A stretch of 64,000 nt of DNA from Chlamydiota bacterium (lineage in GTDB: Bacteria; Chlamydiota; Chlamydiia; Chlamydiales; Parachlamydiaceae): assembly GCA_013288825.1 (NCBI GenBank), contig JABDBC010000002.1, positions 1-64,000 on the forward strand, read 5' to 3'. A program made the position numbers and the translations under genes. Positions within the stretch are counted from its first letter, which is position 1. Every line of letters starts with the position of its first letter. Under the pieces are notes generated by a model. The model saw nothing but the letters and a program-made list of their open reading frames with translations, was not told where the DNA came from and ran no database searches. This document shows, in pieces, positions 1 to 64,000 of this stretch.

Positions 1-149
1 TAATGTGAGCCTGTAAGGGCAACACTTCATATTTTTCTCCACAAACATTTACAAAATAATAATACAATGATGGATTAATAGCAACAGCAACAAAAACAAA
101 GCAACAAAAACAAAAAACATTAAAATCATTTGCCATAAAAACAATAAAA

Positions 150-179
150 TTGATATCATTTTGCTCTAGAAGTTATAAA
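150..179 (+). promoter_or_regulatory. Predicted sigma-70-type promoter
   Basis: TTGATA (150-155), an 18-bp spacer and TATAAA (174-179) lie just upstream of the acidic protein gene that starts at 204. The surroundings are very A-rich, so a chance match is possible. Confidence 0.45.
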
Positions 180-203
180 CCTTACTAATTTGGAGAAGAT
201 ACT

Positions 204-890
204 ATGGCAAGCACAAGCTCATCATGGGCACCACCACCAAGAGAAGCTCTAACATATTATGCAGAGCTTTATGATGAAAAAGAACTTGCAGAAGCTACAC
301 CTGAAGAAAAGAAGAAAGAAATGGACCGTGAAAACAACTTGTTTATTGCCGCAGTATTTGTACTATCAAAGTTTCGATTTTTGGATCCTAGCGATGCACA
401 AGTTACTACAGATGCACCAGGAGCTACTGGACTATTTCGTAAAACTATCTCCATCTCCGGCAAGTTTATAGATCGATTAAATAAGATATCAACAAATACA
501 GAAACCAATGGCGGTGTCATAACAGAAACTGATGCTGTTGCCCTGAGGATTTTATGGAAAGAAGGGCTATCAACAGAACCCGATTTAATTGCGCAAGCAA
601 AACTTACCTTATACTTGAGAGCTAACATAATCGTTAGAGATGATTATAATGTTAAAGAGGAGGGGGATGACGAGGAGGATGAGGTGGATGAGGGGGACGA
701 GAAGAACGATAACCCAGTCAAATTGTCTGATGAAGAGAACAAAAAAAATCGTGAGATAACATCACCATCGGATTCACCTCCACCCATGCCTACGACCACC
801 TGTACCGCACCTCCTCCAAGCGCACACGCATTTATACTACCTAAAGACCTTACAGTAATAGATGAAGAAGACGTGGGAATAATCCCATAA
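204..890 (+). CDS. Acidic Ser/Thr/Pro-rich hypothetical protein
   Basis: No known family is recognised. The 228-residue product has no signal peptide or membrane segment. Residues 1-145 look globular and helical. They are followed by a Glu/Asp-rich stretch (about 152-170) and a Ser/Pro/Thr-rich tail that ends in IDEEDVGIIP. A GGAG Shine-Dalgarno about 9 nt upstream supports ATG 204. The protein resembles the product of 1557-2534: both have an ENNxF/EKNKxF helix, an LSxEPxxxxxxxF/L block and a DxEDVGI motif. The two genes are therefore diverged neighbours from a duplication. Low-complexity acidic and Ser/Thr/Pro linkers are common in chlamydial secreted effectors, but no secretion signal can be proven from sequence alone. 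The coding call is firm and the function is unknown. Confidence 0.8.
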   Translation: MASTSSSWAPPPREALTYYAELYDEKELAEATPEEKKKEMDRENNLFIAAVFVLSKFRFLDPSDAQVTTDAPGATGLFRKTISISGKFIDRLNKISTNTETNGGVITETDAVALRILWKEGLSTEPDLIAQAKLTLYLRANIIVRDDYNVKEEGDDEEDEVDEGDEKNDNPVKLSDEENKKNREITSPSDSPPPMPTTTCTAPPPSAHAFILPKDLTVIDEEDVGIIP

Positions 891-916
891 ACTACCTACA
901 AGGTATGAAGTAGTAT

Positions 917-1450
917 CTGCCCATTACCCACAACCATTATCGGGGGCGGAATCCTCTATAGGTAATTGCAGAAGTGACCTGTGTTAAGGCCCGAAGGGCA
1001 GGCATTTCACAGCCCAGGTCAGAGCGAAGCGGAGGCCTGGGTTAGTCATGGTAAACATGGAGTCCTGAAAGGACGACATTTAAGTCGTGAACGAACCCCA
1101 TGTATCAGGCGAAGGGACATAAGGGACAAAGGACCTAAAGGACATAAGGGACGTAAGGGACCATAAGGGACAAAGGACATTTGTTGCAGCTGTCCTTTAC
1201 GTCCTTTGTCCTTTACGTCCTTTGTCCCTTACGTCCCTTATGTCCTTTACGTCCTTTGTCCTTTCTTCGGGTGCGTTCATGACTAAAATGTCGTCCTTTC
1301 AGGACTCCATGTGTACCATGACTAACCCAGGCCTCCGCTTCGCTCCGACCTGGGCTGTGAAATGCCTGCCCTTCGGGCCTTAACACAGGGCACTTCTGCA
1401 ATTGCCTCTAGAGGATTCCGCCCCCGATGATGGTTGTGGGTAATGGGCAG
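917..1450. repeat. Large nested palindrome (about 180-bp arms)
   Basis: The left arm begins CTGCCCATTACCCACAACC at 917 and its reverse complement ends at 1450. Both arms contain the GCCCGAAGGGC and CCTGGG-GCGAAGCGG blocks (about 985-1045 and 1330-1385). The centre (1111-1267) is a second, independent palindrome made of 9-bp GGAC repeats. Short ORFs inside are by-products of the symmetry. The element fills almost the whole gap between the two acidic protein genes, and no transposase is present. Confidence 0.9.
1111..1267. repeat. GGAC 9-bp repeat hairpin, copy 1 (nested)
   Basis: Tandem units of the form AAGGGACRT / AAAGGACRT run to about 1180, then turn into the reverse complement (TCCTTTACG / TCCCTTATG) up to 1267. 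The array sits in the loop of the larger 917-1450 palindrome. Seven other copies lie in the window. Confidence 0.9.
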
Positions 1451-1522
1451 ACCTAGGTATGATGTAACCATGTTTTTCAGGCTGAAAGCCTGACGTATAG
1501 CCATACGTCAGGCCGTTGGCCC
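1451..1522. repeat. REP-like pair without transposase
   Basis: CCTAGGTATG, then CAGGCTGAAAGCCTG-ACGTATAG, then the inverted half CCATACGTCAGGCCGTTGGCC. These are the same palindromic units that border the IS200-like transposase at 13.4-13.8 kb. This copy reads like both ends of that element joined with the gene missing: a solo REP pair, or an internally deleted element. It lies directly upstream of the gene that starts at 1557. Confidence 0.75.
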
Positions 1523-1556
1523 TAAAGAAGTAATCGTAATTATTAGGAGAAAACAT

Positions 1557-2534
1557 ATGTCAAGTATAAGTTCGAGTTCAAGTTCATCTTTTTCAGCATC
1601 ATCTTATAATCCCACTCTAGGATTCAGCACAATCCGTTATCCAGACGGAAGTATTGTTCTTGATATTCCAGATGATCAATCAGACACAGACCCTTTCACC
1701 ATCGACCTTGCTGGGGAAGGAGGTCTAAAAGAGGTCGATTCAGAAAAAAATAAAATCTTCCAACGAGCAATCAGTATCCTGATGCGTGCAAATTTGTCAA
1801 AGGTCAGTGGCGAATATCGAAAAATGATAGAGGAAATCCAAAAAGCTACAGATGCAAACAATCAGATTTTTTCTGCTGAACATGCTAGACAACTTCGACA
1901 CGCTTGGACAATAGGAAAACTTTCAAAAGAACCCTATATACAACACCTAATAAATTTCAAGCATCTTGAAGTTGATGATAAAGAGGATGTTGGTATTGAT
2001 TCAGGTGAAGATGGATTAATTCCAACAGAGGAAGAGCGAAATCTTAATTTACGTCGTTCTATAGAACGCTCAATAAGAGGTCCTGTCCGTCCTGTCCTGC
2101 ATATTCCGAAGGGAGCAGGAAAAATGGAAGGAATCTCTCCGGAACCTCCTACTGATGAATACTCAACTTCCACCTCTACTGCTCCAGCCCCGACACCAAC
2201 TACCTGTTCTTCAGCAACCTCAACCAGCACATCTCCAACACTTCTAGTTCCAACATCAACCCCGACACCAACTACTACCGGTTCTCCAGTAACCTCAACC
2301 TCAATACCAACCAAATATTTCATTGCAGATTACGGTTCACCTGCCGATCAACCTATAGAGGCACCTGATCCTGAGGATGACGAAAAAGAAATAGATAATC
2401 CATATACAGATGAGGAGTTCGAACAATTGCGTCAAGCGATGATTATAGGTCAAGGATATTCTGATCCCAGGGTGGAAATAAACGCCCACGGCATGGCCGA
2501 GCTGAAATCACCTCCACCGCTACCCCCTTCCTGA
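1557..2534 (+). CDS. Acidic poly-Ser / Pro-Thr-rich hypothetical protein
   Basis: No known family is recognised. The product has 325 residues. It opens with a run of Ser (residues 2-16), then has a helical region (about 55-145) related to the product of 204-890. An acidic segment carries EDVGI. A Pro/Thr/Ser linker (about 200-255) with repeated PTSTPTPTT-like units follows, then an acidic helical tail and SPPPLPPS at the C terminus. AGGAG about 9 nt upstream supports ATG 1557. The last 15 nt overlap the 3' end of the glycosyltransferase on the other strand. Composition suggests a natively extended, possibly secreted protein. That is inference; the sequence shows only the modular low-complexity layout and the paralogy. 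Confidence 0.8.
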   Translation: MSSISSSSSSSFSASSYNPTLGFSTIRYPDGSIVLDIPDDQSDTDPFTIDLAGEGGLKEVDSEKNKIFQRAISILMRANLSKVSGEYRKMIEEIQKATDANNQIFSAEHARQLRHAWTIGKLSKEPYIQHLINFKHLEVDDKEDVGIDSGEDGLIPTEEERNLNLRRSIERSIRGPVRPVLHIPKGAGKMEGISPEPPTDEYSTSTSTAPAPTPTTCSSATSTSTSPTLLVPTSTPTPTTTGSPVTSTSIPTKYFIADYGSPADQPIEAPDPEDDEKEIDNPYTDEEFEQLRQAMIIGQGYSDPRVEINAHGMAELKSPPPLPPS

Positions 2535-3356
2535 GAAGGCTACGCGGAGACTCCGTACCCAGAGTTTGAAATATCTCTGGGTATCTTTCTGATAAAAAAA
2601 CATCCATCGTAGAGTCGCCAGGATTCCAAAGTGACAAGAAATGATCTTCAGCGTCTCATTGAAGTGGATGGCGACCATTTCGCGGGTCATGGGGTGAATG
2701 TCGTAATCGATAAGGACCCTGTTCACAAGGGCGTAACGATATCCTTTCAAGCAAAAACGACACATCAAGTCGTATCCCCCTCGTAAAGTGTATTGAGGGT
2801 CAAATTTTCCCAAAGCTCGAACAACTTCTGTTTTGAACCAGCACGATTGCAAGTTTGTGGGCTGGACTCCCTTTTTTAATAAATCTATGCAAAGCTCATG
2901 GCAGAAAACTTTTGCTTCCGAATGGCCATCGCGAATGACCCCACAGCAATATACAAGGTCAGCTTTATCGTTATCTAGAGCGATGAGCATGATTTGGCTG
3001 AGGGCATCGCGATTGATATAATAATCTCCAGGAAAAAGTATATTGACGTACTCCCCCTTTGCTTGAGAGATTCCCTTATTCAACATTTCATATCGCTTGC
3101 CTTGAGAAAATGAATAGACGTTCACGTTGCTATAATGATAGTGTTTGACAACTTCAATGGCGCGATCCTCGGAACTATCGATAATAATGACTTCGAAATT
3201 GCGATAGTTTTGAGAGAAAATGCTCTCCAGGGTAGCTCCAATAAGCTGTGCATCATTTGCAGTCGGAATGATGATAGAAACTAACGGTAGTTCTGCACCC
3301 GCATATTTCTTCTTTAAAAGGGTTAAGTCCCAAGGAGGGTATATTTTTTCGACCAT
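2520..3356 (-). CDS. Family 2 glycosyltransferase
   Basis: This is a GT-A fold glycosyltransferase, probably cytoplasmic and acting on a cell-surface glycan or lipid; donor and acceptor cannot be read from sequence. The N terminus has the nucleotide-binding start LVSIIIPTAND (about 25-35), followed by a QNYRNFEVIIIDSSED block. The usual DxD position reads FPGDYY (about 109-114), so only one Asp of the metal-binding pair is kept. RGGYDLMCRF (about 192-201) fits the family's acceptor/base region. The length of 278 aa is normal for single-domain GT2 enzymes. An AGGGGA Shine-Dalgarno precedes ATG at 3356. The gene stands alone on this strand and overlaps the tail of the 1557-2534 gene. Confidence 0.88.
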   Translation of the reverse strand: MVEKIYPPWDLTLLKKKYAGAELPLVSIIIPTANDAQLIGATLESIFSQNYRNFEVIIIDSSEDRAIEVVKHYHYSNVNVYSFSQGKRYEMLNKGISQAKGEYVNILFPGDYYINRDALSQIMLIALDNDKADLVYCCGVIRDGHSEAKVFCHELCIDLLKKGVQPTNLQSCWFKTEVVRALGKFDPQYTLRGGYDLMCRFCLKGYRYALVNRVLIDYDIHPMTREMVAIHFNETLKIISCHFGILATLRWMFFYQKDTQRYFKLWVRSLRVAFSGRG

Positions 3357-3393
3357 TCCATCCCCTATTCTAAAAATTTCTTTATAGTTTTTT

Positions 3394-3422
3394 TTGACTA
3401 AAAAGTCAGCAATCTTTATTGG
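3394..3422 (+). promoter_or_regulatory. Predicted promoter of BON lipoprotein gene
   Basis: TTGACT (3394-3399), a 17-bp spacer and TATTGG (3417-3422) lie about 45 nt before the ATG at 3468. The -10 box is imperfect. Confidence 0.4.
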
Positions 3423-3467
3423 TAAGACAAGAGACCATCAATAAATTAACATATTAGGGGGTTAAAA

Positions 3468-3842
3468 ATGAAAAAAGCACTATTTTTTGTTATACCTGCA
3501 TTAAGTTTAGTTCTATTAGCTTGCGATCAGCCAAAACCTGAGCCAAAGCAAGATAGAGTTAGCATGGAGGATTCAACTCCATCAAGAAATACAAACTATC
3601 AAGCGAACCAAGATTCTGATAGATTGTTAGTACAAAGGATTCGTCAAACTTTGTCTAATGACTATACATTATCATCAAATGCAAAGAATATACAAGTGAC
3701 AGCGGTGAACGGCACAGTGACGATGGAAGGGTCTGTGAATTCTCAAAGGGAAAAAGCGATGATCGCGAACAAAATCCGACAAATGAACGGCGTAAACGAC
3801 ATCCAGAACCGCTTAGAAGTCACAAACCAAGCCAGAGGGTAA
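3468..3842 (+). CDS. BON-domain lipoprotein
   Basis: The precursor has 124 residues. It begins with a lipoprotein signal peptide (MKKALFF..., lipobox LLAC, Cys19), so the mature protein should be membrane-anchored outside the cytoplasm. Residues about 20-50 are a charged linker. Residues about 52-120 form one BON domain: LLVQRIRQTL, the central IQVTAVNGTVTMEGSV strand pair and the closing VNDIQNRLEV. BON domains are thought to bind phospholipid or stabilise envelopes (OsmY/Kbp-like); the target here is unknown. AGGGGG gives a strong ribosome site. The gene runs toward the ABC-F gene and is separated from it by a GGAC hairpin likely to end both transcripts. Confidence 0.9.
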   Translation: MKKALFFVIPALSLVLLACDQPKPEPKQDRVSMEDSTPSRNTNYQANQDSDRLLVQRIRQTLSNDYTLSSNAKNIQVTAVNGTVTMEGSVNSQREKAMIANKIRQMNGVNDIQNRLEVTNQARG

Positions 3843-3863
3843 ATCGCAAATTTAGGGTGCCTG

Positions 3864-4030
3864 AAGGGACGTAAGGGACAAGGGACCTAAAGGACATAAG
3901 GGACGTAAGGGACTTTAAGGGACAAAGGACATAAGGGACAAAGGACATTTGTTGTCCCTTATGTCTCTTGTCCCTTAAAGTCCCTTACGTCCCTTATGTC
4001 CTTTAGGTCCCTTGTCCCTTATGTCCCTTC
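3864..4030. repeat. GGAC 9-bp repeat hairpin, copy 2
   Basis: Tandem GGGACRTAA / GGACCTAAA units on the left arm face their inverse on the right across a short centre near 3950 (TTTGTTG). The element lies between converging genes and overlaps the last codons of the ABC-F gene. A hairpin this large could act as a bidirectional terminator. Confidence 0.9.
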
Positions 4031-5778
4031 GTCCAAAGCTTCTCTAGGTCGCTGTAGAGCTGATCAATCTGCTTTTCAAGCTCCGCTACATCGATTCCAA
4101 ACTCGTTAATCTTATCCGTCTTTCCACTTTGTATTGCCTCTAAAAGCTGTTGCTGCTTGACCTTCAACTCCTCTTCGCATCGCACAATTAATGCTTCTTT
4201 TGCCGCAATCTCTTTGTCCGAGGCCTTTTGCTTCACATCCACAACAGCGACACGAGCTCCCCCTTTCTTTTCTTTTTTGACAACGGTCTCTTTTGCGTCG
4301 TGCCATCCATCTTTTGCTAGAAAATCTTCATAGTTTCCCAAAAAGAGCTCCTGCCGTTCGTGATGGCACACGAGAATTTTATGAAAGTCCAATCTTTTTA
4401 AGATGAGCTCACTATGTGTAACAAGAATGACAGCTCCTGCAAAGTCCTCAAGGGCATCCATCAAGGCCTCTATAGACTCCATGTCTAAATGATGTGTGGG
4501 CTCATCCAACAGCAATATGTTGCATGGCTGTGCGAGAATTTTGCCGAGCAAAACGCGGCTTTTTTCTCCTCCAGACAATATTGAAGTGGGCTTATTTGCC
4601 TGATCGCTACTGAACATCATCAATCCACAGATCCCTTTCACCTCAGTTCTATTCAGAGTTGTATTAGAAATGGAGATCTCATCTTCGACAGTATGGCGAG
4701 GATTTAATCGATCGATATTTGTCTGTCCAAAGTATCCTAGAGACAGATTTTCTGAATGTTTGACATTTCCCTGCTTTGGAGCAAGCTCCTTTGCTAACAA
4801 GCGGAGAATGGTCGATTTTCCCCTTCCATTTTTCCCAACGATAGCGATCTTTTCCCCCTTCTCGATAGCTAAAGAAAGGGAATTGATCAATTTACCCTCA
4901 TCGAAGGAAAAAGAAACATCCACAGCTTCGAGCATTTTTTTGCCTGGAAAAGGGGCTTCTTTGAAATGAAAGTCGAGGTTGCTTAACTCTTTCAGCCGTT
5001 CCAAAATGGGGACGCGATCCAACATCTTTTGTCGAGACTGCGCCTGTGTAGCCTTTGAGGCTTTTGCTCCAAAACGATCGATGAACGACTGCATGTGAGA
5101 ACGTTTTTTGTCCACATTCTGACGTGTCTTTTCATGGATCTCTTCTTCTTGCAAGATCTGTTCATAAAATGAAACGGTCGATCCTTTCACTTTTCTAATT
5201 TTCTGACGATGAATTCCCATGGTATGTGTCGTCACACTGTCCATGAATTCTCGATCGTGAGAAATGAGGATGAATTCCCCTTTCCACTGCTTTAGAAATC
5301 GGGTAAACCAACGGATCGAAACGATGTCGAGATAATTGGTGGGCTCATCGAGAAGCAAGCAGTTGGGTTCGGAGATGAGGACTTTTGCCAAATGGAGACG
5401 CAGTTGATAGCCTCCAGAGAAGTCTTGGATTGAGCGTGAGAGGTCATCCTCTTTAAAGCCTAAGCCAAACAGAATCTTTTCCGCTTTGTAGAGACAATCT
5501 TTCTCATCCTCACGCAATCCAAGAGCAGCTTCATCCAGAAGAGTTTTTTGCGTGAAACGAATGTGTTGATCCAAGATCCCTATTGAGTAGTTTTTGCGCA
5601 CGGAGATCGTTCCCCCATCAGGGGTTTCCTGCCGGGTGATTAACTTGAAAAGGGTAGATTTCCCGGAGCCATTCCTGCCGACAAGGCCGCAGCGCTCCCC
5701 TTCTTGCAAATTAAAAGTGGCTCCAGAGAACAGCTCGCTGCCATGGTAAGCCATGTTTAAAGCATCAACTTGTATCAT
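4003..5778 (-). CDS. ABC-F family ATPase (translation factor type)
   Basis: This soluble protein has duplicated ABC domains and no membrane part. ABC-F proteins bind the ribosomal E site and modulate translation. Domain 1: Walker A GRNGSGKS (about 34-41), signature FSGGYQLRL, Walker B LLLDEPTNYLD. The interdomain linker carries FGAKASKATQAQSRQK. Domain 2: Walker A GKNGRGKS, signature LSGGEKSR, Walker B LLLDEPTHHLD. A charged coiled-coil C-terminal domain follows, as in Uup/YheS-like members. The final residues (KGHKGQGT) are encoded by the GGAC repeat, so the native end was probably near EKLW. Its ATG overlaps the stop of the ndh-like gene upstream by 4 nt (translational coupling). Confidence 0.93.
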   Translation of the reverse strand: MIQVDALNMAYHGSELFSGATFNLQEGERCGLVGRNGSGKSTLFKLITRQETPDGGTISVRKNYSIGILDQHIRFTQKTLLDEAALGLREDEKDCLYKAEKILFGLGFKEDDLSRSIQDFSGGYQLRLHLAKVLISEPNCLLLDEPTNYLDIVSIRWFTRFLKQWKGEFILISHDREFMDSVTTHTMGIHRQKIRKVKGSTVSFYEQILQEEEIHEKTRQNVDKKRSHMQSFIDRFGAKASKATQAQSRQKMLDRVPILERLKELSNLDFHFKEAPFPGKKMLEAVDVSFSFDEGKLINSLSLAIEKGEKIAIVGKNGRGKSTILRLLAKELAPKQGNVKHSENLSLGYFGQTNIDRLNPRHTVEDEISISNTTLNRTEVKGICGLMMFSSDQANKPTSILSGGEKSRVLLGKILAQPCNILLLDEPTHHLDMESIEALMDALEDFAGAVILVTHSELILKRLDFHKILVCHHERQELFLGNYEDFLAKDGWHDAKETVVKKEKKGGARVAVVDVKQKASDKEIAAKEALIVRCEEELKVKQQQLLEAIQSGKTDKINEFGIDVAELEKQIDQLYSDLEKLWTKGHKGQGT

Positions 5779-7049
5779 ATAGGATCATCCTGATCGCCAA
5801 TCGGACGGGTAATTAACCGTATGCGGCGTTGATTTGATAAATACAAATAGAACCATTGTATCATAACAAGCAGCTTATTTGAAAATGTAATTAAATAGAC
5901 AATATGGATAAGACTCCACATAAGCCATGCAGGATAGCCTGACATTTTTAGTTTTCCGACTTTCGCGACTGCCTTTGCTTTCCCTATTGTCGCCATCATC
6001 CCCTTGTCGCGATATTTAAAAGGGGGGCGTTTGTCTGGTTCTACGAGATTCTTTTGGCTTAATAGTTTGGCCACATAACGTCCTTGTTGAATGGCTACAG
6101 GGGCCACTCCAGGCAAAGGTTTCCCGTCAGCTCCATTAAGGGCAGCCGCATCTCCAATGACAAAAATTTCAGGATGATTCGGAACTGTCAAATCTGCTTT
6201 TACAATGGCACGCCCACTACGGTCAAGAGGAATGTCAAGGCTTTTCAGTAGGGGTGAAGCCGCATTGCCCGCAGCCCAGATGATGTTTGGGGATTCAATG
6301 AACTGGTCACCCAATCTAACCCCTGTTGCAGTGACGTTTGTGACATATGAATTGAGATAGACTTGGACTCCCAATTTCTCTAGATCTATACGGGCTTTTT
6401 CTGCGAGGTCTTTGGGAAAACTTGGGAGAACTTGACTCTCCCCTTCGATGAGATAGATTTTGGTTTGCTCTGGTTTAATGTGACGGAAGTTTGTTACAAG
6501 GGTTTTGTGAGCAATTTCTCCGATGGATCCTGCCATTTCTACACCTGTGGGACCTCCTCCAATGATAACAAAGCTCATGAACTTTGTAGCCTCTGAAAGG
6601 CTTTCGCAACGCTCTGCACGCTCGTAACTGAGCAGGATCCGTTCACGAATTTTTAGAGCATCATCCAAAGTTTTCAATCCCGGAGCAAACGGTTCCCAAT
6701 CATCATGACCAAAGTAGGAATGTCGCGTACCAGGAGCCAGGATCAAGTAATCGTAAGGATAATGTTCTCCATTGGCAGCGATAACTTCATGGTTGAGTTT
6801 ATCGATTTTGACAATTTCTGCAAGCAGGACAGTGGTATTGTTTTGTTTGGCGAGGATTTCTCGAATTGGGGAAGCGATATTTCCAGGGGATAAGACTGCA
6901 GTGGCCACTTGGTATAGCAGTGGCTGGAAAAGATGGTGGTTTGTTTTATCGATGAGTAGGATGTCTACAGGGGCATTTTTGAGGGCAAGGGCCGCATTTA
7001 GCCCTGCAAACCCTCCGCCGATGATTAATATTTTCATATTTGATGCCAT
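5775..7049 (-). CDS. ndh: Type II NADH:quinone oxidoreductase (NDH-2)
   Basis: This is a single-subunit, non-proton-pumping FAD enzyme that passes electrons from NADH to quinone at the inner membrane face. The N-terminal FAD fold reads ILIIGGGFAGL (about 8-17). The second nucleotide fold, for NADH, reads FVIIGGGPTGVEMAG (about 162-175). FVIGDAAAL and PGVAPVAIQQG fit the FAD ribityl region of the family. The C terminus has the amphipathic/hydrophobic anchor (HIVYLITFSNKLLVMIQW) and a basic tail. The length of 424 aa is typical. The start may be Met1 or Met5 (7037), because neither has a clear Shine-Dalgarno. It is in an operon with the ABC-F gene, which overlaps its stop codon. Confidence 0.93.
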   Translation of the reverse strand: MASNMKILIIGGGFAGLNAALALKNAPVDILLIDKTNHHLFQPLLYQVATAVLSPGNIASPIREILAKQNNTTVLLAEIVKIDKLNHEVIAANGEHYPYDYLILAPGTRHSYFGHDDWEPFAPGLKTLDDALKIRERILLSYERAERCESLSEATKFMSFVIIGGGPTGVEMAGSIGEIAHKTLVTNFRHIKPEQTKIYLIEGESQVLPSFPKDLAEKARIDLEKLGVQVYLNSYVTNVTATGVRLGDQFIESPNIIWAAGNAASPLLKSLDIPLDRSGRAIVKADLTVPNHPEIFVIGDAAALNGADGKPLPGVAPVAIQQGRYVAKLLSQKNLVEPDKRPPFKYRDKGMMATIGKAKAVAKVGKLKMSGYPAWLMWSLIHIVYLITFSNKLLVMIQWFYLYLSNQRRIRLITRPIGDQDDPI

Positions 7050-7157
7050 AATAAAAAAAACAGAGTGATAAAAAAACAGGAGCCAGGTACATAGAAAGTA
7101 AAATGTAAGGTAACCAAAAACCTGTTTTAGGAAAAGAAAAGGATAGAGGATAAATAT

Positions 7158-7310
7158 ATGGCCGGTTTATTTTTAATTTTTTCTGGAGCAATCTTCTCCA
7201 TATGGCAGGGGCAACATAGAATCGCCTTTTACTTGAACCTAATCGGCATTTTATTGACCCTGTTAATGTTCTGGCATCATGCAACTGATACACTAAAAAT
7301 CATCTTGTGA
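7158..7310 (+). CDS. DUF5993-like small membrane protein
   Basis: This 50-residue ORF reads MAGLFLIFSGAIFSIW..., then a second hydrophobic segment (about 25-38), then WHHATDTLKIIL. It has two membrane helices joined by a polar QGQHR turn, with a conserved-looking HHATD at the end. I associate this with the DUF5993 family, which often sits next to disulfide-bond oxidoreductase genes. It lies 17 nt before dsbB on the same strand, which supports a shared transcript and role. No strong Shine-Dalgarno is visible (GAGG at 7146-7149). The function is unknown; a DsbB helper is an inference from position. Confidence 0.75.
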   Translation: MAGLFLIFSGAIFSIWQGQHRIAFYLNLIGILLTLLMFWHHATDTLKIIL

Positions 7311-7327
7311 AAGTATGGAGGATATGA

Positions 7328-7873
7328 ATGGATAGAAACCAACTACAAAGCAATCTCAACGCTATTGTTGTACTCATTTTATGCGGAGTATTATTAAGCG
7401 CTTTTGGAGTACAATTTGTGTTACACGAGCAACCATGTCCCCTTTGTCTTTTGCAACGCTTAGGGATGATTGGGGTTGGTGCCTGCTTGTTGATGAATGT
7501 GTTCTTGGGAATACGCCCCGCGTACTATGGACTAGCTCTGATATGCGCCCTTGTCGGAGGAACTGTTGCCTTGCGTCAAATTTCGCTGCACGTATGCCCA
7601 GGATTTCATACTTTCGGCATACCCATTTTAGGTTTGAGCCTTTATACATGGTCGTTTGTTGTGTTTACGTGCGTTGTTTTATCGGTTGCTCTTCTCCTTT
7701 TTCTGTATGATCCAAGAGATTGGATTGAGCAAAATGCACCTCAAAACGTAAACGCTCCACTTCCTCCCATTAATTGGTTGGGCAAATTAGCGTTTAGCGT
7801 TCTTCTTTTTGTTGCAGTGGCCAATGTCATCAGTACACTGTTTCAGTGTGGTTTAGGACCTTGCGCAGAATAA
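7328..7873 (+). CDS. dsbB: DsbB family disulfide bond formation protein
   Basis: This inner-membrane quinone-dependent oxidase re-oxidises a DsbA-type thiol oxidase. About five hydrophobic segments are visible. The first external loop carries the redox motif CPLC (Cys37, Cys40) followed by LLQRLGM, as in DsbB. The second loop has one Cys (HVCPGFHTFGIP, near 91) rather than the usual pair. The C terminus ends in CGLGPCAE, giving two extra Cys at about 174 and 179 after the last helix, which may serve as the second redox pair. GGAGG about 6 nt upstream supports ATG 7328. It is probably co-transcribed with the DUF5993-like gene. Disulfide chemistry matters in chlamydiae because the outer membrane is cross-linked by cysteine-rich proteins. 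Confidence 0.92.
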   Translation: MDRNQLQSNLNAIVVLILCGVLLSAFGVQFVLHEQPCPLCLLQRLGMIGVGACLLMNVFLGIRPAYYGLALICALVGGTVALRQISLHVCPGFHTFGIPILGLSLYTWSFVVFTCVVLSVALLLFLYDPRDWIEQNAPQNVNAPLPPINWLGKLAFSVLLFVAVANVISTLFQCGLGPCAE

Positions 7874-7903
7874 TCCGTTAACTCTAATGTAGCCAACGGT
7901 ATC

Positions 7904-8197
7904 GGTTTGTGCCGGCCCTCCGGGACGGGATGGGTTGTTTGGCGTTTACCCAGGCTTCGCTTACCCCTCCGGGGAGCTTCAGCCTGGGCTATTACATGAA
8001 CAGACCCTCCGGGCTGTTTACAACATCTGTCATTTGCTGTGCTAGATATGTCGATGTGTTTCAGCAAGCGAAAGAAGTTGCAAACAGCCCGGAGGGCCTG
8101 TTCATGTAATAGCCCAGGCTGAAGCTCCCCGGAGGGGTCAGCGAAGCCTGGGTAACCGTCAACCAACACACACCGTCCCGGAGGGCCGGCACAAACC
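7904..8197. repeat. CCGGCCCTCCGGGAC inverted repeat, copy 1
   Basis: GGTTTGTGCCGGCCCTCCGGGACGG at the left end is mirrored at the right end. Inside both arms lie ACCCAGGCTTCGCT, CCCCTCCGGGGAGCTTCAGCCTGGGC and GGGCTGTTTRC. The centre (about 8020-8085) is unrelated between copies. Four more copies occur at 18.2, 38.0, 53.6 and 54.0 kb. All five lie between codirectional genes. Confidence 0.92.
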
Positions 8198-8276
8198 AAT
8201 AACGTTGGCCTGATGGTTCTGAATAAATCCTTCTTAATATTAATCATAAAAAGTTTCATTACAAATACAATAAAGT

Positions 8277-8305
8277 TTGACATAAACTATACAAAGTAAT
8301 ATAAT
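8277..8305 (+). promoter_or_regulatory. Strong predicted promoter
   Basis: TTGACA (8277-8282), a 17-bp spacer and TATAAT (8300-8305) give a perfect match to the housekeeping consensus. It sits about 42 nt before the gene that starts at 8347. Confidence 0.75.
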
Positions 8306-8346
8306 ATCAGTTCATTAATAAAAAAACAAAACAAGGGAGATATTTT

Positions 8347-8871
8347 ATGGCTTCTACTACTTCTATAGGTGGAAACTACCCAATTTACACACCTTATACA
8401 AAAGCAGAATACGAATCAAAAGCTGATCTTGAAACAAGCGTTGAAGTTTATTATCAGAATAACCCTCCAATGGCTATTCGACTTAGTGAATCGATAAAGA
8501 AAACAATAAGGGATGCAACTAGTAATGAATCTGAAGCAGAGGATTTAATTAATGCTGCAAAATGGATCCAAGATCTAATTAATAGAGGTAGCATTCTTCT
8601 TAATGATGAAACTATCTCAAAACTCGAAGTAGGAGGGGGTGACTATTGGAATAATATTCGTATTCAACTCGGAAAAATAGCCCTAACAGATACAGGCAGG
8701 GAATTTTTTAATGCCGCGGATGAACGAAAAGGAGCCGGGGTTCATGACTCCAGTAAATATTTGGCAGATAAGAACAGTAATGTCCCTACCGCTCGTACTC
8801 GTATGCTCCTTGCTCGTGCCAATTTTACTGCTAAAGAATTTGATGTTCTCAAAGCTTTGGGACTCGTTTAA
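8347..8871 (+). CDS. Hypothetical protein, divergent single-module relative of the array proteins
   Basis: No known family is recognised. The 174-residue soluble protein has a Ser/Thr-rich start. Residues about 75-174 (WIQDLINRGSILL..., YWNNIRIQLGKIALTDTGREFF, then ANFTAKEFDVLKALGL) line up by eye with the repeated module of the 10887, 12052 and 14395 genes: an aromatic-xxDLI helix, a Y-x-N helix, a TxxG turn and a closing LTxEE-like helix. It is therefore probably a distant member of the same family with one module. It has an AGGGAG ribosome site and a consensus promoter. The homology rests on a visual alignment; the coding call is firm. Confidence 0.78.
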   Translation: MASTTSIGGNYPIYTPYTKAEYESKADLETSVEVYYQNNPPMAIRLSESIKKTIRDATSNESEAEDLINAAKWIQDLINRGSILLNDETISKLEVGGGDYWNNIRIQLGKIALTDTGREFFNAADERKGAGVHDSSKYLADKNSNVPTARTRMLLARANFTAKEFDVLKALGLV

Positions 8872-8950
8872 GTGTATTCAATAGCCAATTAATAAAGATC
8901 TCAGCTATAAGTGAGGGAGTAGCGATGTACAACAAAGGCGTTGCAGTTCT

Positions 8951-9580
8951 ATGTTTGGCAAGTTACTCCCCCGCACCACAGACTTCTACGCTTTCTTCGA
9001 AAAACATATCGCTATCGTCCTACAGGCTGTCGAAAAGCTTGCCGAAATGGTCCCCTGCTTACATCAAGAACATGAAAAACAAGCTGAAGCCATCGCTGTA
9101 CTCGAAAAACAAGCCGACAACATCACTCACCAATGCATCGAAACACTTCACAAAACCTTCATCACCCCTTTTGAACGCAACGACATCTACCGCCTCATCA
9201 CTCATATGGACGACATCCTCGACCTCATTGAAGATGTGGCTGCACGAATTGTTACATACAAAATGGACACTCGACAACACGAGATACAAACGCTGGTTAC
9301 GATTCTGATGTCTGCTGTCAAAGCATTGCAGGGGATTATTGCCATACTTCGCACATCAAAGCTTCCAAAAGATATCTCTCAACCCTTTGTCATCGTCCAT
9401 ACCCTTGAAAATGAAGGTGATAAGGAAGTCCGACGCCTAATTGGCAAACTTTTTGACGAAGAAAAAGATCCCTTTGCACTCATTAAATGGAAAGAGGTCT
9501 ATGAAAATCTTGAAGAAGCGATCGACTATTGCCAATCGGTCTCAAACATCATCGAAGGGGTCATGATTGAAAATAGCTGA
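8951..9580 (+). CDS. DUF47 / PhoU-like phosphate transport accessory protein
   Basis: This 209-residue all-helical protein (PF01865) is usually encoded beside low-affinity phosphate permeases and thought to regulate them. Family features are visible: an EKHIAIVLQAVEKL start, IAVLEKQADNITHQCIETL (about 46-64), FITPFERNDIYRLITHMDDILDLIED (about 70-95) and the closing YENLEEAIDYCQSVSNIIEGVMIE. The pit gene starts 12 nt downstream. The start is odd: the better ribosome site (GAGGGAG) precedes an ATG at 8925 in a different frame, and no upstream start exists in the DUF47 frame because of a stop at 8912. Either ATG 8951 is used with a weak site, or translation is coupled to a short leader. The pair matches C. 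trachomatis CT691-CT692 as I recall. Confidence 0.9.
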   Translation: MFGKLLPRTTDFYAFFEKHIAIVLQAVEKLAEMVPCLHQEHEKQAEAIAVLEKQADNITHQCIETLHKTFITPFERNDIYRLITHMDDILDLIEDVAARIVTYKMDTRQHEIQTLVTILMSAVKALQGIIAILRTSKLPKDISQPFVIVHTLENEGDKEVRRLIGKLFDEEKDPFALIKWKEVYENLEEAIDYCQSVSNIIEGVMIENS

Positions 9581-9592
9581 GTTCTACCTAAT

Positions 9593-10615
9593 ATGACCAT
9601 TACCATTTGCATTGTATCAATCGCGATCATCCTCGCCCTTTTGTTTGATGTACTTAATGGCTTCCATGATGCCGCAAATTCGATTGCAACTGTTGTGTCG
9701 ACGCGCGTTTTATCCCCCTTAGTTGCAGTAGCATGGGCAGCATTCTTTAATCTCGTTCCGATGCTCATCTTTGTTCCAAAAGTTGCCAACACCATTTCAC
9801 AAATCGTCAAAATTGAACCCAACGATTTTTCTTATGTCATTGTCATTTGTGCAGGCTTGCTAGGTGCCATCATTTGGAATCTGCTCACATGGTGGTGGAA
9901 ACTGCCTACAAGCTCTTCACATGCCCTTATTGGAGCCCTTTCTGGCGCTGGGATTGCTTATGGTGGGACAGAAGTTTTGCAACTTGAAATGCTCGAAACA
10001 ACGTTGGCATTCATCGTGATAGCCCCTCTAATGGGCTTTATTCTGGGATTCATCCTCATCCTTATCGTGTATTGGGGATGCCGCCATGGCCATCCCTCAA
10101 CAATTGACAAACATTTTCGCAAATGGCAACTGGTTTCTGCAGCATTGTATTCCATTGGACATGGTGCAAACGATGCTCAAAAGACCATGGGGATCATTAT
10201 GGCGCTTTTGTTGGCTTCGGGGATGATACATGAAGGCACCCACCTTTCTTTGGAAGAACCGCAAACCTTCTGGGTGATATTGTCTTGTCAATTGGCGATG
10301 TCGTTAGGGACAGCAATGGGGGGATGGCGCATCGTTAAAACAATGGGAATGAAAATCACCAAATTGCGGCCTATTGGAGGGTTTTGTGCGGAGACTGCCG
10401 GCGCCTTCACGCTATTTTTTGCGACCCATTTAGGGATTCCAGTTTCGACAACGCACACAATCACAGGATCGATCATAGGAATAGGTTCGGCCATTTATCG
10501 TCCTTCTCACATCAAGTGGGGCGTAGCGACCAAGATCCTTTGGGCATGGATATTTACAATACCAGCAGCAGGGATTATTGCAGCGAGTTTGTTCTATTTG
10601 ATGAGGATGATTTAG
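9593..10615 (+). CDS. pit: PiT family inorganic phosphate permease
   Basis: This 340-residue polytopic membrane protein imports phosphate, driven by protons or sodium. Both PiT signature repeats are present: FDVLNGFHDAANSIATVVSTR near the N terminus (about 19-39) and GHGANDAQKTMGIIMAL (about 190-206). A third conserved block, AETAGAFTLFFATHLGIPVSTTHTITG, follows near 265-291. About ten hydrophobic segments are visible. It starts 12 nt after the DUF47 gene and is probably translated from the same message. The C terminus (SLFYLMRMI) is normal. Just downstream is a relic of another gene's 3' end (10667-10705). Confidence 0.95.
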   Translation: MTITICIVSIAIILALLFDVLNGFHDAANSIATVVSTRVLSPLVAVAWAAFFNLVPMLIFVPKVANTISQIVKIEPNDFSYVIVICAGLLGAIIWNLLTWWWKLPTSSSHALIGALSGAGIAYGGTEVLQLEMLETTLAFIVIAPLMGFILGFILILIVYWGCRHGHPSTIDKHFRKWQLVSAALYSIGHGANDAQKTMGIIMALLLASGMIHEGTHLSLEEPQTFWVILSCQLAMSLGTAMGGWRIVKTMGMKITKLRPIGGFCAETAGAFTLFFATHLGIPVSTTHTITGSIIGIGSAIYRPSHIKWGVATKILWAWIFTIPAAGIIAASLFYLMRMI

Positions 10616-10666
10616 AGTCGCCTTTTCGCGAGCCTGCGAGCGAAACCGCAGGTGTGGGCCGATATT

Positions 10667-10705
10667 ACACCGCCTGAACCTGGCTGGGATGTCCCACCGA
10701 GTCTC
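10667..10705 (+). pseudogene. Relic 3' end of a paralogue of the 11447-11848 gene
   Basis: ACACCGCCTGAA and CCACCGAGTCTCGAA at 10667-10705 match the last codons of the 11447-11848 gene (TPPES...LPSLE) and are followed by the same GTGTGAAGGCTGAAGAAC terminator. Here the stop codon TAG has become TAT and the upstream coding part is missing. It marks where an array unit once ended. The match is short but extends without a break into the shared terminator and promoter region. Confidence 0.6.
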
Positions 10706-10716
10706 GAATATAGTGT

Positions 10717-10753
10717 GAAGGCTGAAGAACAACACAACAATTCTTCAGCCTTC
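10717..10753 (+). terminator. Rho-independent-like terminator, array copy 1
   Basis: GAAGGCTGAAGAA, an 11-nt loop and TTCTTCAGCCTTC form a 13-bp stem followed by a U-rich stretch (TTCTATTTTT). The same sequence recurs at 11854-11890 and, shortened, at 14200-14228. Confidence 0.85.
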
Positions 10754-10813
10754 GGTTCTATTTTTAAATACTTCTATTTTTACCACACAATTCTAATCAT
10801 GATATTAATTTAA

Positions 10814-10842
10814 TTGACTTTAATTCTTAATCTTGTTAGTAT
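10814..10842 (+). promoter_or_regulatory. Predicted promoter of array gene A
   Basis: TTGACT (10814-10819), 17 bp and TAGTAT (10837-10842). The position, and much of the flanking AT-rich sequence, correspond to the promoters at 11974 and 14317. Confidence 0.65.
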
Positions 10843-10886
10843 CGCATATAATTCATTAACACAAACAAGAAAAAAGGAGAAACATC

Positions 10887-11321
10887 ATGACTTCCGGAAT
10901 AAATATGGATTTGATCTTTGCGGGGATTAACAAGCTATCTCCATTAGAAGTGCGTCTACTAGGCTACGCAATAAGAGAAACAAGCGAACTTTTTATTGTT
11001 CAGGATCATGTTTCAGCAATTAAGAGCTACGAAAGCGGAGGCAGTATTAGATTAAGAACCGCTTCCCTTGGTAAATCTCATCTTTCCTATAAAAACGATT
11101 TTAATAGAATCGTTGGCCTAGCAGCAGAATCTCCAAAAGTCTTCGAATATTTTCAAGCTAGACAGGATCTATTCCAAAAACAGATGGCGTTTGTTTCTGA
11201 AGCTTCTAGAGAAACTCCTCTCGCAAAAGCTGCTAGAGATCTTAGTCCAGAAGCAAGAAAGATCATTAACGAACTCTTGATACCGTTTAACGAAACGGTT
11301 GCAGCTGCTAGGGCACGCTGA
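10887..11321 (+). CDS. Array protein A: one-module member of a novel repeat family
   Basis: No known domain is recognised. The 144-residue protein starts MTSGI, as do the larger paralogues at 12052 and 14395. Residues about 44-140 align with their N-terminal module: SIRLRTASLGKSHLSYKNDFNRIV matches IRxRTDIQPSRVAKTSxxYKNAFNEI, and DLSPEARKIINELLIPFNETV matches LTPEAQKILHELLQPFDESL. It therefore has one module where its neighbours have three and five. It is predicted helical and soluble with no signal peptide. AAGGAG supports the start, and a matching promoter lies upstream. It is probably expressed as its own unit. Function is unknown; a lineage-specific secreted protein is one possibility. 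Confidence 0.82.
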   Translation: MTSGINMDLIFAGINKLSPLEVRLLGYAIRETSELFIVQDHVSAIKSYESGGSIRLRTASLGKSHLSYKNDFNRIVGLAAESPKVFEYFQARQDLFQKQMAFVSEASRETPLAKAARDLSPEARKIINELLIPFNETVAAARAR

Positions 11322-11375
11322 GTACGTTAAGAGAACTTCTAACATTTCCTGAATTACATTTGAATTACTTTTCGT

Positions 11376-11404
11376 TTGCCGAAAATTATTTAATTCTTTA
11401 TAAT
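11376..11404 (+). promoter_or_regulatory. Predicted promoter of the 11447 gene
   Basis: TTGCCG (11376-11381), 17 bp and TATAAT (11399-11404), about 42 nt before the ATG. Confidence 0.6.
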
Positions 11405-11446
11405 TCGTATCGCAAACAAACTTAACTTAACAAATAAGGAGATATC

Positions 11447-11848
11447 ATGAGTTTTATTGGAGGAGTCGGAGGACTTGGTGGAGGACTTGGTGAGGCGCGG
11501 CATAAATTGGATGCTGCAACAGGACCTGCTGCAACTTCTACAGACATAGGACGAAAAGAAGTGGGTTCATGGACTGAATTAAATGCTAATTTGACAAGCG
11601 AACAAAGGAATCTGATCAACTCGTTACTTTCCCAACGCGGCTTCAATGTCGGACCTCATATGACTGAAGCAGACATTACTAAAGCTGTACAAGAACTTGA
11701 AAAGCTTATTAAACTGTTTATTAGTACTACTCAGAATTCAGAAACCAATAAAAAATCAATCGTTGAAGATTTCCCTTCACATGCACCTACCACTGCCGGT
11801 AGTACACCGCCTGAATCTGGCGAGGACACCCTACCGAGTCTCGAATAG
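11447..11848 (+). CDS. Gly-rich N-terminus hypothetical protein of the array
   Basis: No known family is recognised. The 133-residue protein starts with a glycine-rich stretch (residues 5-15, GGVGGLGGGLG), then a polar linker. A helical core follows (about 43-95), containing NLTSEQRNLINSLL, which resembles the LSPEDxxTIxxLL end helix of the array module. A Pro/Ser/Thr-rich tail ends in LPSLE. AAGGAG precedes ATG 11447. The C-terminal codons and terminator are duplicated as a relic at 10667-10753, so a second copy of this gene once lay before array gene A. Function is unknown. Confidence 0.78.
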   Translation: MSFIGGVGGLGGGLGEARHKLDAATGPAATSTDIGRKEVGSWTELNANLTSEQRNLINSLLSQRGFNVGPHMTEADITKAVQELEKLIKLFISTTQNSETNKKSIVEDFPSHAPTTAGSTPPESGEDTLPSLE

Positions 11849-11853
11849 AGTGT

Positions 11854-11890
11854 GAAGGCTGAAGAACAACACAACAATTCTTCAGCCTTC
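11854..11890 (+). terminator. Terminator, array copy 2
   Basis: The same 13-bp GAAGGCTGAAGAA stem as at 10717, followed by TTTTATTTTT. It ends the transcript of the 11447 gene. Confidence 0.88.
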
Positions 11891-11973
11891 AGTTTTATTT
11901 TTAAATACTTCTATTTTATCCTACTCTATTTTTCCATACCTATCAGTCATTATATTAATCATATTAATTTAAG

Positions 11974-12003
11974 TTGATCTCAATTACTTAATTGTGATAC
12001 TAT
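11974..12003 (+). promoter_or_regulatory. Predicted promoter of array gene B
   Basis: TTGATC (11974-11979), 18 bp and TACTAT (11998-12003). The segment is almost identical to 14317-14346 and to the relic at 16072-16101. Confidence 0.65.
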
Positions 12004-12051
12004 CGCTCATCATTCATTAACATTCATCAACACAAAATAAGGAGATACATC

Positions 12052-13137
12052 ATGACTTCCGGAATAGGCTCACGCTCAAAAGATCTGTGGAATTACCCAG
12101 TTTATTTATTCGGCCATGCAGATGAAGAAGAAAATTTAAAAAAGTTGCAGGCTGGTGTTGACAATACTGTACAAGCACTGCTGCACATTAAAAAAGTGAC
12201 TACCTTTGTCAATGATTTAATAGAAAAAAACTACATTCGCTTTCGAACTGATATCCAACCTTCGCGGGTGGCCAAAACCTCTCTCGCTTACAAAAACGCT
12301 TTTAATGAAATTGCTTATGTAGCTAGTACTGTCGAAGGGCATCCTTATCTGACTGCTATACAAAAAGCCATGCGAGAGAATTTAATGGCATACTTCATTT
12401 CTATGGCATCTGGAGGAGATGACGATGGTCCAAGCGTAAATACTTCTGCTGCCCAAACATCTCTAGCAATTGCTGCCAAAACTCTTACTCCTGAAGCACA
12501 GAAAATCCTTCATGAACTCTTACAACCCTTTGACGAGTCTTTGAATGGGTCTATAAAGTATCTTGAGGCTATACCGTGGATTCGCGAGCTCCATACTGAA
12601 GGAATGTTTGCCTTTAGAGAAGAAATCCCAGTGACTCTTGATGAAGCCTACAAAAGATTGGCCGATATTATTGCACGCAAAGGAGAAGAATATTTTACTT
12701 TAAGAAACGCTATCGAATTCGGAACACTTGATCCATTTGAGCTTATGCAAAAGATAGACGATTTTGATTGGACCGTTCAAAATCTTAGTCCAGAAGATTT
12801 AGCGACTATTAATGCTCTATTACCCCCTTTTGAAGAAACTCTACATCTTAAACTGATTGATTCATTTCGTGAATTAGATACCGAGGGATGGCTCGGCCTT
12901 AATCCTTCTGTTTCAACGCAAATGTCCCCTGAAGAAGTTTTTGTAAAACTCGCTAACGTATGGTGGTCTTCTGAAGGAAGAGAGTATTTTAATATTAGAT
13001 TCCTAATCGCGCAACAGAAAAAACATACAAATGATATTGCTTTACTACACAGACTTAAAAACGCCTTTGAAGCTCTTAGTCTCAGAGATCAAGAGACTAT
13101 TGGTTTTTTGTTATTAGAGTTTGACATTGATGGCTGA
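12052..13137 (+). CDS. Array protein B: three-module repeat protein
   Basis: No known domain is recognised. The 361 residues comprise an N-terminal module (about 45-167, closing with LTPEAQKILHELLQPFDESL) and two further modules. The second (about 175-265) runs from WIRELHTEGMFAF to LSPEDLATINALLPPFEETL. The third (about 268-361) runs from SFRELDTEGW to LSLRDQETIGFLLLEFD. All share the pattern W/F-hxEL, a GxEYFxxR helix and a closing LSPEDxxTIxxLLxxFE helix. Nucleotide identity to the 14395 gene is high. The last codons (DIDG, stop) are formed by the GGCTGAAAGCC palindrome of the inserted IS200-like element, so the native C terminus has been replaced. AAGGAG precedes the start. Predicted helical and soluble; function unknown. 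Confidence 0.85.
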   Translation: MTSGIGSRSKDLWNYPVYLFGHADEEENLKKLQAGVDNTVQALLHIKKVTTFVNDLIEKNYIRFRTDIQPSRVAKTSLAYKNAFNEIAYVASTVEGHPYLTAIQKAMRENLMAYFISMASGGDDDGPSVNTSAAQTSLAIAAKTLTPEAQKILHELLQPFDESLNGSIKYLEAIPWIRELHTEGMFAFREEIPVTLDEAYKRLADIIARKGEEYFTLRNAIEFGTLDPFELMQKIDDFDWTVQNLSPEDLATINALLPPFEETLHLKLIDSFRELDTEGWLGLNPSVSTQMSPEEVFVKLANVWWSSEGREYFNIRFLIAQQKKHTNDIALLHRLKNAFEALSLRDQETIGFLLLEFDIDG

Positions 13138-13160
13138 AAGCCTGACGTATAAAAGCCTAG

Positions 13161-13321
13161 TACACTGTAAGGTAAATCCGTCCAAGTAAAAACTTCGCGA
13201 AAGCTCCCGCGGTTGAACGATCGTAAGTCACCCAATATTAGCAATATGGGGTGACTTACGATCGATTCAACCCCGGGGCTTTGGCGGAGTTTTTACTGGC
13301 ACGGATTTACCTTACAGTGTA
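13161..13321. mobile_element. MITE with long terminal inverted repeats and CTAG duplication
   Basis: TACACTGTAAGGTAAATCCGT at the left is mirrored at the right end. The inverted similarity continues inward for about 75 bp with small interruptions, around an ATATTAGCAATAT-like centre. CTAG flanks both sides (13157-13160 and 13322-13325). Removing the 161 bp plus one CTAG restores AAAAGCCTAGGGCAACGCC, which is exactly what the intact right border of the surrounding element shows. The insertion is therefore later than the RAYT element. No coding capacity. Confidence 0.88.
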
Positions 13322-13395
13322 CTAGGGCAACGCCCTAGGTATGTCCAGAGTTAACTCTCAGGCTGAAAGCCTGATGTATAGTATACAAAATCATG

Positions 13396-13848
13396 CTAGT
13401 CCCAAAGATATCTCTCATCAAACGGAACCCGATTGAGTTGGAGAATCTTACGATATTCATCTTGGAAGGATTGAGTTTTGTGATGTTCCTTCTGGTTGGA
13501 AATATATGTTATAACTGCTCCATGCATGGACTCACTTACAGAAAATGCTCCATATCCTTTTTGCCAGGAGAAATCTCTATAATTTGTACCCTTTGTTTTG
13601 ATCCATTTTGACGAGTTTTTTTTGATTTCTTCTAGAAAGTCACTAATGGACAAAGTGCGTGGTAACGTAGCAAAGAGATGTACATGGTCAGCAATTCCTC
13701 CAATCTTATGCACGTAACTTCCACGGGATGCAACGATAGAAGTCATAAAAGCATATAGCTCAGGTTCAATAATATCGTCTATAAAAGGATGACGGTTTTT
13801 AGTGCTGAAGATAATATGTAAGAGTACGTTGGAGAGGGATTGTGACAT
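13396..13848 (-). CDS. tnpA: Y1 (HUH) transposase, IS200/RAYT type
   Basis: This single-strand DNA transposase of 150 residues matches the usual length of about 150. The HUH metal motif is GGIADHVHLF (His55, His57). The catalytic tyrosine is probably Tyr114 in AVITYISNQKEHH, and WQKGYGAFSV (about 95-104) is the conserved core. The C-terminal FQDEYRKILQLNRVPFDERYLWD is typical of the REP-associated/IS200-like subgroup. The frame is intact, so it may be active. REP-like palindromes on both sides fit the known partnership of RAYT proteins with REP sequences, and a related REP pair without a transposase lies at 1451-1522. Confidence 0.92.
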   Translation of the reverse strand: MSQSLSNVLLHIIFSTKNRHPFIDDIIEPELYAFMTSIVASRGSYVHKIGGIADHVHLFATLPRTLSISDFLEEIKKNSSKWIKTKGTNYRDFSWQKGYGAFSVSESMHGAVITYISNQKEHHKTQSFQDEYRKILQLNRVPFDERYLWD

Positions 13849-14068
13849 ATTTATTTCTCAGGTTGTGTTAGTGTTGGTGTTATGGTGTTTGGTTATGGTG
13901 TTGGTGTTATGGACTAAGATACATACGATTTCAAATTTAAATAGCACATCTCATCTTACTGAAATGGGATTTGTTTTGCATCAACTGTGTTTGCTATACG
14001 TCAGGCTTTCAGCCTGAAAATTAACTCTGGGCGTACCTAGGGCGTTGCCCTAGGCTTTTATACGTCAG

Positions 14069-14200
14069 GCCGTTGGCCTGGTGTGGAGGTCTCATGTTGC
14101 CGTTGGCCTGGTGTGGAGGTCTCATGTTGCCGTTGGCCTGGTGTGTATGCCTCATGTTGCCGTTGGCCTGGTGTGGATATCTCATGTTGCCGTTGGCCTG
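14069..14200. repeat. 30-bp tandem repeat, about 4.4 copies
   Basis: GCCGTTGGCCTGGTGTGGAG... (30 bp) is repeated at 14069, 14099, 14129 and 14159, with a partial copy at 14189-14200. Copies 3 and 4 have a few substitutions. Each unit begins with the GGCCGTTGGCCTG end of the REP element, so the array grew from the element's right edge. Short ORFs through it are artefacts of a period divisible by three. There are no spacers, so this is not CRISPR. Confidence 0.93.
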
Positions 14201-14228
14201 CTGAAGAACAACACAACAATTCTTCAGC
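14200..14228 (+). terminator. Terminator, array copy 3 (displaced)
   Basis: GCTGAAGAA / TTCTTCAGC stem with the same 11-nt loop and TTTTATTTTT tract as copies 1 and 2. The outer 4 bp of the left arm have been lost to the tandem repeat. It was originally the terminator of array gene B, now more than 1 kb away. Confidence 0.82.
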
Positions 14229-14316
14229 CTTCAGTTTTATTTTTAAATACTTCTATTTTATCCTACTCTATTTTTTCACACCTCTCTAGTCATTATATTA
14301 ATCATACTAATTTAAA

Positions 14317-14346
14317 TTGATCTCAATTACTTAATTGTGATACTAT
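14317..14346 (+). promoter_or_regulatory. Predicted promoter of array gene C
   Basis: TTGATC (14317-14322), 18 bp and TACTAT (14341-14346), almost identical to the gene B promoter. Confidence 0.65.
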
Positions 14347-14394
14347 CATTTATTATTTATTACCATTCATCAACACAAAATAAAGAGATACTTC

Positions 14395-16080
14395 ATGACT
14401 TCCGGAATAGGCCACCGCGCAGAAGATCTGTGGAATGATCCAGTTCATCTATTCGGCCATAGAGATGAAGAAGAAAATTTAAAAAAGTTGCAGGCTGGTG
14501 TTGACAATACTGTACAAGCACTGCTGCGCATTGAAGTAGTGACTGCCTTTGTCAATGATTTAATAGAAAAAAACCACATTCGCCTTCGAACTGATATCCA
14601 GCCTTCGCGTGTGGCCAAAACCTCTGTCAGTTACAAAAACGCTTTTAATGAAATTGTTTATGTAGCTAGTACTGTCGCAGGACACCGTTATCTAACTGCT
14701 ATACATAAAGCCATGCAAGAGAATTTAAAGGCATACTTCGATTATAAGGAAGCTGGACGAGATGGTGATGATCCAAGCGCAAATACTTCTGCTGCCCAAT
14801 CGTCTCTAGCAATTATTGCCAAAACTCTTCCTTCAGAAGCAGAGAAAACCCTTCATGAACTCTTACAACCCTTTGACGTATCTTTGGATGGGGCTATAGT
14901 CCATCAAGAAGCTCTTGAGTGGATTCGCGAGTTCCATAGTAAAAAAAAGTTTGCCTTTAAAGAGGAAATCCCACTGACCCTTGATGAAGCCTACAAAAGA
15001 TTGGCCGATTTTATTGCACGCAAAGAAGTAAAATATTTTACTTTAAGAAACGTTATCGAATTTGGAACACTTAATCCAATTGAGCTTATACGAACAATAA
15101 ACTTTTTTGATAGGTACGTTAAAGGTTTCAGTCCAGAAGATTTAGGAACTATTACTGGTCTATTACCACCTTTTGAAGAAACTCTACGCCTTAAACTGAT
15201 TGATTCATTTCGTACTTTAGCTATGGGGGAACCGTTCGGCGTTGATCCTTCTGTTTTAAATCGAATATCCGCTGAAGAAATTTCTGTAAAACTCGCTGAC
15301 GTATGGTGGTCTTCTGAAGGAAGAGAGTATTTTAATATTAGATTCATAATCGTACAAAAAGAACCTCCATGTGATATTGCTTTACGAGACCAGCTTGACA
15401 GCGCCCTTAATGCTCTTGATCCCGAAGCAAAAGAAACTATTAATACGTTTTTATTACCGTTTGAATCTGATGATATTGCTGAGGAAATAGACCATCAAGA
15501 AGCTCTTGAGTGGATTCGCGAGTTCCATAGTAACAAAATGTTTGCCTTTAGAGAGGAAATCCCAGTGACTCTTGATGAAGCCTACAAAAGATTGGCCGAT
15601 ATTATTGCACGCAAAGGAGAAGAATATTTTACTTTAAGGAACACTATCGAATTCGAAACACTTAATCCAATTGAGCTTATACAAAAAATAGACGATTTTG
15701 ATGGGACCGTTAAAGATCTTAGCCCAAAAGATTTAGGAACTATTGCTGGTCTATTACCACCTTTTGAAGCAACTCTACGCCTTAAACTGATTGGTTCATT
15801 TCGTGAATTAGGTACCAAGGGATGGCTCGGCCTTGATCCTTCTGTTTTAAATCGAATATCTCCTGAAGAAGTTTCTGTAAAACTCGCTGACGTATGGTGG
15901 TCTTCTGAAGGAAGAGAGTATTTTAATATTAGATTCATAATCGTACAAAAAGAACCTCCATATGATATTGCCTTACTACACAAGCTTGAAAGCGCTTTTA
16001 AAGCACTTAACGTCGAAGAACGAGCAACTATTAACGAGTATTTATTAGAGTTTGATCCTGTCGACTTTAGTTTGATCTAA
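14395..16080 (+). CDS. Array protein C: five-module repeat protein
   Basis: The 561-residue protein is the largest member of the local family. It consists of an N-terminal module (about 45-167) followed by a two-module block of 197 residues present twice: HQEALEWIREFHS begins at residue 170 and again at 367. The two copies are nearly identical at DNA level in places (for example 14902-14940 and 15493-15531), which points to recent unequal crossing-over. Each module ends in a FSPEDLGTITGLLPPFEETL-like helix, and VWWSSEGREYFNIRF is a conserved core. Relative to gene B the extra block adds two modules. The last codons (SLI, stop) overlap a promoter-like sequence that belongs to a lost further copy. 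No signal peptide or known domain. Function unknown. Confidence 0.86.
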   Translation: MTSGIGHRAEDLWNDPVHLFGHRDEEENLKKLQAGVDNTVQALLRIEVVTAFVNDLIEKNHIRLRTDIQPSRVAKTSVSYKNAFNEIVYVASTVAGHRYLTAIHKAMQENLKAYFDYKEAGRDGDDPSANTSAAQSSLAIIAKTLPSEAEKTLHELLQPFDVSLDGAIVHQEALEWIREFHSKKKFAFKEEIPLTLDEAYKRLADFIARKEVKYFTLRNVIEFGTLNPIELIRTINFFDRYVKGFSPEDLGTITGLLPPFEETLRLKLIDSFRTLAMGEPFGVDPSVLNRISAEEISVKLADVWWSSEGREYFNIRFIIVQKEPPCDIALRDQLDSALNALDPEAKETINTFLLPFESDDIAEEIDHQEALEWIREFHSNKMFAFREEIPVTLDEAYKRLADIIARKGEEYFTLRNTIEFETLNPIELIQKIDDFDGTVKDLSPKDLGTIAGLLPPFEATLRLKLIGSFRELGTKGWLGLDPSVLNRISPEEVSVKLADVWWSSEGREYFNIRFIIVQKEPPYDIALLHKLESAFKALNVEERATINEYLLEFDPVDFSLI

Positions 16081-16101
16081 ACTACTTAATTGTGATAACA
16101 T
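16072..16101 (+). promoter_or_regulatory. Relic array promoter overlapping the end of gene C
   Basis: TTGATC (16072-16077), 18 bp with ACTACTTAATTGTGA, and TAACAT (16096-16101) align with the promoters at 11974 and 14317. The gene C stop codon lies inside it. No array gene follows, so this is probably the left junction of a deleted fourth copy. Confidence 0.6.
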
Positions 16102-16132
16102 CGTGCATTATTGTTAATACTTTAACGAAACA

Positions 16133-16202
16133 TATAATTCCCTCTGCGTCTCTGCGTTAATCATTATAACGAATTTAACGCAGAGACGCAGAGGGAATTA
16201 TA
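16133..16202. repeat. CTCTGCGTC inverted repeat, copy 1
   Basis: TATAATTCCCTCTGCGTCTCTGCGTTAA is mirrored across ATCATTATAACGAAT. This near-perfect palindrome of about 70 bp is the simplest copy of the family; larger or nested copies are at 21.3, 36.5 and 41.9 kb. Confidence 0.92.
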
Positions 16203-16298
16203 AGTCATTAGAGCTACTCTTCTACAATTACCTCCTTATGTCCTGATCCCTTGTCCAGGAAATTTGCAGATAAATATCTTCTCGCGTAAATTACTCGC

Positions 16299-16991
16299 AT
16301 GGCAACTTCCATCCTCAAAAATTATCACGAACTCCTCTACAACATCGAAACGTGTGCGCGACAAAATGGACGCAACCCAAACGAAATCACCCTCATCGCT
16401 GTCACAAAGGGGATCTCTTGGGAAAACGCTTCCCCACTCTACGCTGCCGGCTGCCATCATTTTGGCGAAAATAAGCTCCAAGAGGCTCTCACGAAAACCC
16501 CTCAAGCGCCCTACGACATCTCATGGCACATGATTGGCTCTCTGCAACACAATAAAGTCAAAAAAGCGGTCCAAACTTTCAGCTGGATTCATTCTGTAGA
16601 CTCATTTCAACTGGCAAAAACCATCTCACAATGTAGCCTTGAAAGCAGCAAAACCAAGACTCTCACTCCAATAAACGTTTTTCTGCAAGTAAACACTTCC
16701 GGAGAAACTTCTAAGCATGGTTTCACCCCTGAGGATTGCTTGCAAGCCTATGAATCAATCCAAGCAATGCCAGGAATCAAAGTACAAGGATTAATGACCA
16801 TTGCTCCTTTGACAGAAAACGAATCAGTCATCAGATCATGTTTTTCCAAACTTCGTCAATTAAAAGAGCAGATGCAATTGCCTCATCTTTCGATGGGAAT
16901 GACCCATGATTATCGTCTGGCAATAGCTGAAGGGGCCACTTTTCTGCGGATAGGAACAGCAATTTTTACCCCTTCCTACTTTTCTTCTTGA
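16299..16991 (+). CDS. yggS: YggS family pyridoxal-phosphate homeostasis protein
   Basis: This cytoplasmic PLP-binding TIM-barrel protein (PLPBP) buffers free pyridoxal phosphate. The 230-residue length is typical. The PLP lysine is in LIAVTKG (about Lys37). Other family blocks are HHFGENKLQEA (about 54-64), WHMIGSLQHNKVK (about 75-87), VFLQVNTSGETSKHG and the phosphate-binding end LSMGMTHDYRLAIAEGATFLRIGTAIF (about 199-225). The usual SKT around the lysine is TKG. No strong Shine-Dalgarno is visible before ATG 16299. It stands alone between a palindrome and the methyltransferase gene. Confidence 0.94.
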   Translation: MATSILKNYHELLYNIETCARQNGRNPNEITLIAVTKGISWENASPLYAAGCHHFGENKLQEALTKTPQAPYDISWHMIGSLQHNKVKKAVQTFSWIHSVDSFQLAKTISQCSLESSKTKTLTPINVFLQVNTSGETSKHGFTPEDCLQAYESIQAMPGIKVQGLMTIAPLTENESVIRSCFSKLRQLKEQMQLPHLSMGMTHDYRLAIAEGATFLRIGTAIFTPSYFSS

Positions 16992-17055
16992 TTTTTCTCT
17001 TTATCTGATAGATTCTAATGCTATATAATCAACTGGTTTTCGGAGGCTATTTTTT

Positions 17056-17685
17056 ATGGAACGAGAAAAAGTAAAAGAAATATTTCATACTTTATACGAT
17101 AACGTTAATGGTCGGTCATTGTCATTAGAGGGTCGCGAAAAGAATCAATATACCAGCAAGTCATTTGTTTATGGCGAAGTGGTTCCAGATTCTTTTTACG
17201 AAATGGTCTCCGAAGGGGGTCCCATACCAGGTCAGATTTTTTATGATCTCGGTTCTGGCACAGGCAAGGCTGTGATGCTGGCGCATTTGATGTTTGATTT
17301 CAAGGTCGCGAGAGGCATTGAATACCTGGAAACATTGTATGGCGCGTCAGCTGAGGTTCTAAAGCGGTATGAGAACGACATTTATCCTACCATTGCCCCA
17401 GAGATAGGCGACAAGCAGATCCAGTTGATTCACGGAAGTTTTTTAGATATCGATTTTTCCGACGCTGATTTTATTTTCATGAACTCCACCTGTTTTCAGG
17501 ATGATTTGATGGAGGCATTGGAAGAGAAATTGGAAAAAATTCGTCCCCATGCAACAGTGATAAGCTTATCTAAGAGTTTAAAGCCAACATCATTTCATCA
17601 ATATAAGCATAAGATGTTTGAGTTCAGCTGGGGGCAAGCAACGGCCTTTTATCACAAAAAACGACTTTGGAAAGTGTTCATGTAG
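17056..17685 (+). CDS. DOT1-like SAM-dependent methyltransferase
   Basis: This 209-residue class I methyltransferase fold carries the ordered motifs of the DOT1 (histone H3 Lys79 methyltransferase) family: VYGEV (38-42), IFYDLGSGTGKAVMLA (61-76, SAM-binding), RGIEY (86-90), HGSFLDIDF (126-134), FIFMNSTCF (139-147, where DOT1 has VNNFAF), and the L...IRPHATVISL segment (about 159-171). GGAGG about 9 nt upstream fixes the start. Eukaryotic DOT1 methylates a lysine on nucleosomes. In an intracellular bacterium the target could be a host protein, or a bacterial one such as the chlamydial histone-like proteins; this is inference. No signal peptide is present, and type III export signals cannot be judged by eye. 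Another class I methyltransferase family with converged motifs is the main alternative. Confidence 0.78.
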   Translation: MEREKVKEIFHTLYDNVNGRSLSLEGREKNQYTSKSFVYGEVVPDSFYEMVSEGGPIPGQIFYDLGSGTGKAVMLAHLMFDFKVARGIEYLETLYGASAEVLKRYENDIYPTIAPEIGDKQIQLIHGSFLDIDFSDADFIFMNSTCFQDDLMEALEEKLEKIRPHATVISLSKSLKPTSFHQYKHKMFEFSWGQATAFYHKKRLWKVFM

Positions 17686-17770
17686 GTTATGAAAATTGAT
17701 GTAAAATTGATTGCATCAATCACCTTTAATCTTTATACTGTCTACATTGTACAAAAGTAGGAGAACACAC

Positions 17771-17944
17771 ATGGTACGCATTAGCAAACAGTCAGAAAGA
17801 AGAAGCCAATCCCGTCGCAGACCCAAAGGTCCGTCAGTAAAAACAGGGGCTCTCAAAGATCAGCTAAAGAATGGATACAAAGAGCATTCAAACGCGCTTG
17901 AAGGCGATGTTGCGGCTCATGTTTTTATCGCTAAGATTAAATAA
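17771..17944 (+). CDS. Small basic protein (CT421.1-like)
   Basis: The 57-residue protein starts MVRISKQSERRSQSRRRPKG and contains SVKTGALKDQLKNGYKEHSN. It is very basic at the N terminus with an amphipathic centre. The in-frame extension upstream to 17711 is rejected because TAGGAG lies 8 nt before ATG 17771. It is 14 nt from the next small basic gene and upstream of ybeY, the order I recall for C. trachomatis CT421.1-CT421.2-CT422. Size and charge suggest RNA or ribosome association, which is inference. Confidence 0.85.
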   Translation: MVRISKQSERRSQSRRRPKGPSVKTGALKDQLKNGYKEHSNALEGDVAAHVFIAKIK

Positions 17945-17958
17945 TAAGGGAATGAATT

Positions 17959-18114
17959 ATGTCTAGACATCCAAGTTTTGGCAAATCCACAAAAGGTGCC
18001 AAGAAGCGCAATGTATTAAAACGTTTTGAAAGAGTGAATGTGTTGAAGAAACTGGGCAGATGGGACGAGTCAATGAAGAAAGTGACCGGCCTTCCTAAAA
18101 CTCCTGTCGCATAA
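17959..18114 (+). CDS. Small basic protein, Chlamydiae/Verrucomicrobia family
   Basis: This 51-residue lysine/arginine-rich protein begins MSRHPSFGKSTKGAKKRNVL and contains RFERVNVLKKLGRWDE and VTGLPKTPV. The pattern fits the small basic protein family I recall as shared by Chlamydiae and Verrucomicrobia (TIGR04137). ATAAGGGAATG provides a ribosome site. It lies between the first small basic gene and ybeY. A role at the ribosome is plausible from size and charge but unproven. Confidence 0.88.
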   Translation: MSRHPSFGKSTKGAKKRNVLKRFERVNVLKKLGRWDESMKKVTGLPKTPVA

Positions 18115-18155
18115 GACCGTTGTTGGAAGAGATTTTACCATAGAAATTGATAATG

Positions 18156-18408
18156 GTTTGTGCTGGCCCTCCGGGACGGTGTTACTGGATGGTGCTATCC
18201 CAGGCTTCGCTTACCCCTCCGGGGAGCTTCAGCCTGGGCTATTACGTGAACAGCCCTCCGGGCAGTGTGAAAAGTGATTTTCAAGAGGTTCTGCATCCAG
18301 CCCGGAGGGATGTTCACGTAATAGCCCAGGCTGAAGCTCCCCGGAGGGGTAAGCGAAGCCTGGGTAACCGCCAACCAACACATACCGTCCCGGAGGGCCG
18401 GCGCAAAC
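18156..18408. repeat. CCGGCCCTCCGGGAC inverted repeat, copy 2
   Basis: GTTTGTGCTGGCCCTCCGGGACGG is mirrored at 18386-18408. The arms match copy 1 through CCAGGCTTCGCTTACCCC and the CAGCCCTCCGGGC block, while the centre (about 18278-18298) differs. It separates the small basic genes from ybeY. Confidence 0.92.
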
Positions 18409-18430
18409 AGATTAAAGGTTAAATTTAAAG

Positions 18431-18937
18431 TTGATCGTTCATATTTCCAATAGGCAGTCGTGCCTTTCATTCTCTCCGCAATCTCTTCAAGCTCTTGTGA
18501 AGGAAGTCGTTGCATTTGAAGGAAAGCAGTACGACGAAGTAGGGATTCATTTAGTTGAACCAGCTGAAATCAGTCAGCTTCATGCCAAATTTTTCGATGA
18601 TTCCTCCGTCACTGATTGTATCTCACTTCCTGTATCTAATAATTTCAAATTTGAGTTCGACAGTTTTGATACTTTAGAAAATACAGCTTTGCTTGGCGAT
18701 GTTTTCGTTTGTACACAAGTTGCCGTAGATTATGCGTTGAAGCATCAAAAAGATCCTTATGAAGAAGTCACTCTTTATGTTATACATGGTCTTTTGCATT
18801 TAATGGGATATGATGATATTGACAAAGAAGAGCGAGCAGCAATGCGGGCAGCCGAACGGCGCCATATGCAACATTTGAAAAGAAGGGACGTAAAGGACAA
18901 AGGACGTAAAGGACATAAGGGACATAAAGGACTTTAA
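18431..18937 (+). CDS. ybeY: YbeY endoribonuclease, with repeat-encoded tail
   Basis: This single-strand endoribonuclease acts in 16S rRNA 3' maturation and ribosome quality control. The metal-binding block is VIHGLLHLMGYDDIDKEE (about 116-133). Two histidines are kept, while the usual third ligand (GYDH) reads GYDD. The expected start is TTG at 18431 (LIVHISNRQ...); no ATG is available near it, and AAAGG lies 13 nt upstream. The enzyme proper ends near RRHMQHLKRR. The last residues (DKGRKGHKGHKGL) are encoded by the GGAC hairpin downstream, and the stop lies inside it. Together with the CBS gene that follows, this matches CT422-CT423 as I recall. Confidence 0.9.
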   Translation: MIVHISNRQSCLSFSPQSLQALVKEVVAFEGKQYDEVGIHLVEPAEISQLHAKFFDDSSVTDCISLPVSNNFKFEFDSFDTLENTALLGDVFVCTQVAVDYALKHQKDPYEEVTLYVIHGLLHLMGYDDIDKEERAAMRAAERRHMQHLKRRDVKDKGRKGHKGHKGL

Positions 18938-19040
18938 AGGACAAAGGACGTAAAGGACAGCAAGACTTTTACGTCCCTTGTACTTTAAAGTCCTTTGTGT
19001 CCCTTATGTCCTTTACGTCCTTTGTCCCTTAGGTCCTTTA
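18883..19040. repeat. GGAC 9-bp repeat hairpin, copy 3
   Basis: AAGGGACGTAAAGGAC... up to about 18960, then the inverse up to 19040. The left arm encodes the ybeY tail. The right arm reaches the ATG of the CBS-domain gene, so the whole intergenic region is one hairpin. Confidence 0.92.
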
Positions 19041-20383
19041 TGGAGGTCAATCACTTGCTATTTATTTTGATGGTTTTTTCGACACTGTTCTTCCTTGCTT
19101 GCACATTTTTCTTAGTGGCAATTTGTAGCGCATTCCGCAGTTTGCACAAAAAAGATGTCGTTAAAGAGGTAAGAGGATCGGGAAAACTTTTCCCATATGG
19201 TATCTTTCACAATTTCTTTTTTCCTAACGGGCCCTATGAAAGTCTTTTCTTTTCGCTGATTTGCGCTCAGAATGTAAGCCGTTTCCTTTATACAACAAGT
19301 TTTGTCATCGGTCTCGCCGCACTGTTTTTCCCATTTCAAGATTCTTACAGCCATTTGCTATTGCTCTGTTTCATTGTGATCGCTTTTATGCTCATCTCTT
19401 TTATTGTTTCCGATTATCTTCCCCGCATTTTGGGAAGCTCCTATCCAATAAATACCTTACGCATATGCCTGCCCTTGACCACACCCATTCTCTTTTTAGT
19501 ATTTCCCTTCACCTATTTATTTCTAAAAATTTCCCATTCCTCATCGCAATTGATTCAACCTTATGAATCGATGGGAAGACAAGAAATTATCGATATGCTT
19601 CAACATGCCGATCTCAGCCCTGCTTTTGATGTACACGATAAAAATTTGATTGAATCAGTCGTGCAATTTAAAGAGAGAATTGCTCGTGAAGTGATGGTCC
19701 CCCGCGTTGATTTGTTCAGTCTTCCTGCAGAAATATCAATTAAAGAGGCTGCAAAGCTATTGCAAGGGCAAGAATATAGCCGCACCCCAGTCTACCGAAC
19801 CACAGTCGATAATATTGTCGGGGTGCTTATGTATAAAGACATCCTGCGTAAATATATCGAATACGAGCTAAAAAATAACGATCCTGCTGTCCTGTCAGCT
19901 CCTATTGAAACCATACAAAAAAACATTCTCCATACTCCTGAAACAAAGAAGCTTTCAAGCTTACTGCAAGAGTTCCGCAAGAAGCAAGTCCATTTAGCCA
20001 TTGTTGTAGACGAATATGGGGGAACTGCGGGTATCGTTACCATCGAAGATATATTAGAAGAGATTGTCGGTGAAATTGCTGATGAGTATGATGAAGAAGA
20101 GGTGGAACTCTATTATGTGCAACCTGATGGCTCTTGGGTTGTAGATGCGCGAATGAATATTCTGGATGCCGAAGAGCAGTTGGGTGTGGAGATTCCGCAA
20201 GAAGGGGAATACGATACGATCGGTGGATACATCTACCACACAACGGGATCGATCCCTGCAAAAGGTTTTGTGATTCACCATGATAAATTTGACATGGAAA
20301 TCCTCAAGTCCAACGAGCGCTCCGTAGAAAAAGTGAGAATCAAATCGATCAATGGAAACGAAAAGAATGGCGAGAAGCTGTGA
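19040..20383 (+). CDS. CNNM/CorC-type membrane protein with CBS domains
   Basis: This 447-residue TlyC/HlyC-like protein probably takes part in divalent cation efflux or regulation. It has an N-terminal membrane part with hydrophobic segments near 6-28, 80-105, 110-130 and 145-165. A CBS pair follows (VMVPRVDLFSLPAEISIKEAAKLL..., then HTPETKKLSSLLQEFRKKQVHLAIVVDEYGGTAGIVTIEDILEEIVGEI). A CorC/HlyC C-terminal domain (about 350-440) contains DGSWVVDARMNI and GYIYHTTGSIPAKG. The ATG at 19040 (MEVNHLL) is chosen over the in-frame ATG at 18995, whose extra 15 residues are GGAC-repeat code (CPLCPLRPL). The stop is 1 nt before folD. Corresponds to CT423 as I recall. Confidence 0.9.
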   Translation: MEVNHLLFILMVFSTLFFLACTFFLVAICSAFRSLHKKDVVKEVRGSGKLFPYGIFHNFFFPNGPYESLFFSLICAQNVSRFLYTTSFVIGLAALFFPFQDSYSHLLLLCFIVIAFMLISFIVSDYLPRILGSSYPINTLRICLPLTTPILFLVFPFTYLFLKISHSSSQLIQPYESMGRQEIIDMLQHADLSPAFDVHDKNLIESVVQFKERIAREVMVPRVDLFSLPAEISIKEAAKLLQGQEYSRTPVYRTTVDNIVGVLMYKDILRKYIEYELKNNDPAVLSAPIETIQKNILHTPETKKLSSLLQEFRKKQVHLAIVVDEYGGTAGIVTIEDILEEIVGEIADEYDEEEVELYYVQPDGSWVVDARMNILDAEEQLGVEIPQEGEYDTIGGYIYHTTGSIPAKGFVIHHDKFDMEILKSNERSVEKVRIKSINGNEKNGEKL

Positions 20384-20384
20384 A

Positions 20385-21233
20385 ATGATTATTGACGGTC
20401 GAGCTATTGCTGCAGAGATTGAAAAGGAAATTCAAAGCCAGATTGCTGCTGCCAATGGACGAAAGCCCTGCTTAGGGGTCATTCTCGTTGGCACTCACCC
20501 CCCTTCCCATTTATATGTGAGAGCGAAAATTAAAGCCTGCGAACGGGTTGGGATGATTTCGATTCAACGCTTCCTGGACCATGACACCCCCGAAAATATC
20601 GTTTTAGAAGAAATACAAAAATTCAATCAAGATCCCACTGTCGATGGGATTCTAGTACAGCTGCCATTACCCCCCCACATTAATGCTCAGAAGATAATCC
20701 ACGCGATCTCTCCAAATAAAGATGTCGATGGGCTTCACCCTTTGAATGCTGGTAAGCTTTTGACGGGGGATTCGAGTGGTTTTGTCCCCTGTACACCATT
20801 GGGGATCAAAGTTTTGTTAGAGCGTTCCGGGATTTCTCCATCGGGAAGACATGTGGTCATTCTTGGGCGCAGCAATTTGGTCGGCAAGCCAATGGCAGCA
20901 TTGATGATGCAAAATGCACCTGGAGCCAATGCGACAGTAACTATCGCACATAGTCATACTCAAAAATTACAGGAGCTATGCCTGCTTGCGGATATCTTGA
21001 TAGCAGCAATTGGGCAACCAAAATTTGTGACGGCAGATATGGTGAAGGCTGGAGCTGTTGTGGTGGATGTTGGGATAAACAAATTGGGAGATCGATTGGT
21101 GGGCGATGTTGACTTTGAAAACGTGAAAGATAAGTGTGGAGCGATAACGCCTGTACCGCGGGGGGTGGGTCCGATGACGATAGCGATGCTTTTGAGCAAC
21201 ACACTTAAAAGCTACATCCATTCTATGCGATAG
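20385..21233 (+). CDS. folD: FolD bifunctional methylene-THF dehydrogenase/cyclohydrolase
   Basis: FolD interconverts 5,10-methylene- and 10-formyl-tetrahydrofolate for one-carbon supply. The start at 20385 (MIIDGRAIAAEI, 282 aa) is preferred because it lies 1 nt after the previous stop and matches family length; the longer frame from 20352 overlaps that gene. The catalytic Lys is in YVRAKIKACERVG (Lys48). VDGILVQLPLPPHI and DVDGLHPLNAGKL are canonical, as is the NADP-binding GRSNLVGKPMAALM. The closing motif reads PVPRGVGPMTIAML, where the family usually has PGGVGPMT: Arg replaces one Gly. Translational coupling to the CBS gene is likely. Confidence 0.95.
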   Translation: MIIDGRAIAAEIEKEIQSQIAAANGRKPCLGVILVGTHPPSHLYVRAKIKACERVGMISIQRFLDHDTPENIVLEEIQKFNQDPTVDGILVQLPLPPHINAQKIIHAISPNKDVDGLHPLNAGKLLTGDSSGFVPCTPLGIKVLLERSGISPSGRHVVILGRSNLVGKPMAALMMQNAPGANATVTIAHSHTQKLQELCLLADILIAAIGQPKFVTADMVKAGAVVVDVGINKLGDRLVGDVDFENVKDKCGAITPVPRGVGPMTIAMLLSNTLKSYIHSMR

Positions 21234-21244
21234 TCTTATTGCTT

Positions 21245-21488
21245 ATTTTTACCACAGAGAACACAGAGAGAGAAGAGGAGGGGAAAAGAAGGGATTAATA
21301 GAAAATTCAATGACTTATAATTCCCTCTGCGTCTCTGCGCCTCCCCGTCTCTGCGTTAATCATTATAACGAATTTAACGCAGAGACGGGGAGGCGCAGAG
21401 ACGCAGAGGGGATTAGAAGTCATTGAATTTTCTATCAATCTCTTCTTTTCCCCTCCCCTTCTCTCTCTGTGATCTCTGTGGTAAAAAA
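21245..21488. repeat. Nested palindrome: CACAGAGA arms around CTCTGCGTC arms
   Basis: The outer arms are TTTTTACCACAGAG...AGAGAGAAGAGGAGGGGAA (21246-21290) and their inverse (21443-21487). The middle arms are GATTRATAGAAAATTCAATGACTT. The inner arms are AATTCCCTCTGCGTCTCTGCG-CCTCCCCGTC. The centre is TTAATCATTATAACGAATTTAA. The whole gap between folD and hemF is this one structure. Confidence 0.93.
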
Positions 21489-21500
21489 TCAGCTTAGATC

Positions 21501-22304
21501 CTACCAAGACGCGAGTGGGGGCATGGAACACAGAATGGCCTCAGGATTGCCCCCTGATATAAATCCAAACTTGGTCCCCCTGTCATACATCAAATTAAAT
21601 TCAGCATAATGCGCACGCTGTTTCAATTGAATTGTTCGTTCAGCAGCAGTGTATTGCTGCTGTATTCTCCTTCTAAGAATGGGCAGATAGCTCTCCAAAA
21701 ACGTGGTGCCGATGGATTTCCACATGGCGAGATCTTGCTCAAAATTTCCACTATTGTAGTGATCGAAGAAAATTCCCCCGACGCCACGCTCTTTTTTTCG
21801 ATGAGGGATATAGAAATATTCTCGGGCATTTTTAGAGAATTGAGGATAAAGCTCAGGATTATACTGATCTAGGGTAGTCTTTGCGATGTTATGAAAATGG
21901 AGTGTATCTTCAGAGAATGGAAAGCCCATCGGTGTCAAATCATAGCCTCCGCCGAACCATTGTTTGGTCTCTGTTTCAATATAGCGGATATTCATATGCA
22001 CAGTAGGAGCATAGGGATTTGCCATGTGTGTAATTAAGCTTACGCCAGTAGCAAAGAAGGGTCCCATGCCATCTTGCATAGGAAAGTTGGCTCCAGAAAC
22101 CCCAGACCAGTTGACTGCGGCCTTTTCAAAGATCTCGCCATGAATGAGCGAGATTTCGCCGCCACCGCCCGTATGGTGCTCCCAAGGGTTGCGTGCAAAG
22201 CGGGCTTGAGATTCGAGTGTTTCAAATTCGTGGATGATTGTATCGCGGAGTGATTTCAGGAAATGGACAATATCGCGTGTTGCTTGTGATGGGATCATAA
22301 TCAT
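21501..22304 (-). CDS. hemF: HemF oxygen-dependent coproporphyrinogen III oxidase, short C terminus
   Basis: HemF performs the oxidative decarboxylation of coproporphyrinogen III in heme synthesis. The family signature W-EHHTGGGGEISLIHGEIFEKAAVNWSGVSG is at about residues 41-71. PTVHMNIRYIE and WFGGGYDLTP follow, then GVGGIFFDHYNSG and the substrate-region RGTKFGFISGGNPEAILCSMPPLASW. The stop comes right after SMPPLASW, whereas the E. coli enzyme (299 aa) continues for some 25-30 residues. The protein here has 267 residues. The missing tail coincides with the border of the 21245-21488 palindrome, so truncation by the repeat is plausible. The start may be Met1 or Met3; neither has a Shine-Dalgarno. 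Confidence 0.92.
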   Translation of the reverse strand: MIMIPSQATRDIVHFLKSLRDTIIHEFETLESQARFARNPWEHHTGGGGEISLIHGEIFEKAAVNWSGVSGANFPMQDGMGPFFATGVSLITHMANPYAPTVHMNIRYIETETKQWFGGGYDLTPMGFPFSEDTLHFHNIAKTTLDQYNPELYPQFSKNAREYFYIPHRKKERGVGGIFFDHYNSGNFEQDLAMWKSIGTTFLESYLPILRRRIQQQYTAAERTIQLKQRAHYAEFNLMYDRGTKFGFISGGNPEAILCSMPPLASW

Positions 22305-22320
22305 TTGTTAAACCACAGAC

Positions 22321-22453
22321 TGAAAGGACAAGGGACCTAAAGGACAAAGGACGTAAAGGACATAAGGGACATAAAGGACTTTAAAGGACAAAGGACGTAA
22401 GGGACGGTATTGTCCTTTAGATCCCTTATGTCCTTTACGTCCTTTGTCCTTTC
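22321..22453. repeat. GGAC 9-bp repeat hairpin, copy 4
   Basis: TGAAAGGACAAGGGACCTAAAGG... and its inverse ending at CCTTTCA. It lies between the hemF start and the holB stop, both on the minus strand. The holB stop codon (CTATTG on the plus strand) touches its right end. Confidence 0.92.
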
Positions 22454-23513
22454 AATAGAGCAATTGCAGAAAAAGCGATTCCAGGGTGCTTGCTAAGGGC
22501 GCTGACCTCTCATATCCCCTCTTAACTTCACTAATCACTCCCAACACATTCTCCAATGGCTTGCTCTCCCCTCGCTGCAACGCCTGATCAATCGCTTCCA
22601 CAAAATCGGGATTCAATAAATAATCCCGACTTCCTCCCAAGTGGAGCAAATGCATGTCGCGATACCACGAAATCACCAGATCAAATACGGCCTGCACCTC
22701 TTGCATCGCAAGCATCGTCATGAGCCCTTCAACTTCTTTATCTATTGCCTGCTGCTGTGCTGCTGGAGCCCCTTCGGGATACTGCTTTTCAAGAGTCTGC
22801 CTTGCTGTTTCCCCCATGCTTTGCTGCGCCTTTTCAATATGTTCGACAATTTCAGCTAAAGAGGCCAATAAAAGGGTGTATGTGGAAAATCTCCCTTGAG
22901 AAAGACTATTAAGAATTAGCAAACGTAATGGATCAACCCCCTGAGAAGCCATTTTGAAGGCATTTCCTAGAGATCCCCGCGACAGCTGCGCGATCATGTC
23001 GGCATCGACTTTGCTCTTGCCGCAGTGTTGTTGGACCATTAAAGCAATTTCTTCTCGTTGTAATTGCTTAAAACGAACTGTTTGGCACCGAGATAGCACG
23101 GTGGGCAACAGCGATTCGGGAGAGCTCGATAATAAGATAATAATGCTCGTATGAATGGGTTCTTCGAAGGTTTTGAGCAAAGCATTGGCGCTATACGAGA
23201 GCATTCGGTCGGCATCATGAACTATAAAGAACTTATACTTAGCACTATAAGGAGATTGATACACCTCTTCGTTGAATCGGCGAAGAGAATCGATGCTATG
23301 CATCCCAATTTTCCCTTCAGGACGATAGATTCGAATATCGGGATGGGAGATTTTCTCTAGATTATTGGCCAATTTTGCAAAAGTTTCGGCGAATAGGCTC
23401 TTGCCGATCCCATCGGGTCCAGCAAAGAGCAATGAGTTTGGGATCGCCTCTTTTGCCAGCAGACGGCCTAGATAATCTTTAACCTGTGGGTTGCCTTTGA
23501 TCATTTCAAACAT
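22452..23513 (-). CDS. holB: DNA polymerase III delta' subunit
   Basis: Clamp-loader subunit of the replisome, AAA+ fold, 353 residues. Walker A is GPDGIGKS (32-39). KFFIVHDADRMLSYSANALLKTFEEP (about 93-118) is the Walker B/lid region of clamp loaders, and LPTVLSRCQTVRF (about 133-145) contains the SRC arginine-finger motif. The zinc-binding Cys4 loop of many DnaX/HolB proteins is absent. The C-terminal half is helical (collar domain). The start MFEMIKGNPQVKDYLGRLL fits the family. The gene ends exactly where the GGAC hairpin begins. Confidence 0.88.
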   Translation of the reverse strand: MFEMIKGNPQVKDYLGRLLAKEAIPNSLLFAGPDGIGKSLFAETFAKLANNLEKISHPDIRIYRPEGKIGMHSIDSLRRFNEEVYQSPYSAKYKFFIVHDADRMLSYSANALLKTFEEPIHTSIIILLSSSPESLLPTVLSRCQTVRFKQLQREEIALMVQQHCGKSKVDADMIAQLSRGSLGNAFKMASQGVDPLRLLILNSLSQGRFSTYTLLLASLAEIVEHIEKAQQSMGETARQTLEKQYPEGAPAAQQQAIDKEVEGLMTMLAMQEVQAVFDLVISWYRDMHLLHLGGSRDYLLNPDFVEAIDQALQRGESKPLENVLGVISEVKRGYERSAPLASTLESLFLQLLY

Positions 23514-23607
23514 AGAATTATCTTGCCAGAATCAAAATTTTCTTGCGAATCATTTTAACGATTAGTAATGTCAAATTAAGAAGCAACTATGAAACAAAGG
23601 AGATATT

Positions 23608-24135
23608 ATGCCACAGCAATATCAATTTCAAGAACTATTTATAGAACAATTGAATGATCTATTTAGTGCTGAAGAACAAATTGCATCAGCATTGCCAAGA
23701 GTGATCTCCATTGTTTCATCCGGGGATCTGCGAGAAGCATTAACACATTATTTGCAGGATGTAAGCAAACATAATGAACATATGAGCATGGTATTTCAAG
23801 AGTTAAATACACAAGCGAGAGGAAGTGTTTGCAAGGCTATTGAAGATATTCTCGAACAGTTGGATAATACCGCAGGTCGCGGGGGAAATTCTGCCGTGAA
23901 GGATGCAGCAATCATTGCAATCGTCCAACGGTTGCAGCATTATAAAATTGCCGTTTATGGTACAGCGAGAACATTTGCACGCCATTTGAGTCAAAATAAG
24001 GCGATGGATTTATTGCAGCATGCGTTGAATGGGGAAGGGGAAGCGGATAAGAAGCTGACTCGTCTTGCAGAGGGGGGCATTTTCACGACAGGCATCAACG
24101 AAGAGGCCATCAAAGAAGTCTCGATGGTACAGTGA
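23608..24135 (+). CDS. DUF892 (YciE/YciF-type) ferritin-like protein
   Basis: This 175-residue four-helix protein of the DUF892 family is linked to stress responses. Family features: an LFIEQLNDLFSAEEQIASALPRVISI start (about 10-35), HNEHMSMVFQELNT (about 56-69), DAAIIAIVQRLQHYKIAVYGTARTFARHL (about 103-131) and a GEGEADKKLTRLAEGG end. Metal ligands common in ferritin-like folds are only partly kept (QHYKIA where the family often has EHYEIA). AAAGGAGATATT precedes ATG 23608. It is monocistronic; 10-bp direct repeats start at its stop codon. Confidence 0.88.
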   Translation: MPQQYQFQELFIEQLNDLFSAEEQIASALPRVISIVSSGDLREALTHYLQDVSKHNEHMSMVFQELNTQARGSVCKAIEDILEQLDNTAGRGGNSAVKDAAIIAIVQRLQHYKIAVYGTARTFARHLSQNKAMDLLQHALNGEGEADKKLTRLAEGGIFTTGINEEAIKEVSMVQ

Positions 24136-24168
24136 TAGACAGTGATAAACAATGATAAACAGTGATAG
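24129..24168. repeat. 10-bp direct repeats at the DUF892 stop codon
   Basis: Four tandem units of ACAGTGATAG/ACAGTGATAA/ACAATGATAA/ACAGTGATAG. The first overlaps the last sense codon and the TGA stop of the DUF892 gene. Confidence 0.8.
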
Positions 24169-24269
24169 ATAGAATAGCCTGTTACTTTTCTTCTTTGTTT
24201 TTTCTTTGTTCCTTGCTTTGTTTTTCTTCTTTATTCTTGCCCGCCCTGATGTGATGCTTGGATATCCTG

Positions 24270-27200
24270 TTATTTTGTTTTCAGGCGGGGTGTGAAAAGG
24301 GTGTAAAGGGCGGGCAGCACGATCAGTGTTAACAGCGTCGAGCTGATCAAGCCCCCAATCACCACTGTTGCAAGAGGTCTCTGCACTTCTGCACCTGCAC
24401 CTTGCGCCAATGCCATCGGCAAAAAGCCCAAAGAGGCAACTAAGGCCGTTACCGCGACTGGACGGAACCGCGTCAAGGCCCCCTTAACAATAGATTCATC
24501 CCAGGGCATCCCCTGTTTGATCAGCTGATTAATATAGCTCACCATAACTAAACCATTTAATACCGCAATTCCTGACAATGCAATAAAACCCACTGCAGCA
24601 GAAATAGAGAATGGGATGTCACGCAGCCACAGGGCAGCAATGCCTCCAGTCAATGCAAGGGGCACCCCTGTGAACACGAGAGCCGCATGTCTGACGGAGT
24701 GAAATGCGGTATAAAGCAGCAGAAAAATCACAGCAAAGCATATCGGAACTACAACCATGAGCCTTTCTCGTGCCGACAAAAGATTCTCAAATTGGCCGCC
24801 CCATTCTATCCAATAGCCTGGTGGGATTTTAGCCTCTTCGGCAATCTTTTGTTTTGCAGTCTCTATAAATGTCGAAAGGTCCGATCCGCGCACATTTGTT
24901 TGTACCATCACCAATCTTTTGCCATTTTCCCGACTGATCTGATTAAGCCCTGTCGTCACTTTGAGGTCAGCCACTTCTTTAAGAGGAATGTAAGCATAGG
25001 TATCTTTGTGCCCTTCTTTCTCTTCTTTTTTGAAATTTTCAGGCGGTAGGGAGATGGGCAGTTTTTCGAGCATCGCCACCTCTTTTCTAATATCTTCAGG
25101 GAGCCTTACCATTAAATCGTAGCGGCGATCCCCTTCAAGAATGATACCAGCCTTACCCCCACCAATGGCAACTTCGACCATCTCTAAAACGTCGCGCATA
25201 TTCAAATGATGGCGGCTCATGGCTTCTCGATTCACATTAATTTCCAAAGTGGGGAGGCCATCGGTTTTATCTACCACGACATCTGCAGCGCCCGGAACTT
25301 TTCTGAGAATAGCCGCGATGGAATCGGCGGTTTTCTTCATGAGTTGGAAATCATCCCCATAGATCTTTACAGCCACATCGCTTCGCACGCCTGCGATGAG
25401 TTCGTTGAAACGCATTTCAATAGGCTGGGTAAATTCATAGGTATTACCGGGTAATTTTTCCAATTCGGTTTCCATTGCTTCAATGAGATCATTTTTACTG
25501 CGATCAGCATTGGCCCATTCGTGACGGGGTTTCAGAATGACAAAAGTGTCAGAAGCATAGGGAGGCATTGGATCTGATGCCATTTCAGCGGTTCCTGTTT
25601 TTGAAAAAACGAAGGCCACTTCATCAAAACCTTTAAGAGTTTTTTCCACCCCGAGCTGCATTGCAGTTGCTTGGGTAAGCGATGTACTAGGAATGCGGGA
25701 AGCCTGCACGGCAATATCGAGTTCGTCAAGAGTGGGAATGAACTCTTGTCCGAGAGAGTTAAACAAAAAACCAGCGGCAATGACCAGGCTAACTGCACCT
25801 GTTGTAATCATATAGGGCACTTTCACAATAGAACGCAACAAAGGCTCATAGAGACTTTTGGCTGCATGAATGAGGATATTTTCCTTTTCACTTACTTTTC
25901 CGCTCACAAAAATGGCGACCATCGCAGGGACAAACGTCAGGGAAAGGATAAAGGCTGCAACAAGTGCATAAATAACCGTCAGAGCCATTGGCTCAAACAT
26001 TTTCCCTTCGATACCGGATAGTGTCAAAATCGGAAGATAGACAGTAATAATGACTGCTTGTCCAAACACCGAAGGCTGGATCATCTCTTTACTTGCTTGA
26101 AGCACCTCATGAAGGCGCTCCTCAAGAGTCAATATACGGCCGAACTCTCGCTGCTTTTCCGACAATTTCCGAAGGCAATTTTCAGCGATGATCACAGCCC
26201 CATCGACGATCAATCCGAAATCGATCGCCCCCAAACTCATCAAGTTTCCGCTGATTTTTGTCTGCACCATGCCAATGGCAGTCATCAACATCGATAATGG
26301 GATCACAAGAGCTGTAATGAGGGCGGCTCTGAAATTCCCCAAGAACATAAAAAGAACCGCGATGACGAGGATGGCACCTTCAGCTAAATTGGTTGCAACG
26401 GTATGAATGGTGGTATCGATGAGTTTTATTCTGCTAAGGACAGGCTTTGCTTCGATTCCGACAGGCAGCGTTTCGTTGATGAGCTCCAACTTTTCTTTTA
26501 CAGCGGTTGCAACAGTGCGGCTATTGGCTCCAATCAACATCATTGCTGTTCCGATCACAGCTTCACTTCCATTTTCACTAGCACTTCCACTGCGAAGCTC
26601 TTTGCCAATACCAACAGTGGCAATATCACCGATTGAAATGGGGACGTTTTCTCGAGTGGTAACGACGATGCTGCTTATGTGTTCGGGAGTTTCTATACGG
26701 CCATCAGCTTTTACCAAATAAGATTCTCCACCATGCTCAATGTAGCCGGCACCAATGTTGAGGTTATTGTCTTTTATGGCTTCTAAAAGATCTTTGAGGG
26801 GTATTCCCAAAGAAATCATTTTTTCAGGATCAGGTTCCACGTGATATTGTCGGACGAATCCGCCGATAGCATCGACGCCTGCGAGACCTTTGATCCCCTT
26901 AAGCTGCGGACGGATGACCCAATCTTGCACTGTGCGCAAATATGCGGCCAATTCGACATCAGATTTCAGGCGATCTCCTTCAGGGGTTACGTAGGAGCCA
27001 TCTTCTTGCCAGCCGTAACGCCCTTCATGGACTTTTTTTTGCCGCATGACTGGATCGAAGTTGACAGCCCACATATAAACTTCGCTGAGACCTGTGGAGA
27101 TAGGACCCATTTTGGGATCGGCTCCGGGCGGTAAGCTTTCGCGAGCTTCGGTGAGGCGTTCATTGATCTGTTGTCGAGCAAAGTAGATATCGACTTTATC

Positions 27201-27494
27201 TTGAAAAATAGCAGTGACTTGCGAGAAGCCATTGCGGGAGAGGGAGCGGGTGCTTTCGAGTCCAGGGATACCGCTCAGGGCAGTTTCGATAGGGAAGGTG
27301 ATTTGCTTTTCTACTTCAATGGGAGAGTAACCTAAAGCTGAGGTATTGATTTGGACTTGGTTATTCGTGACATCGGGAACAGCGTCGATGGGGAGATTTT
27401 TGAGGGCATAAATGCCGTAAGCTGCGATGCATGCGGTGAGCAGTGCGATGAGATAGCGGTAGGTAATAGAAAACGACAGTACTTTTTCAATCAT
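24270..27494 (-). CDS. czcA: CzcA/CusA-family heavy-metal RND transporter
   Basis: This inner-membrane proton-driven pump of 1074 residues exports metal ions through a tripartite envelope channel. The N-terminal helix YLIALLTACIAAYGIYAL is followed by the PDVTNNQVQINTSALGYSP block typical of the heavy-metal (HME) subfamily. The central membrane segment DFGLIVDGAVIIAENCLR (about 423-440) carries the proton-relay Asp/Asp/Glu pattern of CzcA-like pumps. Two large periplasmic loops and the C-terminal membrane bundle (PICFAVIFLLLYTAF..., GVPLALTGGIAALWL, GLISSTLLTLIVLPALYTLF) are complete. It is the last of three minus-strand genes with the adaptor and outer-membrane factor. The substrate (Cu/Ag or Co/Zn/Cd) cannot be fixed by sequence. 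Confidence 0.94.
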   Translation of the reverse strand: MIEKVLSFSITYRYLIALLTACIAAYGIYALKNLPIDAVPDVTNNQVQINTSALGYSPIEVEKQITFPIETALSGIPGLESTRSLSRNGFSQVTAIFQDKVDIYFARQQINERLTEARESLPPGADPKMGPISTGLSEVYMWAVNFDPVMRQKKVHEGRYGWQEDGSYVTPEGDRLKSDVELAAYLRTVQDWVIRPQLKGIKGLAGVDAIGGFVRQYHVEPDPEKMISLGIPLKDLLEAIKDNNLNIGAGYIEHGGESYLVKADGRIETPEHISSIVVTTRENVPISIGDIATVGIGKELRSGSASENGSEAVIGTAMMLIGANSRTVATAVKEKLELINETLPVGIEAKPVLSRIKLIDTTIHTVATNLAEGAILVIAVLFMFLGNFRAALITALVIPLSMLMTAIGMVQTKISGNLMSLGAIDFGLIVDGAVIIAENCLRKLSEKQREFGRILTLEERLHEVLQASKEMIQPSVFGQAVIITVYLPILTLSGIEGKMFEPMALTVIYALVAAFILSLTFVPAMVAIFVSGKVSEKENILIHAAKSLYEPLLRSIVKVPYMITTGAVSLVIAAGFLFNSLGQEFIPTLDELDIAVQASRIPSTSLTQATAMQLGVEKTLKGFDEVAFVFSKTGTAEMASDPMPPYASDTFVILKPRHEWANADRSKNDLIEAMETELEKLPGNTYEFTQPIEMRFNELIAGVRSDVAVKIYGDDFQLMKKTADSIAAILRKVPGAADVVVDKTDGLPTLEINVNREAMSRHHLNMRDVLEMVEVAIGGGKAGIILEGDRRYDLMVRLPEDIRKEVAMLEKLPISLPPENFKKEEKEGHKDTYAYIPLKEVADLKVTTGLNQISRENGKRLVMVQTNVRGSDLSTFIETAKQKIAEEAKIPPGYWIEWGGQFENLLSARERLMVVVPICFAVIFLLLYTAFHSVRHAALVFTGVPLALTGGIAALWLRDIPFSISAAVGFIALSGIAVLNGLVMVSYINQLIKQGMPWDESIVKGALTRFRPVAVTALVASLGFLPMALAQGAGAEVQRPLATVVIGGLISSTLLTLIVLPALYTLFTPRLKTK

Positions 27495-27509
27495 AATATT
27501 AGCCTTTTA

Positions 27510-27803
27510 ATAGTGCTCTTCGTGAACGCGCCCGAGCCCGTGCCCGACCCTCCCTTGCCGCACAATCTTTCGCAATAGTTTTTACCACAGAGATCACAGA
27601 GAGAAGAGGAGGGGAAGAAGAGAAAGTAACCGGATGTTAACATTATCCTTCATATCCTCCTCAGCATATCCTGCCACTTTTTCTACTCCTCTCCCTTCTC
27701 CTCTTCTCTCTGTGATCTCTGTGGTAAAAACTATTGCGAAAGATTGTGCGGCAAGGGAGGTTCGGGCGCGGGCTCGGCGCGGGAGCGTTCACGAAGAGCA
27801 CTA
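27510..27803. repeat. Nested palindrome between czcA and adaptor genes
   Basis: The outer arms are ATAGTGCTCTTCGTGAACGC / CGCGCCCGAGCCCG (27510-27560, inverse about 27757-27803). The middle arms are TTGCCGCACAATCTTTCGCAATAGTTTTTACCACAGAGATCACAGAGAG... (about 27555-27625 and inverse). The centre holds tacked-on GGATATGAAGG/ATCCTTCATATCC fragments. A further half copy of the CACAGAGA arm lies at 27825-27853. It separates two genes of one operon. Confidence 0.92.
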
Positions 27804-27866
27804 TCCTTCATATCCTGTTACTTCTTCTCTCTCTGTGATCTCTGTGGTAAAATATTATATCAATGA

Positions 27867-29021
27867 TCAATGATCGTGGCCGCCGCCGCCCTTGCCTAAC
27901 TCAGCCTTCAAAAGAAATGTCTCCGTCGATGCATAGGGCTCGCCCGCTTGTAGACCTTCCGCAATCTCCACATATTTGCCATCAGATTTGCCCAAAACAA
28001 CTTCTTGCTTCAAAAACCCTTCTGGATGGGGTACAAATATATAGCTTTCTCCGTTTTCTGTCTGAACTGCTTTCTTCAAAACAGCCACAGGCACATCAAC
28101 TTTATCAATTACAATGTTAGCAGTGACATAAGTCCCAGGAAACCATGTTCGTGATTTATTCGGTATCGTCGCGATAGCAGCAGCAGTCCGCGTCCCTTCA
28201 TCGATGATTGGACAAAGTTGAGTCAGTTCCCCTTCGCTTTTTATGTGCTCGTCTCTGATGGGGGTGACGATAATTTTATTGCCCAACTTTACTTGTGAAA
28301 GATGTTGGGGATAAATGCCCAGTTCGACCCACACTGTATCGAGATCTGCAATCGTATAAAGATGGTCGTCTTCACTGACGTATGAGCCTACCGAGATATC
28401 TTTCGCTATGACAACACCATTGATAGGAGCTTTGATTTCATAGCAACATAGGCCGCTCATCTTGTCACGTGTCAATTGATCAATCTGAGATTGATTCAAA
28501 CCAAAAATATAGAGTTTTTGTTGGGCGACTTCTCGGTTAATTTCAGCTTCTTTTGCATTTAAGCATGCATGGAGGTAGTCTTGTTCAGGAGATACTTTTT
28601 TGTTCTTCAGCTGTTCTTCAGAGGCCAGCATTTGCAACGCAAGGGCTTCGCGCTTAATCGCTGTGATGTATGCTGCTTTGGCTTCTGCAACCTCTTTGCT
28701 TTCCAAAACAGCGAGCGTTTCATCGGCGAAGACGGCATCGCCAATGTTCCTGGAGACTTGGGCAACGGTTCCATCGGCCTTGGCAACGACGTGGGCTTGA
28801 TGGTGCTGGTTTATGGTAATTTTTCCTGGAATCGAGATCATGATTCGCAATGTCTGGGGTTTGGCGATTTGGGTTTCTATGCCAGCGGTCGCAATCTGCT
28901 CGGGAGATAGGGCAACGTGATTCTCATGATCGTGGTCGTCGTGATCATGGTCGTCGTTGTGTGCAAAGCAACATGAAGTGGCCAAAACACCAATAACAAA
29001 GATCGATCTAAAAAAAGACAT
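27867..29021 (-). CDS. czcB: RND efflux periplasmic adaptor (CzcB/CusB type)
   Basis: This membrane-fusion protein connects the RND pump to the outer-membrane channel. The start at 29021 (MSFFRSIF, 384 aa) is chosen because GGAG lies 6 nt upstream; the longer frame from 29063 adds residues from a palindrome arm. The signal peptide ends near CCFA, and LATSC could also be a lipobox. The mature N terminus is a His/Asp metal-binding stretch (HNDDHDHDDHDHENH). Next come the barrel-sandwich half motif (ADGTVAQVSRNIGDAVFADETLAVL), an alpha-hairpin rich in Ala/Glu (about 110-180), the second half (IKAPINGVVIAKDISVGSYV), a beta-barrel domain and a C-terminal GGGGHDH. The adaptor precedes czcA on the same strand. 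Confidence 0.92.
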   Translation of the reverse strand: MSFFRSIFVIGVLATSCCFAHNDDHDHDDHDHENHVALSPEQIATAGIETQIAKPQTLRIMISIPGKITINQHHQAHVVAKADGTVAQVSRNIGDAVFADETLAVLESKEVAEAKAAYITAIKREALALQMLASEEQLKNKKVSPEQDYLHACLNAKEAEINREVAQQKLYIFGLNQSQIDQLTRDKMSGLCCYEIKAPINGVVIAKDISVGSYVSEDDHLYTIADLDTVWVELGIYPQHLSQVKLGNKIIVTPIRDEHIKSEGELTQLCPIIDEGTRTAAAIATIPNKSRTWFPGTYVTANIVIDKVDVPVAVLKKAVQTENGESYIFVPHPEGFLKQEVVLGKSDGKYVEIAEGLQAGEPYASTETFLLKAELGKGGGGHDH

Positions 29022-29082
29022 CAGAGACTCCATACCTTTAACAGTTTGATAAACCAATAGCACTTCCAGCTAAAGTCACAAC

Positions 29083-29326
29083 ATTAGGCTAATGAAGTAA
29101 ACATCTAAGAAGAAAAGTAACAGGATATGCAGGATCAGGCAGGATATGAAGGATAGCAAGTATCCTCCTGTCATTCAAAAGAATTTCCAATGGATCTAAG
29201 GCCGGGAGGCCTTAGATCCATTGGAAATTCTTTGTATATCAAGAGGATGCTTGCTATCCTTCGTATCCTGCCTGATCCTGCATATCCTGTTACTTTTCTT
29301 CTTAGATGTTTACTTCATTAGCCTGG
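29083..29326. repeat. Palindrome spanning the tolC-like 3' end
   Basis: The left arm ATTAGGCTAATGAAGTAAACATCTAAG...GGATATGCAGGATCAGGCAGGATATGAAGGATAGCAAG (29083-29160) is mirrored at about 29245-29326. An inner palindrome AAGAATTTCCAATGGATCTAAGGCC / GGCCTTAGATCCATTGGAAATTCTT is centred near 29203. The right arm contains the stop codon of the outer-membrane factor gene. Confidence 0.92.
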
Positions 29327-30565
29327 TGCATTGCCAACCAGCCGGTAGACGTCTATCAGCTTATCATGAAATTCGACAAGTGTGTCAATATATTGTTCTT
29401 CAATTTCAAAGAGGGTCCGCTGAGCATCTAACAGTTCAAGATAATCGTATTTGCCCTCTTGATATCCCTCTCTTGCAGAATCAAATGCTTCCATTGCCGC
29501 AGCCAAGATATTATCTCTATACGCCAAACAGTCTTTATATGCGGTAAGTAAATTATCATAAGTATAAGCAAGTGACATGTTTAATGCTAGGATGTTCTCT
29601 CTTTTAAGTTCTTGAAGCTGAGTGAGTTCATGCTGAGCACGGCAGATGTTCCCCTGATTTCTATCAAAAATAGGCAAAGGAATGGAAACTCCCAATGTGA
29701 GACTGCTTTTCTCATGTCTCTCGCAAGTAACTCCTGCAGTAACAGTCAGATCGGGTACTGATAAGGCGACTTCCTGTTCTATTATCCCTCGTGCTGTGCA
29801 AATCTCGATCTCCCATTTCATCATATTGGGGTTGCGATATAGAAGAGCTTCTAGAGAAGCATAGCTTGGAAGGGGGATTATTTCAAAAAGAGGAAAACAG
29901 ACATTCTCGAAATCTGGATTTAAATTATTCCAAAAAGCGGCAAGATTTCTTTTAGCAAGGCCAAATTGCCTTACAGCCTTTTCATGAGCCAACGTGGAGG
30001 TTGTGACAGAGATCTCAGCTTTTCTCGCCTGTAACGAAGCGACCTTTCCTGCATCGACTTTTGTGGTGACCGATTGGTAGAGTTGTTCTGCAATATGTTT
30101 CTGCCTTTCAGCAATTCTTACATGCTCTTGAGCCGCAGCCACATCAATTAGGGCTTTTGACACATTGCTAGATATGTCGAGTTTAGCGTTTTCTAGTTCC
30201 CATAGGGCTTCAGAAATGCCAAGAGCAGCAATATATTCCCGTTTTGAACGCTTGCCCCCCATTTCAAAAAATTGGGTAATCGCGAAGAGTAGCTCAGCAT
30301 CATTGCAATCTCTGTGTGAACGCCAGGAGCCTGGGCCGCTGAGTTCGACAGTAGCAACAGGATTAGGGAGAAGTCCTGCCTGATAGGCTTCAGCGCTGCG
30401 TATGCTGACTTCAGCATTTGCAGCTGACAGTGTGGGGGAGCAATGGTAAGCGCGTTCAATAGCGGAGTCAATGGTTAGAAGGGGTGATGCGGAGAGGCAA
30501 TGGCAGCTGGAAGTAGCTAGGGCGGTGGCAAGGAAGGAAAATTTTAAAAAGTGTAGTTGTTTCAT
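29318..30565 (-). CDS. czcC: TolC/CzcC-family outer-membrane efflux factor
   Basis: Outer-membrane channel of the tripartite efflux system, 415 residues from ATG 30565 (MKQLHFLKFSFLATALA..., a signal peptide ending near CHCLSA). The frame is open 68 codons further upstream, but that part is repeat sequence and has no signal. The TolC duplicated structure is visible. Repeat 1 has LLTIDSAIERAYHCSPTLSAANAEVSIRSAEAYQAGLLPNPVATVEL (about 31-77), then a long helix pair. Repeat 2 has LYRNPNMMKWEIEICTARGIIEQEVALSVPDLTVTAGV, SIPLPIFDRNQGNI and EGYQEGKYDYLELLDAQRTLFEIEEQYIDTLVEF. It is first in the CBA order. Its 3' end lies inside a palindrome. Confidence 0.92.
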   Translation of the reverse strand: MKQLHFLKFSFLATALATSSCHCLSASPLLTIDSAIERAYHCSPTLSAANAEVSIRSAEAYQAGLLPNPVATVELSGPGSWRSHRDCNDAELLFAITQFFEMGGKRSKREYIAALGISEALWELENAKLDISSNVSKALIDVAAAQEHVRIAERQKHIAEQLYQSVTTKVDAGKVASLQARKAEISVTTSTLAHEKAVRQFGLAKRNLAAFWNNLNPDFENVCFPLFEIIPLPSYASLEALLYRNPNMMKWEIEICTARGIIEQEVALSVPDLTVTAGVTCERHEKSSLTLGVSIPLPIFDRNQGNICRAQHELTQLQELKRENILALNMSLAYTYDNLLTAYKDCLAYRDNILAAAMEAFDSAREGYQEGKYDYLELLDAQRTLFEIEEQYIDTLVEFHDKLIDVYRLVGNAPG

Positions 30566-30750
30566 AATCTTCAAGATATACAGTTTCCAGGCATTTTTTA
30601 CCACAGACTTATGAAACAGACATTCGAAAGAGATTAAACGCAAAGCTCCCTGCCGGAGGGGCAATCGGGTGGGTTCGTCTTTGACATGCTCCGGATCTTT
30701 CGATAAATAACTTGAGTTATTTACGAGGCGCAAAGACCCGAAGCCGCAAA

Positions 30751-30917
30751 GAAGGGACCTAAAGGACAAAGGACGTAAAGGACATAAGGGACATAAAGGA
30801 CTTTAAAGGACAAAGGACATAAGGGACAAGGGACATTTGTTGCACCTGTCGTTTAGGTCCTTTGTCCTTTAAAGTCCTTTATGTCCCTTATGTCCTTTAC
30901 GTCCTTTGTCCTTTCTT
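30751..30917. repeat. GGAC 9-bp repeat hairpin, copy 5
   Basis: GAAGGGACCTAAAGGACAAAGG... and its inverse ending CCTTTCTTTG. It overlaps the 3' end of the ROK kinase gene, supplying its last codons. The gap 30566-30750 also holds a CACAGA fragment and a short TAAATAAC-TTGA-GTTATTTA palindrome (about 30704-30723). Confidence 0.92.
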
Positions 30918-31879
30918 TGTGTATCATGTTTCAGCGCGGCACCGATGACAACAGCATATGATCCAAGCTGCGATTGCACAATCTCCAATCCCTGTACCGA
31001 TGCCCGAACAGCCTTGTGCTTCACTCCACTTTCAAGCTTCTGTACTAACTCAGGCAACCCATCAATCACGCCCCCTCCCAAAATAATCCGCTGTGGATTC
31101 AACAGGTTCACAATATTCACAAGACCTGCTGTCAGTGCTTCTATCGCTTCCTCAATAACCTTTAAAGCAATGGAATCGCCCTGAAGATAAGCCTCCTCAA
31201 CAACTTTGGCTGTCAATTTTGCGAATTTTCCTCCCGACAGCTTTAATAGTAACGCCCCGCTTTCAGGATTTTGCTGCACATATTCTTGCGCTCGCTTTCC
31301 TATTGCCAGCCCCCCTGCTATTGCTTCGAGGCATCCATACTGCCCACATCCACATTGCGGTCCGTTAAGCGAAACAATCGTATGGCCAATTTCCCCTGCG
31401 GTATTGCTATAACCTTCTATCAGGCGTCCCTGCGATACAATGCTTCCTCCAATTCCGGTGCCAACAAATACCGCTGCAAAATCGGTCATGTTTCGCCCTG
31501 CGCCATAATGCCATTCTGCCCATGTCGCAGCACGCACATCGTTCATCACCTTCACTGGAATTCCCCGGAAAACATCTGATAAATCTTTTTGAAGGGGTAC
31601 ATTTGTCCAACCTAGATTTGGTGCATAGTAGACAAAGCCTGTGTTGGGATCTACCTGTCCTGCAATGCCGACTCCGATGCTTTCTGGCGGGCATTCCATG
31701 GGTTTGATCAGAGAATTAATGGCATCGAAAATTATTTTTAAAACGGATTTATATCCTCTGGATGCATTTGTAGGGCTTTGTATGGAGTGTTCGACTTTTC
31801 CCTGGGGGGTGACAAGAGCGACTGCGACTTTAGTTCCGCCGATATCTACTCCGATGGTCCAAGGTTCCATAATCACCAA
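30869..31879 (-). CDS. ROK-family sugar kinase (glucokinase-like), with repeat-encoded tail
   Basis: ATP-dependent hexose kinase of the ROK type, 336 residues. The phosphate-binding motif is GVDIGGTKVAVALV (about 10-23). The catalytic region VKVMNDVRAATWAEWHYGAG (about 104-123) includes the family's conserved Asp. FVGTGIGGSIVSQGRLIEGYSNTAGEIGHT...CGCGQYGCLEAIAGG (about 136-189) is the full ROK signature, with His and three zinc Cys. The substrate is probably glucose, but fructose or N-acetyl sugars are possible. The end (RKDKGRKGHKGHKGL) comes from the GGAC hairpin and is nearly identical to the YbeY tail; the native end is near ALKHDTQ. The start may be Met1 or Met4 (31870). Confidence 0.9.
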   Translation of the reverse strand: MVIMEPWTIGVDIGGTKVAVALVTPQGKVEHSIQSPTNASRGYKSVLKIIFDAINSLIKPMECPPESIGVGIAGQVDPNTGFVYYAPNLGWTNVPLQKDLSDVFRGIPVKVMNDVRAATWAEWHYGAGRNMTDFAAVFVGTGIGGSIVSQGRLIEGYSNTAGEIGHTIVSLNGPQCGCGQYGCLEAIAGGLAIGKRAQEYVQQNPESGALLLKLSGGKFAKLTAKVVEEAYLQGDSIALKVIEEAIEALTAGLVNIVNLLNPQRIILGGGVIDGLPELVQKLESGVKHKAVRASVQGLEIVQSQLGSYAVVIGAALKHDTQRKDKGRKGHKGHKGL

Positions 31880-31928
31880 AAAATTTTACAATAGATTTAA
31901 AGGGACTTGTGCATTATACTATACCTTT

Positions 31929-32025
31929 GCCGGGGACCTTGTGGAACGGAGCGGTCCGAACCAGGTCAGGACAGGAATGTAGCAGCCTTTAGGATGCGGT
32001 TTCGTGCCTCGAGACAATCTCCGGC
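31929..32025 (+). ncRNA. ffs: SRP RNA (small bacterial 4.5S type)
   Basis: The sequence contains the conserved Ffh-binding core: CCAGGTCAGG, then GGAA, then AGCAGCC (about 31960-31987). It is enclosed by pairing arms GCCGGGGA at the 5' end and TCTCCGGC at the 3' end, with further pairing between GGTCCG and CGGTTTCG-like segments. A T-run (TTTTTCTTTT) follows directly and serves as terminator. The length of about 97 nt fits the short bacterial form that lacks the Alu domain. A TATACT box lies about 12 nt upstream (31915-31920). Confidence 0.95.
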
Positions 32026-32034
32026 TTTTTCTTT

Positions 32035-33012
32035 TCATTCCCAGATGCGTTTGCGGACTTTGAAATCCTGCAGCTTCTCCTCTTCAACACCCGGCTCGAC
32101 CAACGGCCGCCTCTTCCCTGCAATAATCACGTGACTGATCCCATTTTCATATGAGACATTCCGACAAATCTTTTCAAGAAAAAGCAGTGTCCCTTTGCTC
32201 TGCTTAATGAAACTGACTAATGGCCTAAAAATCCATTGTAGAGCCCACCACACATGGGATAACCCCCAGGAGCTATTCCATTTAAACCAATAGCGACTGA
32301 GGCCTTTCCGTTCGCTTAGCGCCTCCTTGCGGTACTCAGGATCGCTTGAGGCTTTGACAAAATGATGAGGAGCTTCTAAAACACCAAGAAATCGAATGTA
32401 CAAGGCATGGTGGCTAAATTTCCATCGCGTGATCTTCAGTTCGGTTTCGGCAAGCTCAATGAAGCGCTGCAGGGAATCCTCGGAATAAATATCGATGGGA
32501 GTAGAACACACCACAATCCCCTCTCGCGTTACTAAACGGGCCAATTCGGAAAAAAAGAGGCGAAAATCATCGTGTGGAAGATAGGCGATGAGGTCGGCCG
32601 CCACGACAATATCAAAGAAATCATCGTCCAAACTTGTCCTTGGAACATATTCCAATTGAGTTTTGATGTTTGGAAAGTGCTTTTCTTCGAGAATTTTCAA
32701 AGCATTGCTTGCGATATCCACAGCGACTACTGAGGCTCCTGCTGAGGCTAAGAGCTCGCTTAAGACTCCTCTGCCGCATCCCAAGTCCACTGCTTTCTTA
32801 TTCTCTGGATCTGTGCAGTCCGCAATCACCTTCCACGTGCGCGCAATTCTTTCCCGCTGCATGGCATCGCGATGGGGATCAAATTGTGCGGGATTGGTGT
32901 GCCATAATCTCTCGAATTTAGCTCGCGTGGAATCTCTGCGGCTGACTTTTTGAGAAGTGGAATTGTCGGGCTTTTCGCTGACTGCAATGATTTGTAAACG
33001 ACTATTGCTCAT
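32035..33012 (-). CDS. Class I SAM-dependent methyltransferase
   Basis: The 325-residue protein has a methyltransferase domain at about 50-200. Motif I is KAVDLGCGRGVLSELLASAGASVVAVDIASNALKIL (about 73-108), followed by FDIVVAADLIAYLPHDDFRLFFSELARLVTREGIVVCSTP, the UbiG-like post-I and motif III segments. A C-terminal part of about 120 residues contains WALQWIFRPLVSFIK and may contact the membrane. The substrate is unknown. Its ATG overlaps the asnB stop by 4 nt, so the pair is translated together and may act on the same small molecule or glycan. Confidence 0.86.
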   Translation of the reverse strand: MSNSRLQIIAVSEKPDNSTSQKVSRRDSTRAKFERLWHTNPAQFDPHRDAMQRERIARTWKVIADCTDPENKKAVDLGCGRGVLSELLASAGASVVAVDIASNALKILEEKHFPNIKTQLEYVPRTSLDDDFFDIVVAADLIAYLPHDDFRLFFSELARLVTREGIVVCSTPIDIYSEDSLQRFIELAETELKITRWKFSHHALYIRFLGVLEAPHHFVKASSDPEYRKEALSERKGLSRYWFKWNSSWGLSHVWWALQWIFRPLVSFIKQSKGTLLFLEKICRNVSYENGISHVIIAGKRRPLVEPGVEEEKLQDFKVRKRIWE

Positions 33013-34892
33013 GATAACAGCTCTTCAATGCTTATCTCTGGTGCTTTGGAAGTCATGGGGTTATTGATATACATCCGAAACCACAATTCCAAGACGAAGA
33101 TGCTCCACAGTTGTCTAAACGATTTTTGTTGTTGCTCCACCGATTTCAGCTGCTCTTTCAACCACTTTTCTGAGACGATTCCAGCTTCCACAAGTGTCCC
33201 TTTGGGCAACATTTCAAAATATCGAGAAAGATGGCCCGTTTCAACCCATTGTTTTAGAAAATCTTTTCGGGTCCTTTTCGGTCGATATAAAAAGGATGAT
33301 GGAAACTTGTCTTTAAGCAATGTTTTAAGCAGAAAAAAGGTATCTTCCTCTGTCAAGCGATCCGGCTCTGGCAATTGAGCCAAAAACTCACTCATTTCCC
33401 GTGTTAAAAAGGGCGATTTCCACAACAGTCCATGGGCAGACATTGCTCGCTCATACTGCAATATGAAAGAATCTACTAATTTCGTTTTTATATCAAGATA
33501 CTTCAACGAAGCAATTGTCGATTTGATTGAACTCATTTTATAGAGTCTATGCAGATAAAGATGGGGATCAAAAAGAGATGCTATCCGAGGAGTAGCCGCT
33601 TGCAGTTCCTTTTGAGAGAATATCGCATTTTTTTTGAGGTATTCATACTGCACGGGATTAATCCGAGTCCGCTGCAAAATGTCGAACGTTTGAGAACTTC
33701 CAAAAGCATGTAAGAAGGGCAAAATAAATTTTTTCATAATAGGCATCACAGCCTGAAATAACTTCTCTGGATATGATATCTCTCTCTCCGCTATGGTGTA
33801 ACGACTGTGACCCGCCAAAAACTCGTCGCTGCCCATCCCAGAAAAGACAACTTCATTCGCCGGCACCAACCCAGCCAATCGCCACGAGGCTATCACGTTG
33901 GGATCGGCAAGCGGCTCGTCCATATACCACACGATTTTCACAAAGTCCTTGAGGAAGTCGCTAGGGGTAATAATATCTGTATGCTGCTGGATATGAAGAC
34001 TTTGCGATACTGTTTCCGCAGCTTGCATGTCGTCCATATTTTCCCCTTGGAAAGCCACGGAATAGGCCTGATACTTATCTGAGGAAACACATTTTTGGAG
34101 ATAATATGCCACACTTGCCGAGCCCAGACCACCGGAAATCGCACAGCCAAAAGGGGCATCAGGTACTTGCTGGCACGTTTTTTGCGTCAGTAGCGCATCA
34201 AACTTTTGCACAAGAATATTTTTAGGGTCTGTCAAGTCTTTTCGACATAGTGCACTCAACGACCAATACGATTTAATCTTAATACTTTGATCAGCATTAA
34301 TCTTCAGATAATGACCTGGAAGGAGTTTGTTGACTCCTTTTATGGGTGTGATATCTTGTGGATGGTATCCTAAAAATAAATAATGAGCCAATCCATCTGG
34401 AGAGTAAGTTTGGGGTACAGCTCCTGTGGCTAGAATAGCCTTGAGCTCAGTTGCGAAAATGAAATATTGGGGAGACTGAAACCAGTATAGCGAACATTTG
34501 CCAATGCGGTCTCGGACCAAAATGAGTTCTCCAGACCGAGTGTCGAGAAGAAAAATAGCAAGACTTCCTTCGATATGCTGTAAGAACTCGTCGCCCCAGG
34601 CTTCATAAGCAAACAGAACCAATTCTGCATCGCTGCCATCTGTAAGCTGATAGCCGCGCTTTTCGAGCGTTTCTTTGAGTGCACTGCTGTTGTCCAGGAA
34701 TCCATCGATGGCAGCAACGCCAATGGAAGAACGGGCCATCTTCCCACCGGTGATTCCAACTTCGGTGCTTTTGTAAGAATAAGCCTCGCGCAGAGCCCGA
34801 TTGCCGCGGTGATTTAAAGTTTCAAGGATGGGTTGAAGCAAATAGGTGATCTTGGAAGGATCAGGATAGACTACTCCGCCAATTCCACACAT
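33009..34892 (-). CDS. asnB: Asparagine synthetase (glutamine-hydrolysing) family amidotransferase
   Basis: 627 residues. The start at 34892 is set by the family's catalytic Cys after Met (MCGIGGVVYP) and by GAGG 5 nt upstream; the longer frame is GGAC-repeat code. The N-terminal glutaminase domain (about 1-200) contains LNHRGNRA and GSDAELVLFAYEAWG. The synthetase domain (about 225-600) has its pyrophosphate loop as ISGGLGSASV (near 250-260), where the family has SGGxDS; Gly replaces the Asp. SGMGSDEFLAGH (near 352-363) and MDEPLADPNV are canonical. It may make asparagine, or amidate another acid such as a peptidoglycan precursor or glycan, as some AsnB relatives do. Coupled to the methyltransferase gene. 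Confidence 0.9.
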   Translation of the reverse strand: MCGIGGVVYPDPSKITYLLQPILETLNHRGNRALREAYSYKSTEVGITGGKMARSSIGVAAIDGFLDNSSALKETLEKRGYQLTDGSDAELVLFAYEAWGDEFLQHIEGSLAIFLLDTRSGELILVRDRIGKCSLYWFQSPQYFIFATELKAILATGAVPQTYSPDGLAHYLFLGYHPQDITPIKGVNKLLPGHYLKINADQSIKIKSYWSLSALCRKDLTDPKNILVQKFDALLTQKTCQQVPDAPFGCAISGGLGSASVAYYLQKCVSSDKYQAYSVAFQGENMDDMQAAETVSQSLHIQQHTDIITPSDFLKDFVKIVWYMDEPLADPNVIASWRLAGLVPANEVVFSGMGSDEFLAGHSRYTIAEREISYPEKLFQAVMPIMKKFILPFLHAFGSSQTFDILQRTRINPVQYEYLKKNAIFSQKELQAATPRIASLFDPHLYLHRLYKMSSIKSTIASLKYLDIKTKLVDSFILQYERAMSAHGLLWKSPFLTREMSEFLAQLPEPDRLTEEDTFFLLKTLLKDKFPSSFLYRPKRTRKDFLKQWVETGHLSRYFEMLPKGTLVEAGIVSEKWLKEQLKSVEQQQKSFRQLWSIFVLELWFRMYINNPMTSKAPEISIEELLS

Positions 34893-34940
34893 AGGATCCT
34901 CATAATAATTCGTGAACACAAAATCGTGCCCGTGCCCGAA

Positions 34941-35094
34941 GGAAGGGACAAAGGACCTAAAGGACATAAAGGACCTAAGGGACAAAGGACATAAAGGACA
35001 AGGGACATAAAGGACTGGGTTAATCGCTAAGCCCAGTCCTTTACGTCCCTTGTCCTTTAGGTCCTTTACGTCCTTTAGGTCCTTTGTCCCTTCC
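34941..35094. repeat. GGAC 9-bp repeat hairpin, copy 6
   Basis: GGAAGGGACAAAGGACC... and its inverse ending GTCCCTTCC, with a central GGACTGGGTTAATCGCTAAGCCCAGTCC palindrome. It lies between the asnB start and the stop of the charged protein at 35110, both on the minus strand. Confidence 0.92.
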
Positions 35095-35109
35095 TGTATT
35101 ATCCTCAGC

Positions 35110-35859
35110 CTATTGCGATTCGAGGTTTTCTCTTTTCAGTCTATCTTTCTCGATATCTTGTCTCTTTTCCCTAACTGATCTTTCTATAGATCGTTCGTCT
35201 CTTTTTTCTCGACGAAATTCTCTATTCGATTCCTCTTGCCGTTTCAGCTCCTGATCAAATGCTGTGCGTTGTTTCGAGCCTGTATTTTTTGCACGATCTC
35301 CAGCAGTTGCTGCCCTGCTCTGCCCAGGACGTCCATGTGCCTCATGGGCTGTGTGCTGTGCTGTCGATGTACCCTCAAAGCGATCTTCTCTATCTTTTTG
35401 CTTCTTATCTTTTTGCTCGGACACTATTTCACTAATGGTTCTGAGGGCATTCTGAATTAATTTATTGTCCTCTTCGGTTAATTCCCCCACTTCAATGTCC
35501 TCTTCTCCGACTTGAACAATCTGTGTGGACTGGTGCTGAGCTCTTGAAGTAGCCGGAGCTCGAGCTGCTGCTGGTGACGAACCGCGCCCTTCTGGAGCTT
35601 CTACCGCAAAAGTAACCTTTTGAGGCTGTTTTTGATGCTGTCTATGGTACATTTCAGGAAGGTTAATCCTCAACTTACCTGCTTCGCGATGTACTGTAGC
35701 CATGATGCCATCGAGATTATGCTTGCCCAATTGTCCGATAATATACGTTCTTTCTGACACCCCTGTTTTCGATCGCGATTCATTTATTCTAATTGAAACC
35801 GCTTGAGCCTTGGATTCTAGATTAGGTAAATTAAGAAATTGATAGAAATCTACTGACAT
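35110..35859 (-). CDS. Highly charged coiled-coil hypothetical protein
   Basis: No known family is recognised. Of the 249 residues, the N-terminal 80 or so look folded (DFYQFLNLPNLESKAQAVSIRINESRS..., ERTYIIGQLGKHNLDGIMATVHREAGKLRINLPEMYH). An Ala/Pro/Ser/Gln linker follows (about 88-115), then an acidic helix GEEDIEVGELTEEDNKLIQNALRTISEIV (about 118-146). The C-terminal 70 residues are almost purely Arg/Glu/Lys/Asp (RREKRDERSIERSVREKRQDIEKDRLKREN), predicted as a single charged helix. ATAAGGAG precedes ATG 35859. The linker and charged tail resemble those of secreted or scaffold proteins, but there is no direct evidence of function. Confidence 0.8.
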   Translation of the reverse strand: MSVDFYQFLNLPNLESKAQAVSIRINESRSKTGVSERTYIIGQLGKHNLDGIMATVHREAGKLRINLPEMYHRQHQKQPQKVTFAVEAPEGRGSSPAAARAPATSRAQHQSTQIVQVGEEDIEVGELTEEDNKLIQNALRTISEIVSEQKDKKQKDREDRFEGTSTAQHTAHEAHGRPGQSRAATAGDRAKNTGSKQRTAFDQELKRQEESNREFRREKRDERSIERSVREKRQDIEKDRLKRENLESQ

Positions 35860-35947
35860 AGAAACTCCTTATAGGTTAGTTGTTAACTATTACCTTATTT
35901 TACTTTTTTAATCGAAGCAATGTCAATCGATTTATAGATTGATGGAT

Positions 35948-36280
35948 TTATTTAAATGAATAAATAACTCTGTTAACGATAAATAATACTATTGCAAATA
36001 ACAGAGCCCACCAAAAGTTATCTACCGTAAAGCCGGGGACAATTGCCGCGACTCCCATGACTAGGAATCCAATGATGACGAGGGTGAACAATCCCAATGT
36101 TAGGATGTTAATCGGCAAGGTGATCAATAAAAGAAAGGGTAGGATGATTGCATTGACAATACCTAAGACGACAGCAACGACAAGAGCAGTGAAAAAACTG
36201 CTGATGTGAACGCCAGGCAGGATGTATGCAGCAACGAGTACAGCCAAAGTACTCAACAAGAGTGATACGAGAACGTACAT
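35948..36280 (-). CDS. Small four-helix membrane protein (PF04020, YvlD/phage holin 4_2-like)
   Basis: 110 residues with four hydrophobic segments (about 2-20, 27-48, 53-74 and 82-106). The family marks are LPGVHISSFFTALVVAVVLGIVNAIILPFLLLITLPINILTLGLF, then GFTVDNFWWALLFAIVLFIVNRVI. Members were named after phage holins but are mostly chromosomal inner-membrane proteins of unknown function. Here there are no phage genes nearby. AAGGAGC lies just upstream of ATG 36280. Apparently monocistronic. Confidence 0.9.
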   Translation of the reverse strand: MYVLVSLLLSTLAVLVAAYILPGVHISSFFTALVVAVVLGIVNAIILPFLLLITLPINILTLGLFTLVIIGFLVMGVAAIVPGFTVDNFWWALLFAIVLFIVNRVIYSFK

Positions 36281-36450
36281 AAAAGCTCCTTAACTAACGT
36301 TTTAACCTTGATTAATTCCCCTCTTCTCAATAAAATGAGTACTTTAAGCTCACTCTACATATAAAAATTTTTAGTGGATAGAGATTTTTACATTGATTTT
36401 TAGGTCATTGGTTTAGTTTCGTCCAAAGGGATTAAATATAGCTCTAATGA

Positions 36451-36562
36451 CTTATAATGCCCTCTGCGTCTCCCCGCCTCTGCGTCTCTGCGTTAAATTC
36501 GTTATAATAATTAACGCAGAGACGCAGAGGCGGGGAGACGCAGAGGGAATTATATTATAAGC
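36451..36562. repeat. CTCTGCGTC inverted repeat, copy 3
   Basis: CTTATAATGCCCTCTGCGTCTCCCCGCCTCTGCGTCTCTGCG and its inverse around a TTAAATTCGTTATAATAATTAA centre. It lies 14 nt before the small lipoprotein gene. The sequence 36281-36450 is AT-rich with no gene seen. Confidence 0.92.
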
Positions 36563-36575
36563 GAAAGGACTGCAA

Positions 36576-36740
36576 ATGCAAAAGACTTCCAAACTCATTA
36601 TTCTTCTTGGGTTGTTATTTTCCTGCGCCTCGTGCTACCGTTTTCCAACCGAGGACGACTACTCTGCAATCCCAATGACAAATAATGCTGACTACAGACA
36701 CGCAAAACCTGACGCGAATCCTCCAGGTATGCCATATTAA
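36576..36740 (+). CDS. Small lipoprotein (54 aa)
   Basis: The precursor starts MQKTSKLIILLGLLFSCASC, a clear lipoprotein signal with LFSC (Cys17) as the probable lipobox, or ASC at Cys20. The mature peptide is short and tyrosine/proline-rich (YRFPTEDDYSAIPM...DANPPGMPY). AAGGA 7 nt upstream supports the start. It is 24 nt upstream of the chaperone-like gene, so it may share a transcript. No family is recognised; small lipoproteins of this kind often sit in the envelope. Confidence 0.78.
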   Translation: MQKTSKLIILLGLLFSCASCYRFPTEDDYSAIPMTNNADYRHAKPDANPPGMPY

Positions 36741-36764
36741 CCCTCTACCCAACCGAACACACCG

Positions 36765-37247
36765 ATGATTCCATTAAATAACGACGCGATCCTAAAGCAT
36801 ATGCGCGAGCAAAAACATCTCGACGCCCAGCTCTTGAAACCAACTCAGCAAATTTCTTGTCCCCTTCAAGTCGATCAAGTCGAGTTCCCCCTTCTTGTTC
36901 ATGTTGATCCCACAGGCAAAGCTCTCCAGATAATGATGGTCATTCCTTGTACCATGCGTCCCAAAGCCCCCATCGAGATGGCTCGCTTGCTGCATTTGTT
37001 TAATCGGGAAATTGATATGCCAGGCTTTGGCATGGACGAACGGTCTGGGCTCGTTTTTTACCGCTACCTTTTCCCAACACATAATGGACAACTCGCTGCT
37101 GAAGTCTTCGATAATGTTTTAAACTCGCTTCCCCTGATTGCTCGTGCCTTTGCTCCTTTTATCCTCGATGTCGCGAATGGAGCCTATTTCGAGGCAATCC
37201 ATAGTGATGTCACAGCACTATTTCAAAAGATGACGCAAGGAGAATAA
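36765..37247 (+). CDS. CT260 (Mcsc)-like type III secretion chaperone candidate / YbjN-like fold
   Basis: 160 residues, acidic and soluble. The region VEFPLLVHVDPTGKALQIMMVIPC...MARLLHLFNREIDMPGFGMDERSGLVFYRYLFP (about 39-107) has the strand-strand-helix-strand layout of the CesT/YbjN-type alpha/beta fold, and a C-terminal helical part follows. It starts 6 nt before dnaQ ends its leader, and the pair matches C. trachomatis CT260-CT261 as I recall. CT260 is known there as Mcsc, a chaperone that handles more than one secretion cargo. The assignment rests mainly on gene order and fold-like pattern; direct homology needs a profile search. Confidence 0.7.
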   Translation: MIPLNNDAILKHMREQKHLDAQLLKPTQQISCPLQVDQVEFPLLVHVDPTGKALQIMMVIPCTMRPKAPIEMARLLHLFNREIDMPGFGMDERSGLVFYRYLFPTHNGQLAAEVFDNVLNSLPLIARAFAPFILDVANGAYFEAIHSDVTALFQKMTQGE

Positions 37248-37253
37248 GAACAG

Positions 37254-37970
37254 ATGTCGAAACGACCCATTTTTTACGATACCGAGACAACAGGACTCAG
37301 CGCCGAGCGAGACCGCATCATCGAAATAGCAGCGTATGACCCGCTCAATGGCAGCTCTTTTGTCAAACTTGTCAATCCTGGATGCCCAATTCCACCTGAT
37401 GCCACAGCGATCCATAAGATTTCAAATGCAATGGTTGCCGATGCTCCCGGATTTGCCAAAGTAGCCGAAGAATTCATCCAATTTTGCGACGGAGAGGTCA
37501 TATTAATCGCTCATAACAACGACACTTTTGACCTTCACTTTTTGCGAAATGAATTTGCTCGAAATAATCTGTTGATGCCTTCATGGAAATTTCTGGACAG
37601 CCTAAAGTGGGCTCGAAAATATCGCCCTGATCTGCCCCGGCATACATTGCAATATTTGCGCGAAATGTATGGAATTGCCGCGAATAATGCTCACCGGGCA
37701 TTGGACGACGTTGTGGTGCTGCATCAGATCTTTACATTGATGACGGGCGATTTATCGATTGTTCAAATCATGGAATTGATGGAGCAACAACGACAACAAG
37801 AGCTGACGACGATGCCATTTGGCAAGCATCAAGGGAAGCCGCTGAGCACACTGCCGAAAGATTATGTGACTTGGTTGGGAAGCAGTGGAGCATTGGATAA
37901 AGCTGAGAATAAAGAGCTCCGGACTCAGCTTGAGAAGCTTTTAAAGGAAGCGGCTTTCCAAAAAAATTAA
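37254..37970 (+). CDS. dnaQ: DnaQ-like DEDDh 3'-5' exonuclease with C-terminal DUF3820-like domain
   Basis: 238 residues. The exonuclease motifs are complete: Exo I FYDTETTGL (about 7-15), Exo II AHNNDTFDLHFL (about 86-97) and Exo III HRALDDVVVLHQIF (about 144-157), so the proofreading-type active site is intact. A short C-terminal module (MPFGKHQGKPLSTLPKDYVTWLGSS, about 182-206) looks like DUF3820, a small domain often fused to DnaQ-type nucleases. The gene begins 6 nt after the chaperone-like gene. It could be the polymerase III epsilon subunit or a stand-alone nuclease. Confidence 0.92.
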   Translation: MSKRPIFYDTETTGLSAERDRIIEIAAYDPLNGSSFVKLVNPGCPIPPDATAIHKISNAMVADAPGFAKVAEEFIQFCDGEVILIAHNNDTFDLHFLRNEFARNNLLMPSWKFLDSLKWARKYRPDLPRHTLQYLREMYGIAANNAHRALDDVVVLHQIFTLMTGDLSIVQIMELMEQQRQQELTTMPFGKHQGKPLSTLPKDYVTWLGSSGALDKAENKELRTQLEKLLKEAAFQKN

Positions 37971-37973
37971 GAA

Positions 37974-38226
37974 GTGCCGGCCCTCCGGGACGGGATGTGT
38001 TGGTTGGCTGTTACCCAGGCTTCGCTTACCCCTCCGGGGAGCTTCAGCCTGGGCTATTACGTAAACAGCCCTCCGGGCAGCTTGAATGACTGATTTTCAA
38101 ACAAGAGCAATCCACATACAGCCCGGAGGGCCTGTTCACATAATAGCCCAGGCTGAAGCTCCCCGGAGGGGTAAGCGAAGCCTGGGTAACAGCCAACCAA
38201 CACATCCCGTCCCGGAGGGCCGGCAC
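37974..38226. repeat. CCGGCCCTCCGGGAC inverted repeat, copy 3
   Basis: GTGCCGGCCCTCCGGGACGGGATGTGTTGGTTGGC is mirrored at the right end. The inner CAGCCCTCCGGGC arms surround a unique centre (about 38078-38118). It starts 4 nt after the dnaQ stop and ends 46 nt before rlmH. Confidence 0.93.
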
Positions 38227-38271
38227 TTTTGCAATTACCTCTTTTAACAGACTTCAGAGAAATAAGAGAGC

Positions 38272-38688
38272 ATGTTCAAAATTAGAGTCCTCTCGGTAGG
38301 GAAAACAAAAGAATCTTGGCTCGATGAGGGAATACACGAATATGTCAAACGACTTCAACCCACCGCAACCTTCGAGTTCGTATGGGCCAAAAACGATGCC
38401 CATCTTATCCAATTAAGTGTAGGACATCTATTAATTTGCTTAGATCCTGCTGGTGCCATGATGACGAGCGAGCAGTTTGCTAGCCTTTTAGAAGCAAAGC
38501 TGGTCCAAGGAGGTTCAAGGATTACTTTTGTGATCGGTGGTCCAGAAGGGCTTCCTCCAGAGCTAAAAAAAGATACATTGCTTAGTTTGTCTCCGATGAC
38601 CACCACACATCAAATTGCTAGATTGTTAATTCTGGAGCAAATCTACAGAGCTTTTGAAATCCTAAAAGGCTCGCCCTACCACAAATGA
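38272..38688 (+). CDS. rlmH: RlmH 23S rRNA pseudouridine-1915 N3-methyltransferase
   Basis: SPOUT-class methyltransferase that modifies helix 69 of 23S rRNA on the assembled ribosome. 138 residues. Family marks: the IRVLSVGKTKESWLDEGIHEYVKRL start, LICLDPAGAMMTSEQFA (about 54-70), the knot motif ITFVIGGPEGLP (about 84-95), and the C-terminal LSPMTTTHQIARLLILEQIYRAFEILKGSPYHK, whose Tyr-His ends the SAM/rRNA site. The start is the only ATG that fits family length. It is converging with smpB across a short-unit hairpin. Confidence 0.95.
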   Translation: MFKIRVLSVGKTKESWLDEGIHEYVKRLQPTATFEFVWAKNDAHLIQLSVGHLLICLDPAGAMMTSEQFASLLEAKLVQGGSRITFVIGGPEGLPPELKKDTLLSLSPMTTTHQIARLLILEQIYRAFEILKGSPYHK

Positions 38689-38702
38689 TTGTTGAATGGA
38701 AG

Positions 38703-38790
38703 AAATGGACTGGACGATAATGGACTGTAATGGACGATGCTGTATTGTCCATTACAGTCCACTACGGTCCATTACGGTCCATGTCCATTT
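38703..38790. repeat. TAATGGAC tandem hairpin
   Basis: AAATGGACTGGACGATAATGGACTGTAATGGAC is followed by the inverse GTCCATTACAGTCCACTACGGTCC...GTCCATTT. The layout is that of the GGAC elements with a different unit (about 10 bp, CGTAATGGAC). It lies between converging rlmH and smpB and probably terminates both. Confidence 0.88.
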
Positions 38791-38808
38791 GTGCCGTTGA
38801 ATTCTGCC

Positions 38809-39273
38809 TCAACTATGCTTCAGGGCGCGTGCCATCTGACGCTGATCGTCCCGCTCCTTAATCGATGCCCGCTTGTCATACGTCTTCTTCCCTTTCGCTA
38901 TCGCAATTCTAACCTTCACCCGCCCATTCTTCAAATAAAATGATAACGGAATTATCGTATGCCCCTTTTCCTGCACCGCAACCTTCAAGTGGGCAATCTC
39001 CCTCTTGTGCATCAGCAGCTTGCGCTCCCGCTTCTCCTCATGATTGTGAATATTGCCAAAACGATAGTGCGCGATGCTGCTTCCCAGCAACCAAAGTTCC
39101 TGCCCGACCACCTTCACATAAGCCTCCTGCAGGCTGCCTCCCCGATCTCGCAACGACTTAATCTCAGTCCCTTGCAAAGCTATACCTGCTTCAAAAGTCT
39201 CTAAAATTTCATAATCATGTGTTGCTTTCCGATTGGAAACAAGCTCACTATTACCACCATTACCACCACTCAT
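38809..39273 (-). CDS. smpB: SmpB tmRNA-binding protein
   Basis: Binds tmRNA and brings it to stalled ribosomes for trans-translation. 154 residues from ATG 39273, which has GGAG 6 nt upstream. The core reads [42 protein letters not shown] (about 14-55), then [20 protein letters not shown] and [39 protein letters not shown], the family's C-terminal block. It is divergent from dnaN, the arrangement I recall for CT076-CT075-CT074. Confidence 0.96.
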
Positions 39274-39399
39274 AAATAACTCCAAAGCATCTGGCTGATT
39301 ATAACTGATCTCTCTTTTTTTCTTCTAATGCAAATCCTCTTGACATTGGACAAACCGCTCACGTATCTTTTTCATAGTCGCACCCATAAGGATATTATC

Positions 39400-40527
39400 A
39401 TGAAATTTGTGATTGCTACCCAAGAGTTTAATTTCCTCCTTAGCAAATGCTTTAATATTGTCTCCACAAAAGCCACTGTCCCCATTCTCTCCAACTTTCT
39501 AATCGAAGCCCTCAACGATGAACTCATCATCACTGCCACCGACCTCACCGTGGGAATCCGCTGCGTCACCGAAGCAAAGATCCTCGAAGAGGGCGCCACA
39601 ACTCTCCCCGCAAAAAAACTCGTGCAACTCGTCCGAGAACTCACCTCAGTCAACCTCGAAGTCAACACCAATGCCAATGAAGTCACCGAAATCATTGCCG
39701 ACTCCTCCCGCTTTAAGCTCCATGGAATGAGTAAGAACGAATTCCCTTCCCTTCCAGATGTCACGAGTGCTGTTCAAGCGAAAATGCCCCAAGGAGAACT
39801 CAAGGACATGCTATTCCGAACAGCCTTTGCTGTCTCCCGTGATGACAACCGCTATGCCCTCACAGGGGTTTATATGCATATTCATAATTGCGAAGCGACC
39901 TTCGTCGGCACCGATGGCAAACGCCTTGCCCGTTCCCGCACCCGTATCGATATCGACCCCGCATTCAGCGCTGGCTACATCGTTCCTCTAAAAGCCGTCG
40001 AAGAAATCATGAAAAATTTAAATGATGAAGGGGAATCAACTCTTTATTTAATGCCGGATAAAATTGCGATCGAAGCTTCTAACACCATGATTATTACGAA
40101 GCTTCTCACGGGCGACTATCCCGATGTCACTCGAGTCATCCCTGAGCACTCCTCGACAGTGGTTTCTCTCCATCGCGAAGAATTGATGACGCTATTGCGA
40201 CAGATCTCACTATTCACTGTCGATACCACCCACTCGGTCCGTTTTTCTTTTTCCGATGGGGAGCTGAAGCTGACGGCAAATACAAGCGATGTGGGTGAAG
40301 GCAAGGTGAGCATGCCAGTAAACTATCAAGGACAAAAGCTCGAAGTCGCCTTCAACCCTGGCTTCTTCTATGATATTTTGAGGCATACCAAGAAGCCTAC
40401 GGTGACAATGCGGGTGACAGATGCTTACAATCCAGGGGTCATCACCGATTTGGATGAAACACCTGCGGGAAGCTCGGCGATACAGTCTTTGTTCGTGCTG
40501 ATGCCCATGCGCCTAAACGAGGAATAA
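39400..40527 (+). CDS. dnaN: DNA polymerase III beta sliding clamp
   Basis: Processivity clamp; the dimer encircles DNA. 375 residues from ATG 39400 (MKFVIATQEFNFLLSK), which has AAGGA 8 nt upstream; the longer frame from 39328 lacks one. Three clamp domains are complete, with typical marks TDLTVGIRCVTEAKILEEGATTLPAKKLVQLVREL (about 50-85), RYALTGVYMHI...ATFVGTDGKRLARSR (about 152-180), and a C-terminal FVLMPMRLNEE, where the family has its MPMRL peptide-binding end. The stop lies 2 nt inside the GGAC hairpin that separates it from recF. Confidence 0.96.
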   Translation: MKFVIATQEFNFLLSKCFNIVSTKATVPILSNFLIEALNDELIITATDLTVGIRCVTEAKILEEGATTLPAKKLVQLVRELTSVNLEVNTNANEVTEIIADSSRFKLHGMSKNEFPSLPDVTSAVQAKMPQGELKDMLFRTAFAVSRDDNRYALTGVYMHIHNCEATFVGTDGKRLARSRTRIDIDPAFSAGYIVPLKAVEEIMKNLNDEGESTLYLMPDKIAIEASNTMIITKLLTGDYPDVTRVIPEHSSTVVSLHREELMTLLRQISLFTVDTTHSVRFSFSDGELKLTANTSDVGEGKVSMPVNYQGQKLEVAFNPGFFYDILRHTKKPTVTMRVTDAYNPGVITDLDETPAGSSAIQSLFVLMPMRLNEE

Positions 40528-40665
40528 AGGACAAAGGACAAGGGACCTAAAGGACATAAAGGACGTAAAGGACAAGGGACCTAAAGGACAATAAGTCATC
40601 TCTCATCGTCCTTTATGTCCCTTGTCCTTTACGTCCTTTATGTCCTTTAGGTCCCTTGTCCTTTT
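40525..40665. repeat. GGAC 9-bp repeat hairpin, copy 7
   Basis: AAAGGACAAAGGACAAGGGACC... and its inverse ending TTGTCCTTTTC. It fills the gap between dnaN and recF. Confidence 0.92.
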
Positions 40666-40688
40666 CTTTCACAACAACACATCTTCCT

Positions 40689-41756
40689 ATGTTATTGCGA
40701 TCTTTGACAGTATGCCGCTTTCGTTGCTATCACGAAGCCCACTTTGAATTCCAACCTGGCGTCAATTTGATCTGCGGACCCAACGCACGTGGAAAAACCT
40801 CCCTGCTAGAAGCCATCTACCTCCTCATCACTGGGCGCTCCTTCCGCGCATCCCAACTCAGCGACCTCATCAATCTCGGCAGCCAAAACTTTTATGTCGA
40901 AACAACCTTCATCAAACATGGCATCGAACAACGCCTCGCCTTTGGATACGATGGCAGAGAACGCAAAATCACTTACAATAGCACCTCAAGCAGTCAGACA
41001 TCCAATCTTTTGGGCATTCTACAAGGGGTCACCCTGACTCCCGACGACGCCAACCTGGTCAAAGGCAGTCCTGCAGGGCGCCGCCACTTCCTTGACCTCC
41101 AGATTGCACAAATGGACCCCTTATATGTGCATCATCTGACACGCTATCAGAGGGCAATGCGGCAGCGGAACTGTTTGCTGCGAGCCAAGTCGACAACAGC
41201 CATCGAAAGCTGGGAACAAGAACTTGCCAAAGCAGGGGCTTATGTGATCAAACAACGGGAGCGCACCATAGCCGATCTGCAAGGGCATATAAAGCAGTCC
41301 CAGCATGCTATAAGCGCACAGCTAGAAGAGATCAAGATGACATACAAGACCTCAACACCACTGCTCAATGGCATCGACGGGATCAGCGAACACCTCATGA
41401 CCCAATATCGAAAGCTGAGAAGCCGCGAGATGGCAATAGGAACCACATTGGTGGGTCCCCATAAGGATGATGTACTGATTTCATTAAGCGATAAAGAGAT
41501 TCGGACATTTGCAAGCGAAGGGCAGCAAAGAAGCTTTGTGATTGCATTGCGGATGGCAGAATGGCAGAGATTGCACCAGAGCGGATGCGAAAAAGAGCAA
41601 CCTTTAATGCTTTTGGACGATGTGGGGATGAGTTTGGATGCTGTGAGGAGGGAGAGGCTGTTGAGCAATCTTCCGCAGTTTGGGCAAGTCTTCGTGACTT
41701 CCACCGATGCAGGCTTTATCAATGATGCGCATGTGCATGTGATACCTCTTGAGTGA
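40689..41756 (+). CDS. recF: RecF recombination mediator ATPase
   Basis: SMC-like ABC ATPase that loads RecA at gapped DNA. 355 residues from ATG 40689 (MLLRSLTVCRFRCYHEA); the frame upstream is repeat code. Walker A is GPNARGKT (30-37). LTPDDANLVKGSPAGRRHFLD (about 118-138) is the family block after the arm. The signature region is FASEGQQRSFVIALRMAEW and Walker B is LMLLDDVGMSLDAVRRERLL (near 300-320; other RecF proteins often have a Glu pair around there). The 3' end (HVHVIPLE) is also present as a degenerate inverted copy at about 42008-42050. Confidence 0.94.
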   Translation: MLLRSLTVCRFRCYHEAHFEFQPGVNLICGPNARGKTSLLEAIYLLITGRSFRASQLSDLINLGSQNFYVETTFIKHGIEQRLAFGYDGRERKITYNSTSSSQTSNLLGILQGVTLTPDDANLVKGSPAGRRHFLDLQIAQMDPLYVHHLTRYQRAMRQRNCLLRAKSTTAIESWEQELAKAGAYVIKQRERTIADLQGHIKQSQHAISAQLEEIKMTYKTSTPLLNGIDGISEHLMTQYRKLRSREMAIGTTLVGPHKDDVLISLSDKEIRTFASEGQQRSFVIALRMAEWQRLHQSGCEKEQPLMLLDDVGMSLDAVRRERLLSNLPQFGQVFVTSTDAGFINDAHVHVIPLE

Positions 41757-42030
41757 AAGAGTTACAGGATATGCAGGATCAGGCAGGATAAGAAGGATAC
41801 CCATTTCGTGAACGCGCCCGAGCCCGAGCCCGACCTTCGCAAACCTCGTTTCCCGTTAATTCCCTCTGCGTCTCCCCGCCTCTGCGTCTCTGCGTTAAAT
41901 TCGTTATAATGATTAACGCAGAGACGGGGAGGCGGGGAGACGCAGAGGGAGGAGGTCGGGCGCGGGCGCGTTCACGAAAGGAGTATCCTGCATATCCTGT
42001 AACTCTTTCAGTCAAGAGGTATCACAAACA
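41740..42030. repeat. Triple nested palindrome after recF
   Basis: Outer arms: GATACCTCTTGAGTGAAAGAGTTACAGGATATGCAGGAT (from about 41740) and inverse (to about 42030). Middle arms: TTTCGTGAACGCGCCCGAGCCCGAGCCCGACC (41806-41835) and inverse (41951-41978). Inner arms: TCCCTCTGCGTCTCCCCGCCTCTGCG (41860-41890) and inverse (41925-41952). Centre: TTAAATTCGTTATAATGATTAA. Three families that occur alone elsewhere in the window are stacked here, and the recF stop codon is in the outer arm. Confidence 0.93.
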
Positions 42031-42056
42031 CATTCACAAGCCATCAATTCTATCCT

Positions 42057-44696
42057 TCATATCCTGCCTGATCCTGCATATCCTGTAACTCTTTCTTCTT
42101 TAAGATTTTGCACGCTAAAAGAGAGCTTTTTGTTGGCGTATTTTAACTCTACTATGCTCTTCGGCGGAATCTCGCCATCCAAAATACCCGTCGCTAACAT
42201 GTTCACAACCTCCTGCTGGATCAACCTCTTCAACGGACGCGCCCCAAAAAATGGATCATATCCCTCCTCCGCTAAATATGCCGACACCTTGTCATCCCAC
42301 TCCAGCTCAACCTCCCGCCCCCTCATTCTCTCTTTCAACTTCTTCAACTGAATCTTGACAATTTTCTCCATATCCTCTTTCTGCAATGGCAAAAATGGCA
42401 ATATGTCATCCAACCGATTGATAAATTCAGGCCTGAAATGACTCTTGATCACCGGATCCAACGTGGTCAAAATCACCTCTTTCGTCATCTTCACTCGTCC
42501 ATGCTCCATCTTCTGCAACAAAAGATCTGATCCCAAATTCGATGTCATGATAAACAACGCATTCTTACAATTAACCACCCGCCCCTTACTATCCGTTATC
42601 CGGCCATCATCAAAAATCTGCAGCAAAATATTAAACACATCAGGATGCGCCTTCTCCACTTCATCCAATAATACCACTGCATAAGGTCTGCGCCTCAATG
42701 TCTCGGTCAATTGTCCCCCCTCATCATATCCAACATAGCCCGGTGGCGACCCTATCAATTTGGATACACTATGCTTCTCCATGTACTCCGACATGTCAAG
42801 GCGCACCATTGCCTCCTCCTGATTGAACAACTGCTCCGCTAGTGCCTTCGCTAACTCGGTCTTTCCCACCCCTGTCGGCCCTAAAAATAAAAAGGCTCCA
42901 ATGGGTCTTCCTGGGTCTGATAATCCTGAGCGGGAACGGCGTATGGCTTCTGACACTGCTGTAATGGCAATCTCCTGCCCCACAACCCTCTTTTCAAGCT
43001 CTTTTTCAAGGTGCAGAAGGCGTTCTGCTTCCCCTTCCAACATCTTACTGACGGGGATGCCTGTCCATTTTGAGACGATGTGGGCGATCAAGTTCTCATC
43101 GACCTCTTCCTGGAGGAGTCTGTTGGGGCGCTCATTGAGTTTGGCTTCGGCTTCGACGATCTCTTTTTGGAGTTTTGGTATCGCGTTGTAGCGCAGTTCA
43201 GCGACCTTATTGTAGTCAGCTTTGCGCTCCTCTTCTTCTTCCTGGAACCGCAGTTGTTCGAACTTGTTTTTCTTTTCTTTTACTGTCTCAATGAGGGCTT
43301 TTTCTTGCTCCCACTGTTGTCTGAGTATGGCAAGCTCTTCGCGCAATTGTGAGATCTTTTTATTGAGCCTTTCCACTTCAGCATTTGCTGTGGGAGTGTT
43401 TTCCCGCCGAAGCGCCTCTTGTTCCACGATGAGACTGGCCATTTCCCGTTCTTTGGTATCGATTGGCAGAGGGCGGCTTCCCAGCTGCATCCGGATCAAA
43501 CTGGCGGCTTCGTCGATGAGGTCGATTGCCTTGTCGGGTAGTTGTCGATCGGTAATATAGCGATACGAAAGAAAAACAGCTGCATGGATGGCAGATTCCG
43601 TGATGCGCACCCCATGAAAGATCTCATATCGCTCGCGCAAGCCTCGCAAAATGGCTATCGAGTCCTCCAAGGAAGGCTCTGTGATCAATATTGTCTGAAA
43701 GCGCCGCTCTAGAGCAGCATCCTTTTCGATATGCTTTTGATACTCGCTGAGGGTGGTGGCTCCAATGCAATGGAGCGTTCCTCGCGCTAGAGCAGGTTTT
43801 AACAGGTTGGCGGCATCCATGGCGCCTTCGGAGGCTCCTGCGCCGACCAATGTATGGACCTCATCGATAAACAGGATGATTTGCCCTTCGCTTTTCTCGA
43901 TGTCGTTCAGGATACCTTTGAGGCGCTCTTCGAATTCTCCCCGATATTTGGTACCGGCGACCAATGACCCCATGTCTAAAGCGAGAATTTGCTTATTTTT
44001 TAGCGAATCGGGGACATCCCCTTGGATGATCCGTTGGGCCAGACCTTCTGCAATAGCGGTTTTTCCGACTCCAGGTTCGCCTATGAGCATCGGATTGTTT
44101 TTTGTGCGTCGACTCAAGACTTGCATGGTACGTCGGATCTCTTCATCGCGTCCGATGACCGGATCGAGTTTCCCTTGTTTGGCCAATGCTGTGAGATTTT
44201 TGCAATACTTTTTAAGTGTTTCAAGGCCCGATTCGGCACTTGGGGAATCCATATGGCGGTCTCCACGAATTTTCTTGATTTGCTCTTCTAACTGTTTGGT
44301 TGTAACACCAGTGGCACGTTTCCAAGCAGAGATCGGTTCGCCCCCATTTTCCCAGAATGATAAGAGGAAGTGGTCGGAGCTTGTGTAGGTGTCGTTGAAT
44401 CGTTTGGCGATATTCTGAGCGTCGGTAATGCGACTTTGCAGGCTTCGGGAAGGGTTTGGCGGCTGCGGAGGTCCCGAGTAGGTAGGAAGGCGGGCAACGG
44501 CATCTTTGACTTGTCGCTTGAGTTCGTTGGGATCTGTTTCGAGGTGGCTTAGAACGGAGTTGAAATAGCCATTGGGTTCTTGCAGGAATGCAAGGAGGAG
44601 GTGGTTTTCAGTGACTTCGGGGTTGTTGTGCTGCTGAGCGAGGGCAAAAGCTTTTTCTAAGGCTTCGGTGACAGAATCTGTAAAGTTTTGTGCCAT
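42057..44696 (-). CDS. clpB: ClpB disaggregase, with repeat-encoded tail
   Basis: Hsp104-class AAA+ disaggregase working with DnaK, 879 residues. N domain: [34 protein letters not shown]. First AAA+ domain: Walker A GEPGVGKT (about 206-213) and Walker [34 protein letters not shown]. Middle coiled-coil (about 405-525). Second AAA+ domain: Walker A GPTGVGKT (about 604-611), [34 protein letters not shown] and the sensor-2 [10 protein letters not shown]. The end, [12 protein letters not shown], is encoded by the GGATATGCAGGATCAGG repeat (42057-42090), so the native end is near VQNLKE. AAGGAG precedes ATG 44696. Corresponds to CT113 as I recall. Confidence 0.95.
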
Positions 44697-44781
44697 GGGA
44701 GACTCCTTTGGCCTTTGTGTGTTAAAGAGTGGGAGAATTATAGGTTTAGCACAAAAACGGAGATTTTACAACCATGGAAAA

Positions 44782-45060
44782 ATGGATGGAAAGGACAAAG
44801 GACAGAAAGGACATAAAGGACGTAAAGGACAAAGGACGTAAAGGACATAAAGGACGTAAAGGACATAAAGGACGTAAAGGACATAAGGGACGTAAAGGAC
44901 ATAAAGGACGTAAAGGACAAAGGACGTAAAGGACAAAGGACGTAAAGGACATAAGGGACATAAAGAACGATGCTTTGTCCCTTATGTCCTTTACGTCCCT
45001 TATGTCCTTTACGTCCTTTATGTCCTTTACGTCCTTTGTCCTTTATGTCCTTTCTTTCCA
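44782..45060. repeat. GGAC 9-bp repeat hairpin, copy 8 (longest)
   Basis: ATGGAAAGGACAAAGGACAG... followed by about 16 GGACRTAAA-type units up to about 44970, then the inverse ending CTTTCCAT. At about 280 bp it is the largest copy; unit number differs between the arms. It lies between the divergent clpB and giant-protein genes, and the rest of the gap (45061-45173) is AT-rich leader. Confidence 0.92.
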
Positions 45061-45173
45061 TTACTGCTCATTTACTAAGTTAACTAAACTGAAATAAATT
45101 ATTTTTATGTTGACAAACCACATAGTTTAAACAGCTTAAGCAATATTTTCTAAAAAAATTCATATAAATGCTA

Positions 45174-45203
45174 TTGACATATCAACTTTAAACTAAATAT
45201 AAT
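45174..45203 (+). promoter_or_regulatory. Strong predicted promoter of the 2740-aa gene
   Basis: TTGACA (45174-45179), 18 bp and TATAAT (45198-45203): consensus boxes, 49 nt before the ATG. Confidence 0.72.
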
Positions 45204-45251
45204 ACTAATAGGTATACTAACTGCAAATAATCACGTTATATAGGGGTTATT

Positions 45252-48200
45252 ATGAGTATAGGTAGTGAACCACCAATACGGCCCGGAGGAGACCTCCCGG
45301 ATATAAAAAGAGATGACACAGTTCCGCCTTTAGGAACTCCAGCTGCTGGAGCAGGCGCGCCTACCACATCTGAAGAAAAAACAGCCCTTGCCGCTTCACA
45401 ACGACCAACAACCACAGCTCCTTCCATTCACATTCCTTTCACAGCCAAAGCAACCTTAATCATAGGAAGCGCATGGAGGGCTGGTCTCAGACTTTTCCCA
45501 AAAAAAGAAAAAACTCAACTGACACAGACCATGGAAAAAATCATGAATTTAATTAATGCTCCAGCACCTGGGAAAGGCAAAGCAAAAACCGCAGCAGCAG
45601 GTACAACCACCGCCGACCTCCACTTACTGTCCCCCGCAGACAAAAAAGCCTTACTCGATTTAGTTGCCGAAATGCAAAAAGACATGTCTGAACTCGAAAA
45701 AACAGTGAGCGAAACAAGCATCACCGATGTCATGAAAAAATCAATCACATTAGGAAAACCCACTTTTATTTCTTATGCCGAAATTGGTGCGCATTATAAA
45801 ACTCGTTTAGAACGACTGGCTCAGCAAAAAGAAGAAAAAGCAATAGAAGCAAAGGGTAAAGCAGAAGAAGAGGGAAAACCACTGATTGGAAGAATACGCC
45901 CAGGAGCAAGTGCTTTAACACTTAAAACGTTAAGCAAAGACATTGGCGCCATCCTTGACAAGAATCTTAAAGCTTTAGACGACAAGGGTGATAAAGATGT
46001 TCGAGAATGCAAAGCTCTTGCTGCCAATATTTTAAAACAACTAAAAAAGACCAGAATCATAGAAGATAGATCAACACAAAAAACCAAGCGTGAAGATTCA
46101 ATGGCTATTACTGCAGCCTTACAAGGTGCCATTAAAGATAGGGATCTTCTAATGAGCAAACTCCGACGTCTAAAACATTCAAATCCTAAAAAACATCAAG
46201 AAATTGTCGAGAAAATCTATGTTCCCTTGAATAAAGAATTAAGCGACGCGAGGTTGCAAAGAGAGATATTAAGCATCGCCCAAACAGCAGTAGTACATTT
46301 ATTTGAAGAGACGAAAGAATACGGTAAGACTGGTGGTGCGAAGCGTTTAGAAAAGATGAGAGGTGAGGCGACTTTACTTATGACCGATCCAGAACTTATG
46401 AAAAAGCTAAAGGATAAGGAATTTAAGATAAGCCACGAGACTGAAATTGTAGTTACTCACACTGCCTCAGATATCAAAGAAGATATAACGGGCATTCGAG
46501 GCCTTACCGCAGAATATGGCCATCTCACAGCCAATCTACTCGAAATGTTCCGGGAGAGCGATGACATCGCTAATCCTGAAGAATTCGTAGCATGTAAAGA
46601 GCTCGCTAAAGAAGTCTGTGAAAATCTTGCTGCAGCTGCAAAAGCCAAGTCCAGAGGAACCGACTTCAGCGAACTTGCTCTTAAATCTCGCGAAGGCTTC
46701 CTCCGCTTACAAACAAAAATCGATGTTCTTAAAAAAGCAACACAGCTAAAACCTCCTTCCGCTTATGACAAAATGGTCTACGATCGCGTCATGAAAGAGA
46801 TCTACCAGCCCCTTGAAAAGACACTTCTTGCTTTCCACAAAGGGTCTGTCCACGACCCCGAAACTCTAATAAAAATGTCATTCCTTCCTCTCACCAGCAA
46901 TGAACGGGAACTATACAGAAGCCTTTTGAGCACGAGCACAAGGGGCGGCGTCGAAAGAGTTATATATCGGCCTCAAGGCTTTTTTGACAAACTTCTTCGT
47001 AGAGAACCTCCTGCTGCCCTTCGTGAGCCAACAAAACTATTCAACTCACTTCTAGCAGATGCATTGACGAGATTCGATACACGATCGGCTTTTCGCGAGC
47101 TCGGAAAGGTACACCGTCTCGAAACGAGACTGGGACTTGCAGGAGTACGGCTTGCACATCTAGATAAACCGGTAGCTCTAACTTACCATGACAAATACGC
47201 CGATATCGCCGAAGCTTCAAGCCATGTCTCCACTGTCTATGACGTCTCTAAAGACTTCTCACGCACTCCCCCTTCAAAAAAAGTTTTAGAGGCGGGCCCT
47301 CTCGATGTCTTTACTGAAGAAACTGCATTAACCCGCGCATTGCGCCTGACTCCCCATTCAAAAGAAATTGCAGAAGGCCTTGGATGGACCCCGACTCCAC
47401 TTGCGGCTGCACGTCTGATAAAAAGCAAAATGGCTTTAGAAAGGCTTTTGGTAAGGCTGCAGGCAAGAAAAGAGAAGTTGGATGAGCAGTTGGAGAACAG
47501 CGGAACAGTACCTTTGGATGAGATGTTTTACAGCGATTATGCGATGGTGGCCCATGCCGTTAAGCAAACAGGAGGTGCTCTCAAAGAAATTGACATAGCA
47601 GAAAGTAGAGCAACACGAACTCTTGAGGACGCGCTTAAATTGACTAAGGAAGACGAGGCTATGATTGAAGCAGGCATAAAACGTCCTGCTGATTATGGTG
47701 ATACAATAACAGTCGAAAGATATCAAACCGCCATACAGAAATTAGCAGCTGAAAGCTCTTTAGGCAATGTAGAAAGCAGAGAACGGCTGAAACAATTGAT
47801 TACATCTTTAGAAAGAAACTGTCCGAATTTACTACGTCGCATAAAAGAACATCGACCTACAGTAGAAGTGACACTGCAATACCCATCAGGCCCCTTCAAA
47901 CAGCCAATAACAATTGATCCTCGCATCTCAGAAATCATTGCAAAAGCCAAGGAAGTAACTGAGGGTCCTGTTGTGGACCATCTCAAATTTGTGACATTAG
48001 AACTAATTGACACTCACGGGAAATTGCGAGAGCTTTATGAAGATAAAAATGCGGCACACAATGTAGTAGGGGATCGAGAAAAGATAGTAAAGGCGTACCA
48101 GGCAGGCAACATAGACTCTGTCAAAACACTTGTAAAAGCACATTTGCTTGTAAGAGAGGGTATTTACCAAGAAGACCTCTTTCTAAGAGAAATGAGGCAA

Positions 48201-51200
48201 GATCCTGATGCCAGCCGAGCCATTGATGAAGCGCTGGACATGCTAAGACGTGAAGTTACCGAGCCTGTTGCGAGGACTAATGTCCAGATCGCCAGAGCAT
48301 TTATGGACCTTGCCAACAAATGTGAATCGCAAATCAGTAACGCAGTACGACAAATTGCAAGCTTTGATAAGCAGGTAGTTACTAAAGCTGCGACGCGAGA
48401 ACAATTAGAAACTCGACGAGAACTTGTTCTTATGGCAGAAGATGGACTCAAACAATTGGAAGAAATTGCTGCAAATTCCGCTGAGACACCTGAAGGAAAA
48501 GAATTTCGTGCTGCTGTAATGGCAAAATATAACTTGCAGTTGCAAGCTTTTGAACGGGTTCAATTTGGGGCTATTAGGACTCCAATACAAGCTCAATCTT
48601 ATATAGACCTTGTTAATTCATTTGAATCACAAGTCAAAGATTCACTAGAGCAAGTTAATATACTTGATGAGCAGATAGCCGCTAAGACAGCAACTCCAAA
48701 TCAGATCTCTGGTAGACCAGTCCTGCTTGGAGTCGCTTGGAAAGCGCTACAAAATCTGAAAGATACTGTTGCTCAGTTACCTATTGAGACCGCTACGGGA
48801 CAAGGGCTCTATTCTGCAATCATGAGAAAATATGCCACACAGTTGGAGGCATATAATAAAGTTCTCCATCCACCAGGACTACCGCAACCACAAGTCAGAA
48901 ATGATGCATTCTTTATAGCCGCACGTGAGGCCGCGGAGGGTTTGAGAACAGCTATAACAAATTTGGAAGGCGTGGGCCGATTTCATACTTCAGGGGTTGC
49001 TGCTCGATATATGTCTGATGCTGCAGTTACTCCAGATGAAATAGCGAAACATATTCACGGCATTAAAGCAGCTGGAAAGGTTTTAGAAGCAGAGATAATG
49101 CGCTTAGAAGAGGAGCTGCCAAAAACAAACCTATCAGACAGGGCTGCAGCCCTAAAGGAACTTGAAGGATTACGAGCTGAGTTTCGTACGATAACAGAAC
49201 GACACAATAAATATATCGATATTGCCTATCCCATCGATAGAGGTCTGTTGCGAAGAGTCGAAAGCGCCAAAACTCCGGGAGACTTTGCACGGCTAAGTGT
49301 GGAATTCGAGACCAAAGACATGCTAAAAGAAATCGTTGGTCAACTTGCAGCACGTGCGAGCACCTATTTATCAGCGGAAAGTCGATCAGAGGCGGCGTTC
49401 AGAGCAGCACTATTCCTGAACAGAGTGCAAATTATACTCCCTGTTAATGACCTTGCTGACATAGAAAAAGCAGTAAAAGGAATTACAAGTGAGTATAGGC
49501 CATCTCTATCACATAATGAAACAGCAATGGTCAGGGATCTGAATCAACAAGCACTTCAAGCGACTATGACGGGTACATTAACACCTGAAGCACTCGATGC
49601 CTTTAATACTAGAGATGCTAAACTGGTACAAAAATATAGAGACCTATTCATCAAACTATATGCTAACGCCAGAACCGAAGCAGAGCAAAAGCAATTTATA
49701 AATCTAACCTTCTACTTACAGACAAATCACCCCACGTTTTTAGCAAAAATGCTTGAAGATCCCCTTCTTAGTTCCATGCTTGCCAAAGGTCTAAATAAAG
49801 AGGGTGAAGAACTAAATTTAACAACAAGGCAGATAGCGGTTTTTGTCAACTTACAGCGCGCTATCGTTGACCGCGGGCTTACTCTGCAAAACGTAGATGT
49901 TCCTGATTCATTAGAACAAGCAATCAAACATCTTACCGTATTGGAAAAATTATCTATTGACAAGCCTACCACTGAAAATCTGGAAGCCTACAAGCAAATG
50001 TCCCAACTTTATTACGAATTAAACCGTCGGCACGGCTTAACAGATCTGTCGACAACCCATGTCGAAATTCTACAGATTTTGCGAAATTCTCCTGATGAAG
50101 GAACACACTTTGCGACAACGAAAATTATGGCGTTGCCTGGTGGACAAGAGGCACTTGTCAACTTAGAAAAAATATTAGCAGCCCGTGTGAGGGCTCCAGC
50201 TACCTTTGAGGAGAGAATTGCAAATCTGACAGATTTAAAGAGATTATATCAAGCTTATCCAAAACTCCTTCCAAAGCTTCCAGAATTTCCAGTTACAAAA
50301 ATTCATCCTGCAAATGCTGCAATTTTGGCTGCCATTGAAGTACAAACAGACCGGTCACCAAAAACTGTTGGTGAAGCTTTTGCTACAACCATGCGAACAA
50401 GGGTGGATGCGTCACTTGCAGAAAAGTTAAAGAGCGACAGAGAGTTTCTTGATCACCTCAATAATGTTTATTTACATCACCCAGATCTAATTGAGGTTTA
50501 CGAAAAAGGATATGGGACAGAAATAAATTTAAGGTTAGTACAAATCGGTACCGATTCCTCTTCACCTCTTAGTATCTTGGCTCGACAAGTAGCGATTCGA
50601 AGACAAATGAATGTAGCATTAAAAACCAATGCTTTTACTCCAGTTTTCATCGAAGAAATCCAACGACAATTTACACGGCTTCGAGAAGAGGAAGCGAAAG
50701 CAATGGTATCTGCCGCGGCAGCAATGACAACAACAGGAACGAGCCTCGCAAGACCTGCTCCTGCTGAACTCTTTGCAACATCAACTGACCTTCTTGAGGA
50801 GACCTTTACCCGAGAGCTCGAACGTACTGATCAATGGACTTTAAAACCTCTAGACACAAGAGTTTTAGCCAATATCAAAGCCAATCTCGCTGTTGTTAGA
50901 GAGTTGACAGATCGAATAAAGTACGGAGACAAATCACCAAAAACAGCAAATGAATTACAAAAAGCACAAAGAAAGGCAGCTGATTATCTGAAATCGAATG
51001 AGCAAAATGTCGCGAACTTGCTCCATCTTTTTGAAAGTCGAGCCATGTATGGCTATAGCACACTAGCAGCTGGAGATGAACTTCGCTTAGGAGCAGACAT
51101 TCACGAGCTCACTGACCAATTGGATGCGGCTGATCGATTGGTGGGTGCAAAACAAAAATGGACTTCGAGGGAGGCTTTTAAAGGTGTGAAAGGTCTTCAT

Positions 51201-53474
51201 GAAGCGTTCATGAAGACTGTGAAAGACCTTGGGAAGACCCCTTTCACACTAGCTCTTGCGGCTGAGTTTACGTTACGTGAAATGGAAGCTCCTTTCTTGA
51301 GACTCTGCGAGAAAACGCAAATAGACCCGATTGATCCAAAGCTCTCGCCAAAAGAACTCATGGAGACAGAACGCATCTGGCGAACCCTAAATGAAATACA
51401 AGTCAAGCTGCAAGCTGCAATGAAAATCAGTGAAGAAAATGACCCACACTTACCATACTTAGAAGCGGCTCAAGCCCGGATAGATCAATGGAGAGCTAAG
51501 CTCCCCATGGAATTCCGCTATCGGGATCATGGTACAGCTGCAGTTGCAGCCCGTGCTGCTGCTACAACGGAACCAAAACTAGAAGACTCCGGCGAATCAA
51601 AGCGAATGGGCTCAGAAGTAGATTCTAAACGAGGAGAAGAAAGAGTATCAGGGTTAGGATTGGGAGAAACGGCATTGCGTAACTTAAACTATTCGGCAAT
51701 AGTTGAAGCAAGGTCCAATCGTCGACTTTTAGATAATCACTTGGTAGAGCTGAGTAGAACTGATGACTCGGATCAAATAACACTTTTGATGAGTTCAATC
51801 GAAACTGATAAACAAACGATCAGAGAGGAGATGACACGCCTAAGCAGGGAAGGATTTAATATCGAACCTTACCGTCAAATTGTTGGATTTGACGAAGACG
51901 GCAATCGATACGGCTCTGAACCCTTTACTACCGATGCTCAAGCATTCGAACTAGAAGGTCCGGAAACTCCAAGGGAAGTTCCTCCAACTGAGCCCCGTGG
52001 AACAGAAACTGCTCCATCCACTTCGTCATCGTCATCGTCAAGCGCTCCTTCAGCGACTGCGGCTGCTACATCGCCACCGTTGCCTACGCAGCCGCCAGTA
52101 ACTGCAATGGCGCCACCTCGGATGCCAGGTACAGTCCATAGGCCGACCTCAGAGCCGGCAAGCGAATTTGAAAGAAAAACAAAAGGGAAGCCGGAATTAA
52201 CCCCTGGACTTGGTCTCGAACCCGCGAGAGCCGCTCCGACAAGAGCATCCGCTGTGCTTTCATTTAGACCTGGATCCCCAGCACAGATGACCGAATATTA
52301 TAATAAGACTATTCTAGAAACAAACACAAACCCCGACATCATACCCAAACGAATACTGGATTTAGAAAAAATGAGAACTAGTTATGGCGAAACTGCTGAC
52401 GAATCAATGATAGCTATATTACAACAAACAATCGATACTCTGAAAGCAAAGAAAAAGAAGCTGGAAAGTAGTTTAATACCAACTGCAGAAGTACATAAGG
52501 CTGAGTTTGACGCCAAAATAAAGGCTATCAGTATTGAGAAGGATGGAAAAATGCAAGCTGATCTCAGGACAGCCTATAAACAACAAAGACAACAGGTCCT
52601 GGAAGATCTGAGGCGCATTGGCGCAGCAGGATTTAATATACAACCGAGCCTTGAAATTCTTGGATTTGATTTAGAGGGCAACGCTATAGGCGAAACTAAG
52701 GAGGCTCGAGAAGGACAATTAATAAAAGCAGCACAATCCGTCAAGGCTTGGACGGATTGGTTTGTCGCAAATAGCGGTCGGGCAGATGAGAAAGAGCTAG
52801 AAGAACGAACAAGAGAATTTGAAGCCCTGAAACAAAACGCTTTAGCGGAACTGAATTTCTACCATGAAATGGGATTTGATGTAATCCCAAGCCTCAATAT
52901 TCTCGGATTTGATTTAGAGGGCAACACTCTTGTTAGGGCGCCAACTTCTCCTCCTACAACAGCTCCTTCGACAGCTGACGCCGCCACAGAAGCGGCAGCA
53001 CGAGCCATCGATGAAAAGAACTGGCCTAAAATTGAAGCGAACATCAAAGCCAACCCGAATTTAATACCCACTGCCATCAGATCTTTTAAGGAATTTCTAT
53101 CCTCTGGAGCCTCAGAAGCAAGTGCAATGGCCACCCAATGGGGAATCGCTCGTCTGGAAGCAATGAAAACGGCCGAAGAGCAACGCCTTAAAGTATGGGC
53201 AACTACGCAAAAAGCTAGCATGGATGAGATATTAGCGCGTATTACCAGGTCACCAGCTGGACAAGACAAAACTGATGCTTCGAATGAATATCTGGACCTA
53301 AGGAATCAAACAAAAAGTGAGCTACAAAAAAAAGGTAGCGAAGGGTTTGATATTTCCCAAAGCGCAGCAATACTCGGACTTGTCAGCCGGGATTTAGGGC
53401 CGGAATTGGGTGGTGAAATTTTGATCTATGAGGCAGATATTACACCACCAGTTACGCCATACCAATCCACATGA
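45252..53474 (+). CDS. Giant helical repeat-containing protein, 2740 aa
   Basis: No known domain is recognised. AGGGG precedes ATG 45252. A Pro/Thr/Ala-rich N terminus (1-60) leads into about 2100 residues that look almost wholly helical, rich in Lys/Glu/Ala/Leu, without signal peptide or clear membrane segment. A tandem pair of repeats of about 95 residues lies near 1015-1200 (CESQISNAVRQIASFDKQV... / FESQVKDSLEQVNILDEQI...). A Pro/Ser/Thr/Ala linker is near 2240-2300. The C-terminal part holds four copies of a unit of about 65-70 residues ending GFNIxPSxxILGFDLEGN (near 2198, 2460, 2540 and 2700; the fourth is degenerate). The size and layout suggest a scaffold or secreted protein. Function unknown; the coding call is firm (one open frame, good codon use). 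Confidence 0.88.
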   Translation: MSIGSEPPIRPGGDLPDIKRDDTVPPLGTPAAGAGAPTTSEEKTALAASQRPTTTAPSIHIPFTAKATLIIGSAWRAGLRLFPKKEKTQLTQTMEKIMNLINAPAPGKGKAKTAAAGTTTADLHLLSPADKKALLDLVAEMQKDMSELEKTVSETSITDVMKKSITLGKPTFISYAEIGAHYKTRLERLAQQKEEKAIEAKGKAEEEGKPLIGRIRPGASALTLKTLSKDIGAILDKNLKALDDKGDKDVRECKALAANILKQLKKTRIIEDRSTQKTKREDSMAITAALQGAIKDRDLLMSKLRRLKHSNPKKHQEIVEKIYVPLNKELSDARLQREILSIAQTAVVHLFEETKEYGKTGGAKRLEKMRGEATLLMTDPELMKKLKDKEFKISHETEIVVTHTASDIKEDITGIRGLTAEYGHLTANLLEMFRESDDIANPEEFVACKELAKEVCENLAAAAKAKSRGTDFSELALKSREGFLRLQTKIDVLKKATQLKPPSAYDKMVYDRVMKEIYQPLEKTLLAFHKGSVHDPETLIKMSFLPLTSNERELYRSLLSTSTRGGVERVIYRPQGFFDKLLRREPPAALREPTKLFNSLLADALTRFDTRSAFRELGKVHRLETRLGLAGVRLAHLDKPVALTYHDKYADIAEASSHVSTVYDVSKDFSRTPPSKKVLEAGPLDVFTEETALTRALRLTPHSKEIAEGLGWTPTPLAAARLIKSKMALERLLVRLQARKEKLDEQLENSGTVPLDEMFYSDYAMVAHAVKQTGGALKEIDIAESRATRTLEDALKLTKEDEAMIEAGIKRPADYGDTITVERYQTAIQKLAAESSLGNVESRERLKQLITSLERNCPNLLRRIKEHRPTVEVTLQYPSGPFKQPITIDPRISEIIAKAKEVTEGPVVDHLKFVTLELIDTHGKLRELYEDKNAAHNVVGDREKIVKAYQAGNIDSVKTLVKAHLLVREGIYQEDLFLREMRQDPDASRAIDEALDMLRREVTEPVARTNVQIARAFMDLANKCESQISNAVRQIASFDKQVVTKAATREQLETRRELVLMAEDGLKQLEEIAANSAETPEGKEFRAAVMAKYNLQLQAFERVQFGAIRTPIQAQSYIDLVNSFESQVKDSLEQVNILDEQIAAKTATPNQISGRPVLLGVAWKALQNLKDTVAQLPIETATGQGLYSAIMRKYATQLEAYNKVLHPPGLPQPQVRNDAFFIAAREAAEGLRTAITNLEGVGRFHTSGVAARYMSDAAVTPDEIAKHIHGIKAAGKVLEAEIMRLEEELPKTNLSDRAAALKELEGLRAEFRTITERHNKYIDIAYPIDRGLLRRVESAKTPGDFARLSVEFETKDMLKEIVGQLAARASTYLSAESRSEAAFRAALFLNRVQIILPVNDLADIEKAVKGITSEYRPSLSHNETAMVRDLNQQALQATMTGTLTPEALDAFNTRDAKLVQKYRDLFIKLYANARTEAEQKQFINLTFYLQTNHPTFLAKMLEDPLLSSMLAKGLNKEGEELNLTTRQIAVFVNLQRAIVDRGLTLQNVDVPDSLEQAIKHLTVLEKLSIDKPTTENLEAYKQMSQLYYELNRRHGLTDLSTTHVEILQILRNSPDEGTHFATTKIMALPGGQEALVNLEKILAARVRAPATFEERIANLTDLKRLYQAYPKLLPKLPEFPVTKIHPANAAILAAIEVQTDRSPKTVGEAFATTMRTRVDASLAEKLKSDREFLDHLNNVYLHHPDLIEVYEKGYGTEINLRLVQIGTDSSSPLSILARQVAIRRQMNVALKTNAFTPVFIEEIQRQFTRLREEEAKAMVSAAAAMTTTGTSLARPAPAELFATSTDLLEETFTRELERTDQWTLKPLDTRVLANIKANLAVVRELTDRIKYGDKSPKTANELQKAQRKAADYLKSNEQNVANLLHLFESRAMYGYSTLAAGDELRLGADIHELTDQLDAADRLVGAKQKWTSREAFKGVKGLHEAFMKTVKDLGKTPFTLALAAEFTLREMEAPFLRLCEKTQIDPIDPKLSPKELMETERIWRTLNEIQVKLQAAMKISEENDPHLPYLEAAQARIDQWRAKLPMEFRYRDHGTAAVAARAAATTEPKLEDSGESKRMGSEVDSKRGEERVSGLGLGETALRNLNYSAIVEARSNRRLLDNHLVELSRTDDSDQITLLMSSIETDKQTIREEMTRLSREGFNIEPYRQIVGFDEDGNRYGSEPFTTDAQAFELEGPETPREVPPTEPRGTETAPSTSSSSSSSAPSATAAATSPPLPTQPPVTAMAPPRMPGTVHRPTSEPASEFERKTKGKPELTPGLGLEPARAAPTRASAVLSFRPGSPAQMTEYYNKTILETNTNPDIIPKRILDLEKMRTSYGETADESMIAILQQTIDTLKAKKKKLESSLIPTAEVHKAEFDAKIKAISIEKDGKMQADLRTAYKQQRQQVLEDLRRIGAAGFNIQPSLEILGFDLEGNAIGETKEAREGQLIKAAQSVKAWTDWFVANSGRADEKELEERTREFEALKQNALAELNFYHEMGFDVIPSLNILGFDLEGNTLVRAPTSPPTTAPSTADAATEAAARAIDEKNWPKIEANIKANPNLIPTAIRSFKEFLSSGASEASAMATQWGIARLEAMKTAEEQRLKVWATTQKASMDEILARITRSPAGQDKTDASNEYLDLRNQTKSELQKKGSEGFDISQSAAILGLVSRDLGPELGGEILIYEADITPPVTPYQST

Positions 53475-53592
53475 TATCTCACGCGTTAGGGATGATAAAT
53501 TCGCTATCGAAAACAGAGAACGAATAATGCTAGAAGAAATTGCGAGAATGAAAGCTCAAGGATTCAAACTAGACGACGTGGTGTTTCCATAG
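53475..53592 (+). pseudogene. Frameshifted C-terminal remnant of the 2740-aa gene
   Basis: In another frame (codons from 53470, stop TAG 53590-53592) the DNA just after the stop encodes DISRVRDDKFAIENRERIMLEEIARMKAQGFKLDDVVFP. This has the same shape as the C-terminal repeat of the giant protein (DKQTIREEMTRLSREGFNIEP...). The simplest reading is that an indel near 53400-53470 cut off a fifth repeat. A natural end by drift or a sequencing error are alternatives. Confidence 0.55.
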
Positions 53593-53597
53593 CGCTG

Positions 53598-53845
53598 GTG
53601 CCGGCCCTCCGGGACGGAATGGTTTTTTAGTGTACCCAGGCTTCGCTAACCCCTCCGGGGAGCTTCAGCCTGGGCTATTACGTAAACAGACCCTCCGGGC
53701 TGTATGCAGGAGCTTTTGTCTGAGAATCACTTTTCACATTGCCCGGAGGGCTGTTTACGTAATAGCCCAGGCTGAAGCTCCCCGGAGGGGTTAGCGAAGC
53801 CTGGGTTAGCGCCACACAACACACCCCGTCCCGGAGGGCCGGCAC
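53598..53845. repeat. CCGGCCCTCCGGGAC inverted repeat, copy 4
   Basis: GTGCCGGCCCTCCGGGACGGAATGG is mirrored at 53825-53845. The centre (about 53700-53735) is shared with copy 5, unlike the other copies. It begins 5 nt after the relic stop codon. Confidence 0.93.
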
Positions 53846-53956
53846 TCTTGGAAAATTGGGGTCTGGCTTGTGATTTGTAATTTGAGGTGGAACAGAGGTT
53901 CTACGAAAAAGAGGCCTCAAATTGCAAATCGCATGCCTGAACCCAATTTTCCAAGA
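53846..53956. repeat. Spacer palindrome CTTGGAAAATTGGG, first copy
   Basis: TCTTGGAAAATTGGG...GGCTTGTGATTTGTAATTTGAG and the partial inverse CTCAAATTGCAAATCGCATGCC...CCCAATTTTCCAAGA. It links copies 4 and 5 of the CCGG element and is duplicated at 54206-54311. A third, inverted and shorter relative is at 54409-54494. Confidence 0.85.
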
Positions 53957-54205
53957 GTGCCGGCCCTCCGGGGCGGGATGGTTTTTTTAGTGTACCCAGG
54001 CTTCGCTAACCCCTCCGGGGAGCTTCAGCCCGGGCTATTACGTGAACAGACCCTCCGGGCTGTATGCAGGAGCTTTTGTCTGAGAATCACTTTTCACACT
54101 GCCCGGAGGGCTGTTTACGTAATAGCCCAGGCTGAAGCTCCCCGGAGGGGTTAGCAAAGCCTGGGTTAGCACCACACGACATACCCCGTCCCGGAGGGCC
54201 GGCAC
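53957..54205. repeat. CCGGCCCTCCGGGAC inverted repeat, copy 5
   Basis: Almost identical to copy 4, including its centre (AGGAGCTTTTGTCTGAGAATC). Together with the spacer palindrome this makes a direct duplication with a period of about 359 bp (53598-53956 and 53957-54311). Confidence 0.93.
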
Positions 54206-54494
54206 TCTTGGGAAATTGGGGTCTGGCTTGTGATTTGTAATTTGAGGTGGAACAGAGGTTCTACGAAAAAGAGGCCTCAAATTGCAAATCGCATGCCTGA
54301 ACCCAATTTCCAAAACAGATTAGAAACACCGGTTCAGGCGTTTAGAGTGTGTTGAGTGAGAATAGGTTAAAGCGAGGTGAGAATTGGTAAAAAGCGTAGT
54401 GAGAATAGGGTTCAGGCATGCGATTTGCAATTTGGGCAACCTTTATATTTAAACTCTGTTGCAGCCCAAATTACAAATCACAAGCCAGACCCCA
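54206..54494. repeat. Spacer palindrome copies 2 and 3
   Basis: 54206-54311 repeats the CTTGGGAAATTGGGGTCTGGC spacer. 54312-54408 holds GTGAGAATAGG/GTGAGAATTGG direct repeats. 54409-54494 carries GGTTCAGGCATGCGATTTGCAATTTGGG and CCCAAATTACAAATCACAAGCCAGACCCC, the inverted relative. No gene is seen in the gap between the two giant genes. Confidence 0.8.
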
Positions 54495-54619
54495 ATTCTC
54501 ACAGCCAGACCCCAAAATAACAAAACAATAATGTAGGCTAAAACGCAATACGCCTCATGGAATACTCTGAAAAGAACTTCGACAGCCTCAACAATAAACC
54601 TTTTTATAAGAGGTAAGTT

Positions 54620-57600
54620 ATGGCATCAGGTACATCAGGACTCCCATCTTTTTTTCATGAAGGCCCCCATCTAACCCCACTTACTCCTTTACCTCCACCT
54701 GCCGAAACAGCCGTCAGCCCCCCAGCAGCCCCTCCTTCCTCTCCTCCAGTCATCGTGGTTGCAACAGCTGTCGCTGCAGTCGCCACTGCACCCATCGCAC
54801 AAGCAGCACGCATTTCAATAGAAACACAAAAAACAATTAATCAATTGATGCAGCATGAGTTTGCAAAAACTAAGCCAAAATATTCTCTCCAACAACGGTT
54901 TACACGGTGGCTTTATAACGAAAGGGCCCTCAATGCCGTTGAGAAATGGAGCGAAAAACGTAAGATTTTCGTCAAAAATCAGTTAGATATCATACGCAAT
55001 ACTTCGAAATTAACATTGGAACGGCTGAATGCCGCCACAAAAAAAGGTATGGCCCTCGCCGGACTGACGGACCGTTATGGAAATCCAAGCGTCCTCGAAA
55101 AAATCACTTTAAATGATGAAAAAGGGATTACACAAACTCTACAACGAGAATTTGCGGATGTCACAAAAGTTGCTGAAGAAACAGAAGCAAAATTGGCCCA
55201 TCTCGCTCAATTGATGGAAGGTAATTCACAACTCATCGGCATCTTTGGAAAGCAACGAGAAGAACTTGCAGATAATGTCATTAAACTTAGAGAAAATATC
55301 GCAAAGGCAAAGACTGTATATGAAACCGAGCTTGAAGAAACTAAGAAGAAGGAATTAAGCATACGATACCCGAATATGCCCGACGAAAAAGGTGATAAAA
55401 TACCCGACAAAAAAGGTATTAAACGTGCGGCTAAAGAAGCTTTAGCCACACCTCCAATCACACCTAGGCTCTCAGAAAAAGAAGAAACATTCTTGCGAGA
55501 TTTAGTAGATGGAAAAATAAGCGTCAAATCACAACTTAACACACTTGGCGATATCAATGCTTTCAGAAAACTTATTAGAACGCTTGGACATCAAGCATTT
55601 ACTCGAGAAAATACAAAAGCAAAAGAACGGTTTGTCATTTTAATGATGACCCTCAAATCAATTGATCCGCAACGTATTACTTCTATTTTAGACACTAAGG
55701 ACCATATCGTTAAATGGCGTATTGAACAAGCGACTTATAGTATACCTGATGTCTGGTATGATCTTATTGCTCGCGAACCAAGGGAGAGAGATCTAGATCA
55801 AATTACACCTAATAAAAATATTGTCCCTTCGGCTCTCAAAGGGCAATTTCGACTAGTAATAACTCAAAAATGCGAAGATGCAATCCAGAATGGACATCCC
55901 CATGTTGCCAGCCAAATTAAAGCTCTCGCAAAGTCCCCTCGATTCAGACACATGATCGGAAGCATTCTGGCCGAACCTGAATTTAGTAAGATGCTACAAG
56001 ATGTCGCAAATATCAAGAAATTAAGACCAGAACCAGTGGCAGTAGCTCCAGAACAACCAGTACATATTGAATTAACACGCGTAACAACTGGTGTGGAAAC
56101 CAAACCTGTCACAGCTGAAGAACTACGTGTTGAATTAAAACTCGAAACAGCTGGCGCTGCAAGCGTCGCTGCAGCTGTAGTTGTCCCCGTTCCAGAAACT
56201 GGAGCCCCACCTCCTCCAGTTGGTACAGCAACGGGTGTCGGAGGGGCAGGAGCAGGGATCGCGCCTCCATCAGTTGGTGCAGCTGTTGTTCCAAAAGTTG
56301 GAGCAAGACCTGAAGCAGCTCCGGCACGTGCAGAAGCTAGACCTCTACACGTGGATGTTACTGTAGTCCGAGCTACAGAAATCAATGCATTGTGCAAAAG
56401 ACTTTTAGTTGCCAAGACTGATTATGAAACTGCATATAGTAAAATCCCAATGGATAAAGATAAGGCTTCTGCAAATCTTAGACTCATGAAGAGATTACGA
56501 CATGATCTTATTAGTCTTATCACCCCAACGGTTGCTATACGAGAAAGTGCAATAGAAAAAGCCACGGATAACAAACTCTCAAAGGAACAAGAAGAAATAT
56601 ACGCTGGGGATATCGAAAATGAAAGAAAATATTTCTATTTGGAATATGAAAAAAATGCAAAAACTGAAGCTAGTAAGCCTGCGGGAGGCAATCCGATTTA
56701 CTCCGAGATATTACAATTCCTCAAAACTGATCTGGCAACAGTTGATAAAATCTTAGAACATTATACTCCAAAAGCCCCAGCTACAACTACTGTTGCAGCA
56801 GCAGCGGCTACGAGAGTCAAATATAAACCGTTGAGTGATCCTAAGCAATCCCCCGAACGCAGAGCCTTTGAAGACATCTTAAGGCAACCTGAATTTGACA
56901 TTTCAATTCCAGTTGGAATTCCTCCAGCTTCCGTAACCGAAGCGCTAAGCAATGATCCCCAAATAAAACGCCTCCTCCTATTGCTTAGCTGGAATATGTT
57001 CCGCCAAGGTGTCAAACGCAACTACGAAGACTACAGCATTCCAAAGCCTCCAGGAAATGAACCTACTGAAGTAGAACGCAATCTCGGAATGGCAAGCATT
57101 CTGGAAGAACTGCAATCACGCCTTTCTACAGGAGATCACGCAGGTAAAGGGATTAGAATTCAAGTTAGGTTCACTCCCACTGAAGATACTGCCTTTAAAC
57201 AGGCTCGAGGAATTGTTGAAAACCGCAGCACCTATAAATTCTCGGTAGCAAGGCCTGATGAAGTAATCGCAGAACCATCGGTTATGCTCAATGTCCTCGC
57301 AAAGCTTCTTGACGAAGAGCTGCAAGCAGTAAAGCCTTTAACGGCAAAACCACCAACAGCGCTCGGTGCTGCAGAAAGAGAAAGCAAGCGTGGAAAAGTT
57401 GAGGCCCCCGAAGAGAAACTCGAACAAGCCAGAGTTACTTTTGAGGCTGTTGATTTTGCTCTAAAATTGAAAAAGCACAGTCCAGAACTGTGGAGCGAAA
57501 TGATGCAAAAAGATAAATCCTTGTTCTCAATGTTAGAAGATGTTTGTAATCAAATGTTAGACCGTGGATCCACGGAAGACAGATTGAAAGCCCATAAATT

Positions 57601-60600
57601 TTTGATGTCGATGTATCTTTCCGAAGGAGCGAAACTCTCCGTTCTTGGTCAAGCAAATACACTCACTCGAAAGGCTATAAAACAACAATCTCTTGCCTTA
57701 GAGACCCTTCGTACACGACCACCTGCAGAGTACTTACGAGAGTCTTCTGAAATGAATCAAGAGGTACTTGATATTGGAACTCGATATCAATTATGGCATT
57801 TCTCACCCTCTCAGGAGCGTGTACTTAATCAAATAAAGAACACAGATCCTAGTGATCCGATACAAGTTGAAATGTTAGGCATCTTTCTTAATAGTAATAC
57901 TCGTGATTTTGAATCATTGGAGGACCTAATCAACTTCCGTGTATCTGCCGGTCTAGGAAATTGGGAAGATCGATTGATTCAGGATAAACTCGAAGCTATG
58001 CGTAGTGAGTTGCAGCCGCTTCTTTCCGGTAGTCATGCGGAAGCGCCTAAAGGTCCACAAACGGAAGGCCAAATCAAGGGAGCTGATTTTCTCTATTACG
58101 AGAAACAGAAACGAAAACAGGCAGATGAGGAGGACATAAATTTAGAAGCCATTAGAGTGGCTCAATTTGTTCGTAGAAATAACCCTAGAGCCTTCGAAAA
58201 CCGAAGAACAGCAGGAGGAACACATCCTGTTGAAGAACCATTGGGGATATTAATAGGTCATGGGACTTTTTTTGGTCGCGCTGCCGGGTGGACTTACAAA
58301 GCTCTAGATGCAATGGACAAGGCTATAGCACAACATAATAGAGATCCCAATGCTGATATTTCACCGCTTCTAGCAGAAACTCTTCTAGCTTTCAGCCAAG
58401 TAAACCACCTTAGGACGTTTCCTACATATGAAGAACAAATGAAAGCAAAAAATTCCGCTGAAGCGTTTAAAGAATTAGTACAGGACATTGAAAACCTTGA
58501 GAATACCATCAATGTGGCTGTGGCTCAACATGGACTGGGGAGGCTTTCAATAGAACAGCAGGAACTATTTGCAAAATGCAAAGATGAAAAACTTGGTACA
58601 ATCCGAGATTTGAGTAAAGTGACTGCCCTAAAAAATTCCTCAGTACCAGTGATTAAAATCTTGAACACACTGAAAACAGGTGTCTTGCTTGGGATATATA
58701 ATGAACCACCAGAGCTACTCACTGCGGTGTTAGCTGATATTCGCCAGTTAGAAGACAAAGCTATTGCGTGGAAAGGACGAATAATAACAGACGCCCAAGG
58801 AGCTGGAATAGGACTCAGATTTCAAGAGTTCTTGAAGGAAAATCAAAAGGTTGCCAACAGTGCATATCTTGAAATTTTCATGAGAGAAAATCAACCCCTA
58901 GTACGAAGATACCAGACAAATCCACAATCTTTGAAACCAAGCGAGATAGCTCAACTTAGAGCCCTCCCTGAAAGATTGGTCACAGGAGCAGCAGCAGTCT
59001 TACAGGCTGAAGACTTTGGAGGTCTTCCTATCACGATGCCAACGGCTACTCCAAAAGACTTCAATAATATTACTCAAGATGCTGCACAACGAAAAGAAAA
59101 GTGGTTGCAAGAACTGGAGATATTACTATATTCCTCAAAAGAACTTAAAGAGATGTCTGAAGCAGAAAAACGCTTTAGTGCACATCAAGATCTCTTATCT
59201 GCATTAGCTAAACCTCCTACACTAGAAGAACGAGATAAATTGTCTACAAAAGCCCGGGAAGAACTGGAAAAAATTGAAGCTTCGGCGAGGGACTATGTCA
59301 CTCCTACAGCAGCATCTCTTCCTCTGGCCAGCACTATTGCACAACCCACTGAAAATGTAGCTGTGACATTTAACATTCTTGAGCGTCTATTGATAAGTGA
59401 TCTTTCGTCAGTCACAAGAACCCTTTCAGCTCCTTCTGTGCCCAAAGAGACGGCAGTCGCACCTACAAGAGAAGATGAGCTGAAAGCTGCTGTTATATTA
59501 GAAGACAAAGAGCAAGATGAGGAACTCGCAAAACTATCAGTGACTTCTGACGGAATTAAGTTTGCTCGATATTTACAGAAGGCCCATCCAAAGCTGTGGG
59601 AACAACTGACCAAGAAACATCCAGAAATTTATAGCTTATTAGATAAAACGGGTAATTTTGTCAAACAAATGGATCCTTCAAAAACTCCTGGCGTCAGAGA
59701 GTTCACCATTTTCACAAATCTCGAAAGAGCTATTCGCAACCATACCATTGGACGACTCGATTCTCATACAAGAGAAGCTCTTACTGCCCTGGAAATTAAA
59801 ATTCAAAATCTTTCACAAAATGAACGCGTTAATGACCCAAGCTATCAAGAGGCAATGGAAATTATTAACTACAATCGATTGTTGCATTTGAATCCAAAAC
59901 AGTTAGCCCTTCAGGATCGTCTTGTGGCAATAGTTAACATTGGTGACGTAGGACGCCGGGAAGCACAACTGCTACGATTTGACGAATCAGAGAAAGCTGA
60001 GTTGAGGGCAATGCGAGAAATTCTTGAGCAAAGAAAACGACTACCCCTGGGCTGGAATCCTGCGGAAATCGAGTTGCAATTTAATGCAGTAAATTTCGCA
60101 GTTGAGGAGTTGAGTAGGATCAACAAAACAAGATTAGGGCAAATACATACATCATTAACTGATGCAGGAATAGGTGTTGGAGTTGATGTTAAAGTTGAAA
60201 GGGAGACCAAAGGCGAGATTGCTGCTCACGTAGGTGTTAGTGATGCAAAGAGAACAGCAGAGGTAATGGCACAAAAGCCCAGATCTCTAACCGACGATCA
60301 GCTTCTCGGTATACTTGCTAGTAGAGCAAACATACAAGGGCCTGCCACTCCTAAAACGATTGACTATATTGAAGCTGCGTTATCTTTTGGAAATCGACAA
60401 GATTTCAGCGAAGATGTAGCTATTTATCAAAATATTAGAAAAAACAAAATCATTGCGGAGCAAGCCGAAAGATTAGTAGATGGTGCAGATAGCGAGAGTC
60501 ATCCGGCTTATGCAGCTGCCGGAGCTGCCTATTTGGCTTTAAGTGCTCTGGATAACGCCATAGAAGCAAATAACCGCAATCCTAACAATAATACTAATAA

Positions 60601-63600
60601 ACAGCTTTTATTGGATTTTATCAGAAAGACAGACAAAGCACATTTAATAATTAACAAGCCTGCAGTTCAGAAAGATTTACCATCACTAGCAACAAATCTA
60701 CCTCATATAAAAACGGTCGTTACAAACTTTGATGCATTTGTTTGGGAACAGATAGCACAAAGCCGCCTGGGACGCCTTACGCCTGAGCAAGATCAGCTGT
60801 TACAGCAGTGTCTTGCCCCCGGTCAGCTACGAGAAATAAAAGGTCTAAAACCAGCGCAAGTGATCGAACTTATAGAGGCGATGCAACTTGCAGTATTGTT
60901 GGGAACATACGATCGACAGCCAGTACTGTTAACCTCCATCATGGCAGATATCTCTCAATTACAATCCAAACTCGGCAGTTTGTTAACTCCAGCAGCCCTT
61001 AGCAAATATTATTCTGAAGAAGGCTCTGTTCAACAAGAATACTTTACTATTATGACCTTTAGAGCAGATCTGAAGGCTAATGCCGACATGGAACTAGCGA
61101 TGCGCGAGCTGCAACCTAAAATGCAAAGATATTTGAAAAGCTTCGGGGCAACTCCAATTCAAGAACTCCAAGAACTTGAGAAAGCTTTGAATGCAATGAA
61201 TCGCCTTCCCATAGTTGGGAAGGCTGCATTAGCCAGACGAGCAGTATGGATGCAGCACCTATCTAAGATTCGAAAGGAGATTACTGAACAATCCGGTGCA
61301 CCAAAAGTAGCTCCGAAAGCCACCGAAGCAGAGCTTGCTCCCATTACAGAAAAACTCAACTCATTACTCACAATGTCTGATAAAGAATTCTCCAAACTGG
61401 GGGTAAATTTATCGGAAGTATTACTGCAAGACAAGGACATAGAATATTGGGGCAATGATGAGTTAGCGAGGAACGCAAGATTGGTTAATATAAGATACTA
61501 TACAAGATTCATGACATCAGACCCGGCACAGGTGATGCCTTATTACAGAGCCGCAATGGTGGAATTGGGAAAAATTCCTAAAGGATCTTTAAGCGCACAA
61601 GATTATGCGCAATTAAGACAAGAAGTGCAAATATACAGACTTGAAGCCACTGCAAAACTCATGCAAAAGGGCATCGATTCTGAGTTAGAAAAACAACCAA
61701 AACAAAGACTTGCAACTTGGACTGAAAGCGAAATTAGAGAACTTGGCGACCCCAAATTGATTGAGCAAGCCGTTCAACAAAATGAGTCGTTACTATTGCA
61801 AAGAATGATGAAAGATCCGACTAATCGGGACATTACAAACGAATTAATATTACTTTACAGAAAATTTCGAGCAAAAGAATCTGATCAATTGATTGAAGAT
61901 CTTAAAGAAACAGTTGAAGAAGCGATTAAAGTTCAAAAGGAAGAAATGCAGCCCATTGCACGAAACGCAGACAGTGCTTTATTTGCTGAACTTTCAGAAC
62001 ATCCGGAACGAATTGATGAGATTATTCTTGATCTTGAACAGAATTGGGAGCAATTTTCTCCCCCTGAAGGTGATCCTAAAGCAATAATAGCTCAACTCAG
62101 AAAACAGGCCGCTGATGCAATTGCAAAAACACAAGGCGACAGCAAAAGAGGAGGAGGCCCAACAGCTCCTTCAGGAGCTGCTGCAGCTACTTCTGCGGCC
62201 GCAGCTGCTGCAGTACCAGCCACGTTAACAACTCAACTAGAATATCTAAGAAAAAACCTTCAGAATACCGAAACCCTTAAAAAGAACTTCACAAATGTGT
62301 TTATAGCATTAACAGAGGCTATCAATTTATGGGATAAACTTACACCAGGAACACAGAAAAACGGAGTCAAAACTGAATTAATTGGATTCATCGACACATA
62401 CATTGAACATTCCACCCTCGATGTACGAGATGCGATAAGAAGCAATCTGTTTCTCCTTCTTCCTCTGATAAAAATAGCACCAGATCGCATCGAAGCTATG
62501 AATAAGAAAGACAATATCGAACGGGAACAAATATTGATACAATATGGAACATTATTACAGATACTTGTTAACTTAAAATCTCTACAAGCCCAAAGCCGCG
62601 CCTTCGTACTTGCCCCCCCTGTACGAGAAAACCCCTTTGAAAGCCCGATAAAGGCACAACAGGCGCTATTGAGAAGTCAAGCCCTCATAACTCAGCCCTA
62701 TAGTGCACAATTCGGACTTGACGATGAATTGAATCAGATTCTATCAACTCAATCGTTAGTAATGCATCCCGAACCGCTGCTCATATTCAGCGATACTACA
62801 GTAAGTGATATTCACGCATTAATAAAATCTGGGACCCCAGGAAGCTTAAGCCATGCAGAGTTTCAAATTACTCATACTTTAATGGATGATAAGTTAAGGA
62901 AGGAGCTTTCGGAGAAGCTGATTGAAGCAAAACTTGAGATGCATGAGAGAATCTTTTTTAACTTAGATAGATTTGAGCTTTTGTTCGCACAAGCTTACCA
63001 AGCTCCCACTATAGATGAAGGCCTCTTGACAAAACTTATCGAGATAGCAAGGAGTATTCCAGAGCCACATATAACGCTACGTAACATTAACACTCGATTA
63101 GAATCGATAATCCACAAATATAGATCACAACCTCCAACAACTCCGCAACCACCAACAGGCCGCGGCACACCGCCACCACCACCTCCTCCTCCACCGCTCC
63201 CAACAGGCAGCCCCGGCACATCAGGCCCCCCCACAACTACAACAACAACTGCCACAGCAGCATCTCGTGTAGCTACGCAACCCCCGCTTCCTGGACTACC
63301 TTCGGTACCAGGATTGATAAAATCTACAAAAGATCAAGGTCTTTTTATAGATATCACTCAAACAAAGGCCGATAAGGCATTCTCCATATTGAAACAATGC
63401 GTTCAAATATGGGATAGAACTAGCAATGTAACAGAAAAAGCAGCAATCGCAGCACAAATAGAGGGATTTATCTCTTCGTTGAATTTCCAACCTTACTTAC
63501 GCGATCAGATGAGGTCTGATCCAATCCTCATGTCTCAATTGCTTCAAATTCAACCAAATCTACAAATACTGATGACGAAGGCCGATAATACGGAACGCGA

Positions 63601-64000
63601 GGTAGCCCTTAGGGGATATAGACTCTATTTAACTTTTTCCGCTGATGCGATAGATGCCATAGCAGAACCATATCGATCACAATTTAGGGCTGATGAGATT
63701 GAAGTAAAGTACGGAGCAAGAGATCTTCAACGATCATCTTTTGTTGACACAACGACTGCAAAACATAAGGCTATCTTCAGTCAATTGGATGAATTTGAGG
63801 AGGCTTTTGCAAGGGGCTGCAAGGCGTCAACACCTGACCAGAGCGTATTAGATACACTCAATCGGACCTACAGCTCTCTAGGGGCTGTTGCAAAACAACG
63901 CAATCTCATGGGCAGACGTGAATTTATAATAAAAAAATTCAATGCGATGAGCGCAACAACAACCACACCATCTACGGGCGAAGCTCCACCACCTCCGCTT
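54620..64000 (+). CDS. Giant helical repeat-containing protein, at least 3127 aa (3' end outside window)
   Basis: From ATG 54620 (AGAGG 6 nt upstream) the frame stays open to the last base: 3127 codons with no stop, checked by reading it through. It opens with a Pro-rich stretch (residues 9-45) and a hydrophobic segment VIVVATAVAAVATAPIAQAA (about 45-65). The rest is mostly helical and Lys/Glu/Ala/Leu-rich. Ala/Pro/Gly low-complexity linkers occur near 520-570, 2515-2535, 2835-2890 (PPPPPPPPPLP) and at the window end. Internal duplications are visible. GRLS-EQQELF...GVLLGIYNEPPELLTAVLADIRQLEDK (near 1305-1380) matches GRLTPEQDQLL...AVLLGTYDRQPVLLTSIMADISQLQSK (near 2050-2120). A later unit near 2550-2660 recurs near 2910-3010. 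No known domain is recognised. It lies directly downstream of the other giant gene. Confidence 0.9.
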   Translation, partial: MASGTSGLPSFFHEGPHLTPLTPLPPPAETAVSPPAAPPSSPPVIVVATAVAAVATAPIAQAARISIETQKTINQLMQHEFAKTKPKYSLQQRFTRWLYNERALNAVEKWSEKRKIFVKNQLDIIRNTSKLTLERLNAATKKGMALAGLTDRYGNPSVLEKITLNDEKGITQTLQREFADVTKVAEETEAKLAHLAQLMEGNSQLIGIFGKQREELADNVIKLRENIAKAKTVYETELEETKKKELSIRYPNMPDEKGDKIPDKKGIKRAAKEALATPPITPRLSEKEETFLRDLVDGKISVKSQLNTLGDINAFRKLIRTLGHQAFTRENTKAKERFVILMMTLKSIDPQRITSILDTKDHIVKWRIEQATYSIPDVWYDLIAREPRERDLDQITPNKNIVPSALKGQFRLVITQKCEDAIQNGHPHVASQIKALAKSPRFRHMIGSILAEPEFSKMLQDVANIKKLRPEPVAVAPEQPVHIELTRVTTGVETKPVTAEELRVELKLETAGAASVAAAVVVPVPETGAPPPPVGTATGVGGAGAGIAPPSVGAAVVPKVGARPEAAPARAEARPLHVDVTVVRATEINALCKRLLVAKTDYETAYSKIPMDKDKASANLRLMKRLRHDLISLITPTVAIRESAIEKATDNKLSKEQEEIYAGDIENERKYFYLEYEKNAKTEASKPAGGNPIYSEILQFLKTDLATVDKILEHYTPKAPATTTVAAAAATRVKYKPLSDPKQSPERRAFEDILRQPEFDISIPVGIPPASVTEALSNDPQIKRLLLLLSWNMFRQGVKRNYEDYSIPKPPGNEPTEVERNLGMASILEELQSRLSTGDHAGKGIRIQVRFTPTEDTAFKQARGIVENRSTYKFSVARPDEVIAEPSVMLNVLAKLLDEELQAVKPLTAKPPTALGAAERESKRGKVEAPEEKLEQARVTFEAVDFALKLKKHSPELWSEMMQKDKSLFSMLEDVCNQMLDRGSTEDRLKAHKFLMSMYLSEGAKLSVLGQANTLTRKAIKQQSLALETLRTRPPAEYLRESSEMNQEVLDIGTRYQLWHFSPSQERVLNQIKNTDPSDPIQVEMLGIFLNSNTRDFESLEDLINFRVSAGLGNWEDRLIQDKLEAMRSELQPLLSGSHAEAPKGPQTEGQIKGADFLYYEKQKRKQADEEDINLEAIRVAQFVRRNNPRAFENRRTAGGTHPVEEPLGILIGHGTFFGRAAGWTYKALDAMDKAIAQHNRDPNADISPLLAETLLAFSQVNHLRTFPTYEEQMKAKNSAEAFKELVQDIENLENTINVAVAQHGLGRLSIEQQELFAKCKDEKLGTIRDLSKVTALKNSSVPVIKILNTLKTGVLLGIYNEPPELLTAVLADIRQLEDKAIAWKGRIITDAQGAGIGLRFQEFLKENQKVANSAYLEIFMRENQPLVRRYQTNPQSLKPSEIAQLRALPERLVTGAAAVLQAEDFGGLPITMPTATPKDFNNITQDAAQRKEKWLQELEILLYSSKELKEMSEAEKRFSAHQDLLSALAKPPTLEERDKLSTKAREELEKIEASARDYVTPTAASLPLASTIAQPTENVAVTFNILERLLISDLSSVTRTLSAPSVPKETAVAPTREDELKAAVILEDKEQDEELAKLSVTSDGIKFARYLQKAHPKLWEQLTKKHPEIYSLLDKTGNFVKQMDPSKTPGVREFTIFTNLERAIRNHTIGRLDSHTREALTALEIKIQNLSQNERVNDPSYQEAMEIINYNRLLHLNPKQLALQDRLVAIVNIGDVGRREAQLLRFDESEKAELRAMREILEQRKRLPLGWNPAEIELQFNAVNFAVEELSRINKTRLGQIHTSLTDAGIGVGVDVKVERETKGEIAAHVGVSDAKRTAEVMAQKPRSLTDDQLLGILASRANIQGPATPKTIDYIEAALSFGNRQDFSEDVAIYQNIRKNKIIAEQAERLVDGADSESHPAYAAAGAAYLALSALDNAIEANNRNPNNNTNKQLLLDFIRKTDKAHLIINKPAVQKDLPSLATNLPHIKTVVTNFDAFVWEQIAQSRLGRLTPEQDQLLQQCLAPGQLREIKGLKPAQVIELIEAMQLAVLLGTYDRQPVLLTSIMADISQLQSKLGSLLTPAALSKYYSEEGSVQQEYFTIMTFRADLKANADMELAMRELQPKMQRYLKSFGATPIQELQELEKALNAMNRLPIVGKAALARRAVWMQHLSKIRKEITEQSGAPKVAPKATEAELAPITEKLNSLLTMSDKEFSKLGVNLSEVLLQDKDIEYWGNDELARNARLVNIRYYTRFMTSDPAQVMPYYRAAMVELGKIPKGSLSAQDYAQLRQEVQIYRLEATAKLMQKGIDSELEKQPKQRLATWTESEIRELGDPKLIEQAVQQNESLLLQRMMKDPTNRDITNELILLYRKFRAKESDQLIEDLKETVEEAIKVQKEEMQPIARNADSALFAELSEHPERIDEIILDLEQNWEQFSPPEGDPKAIIAQLRKQAADAIAKTQGDSKRGGGPTAPSGAAAATSAAAAAAVPATLTTQLEYLRKNLQNTETLKKNFTNVFIALTEAINLWDKLTPGTQKNGVKTELIGFIDTYIEHSTLDVRDAIRSNLFLLLPLIKIAPDRIEAMNKKDNIEREQILIQYGTLLQILVNLKSLQAQSRAFVLAPPVRENPFESPIKAQQALLRSQALITQPYSAQFGLDDELNQILSTQSLVMHPEPLLIFSDTTVSDIHALIKSGTPGSLSHAEFQITHTLMDDKLRKELSEKLIEAKLEMHERIFFNLDRFELLFAQAYQAPTIDEGLLTKLIEIARSIPEPHITLRNINTRLESIIHKYRSQPPTTPQPPTGRGTPPPPPPPPPLPTGSPGTSGPPTTTTTTATAASRVATQPPLPGLPSVPGLIKSTKDQGLFIDITQTKADKAFSILKQCVQIWDRTSNVTEKAAIAAQIEGFISSLNFQPYLRDQMRSDPILMSQLLQIQPNLQILMTKADNTEREVALRGYRLYLTFSADAIDAIAEPYRSQFRADEIEVKYGARDLQRSSFVDTTTAKHKAIFSQLDEFEEAFARGCKASTPDQSVLDTLNRTYSSLGAVAKQRNLMGRREFIIKKFNAMSATTTTPSTGEAPPPPL

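Follow-up and report, generated by a model that had tools for sequence, protein, structure and literature searches.

Three dispersed palindrome families make up a nested mosaic between recF and clpB in a Chlamydiota genome

Described palindromic elements and the recF–clpB site

Together with MITEs, the closest described systems to the palindromes reported here are the REP and REPIN sequences, which occur with RAYT or IS200/IS605-type Y1 transposases (PMC3733652, PMC8266576, PMC3116915). Like REPs and REPINs, our palindromes are small, gene-less and dispersed in intergenic DNA at high copy number (about 45 places for the family that we call C and at least 42 pairs for the family A), though they are longer than REPs; Y1 transposase genes lie beside some of them, and CGTC-tagged palindromes occur here as well. 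They differ from REPs and REPINs in their much greater length (100-600 bp), in the many unrelated families carried by one genome and in being nested coaxially up to three deep. The CGTC tag precedes AGGC palindromes at the Y1 gene of the window, and by reading only, neither it nor the GTAG tag was noticed on A or C.

MITEs and several other known systems also resemble these palindromes in part. REPs are targets of the insertion sequences IS1397, ISKpn1 and IS621 (PMC1525189), and here too a palindrome serves as the target of another mobile element, but what inserts is another hairpin, and a multi-shell palindrome results. MITEs, which are non-autonomous elements of the DDE type, have inverted ends and target duplications, as does an element that we call S-C-S (8-bp duplications); unlike a MITE, the S-C-S core also occupies the tips of other palindromes by itself, with neither ends nor duplication. 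In the human Xq27.1 palindrome, insertions near the centre have been explained by hairpin extrusion and breakage (PMC6489244). Breakpoints in our data are likewise close to the palindrome centre, but Xq27.1 is a single human locus with large unrelated inserts, whereas the inserts here are hairpins that recur in a bacterium. Finally, concerted evolution of palindrome arms (PMC6649704, PMC3723533) and quasipalindrome template switching (PMC7202029, PMC3820800) describe arms that stay similar while their sequence changes, with template switching or gene conversion proposed as the route; the elements here behave alike but are small, dispersed, intergenic and bacterial, with mirrored module junctions. 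The parts are of known kinds, while multi-shell nesting with mirrored arms is a variant that we have not found described in bacteria: in the limited literature searched, whether for nested palindromes or for palindromic repeats of chlamydiae, the combination was not described.

The window, by which we mean the whole stretch of 64,000 nt analysed, covers positions 1 to 64,000 (forward strand) of contig JABDBC010000002.1 from Chlamydiota bacterium GCA_013288825.1, an assembly of 2.6 Mb in 141 contigs (92% complete). The source genome is taken to be that of an environmental Chlamydiota member, judging from its RecF, for which the sole named close relative found is that of a Parachlamydiaceae MAG (54% identity). 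The nearest genomes used for comparison are other genera of the same family.

The nested site lies between a convergent gene pair, with recF on the left (40656-41756, + strand; NCBIfam TIGR00611, 333.7 bits) and clpB on the right (42057-44696, − strand; NCBIfam TIGR03346, 1233 bits). Three palindrome families, each dispersed in the genome, form a mosaic there, namely an A shell, an E shell and a CTCTGCG hairpin that belongs to C. The outer shell A (GGATATGCAGGAT) has its left arm at 41738-41799 (+; inverted repeats I1 and I3) and two right arms on the − strand, the first of which (41985-42038) is shortened by about 20 nt of outer-family sequence, while the second (42051-42095) matches 41755-41799 at 98% (I3). 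The GGATATGCAGGAT arm pair formed with the first right arm extends over 54 nt (41726-41779 / 41985-42038; I1, 91%). The middle shell E (CGTGAACGCGCCCGAGCCC) has its left arm at 41805-41838 (+; I2) and its right arm at 41956-41978 (−; from module reading), within a CGCGCCCGAGCCC arm pair at 41784-41838 / 41945-41999 (82%); the E module also occurs at 27519 and at another locus, L092. The inner hairpin C (CTCTGCGTC) spans 41857-41950, with arms at 41861-41898 / 41913-41950 (I4, 95%), and is found at about 45 places in the genome with 84-98% identity. Elsewhere this hairpin forms the core of S-C-S. Around the 41857-41950 core, S ends and a target duplication are absent, so that only the core is common to both, and this copy would not itself be classed as a MITE insertion.

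The first-pass annotation had placed three nested families at 41740-42030 on a single axis. All three arm pairs are present at 41726-42095 in the order that it gave, with A outside, E in the middle and C inside, but the shared axis is only approximate: the axes lie at 41882 for A (41925 if its second right arm is used instead), 41891.5 for E and 41905.5 for C, differing by 14-43 nt overall, and coaxiality at this site holds only to about 14-20 nt. On the left, about 19 nt that separate the middle shell from the inner one lack a counterpart. No Rfam family is found at the nested site; the only match in the window is a bacterial small SRP RNA gene at 31929-32028 (RF00169).

The last codons and stop of recF fall inside the outer sequence of A, and the 3' end of clpB falls inside the second right A arm. 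Since both gene ends extend into the outer palindrome, it provides the stop codons of both genes. We considered that the mirrored recF end could be copied coding DNA, and dropped this reading as the same outer sequence (ACCTCT..AAGAAAAGTAACAGG) is present in other A copies; the element itself therefore gives recF its stop codon.

Nesting across the genome and insertion in loops

Similar nesting had been noted at three further places in the window (917-1450, 21245-21488 and 27510-27803), and each proves to be an enclosure of one family by another. An H shell encloses B at 916-1451 (arms 95%), a D shell encloses C at 21246-21487 (arms 95%), with S reduced to a few bases on both sides, and an E shell encloses D at 27510-27804, as seen from inverted-repeat calls and module reading. 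The GGATAT words in the centre of this last site are not an inverted pair. At 29086-29324, an A shell carries its usual core, a1, at the tip (arms 94%). A B-family palindrome at 44806-45062 adjoins a 2740-aa open frame (45252-53474) with no Pfam match.

Concentric inverted repeats are a real, genome-wide pattern. Together, the window and twenty further stretches of 20 kb amount to 464 kb, some 18% of the genome, and targeted loci were studied in addition. In these 464 kb, a detector that requires exact arm cover of 25 nt or more finds 105 palindromes, compared with none in a triplet-shuffled control. The palindromes are mostly intergenic and cover about 29% of the non-coding DNA sampled. When folded, 98 are unbranched and 7 branched, with a detector that favours the unbranched form. 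Among the relatives, 11 carry at least two palindromes in the 10-40 kb sampled from each, and many carry none.

With a module library made by hand (A, B, C, D, E, F and others), most sites read as mirror-symmetric strings. The recF–clpB site reads A-E-C-C-E-A, locus L038 reads A-a1-C-C-a1-A and locus L110 reads M-A-L-L-A-M, and further strings include D-F-F-D, D-W-W-D and E-D-D-E. The order of shells varies: E encloses D at 27510, and D in turn encloses C at 21246. In 35 mirrored enclosing pairs, which are partly non-independent as A with a1 is a common composite, the median axis shift is 2.5 nt (21 within 5 nt, 24 within 10 nt and 31 within 25 nt). None of the enclosing cases in the module survey has the string expected from insertion into a stem, and the rule of centred nesting, proposed from the window, thus holds genome-wide. 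In 39 further cases, the outer family is present on one side only. A boundary-based test for off-centre nesting gave no information, as nested shells align as a single palindrome.

Evidence on insertion comes from S-C-S, whose ends are GGCTATTGGTTTAA and most of whose copies measure 165-196 bp. Perfect 8-bp duplications (CAAATTTC, AACTTTCA, CTTAGTTG, TACTTGAG and AAATTGCT) bound five independent copies that lie in plain DNA, and S-C-S thereby shows the inverted ends and fixed-length target duplication of a MITE. Among the matches listed in this 92% complete genome, no pair of S ends is spaced and oriented like a transposase-bearing element. Full-length copies also lie in the loops of D hairpins, where the duplications are mostly degraded to 6 or 7 of 8 positions. 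Some 4 of 10 independent insertions, as judged by hand, fall in palindrome loops, which make up 6.2% of non-coding DNA (p 0.002), whereas no excess is left when palindromes in their full extent (29%) are the reference (p 0.32). Since the excess vanishes in this second comparison, the data favour loops over stems and not palindromes over other non-coding DNA.

The A hairpin carries many unrelated tips within the source genome, and its tips (7-80 nt) are again unrelated in other genera and in further families within the order; in one locus from another family (L220), a CGCAGAG hairpin sits in the tip of an A hairpin. Together with the S-C-S copies in D loops, this lends partial support to insertion at the hairpin tip, as first suggested for the window. 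D and A hairpins are also found with no inner module. Core-less A hairpins are unsafe as proof of a state before insertion, as deletion between AGGAT repeats gives the same product. A search for the A hairpin in plasmids gave no match, and the A arm motif GGATCGCAAGCGGCAGGAT has an exact match in two IMG/VR contigs (L223, 4055-4073, and L224, 2441-2459).

Mirrored arms and Y1 transposase genes

The arms of these palindromes evolve in concert. Across 42 A copies, the two arms within a copy differ by 3.7%, compared with 9.5% between left and right arms of different copies (p 5e-5 in a permutation test that treats copies as independent), and the C and F families differ in the same direction. In the 32 nt beyond A, identity is 80% within copies versus 65% between them, and the signal stops about 64 nt out. 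A 5-nt indel (CAGG versus CGCAAGCGG) is nearly always in the same state in both arms, with one mixed copy (L173), and some changes are one-sided (L028 and L173). Junctions are mirrored as well: in C copies whose S ends are cut back equally, 5/6 are mirrored, compared with 3/18 of those cut back unequally (p 0.007), where the copy at window 21322 was put in the equal group by hand after the sequence was read, the script's left value having overrun the junction. Equal cut-back with mirrored junctions is explained by one event copied to the other arm and not by two identical independent events. The first-pass annotation had argued that insertions falling at random would need to strike the centre on every occasion. 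This argument fails, as arms are homogenised within a copy and junctions are mirrored; a one-sided event looks just as centred once the other arm has taken it over, and centred nesting is therefore no proof of repeated central hits.

The first-pass annotation had suggested looking for an enzyme that targets hairpin tips, and the same window holds a candidate assigned from its sequence, a 150-aa IS200-type Y1 (HUH) transposase encoded at 13396-13848 (− strand; PF01797, 85.5 bits; NF033573, 63.4 bits). Both profiles are over their cut-offs, and the gene has the Y1 domain with the HUH motif (HVH) and catalytic tyrosine (YISNQ) of the IS200/IS605 family. An inverted repeat with AGGCTTTCAGCCTGA palindromes surrounds it (13322-13387 / 13988-14053; I15, 89%). 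Palindrome V (13156-13326, 171 bp, arms 86%) adjoins the gene on one side, and AGGC..GCCT palindromes that flank the gene within 13322-14080 are CGTC-tagged on the right (ATACGTCAGGC); none of the IS200-type genes examined in an earlier study was flanked by CGTC units (PMC3733652). A tandem array of approximately 40-bp units (GTTGCCGTTGGCCTGGTGTGGAGGTCTCAT) at 14080-14200 adjoins the element. At two other loci (L102, 10820-11309, and L111, 11673-12025), palindromes enclose sequence resembling the 3' end of this gene, and these palindromes are apparently non-autonomous Y1 derivatives.

The source genome has four Y1 genes, all adjoining palindrome modules. One (in L103) has T palindromes on both sides, another is followed by an F palindrome, and a Y1 pseudogene in L201 is preceded by H, the outer shell at window 916-1451. 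No Y1 gene was found with A or C on its flanks. In the relatives, a palindrome lies within 500 bp of 4/6 Y1 loci versus 4/26 RecF loci, and genomes with Y1 genes have 1.98 palindromes per 20 kb versus 0.34 in those with none (p 0.0008, uncorrected for kinship). Two genomes (G014 and G022) have Y1 genes and no palindromes in the sample. In two other relatives (G011 and G008), the arms of a long palindrome flank the Y1 gene (L138, 1275-2126, and L139, 1250-2159), which looks like cargo of the loop. Hairpins are recognised by Y1 enzymes, whose substrate is single-stranded (PMC8266576), which makes a hairpin loop a natural target, and we infer that these enzymes may mobilise the palindrome families studied here.

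Explanations for centred nesting

We think it probable, if far from certain, that two processes jointly account for centred nesting. The site would be built of palindromic mobile elements, dispersed and non-autonomous, that have come to lie where the 3' ends of recF and clpB face each other. Mobile hairpins would settle in loops of hairpins already present in preference to their stems, carried in at least one case by a MITE (S-C-S, with its 8-bp duplications) and in other families probably by single-strand IS200-type Y1 transposases. The two arms of each palindrome would also be copied repeatedly onto each other, possibly through template switching at the fork or repair in an extruded stem, and such copying would make one-sided substitutions, indels and module junctions appear on both arms.

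Either process might be invoked alone. A loop-seeking transposase that adds each palindrome with no copying of arms would account for S-C-S in D loops, for different tips on one outer hairpin and for small axis shifts; we consider it unlikely as the whole explanation, since it leaves unexplained the greater likeness of arms within copies and the equal S cut-back with mirrored junctions. Those same concerted arms and mirrored junctions are what would follow if an element landed near a hairpin and snap-back synthesis copied its flank, so that palindromes grew outward from the inner hairpin, and inverted duplications are known to arise through templated foldback (PMC11724301). The outer shells, however, are dispersed palindromes themselves and are found with no inner module, and S-C-S lies in D loops with remnants of its duplication, which makes mirroring by itself quite improbable.

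Selection could also maintain arm complementarity, for example if a long RNA or DNA stem served as a two-way terminator between convergent genes, where palindromes are indeed commoner (30/69, compared with 69/278 elsewhere; p 0.003). Gene 3' ends are also the least harmful place for an insertion, however, and termination does not need multi-shell nesting. G-U mismatches between arms are not in excess over A-C (25 versus 32 in tandem contexts and 55 versus 57 overall), an argument against RNA pairing as the driving force; with no Rfam family at the site, we regard selection for a stem as a poor candidate. An origin in chimeric inverted copies made during assembly or amplification might be suspected in a fragmented assembly of this kind, but the arms differ by 4-20%, the same families, with target duplications, turn up again at unrelated positions and many separate genomes contain palindromes of a similar kind, so that an artefact is extremely improbable.

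We suggest tentatively, as something possible but doubtful, that hairpins in this lineage exchange tips as units: extruded stems would be cut and rejoined or copied by a polymerase, both arms would change in one step, and multi-shell palindromes would grow and diversify from their tips, fed by single-strand (Y1) transposition into loops.

Long palindromes are usually unstable in bacteria. No SbcD match over the curated cut-off was found in any genome examined, and absence of SbcD, a weak negative result, might explain the tolerance of palindromes. Loss of SbcCD as a cause specific to the source genome is unsupported, as the relatives are likewise below the cut-off. In the present genome, palindromes occupy more than a quarter of the non-coding DNA sampled, with nesting up to three deep. 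How loops attract insertions and how arms are kept alike are questions so far studied mostly at single loci, and the many shells and copies within one genome offer a system for both.

What the first reader, a model, noticed from the sequence alone, without database searches (positions are those of the whole stretch)
45252..53474. 2740-residue orphan giant with a repeated GFNIxPSxxILGFDLEGN terminal unit
Four spaced copies of a 65-70 residue unit occur in the last 550 residues and a pair of 95-residue repeats in the middle. The unit ends in a conserved hydrophobic-glycine motif that I do not recognise. It has its own consensus promoter and sits upstream of a second giant gene.
Basis: partly seen in the sequence, partly recalled or inferred. 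Interest (0 to 1): 0.7.

Follow-up and report, generated by a model that had tools for sequence, protein, structure and literature searches.

The report
Cluster of genome-unique giant chlamydial proteins
A 2,740-residue chlamydial protein carries four copies of a previously unseen helical repeat and turns out to be the first of at least five giant or large, repeat-built genes in a row, found in no other genome searched, which probably act as secreted scaffold proteins towards the host cell.

Summary
The ORF 45252-53474 (2740 aa) is exact. The four GF[ND][IV]xxSxxI[LV]G units (motifs at aa 2201, 2460, 2541, 2698) and the aa 1008-1103/1109-1204 repeat are far above chance (best internal score 103 against at most 70 in shuffles), and a perfect TTGACA-18-TATAAT lies upstream. 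No Pfam, NCBIfam, PHROG, PDB or plasmid match was found, and none in 232 Chlamydiota genomes. The unit is predicted confidently (pLDDT 84) as a three-helix bundle capped by the motif, with no significant structural relative. The interpretation needs correcting. The full unit is about 110-140 residues in copies 2 and 4, shorter in 1 and 3. The gene is not an isolated orphan: it opens a tandem cluster running off the window: g2 (6920 aa), g3 (873), g4 (2081), g5 (at least 328). g2-g5 share an N-terminal domain of about 320 residues; g2/g3 share a ~300-residue repeat. Giant 1 is linked weakly by two short modules. All are helical, nearly without membrane spans, with Ser/Thr/Pro/Gly-rich N-termini. 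Most likely they are a lineage-specific family of type-III-secreted, multivalent scaffold effectors (inferred, ~45%). Secretion and binding partners are untested.

The parts
45252..53474 (+). giant 1 (g1), 2740 aa
   Evidence: open frame, codon-position GC
45174..45203 (+). perfect sigma70/sigma66-type promoter, TTGACA-18-TATAAT, 49 bp before the ATG
   Evidence: 12/12 match; 1 in 3000 shuffles of the 300 nt upstream reaches 12/12. Function not tested
45252..45431 (+). aa 1-60: Ser/Thr/Pro/Gly/Ala-rich, probably disordered N-terminus (possible type III secretion signal)
   Evidence: low-complexity stretch aa 20-60; S+T+P+G of residues 2-31 is 0.50 against a median of 0.20 in 23 other window ORFs, one of which reaches 0.63
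47703..47873 (+). aa 818-874: module shared with the C-terminal end of the cluster's N-domain
   Evidence: g1-g5 BLASTP E 1.6e-4; N-domain HMM built without g1, 9.5 bits against a control maximum of 5.1; hhalign E 0.0028, probability only 11%
48273..48560 (+). middle repeat copy A, aa 1008-1103
   Evidence: z 24.5 to copy B
48576..48863 (+). middle repeat copy B, aa 1109-1204
49620..49982 (+). aa 1457-1577: second copy of the shared module (1457-1507) plus a stretch like a duplicated module of giant 2 (1483-1577)
   Evidence: 6.4 bits against controls of 5.1; 6.4 bits against controls of 3.2
51678..51941 (+). C-terminal unit copy 1 (short), aa 2143-2230, motif at 2201
51951..52163 (+). Ser/Thr/Pro/Ala-rich linker aa 2234-2304
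52302..52721 (+). C-terminal unit copy 2 (full, about 140 aa), aa 2351-2490, motif at 2460; the copy that was folded
52698..52961 (+). C-terminal unit copy 3 (short), aa 2483-2570, motif at 2541; starts at the tail of copy 2
53025..53456 (+). C-terminal unit copy 4 (full, diverged end), aa 2592-2735, motif at 2698
54620..64000 (+). giant 2 (g2), first 3127 of 6920 aa; continues to contig position 75382, followed by g3 (75543-78164), g4 (78765-85010) and g5 (85368 to contig end)
54773..55780 (+). shared N-domain in giant 2, aa 52-387
   Evidence: BLASTP to g4 E 3e-14; alignment A2; profile search
62237..63139 (+). first of 8 full or nearly full (plus partial) copies of a ~300-residue repeat in giant 2, also in g3

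Best explanation
Giant 1 is the first gene of a lineage-specific tandem cluster of giant or large, helical, beads-on-a-string proteins in a Parachlamydiaceae-like chlamydia. Each starts with a short disordered Ser/Thr/Pro/Gly-rich stretch, and the largest ones (g1, g2) consist of duplicated helical modules joined by flexible linkers. The most likely mode of action is that the proteins leave the bacterium through the type III system by that N-terminal stretch and act in the inclusion or host cytosol as multivalent scaffolds: each repeat, in giant 1 a three-helix bundle capped by the GF[ND]IxPSxxILGFDxEGN turn, is a binding bead, and copy number sets valency and reach. Shown: gene, repeats, cluster, linkers, absence elsewhere. 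Predicted: unit fold. Inferred only: secretion, scaffolding, host target.
For: Repeats above chance. Unit predicted at pLDDT 84.4, pTM 0.71, as three helices with a motif cap. Downstream genes: N-domain pairs up to E 6e-67 (g3-g4); the ~300-residue repeat occurs in g2 in 8 full or nearly full copies plus partial ones and once in g3. Giant 1 linked by two weak modules. All five N-termini have S+T+P+G of 0.50-0.63 against a median of 0.20. Almost no hydrophobic segments; few Cys and Trp. g2 carries runs of 5-9 prolines, as in eukaryotic profilin/SH3/EVH1 ligands (established knowledge). The genome has an FHIPEP-family export protein. Large lineage-specific families of Parachlamydiaceae with protein-binding repeats carry working type III signals in a surrogate assay (PMC4209131).
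Against: No eukaryotic-like or catalytic domain was recognised. Type III signals cannot be predicted reliably from composition, one other window ORF reaches the same value, and FHIPEP does not separate type III from flagellar export. A 6920-residue substrate would be very large for type III secretion. The link of giant 1 to g2-g5 rests on about 55-95 residues with low scores, and hhalign gives it 11% probability.
Confidence: 0.45

Rival explanations
1. An internal or periplasmic structural scaffold of the bacterium (cell-shape, spacer or inclusion-side fibre protein) that never enters the host.
For: Helical beads and linkers suit any spacer protein; no recognised secretion domain or host-like domain.
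Against: Present in one species representative only, whereas cell-structure proteins are usually conserved; no N-terminal region hydrophobic enough for a Sec signal in g1, g3, g4, g5.
Confidence: 0.25
2. A polymorphic toxin or inter-bacterial/defence protein with a long repeat stalk.
For: Giant size, repeats, variable gene neighbourhood beside clpB.
Against: No toxin, Rhs, CdiA-type or immunity match in Pfam, NCBIfam or PADLOC for giant 1; the two PADLOC matches of g3 are weak, partial matches (E 0.0006-0.004); obligate intracellular lifestyle makes inter-bacterial killing less likely (established knowledge).
Confidence: 0.1
3. Largely non-adaptive products of duplication and drift: genes that grow by tandem duplication in a repeat-rich genome and carry little function, as proposed in part for other large Parachlamydiaceae families (PMC4209131).
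For: Single-genome restriction, diverged and shortened copies, possible decayed fifth copy after the stop, many intergenic palindromes.
Against: Open frames of 2740 and 6920 codons and coding-type codon-position GC, a perfect promoter, and a conserved motif within diverged copies imply selection.
Confidence: 0.15

Closest known systems
LGR proteins of Protochlamydia amoebophila UWE25 (PMC2216083)
   Same: Six large paralogous genes in one chlamydial genome, no full-length homologue elsewhere, C-terminal repeats grown by adjacent duplication.
   Different: LGR repeats are 28-residue leucine-rich repeats; no leucine-rich repeat is recognised here and the units are ~110-140-residue and ~300-residue helical modules.
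NEX/PEX expanded effector families of Parachlamydiaceae (PMC4209131)
   Same: Species-specific expansions, partly in tandem arrays, of proteins with interaction repeats; tested members carry a functional type III signal.
   Different: Those carry F-box, BTB, RING/U-box, LRR or TPR domains; none reached a Pfam cut-off here.
Chlamydia TarP and other proline-rich actin-binding effectors (from general knowledge)
   Same: Proline tracts in giant 2 and repeats would suit cytoskeletal binding.
   Different: No sequence relation tested or found; giant 1 itself has no proline run of 5 or more.

Membership tests
LGR / leucine-rich-repeat family | 28-residue leucine-rich repeats in the C-terminal part | tested here: not met
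   No LRR family in Pfam hmmscan of g1, g3, g4, g5 and both halves of g2; unit model is a three-helix bundle
NEX/PEX ubiquitin-related effector families | F-box, BTB, RING/U-box, TPR or LRR domains | tested here: not met
   None above Pfam cut-off; one sub-threshold TPR_10 match, E 0.078
Type III secreted effectors | Functional N-terminal secretion signal and translocation | not testable with these tools
   Only composition is suggestive
Type III secreted effectors | Export apparatus present in the genome | tested here: inconclusive
   FHIPEP family on contig 56, E 2e-230; does not separate type III from flagellar export
The local cluster family (g2-g5) | ~320-residue N-terminal domain | tested here: inconclusive
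   Giant 1 matches only the last ~55 positions of it, at aa 818-874 and 1457-1507, not at its N-terminus
Polymorphic / Rhs / contact-dependent toxins | Recognisable trafficking or toxin domain | tested here: not met
   No match in Pfam, NCBIfam, PADLOC for giant 1

The most novel reading that the evidence does not exclude
A new class of chlamydial giant scaffold: a tandem cluster of at least five paralogous or mosaic genes spanning about 41 kb, one of them 6920 residues long, built from repeat domains unknown anywhere else and delivered to the host as multivalent binding chains.
Probability: 0.2. Interest if true: 0.75.

Novelty: new variant of a known kind. Interest (0 to 1): 0.5.

Why it matters
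Large secreted repeat proteins are a main way in which amoeba-associated chlamydiae differ from one another. A cluster whose domains are absent from all profile libraries tested and from 231 other chlamydial genomes shows how quickly such families can arise, and it offers a compact, confidently predicted unit on which function can be tested. A 6920-residue protein in an intracellular bacterium would also raise the question of whether, and how, so large a protein is exported.

Tried and rejected
Full-protein and profile searches for relatives: genome contigs, same taxonomic family, phylum, plasmids, viral contigs: none; the few matches at E 0.001-0.1 in other genomes cover 40-110 residues and are about what chance gives over 232 genomes; one in G046 (E 1.1e-4, 57 positions) was not followed up. 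Unit against PDB by sequence (best E 0.26, galactonolactone dehydrogenase, rejected as chance) and by fold (SMAC/DIABLO Z 8.3, within the range usual for helical bundles, not interpreted). The unit as an alignment could not be used for the viral scan. Shared N-domain model: pLDDT 58, pTM 0.39, not used. Alignment of whole g3 with fragments misplaced rows, so it was not folded. GerD and ATP-synthase-b matches of giant 2 are below their cut-offs and look like coiled-coil resemblance. Giant 1 as the positional equivalent of genes beside clpB in relatives: neighbours there include ispG, a collagen-like gene and an unrelated 2090-aa giant; none is similar to g1-g5. A module HMM seeded with giant 1 is circular and is not used as evidence.

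Full report
Observation. The reading frame at 45252-53474 is open for 2740 codons, with codon-position GC of 0.56/0.42/0.34. The four terminal motifs lie at aa 2201, 2460, 2541 and 2698. Copy-to-copy alignments score 42-99, with z up to 17.9; the weakest pair (copies 1 and 4) is still reached by only 6 of 500 shuffles. In a scan of the whole protein against itself the best score is 103, against 66 and 70 as the maxima of 60 global and 60 local shuffles. Most of the similarity sits in the last ~40 residues: without the motif only copies 2-4 and, weakly, 1-2 and 2-3 remain detectable. Copies 2 and 4 are full-length, matching over about 110 residues; copies 1 and 3 are shorter. The middle pair aa 1008-1103 / 1109-1204 is stronger still (z 24.5).

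What the unit is. With the four copies as alignment, copy 2 folds with mean pLDDT 84.4 and pTM 0.71: helices at residues 2-28, 34-78 and 82-108, then the motif, whose PSLEILG forms a short helix and whose FDLEGNAI closes with a short beta bridge. The conserved Gly-Phe, Ile and Gly positions therefore form a cap on a three-helix bundle (inference from the model). Neither the sequence nor the fold has a significant known relative; helical bundles match many things at moderate scores, so this does not prove a new fold.

Surroundings. The window is the start of an 86-kb contig of a 2.6-Mb genome, 92% complete. The closest dnaN relatives are MAGs labelled Chlamydiae and Parachlamydiaceae. Upstream are dnaN (39328), a RecF-like SMC-type gene (40656) and, divergently, a ClpB/ClpC-type ATPase (42057-44696). 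Downstream, giant 2 does not end in the window: it is 6920 aa (54620-75382), followed on the same strand by g3 (873 aa), g4 (2081 aa) and g5 (at least 328 aa, cut by the contig end). g3, g4 and g5 start with a common domain of about 320 residues that is also found at aa 52-387 of giant 2 (BLASTP E 6e-67 to 4e-15 among g3, g4, g5 and 3e-14 for g2-g4; g2-g5 by profile only). Giant 2 carries 8 full or nearly full copies, plus partial ones, of a ~300-residue repeat that g3 has once, as well as further duplicated modules, separated by 16 Pro/Thr/Ala/Ser-rich stretches.

Is giant 1 part of this family? Partly. It lacks the N-domain at its N-terminus and the 300-residue repeat. It has a 45-residue BLASTP match to g5 (E 1.6e-4). 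The N-domain profile, built without giant 1, picks out aa 818-874 (9.5 bits) and 1457-1507 (6.4 bits), both above the best shuffled control (5.1), while hhalign gives the first of them E 0.0028 but a probability of only 11%. A duplicated module of giant 2 picks out aa 1483-1577 (6.4 bits, controls 3.2). I read this as a mosaic or anciently diverged member, with about 75% confidence.

Distribution. No relative in 38 genomes of the same family, or in 232 genomes of the phylum with the unit, N-domain, 300-residue-repeat or giant 2 queries, apart from short marginal matches. In eleven relatives read beside clpB the neighbouring genes differ and none resembles the cluster; one of them (G037) has an unrelated 2090-aa gene there.

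Mechanism. The five proteins have no strongly hydrophobic segment apart from an Ala/Val stretch near aa 44 of giant 2, few Cys and Trp, and Ser/Thr/Pro/Gly-rich N-termini (0.50-0.63 against a median of 0.20, with one other ORF at 0.63). Together with an FHIPEP export protein in the genome and the published type III signals of other lineage-specific Parachlamydiaceae families (PMC4209131), secretion into the host is the best-supported guess, and multivalent binding by repeated bundles the simplest use of the architecture. Both steps are inferred. Rivals are an internal structural scaffold, drift-driven gene growth, and a toxin.

Verdict. It resembles known kinds (LGR, NEX/PEX) in genome-specific expansion and repeat growth but shares none of their domains, so I class it as a new variant of a known kind, interest 0.5. 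Caveats: one genome, a draft assembly in 141 contigs, one unit model from four internal copies.

Noticed in passing
window 44788-45065; also 1112-1264, 3864-4034, 18883-19042, 22323-22452, 30752-30914, 34946-35089, 40520-40664: Tandem 9-bp units (AAAGGACAT/AAAGGACGT) followed by their reverse complement, forming long hairpins, mostly between genes. An exact 25-bp core occurs 25 times in this genome and also in two of 37 relatives (G002, G018), never in the backward control.
   Followed up: partly
window 53598-54313: A 360-bp tandem duplication (96% identical) with large palindromes (CCCTCCGGG, AGGCTTCGCT) between giants 1 and 2; similar palindromes lie between g3 and g4.
   Followed up: no
window 53425-53589: Just after the giant 1 stop, another frame reads ERIMLEEIARMKAQGFKLDDVVFP, like the end of a decayed fifth unit. 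The score alone is not significant (E 2.5 over the contig), but it ranks third of 2467 segments, giant 1 itself being first.
   Followed up: partly
window 12052-13137 and 14395-16080: Two neighbouring genes with nearly identical N-termini (MTSGIG..LW..P..LFGH.DEEENLKKLQAGVDNTVQALL); the longer one has no Pfam match and an internal repeat.
   Followed up: no
window 8277: The only other 12/12 consensus promoter of the contig, on the plus strand, 70 bp before the ORF at 8347.
   Followed up: no
L075:1690-10836 (G030): A 3049-aa gene with a DUF3638 match near clpB in a relative; unrelated by the searches made.
   Followed up: no
L014 (G046:C1:285533-285712): Strongest match of the N-domain profile outside the own genome (E 1.1e-4, 57 positions), in a 1.2-Mb genome of another family of the order.
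   Followed up: no
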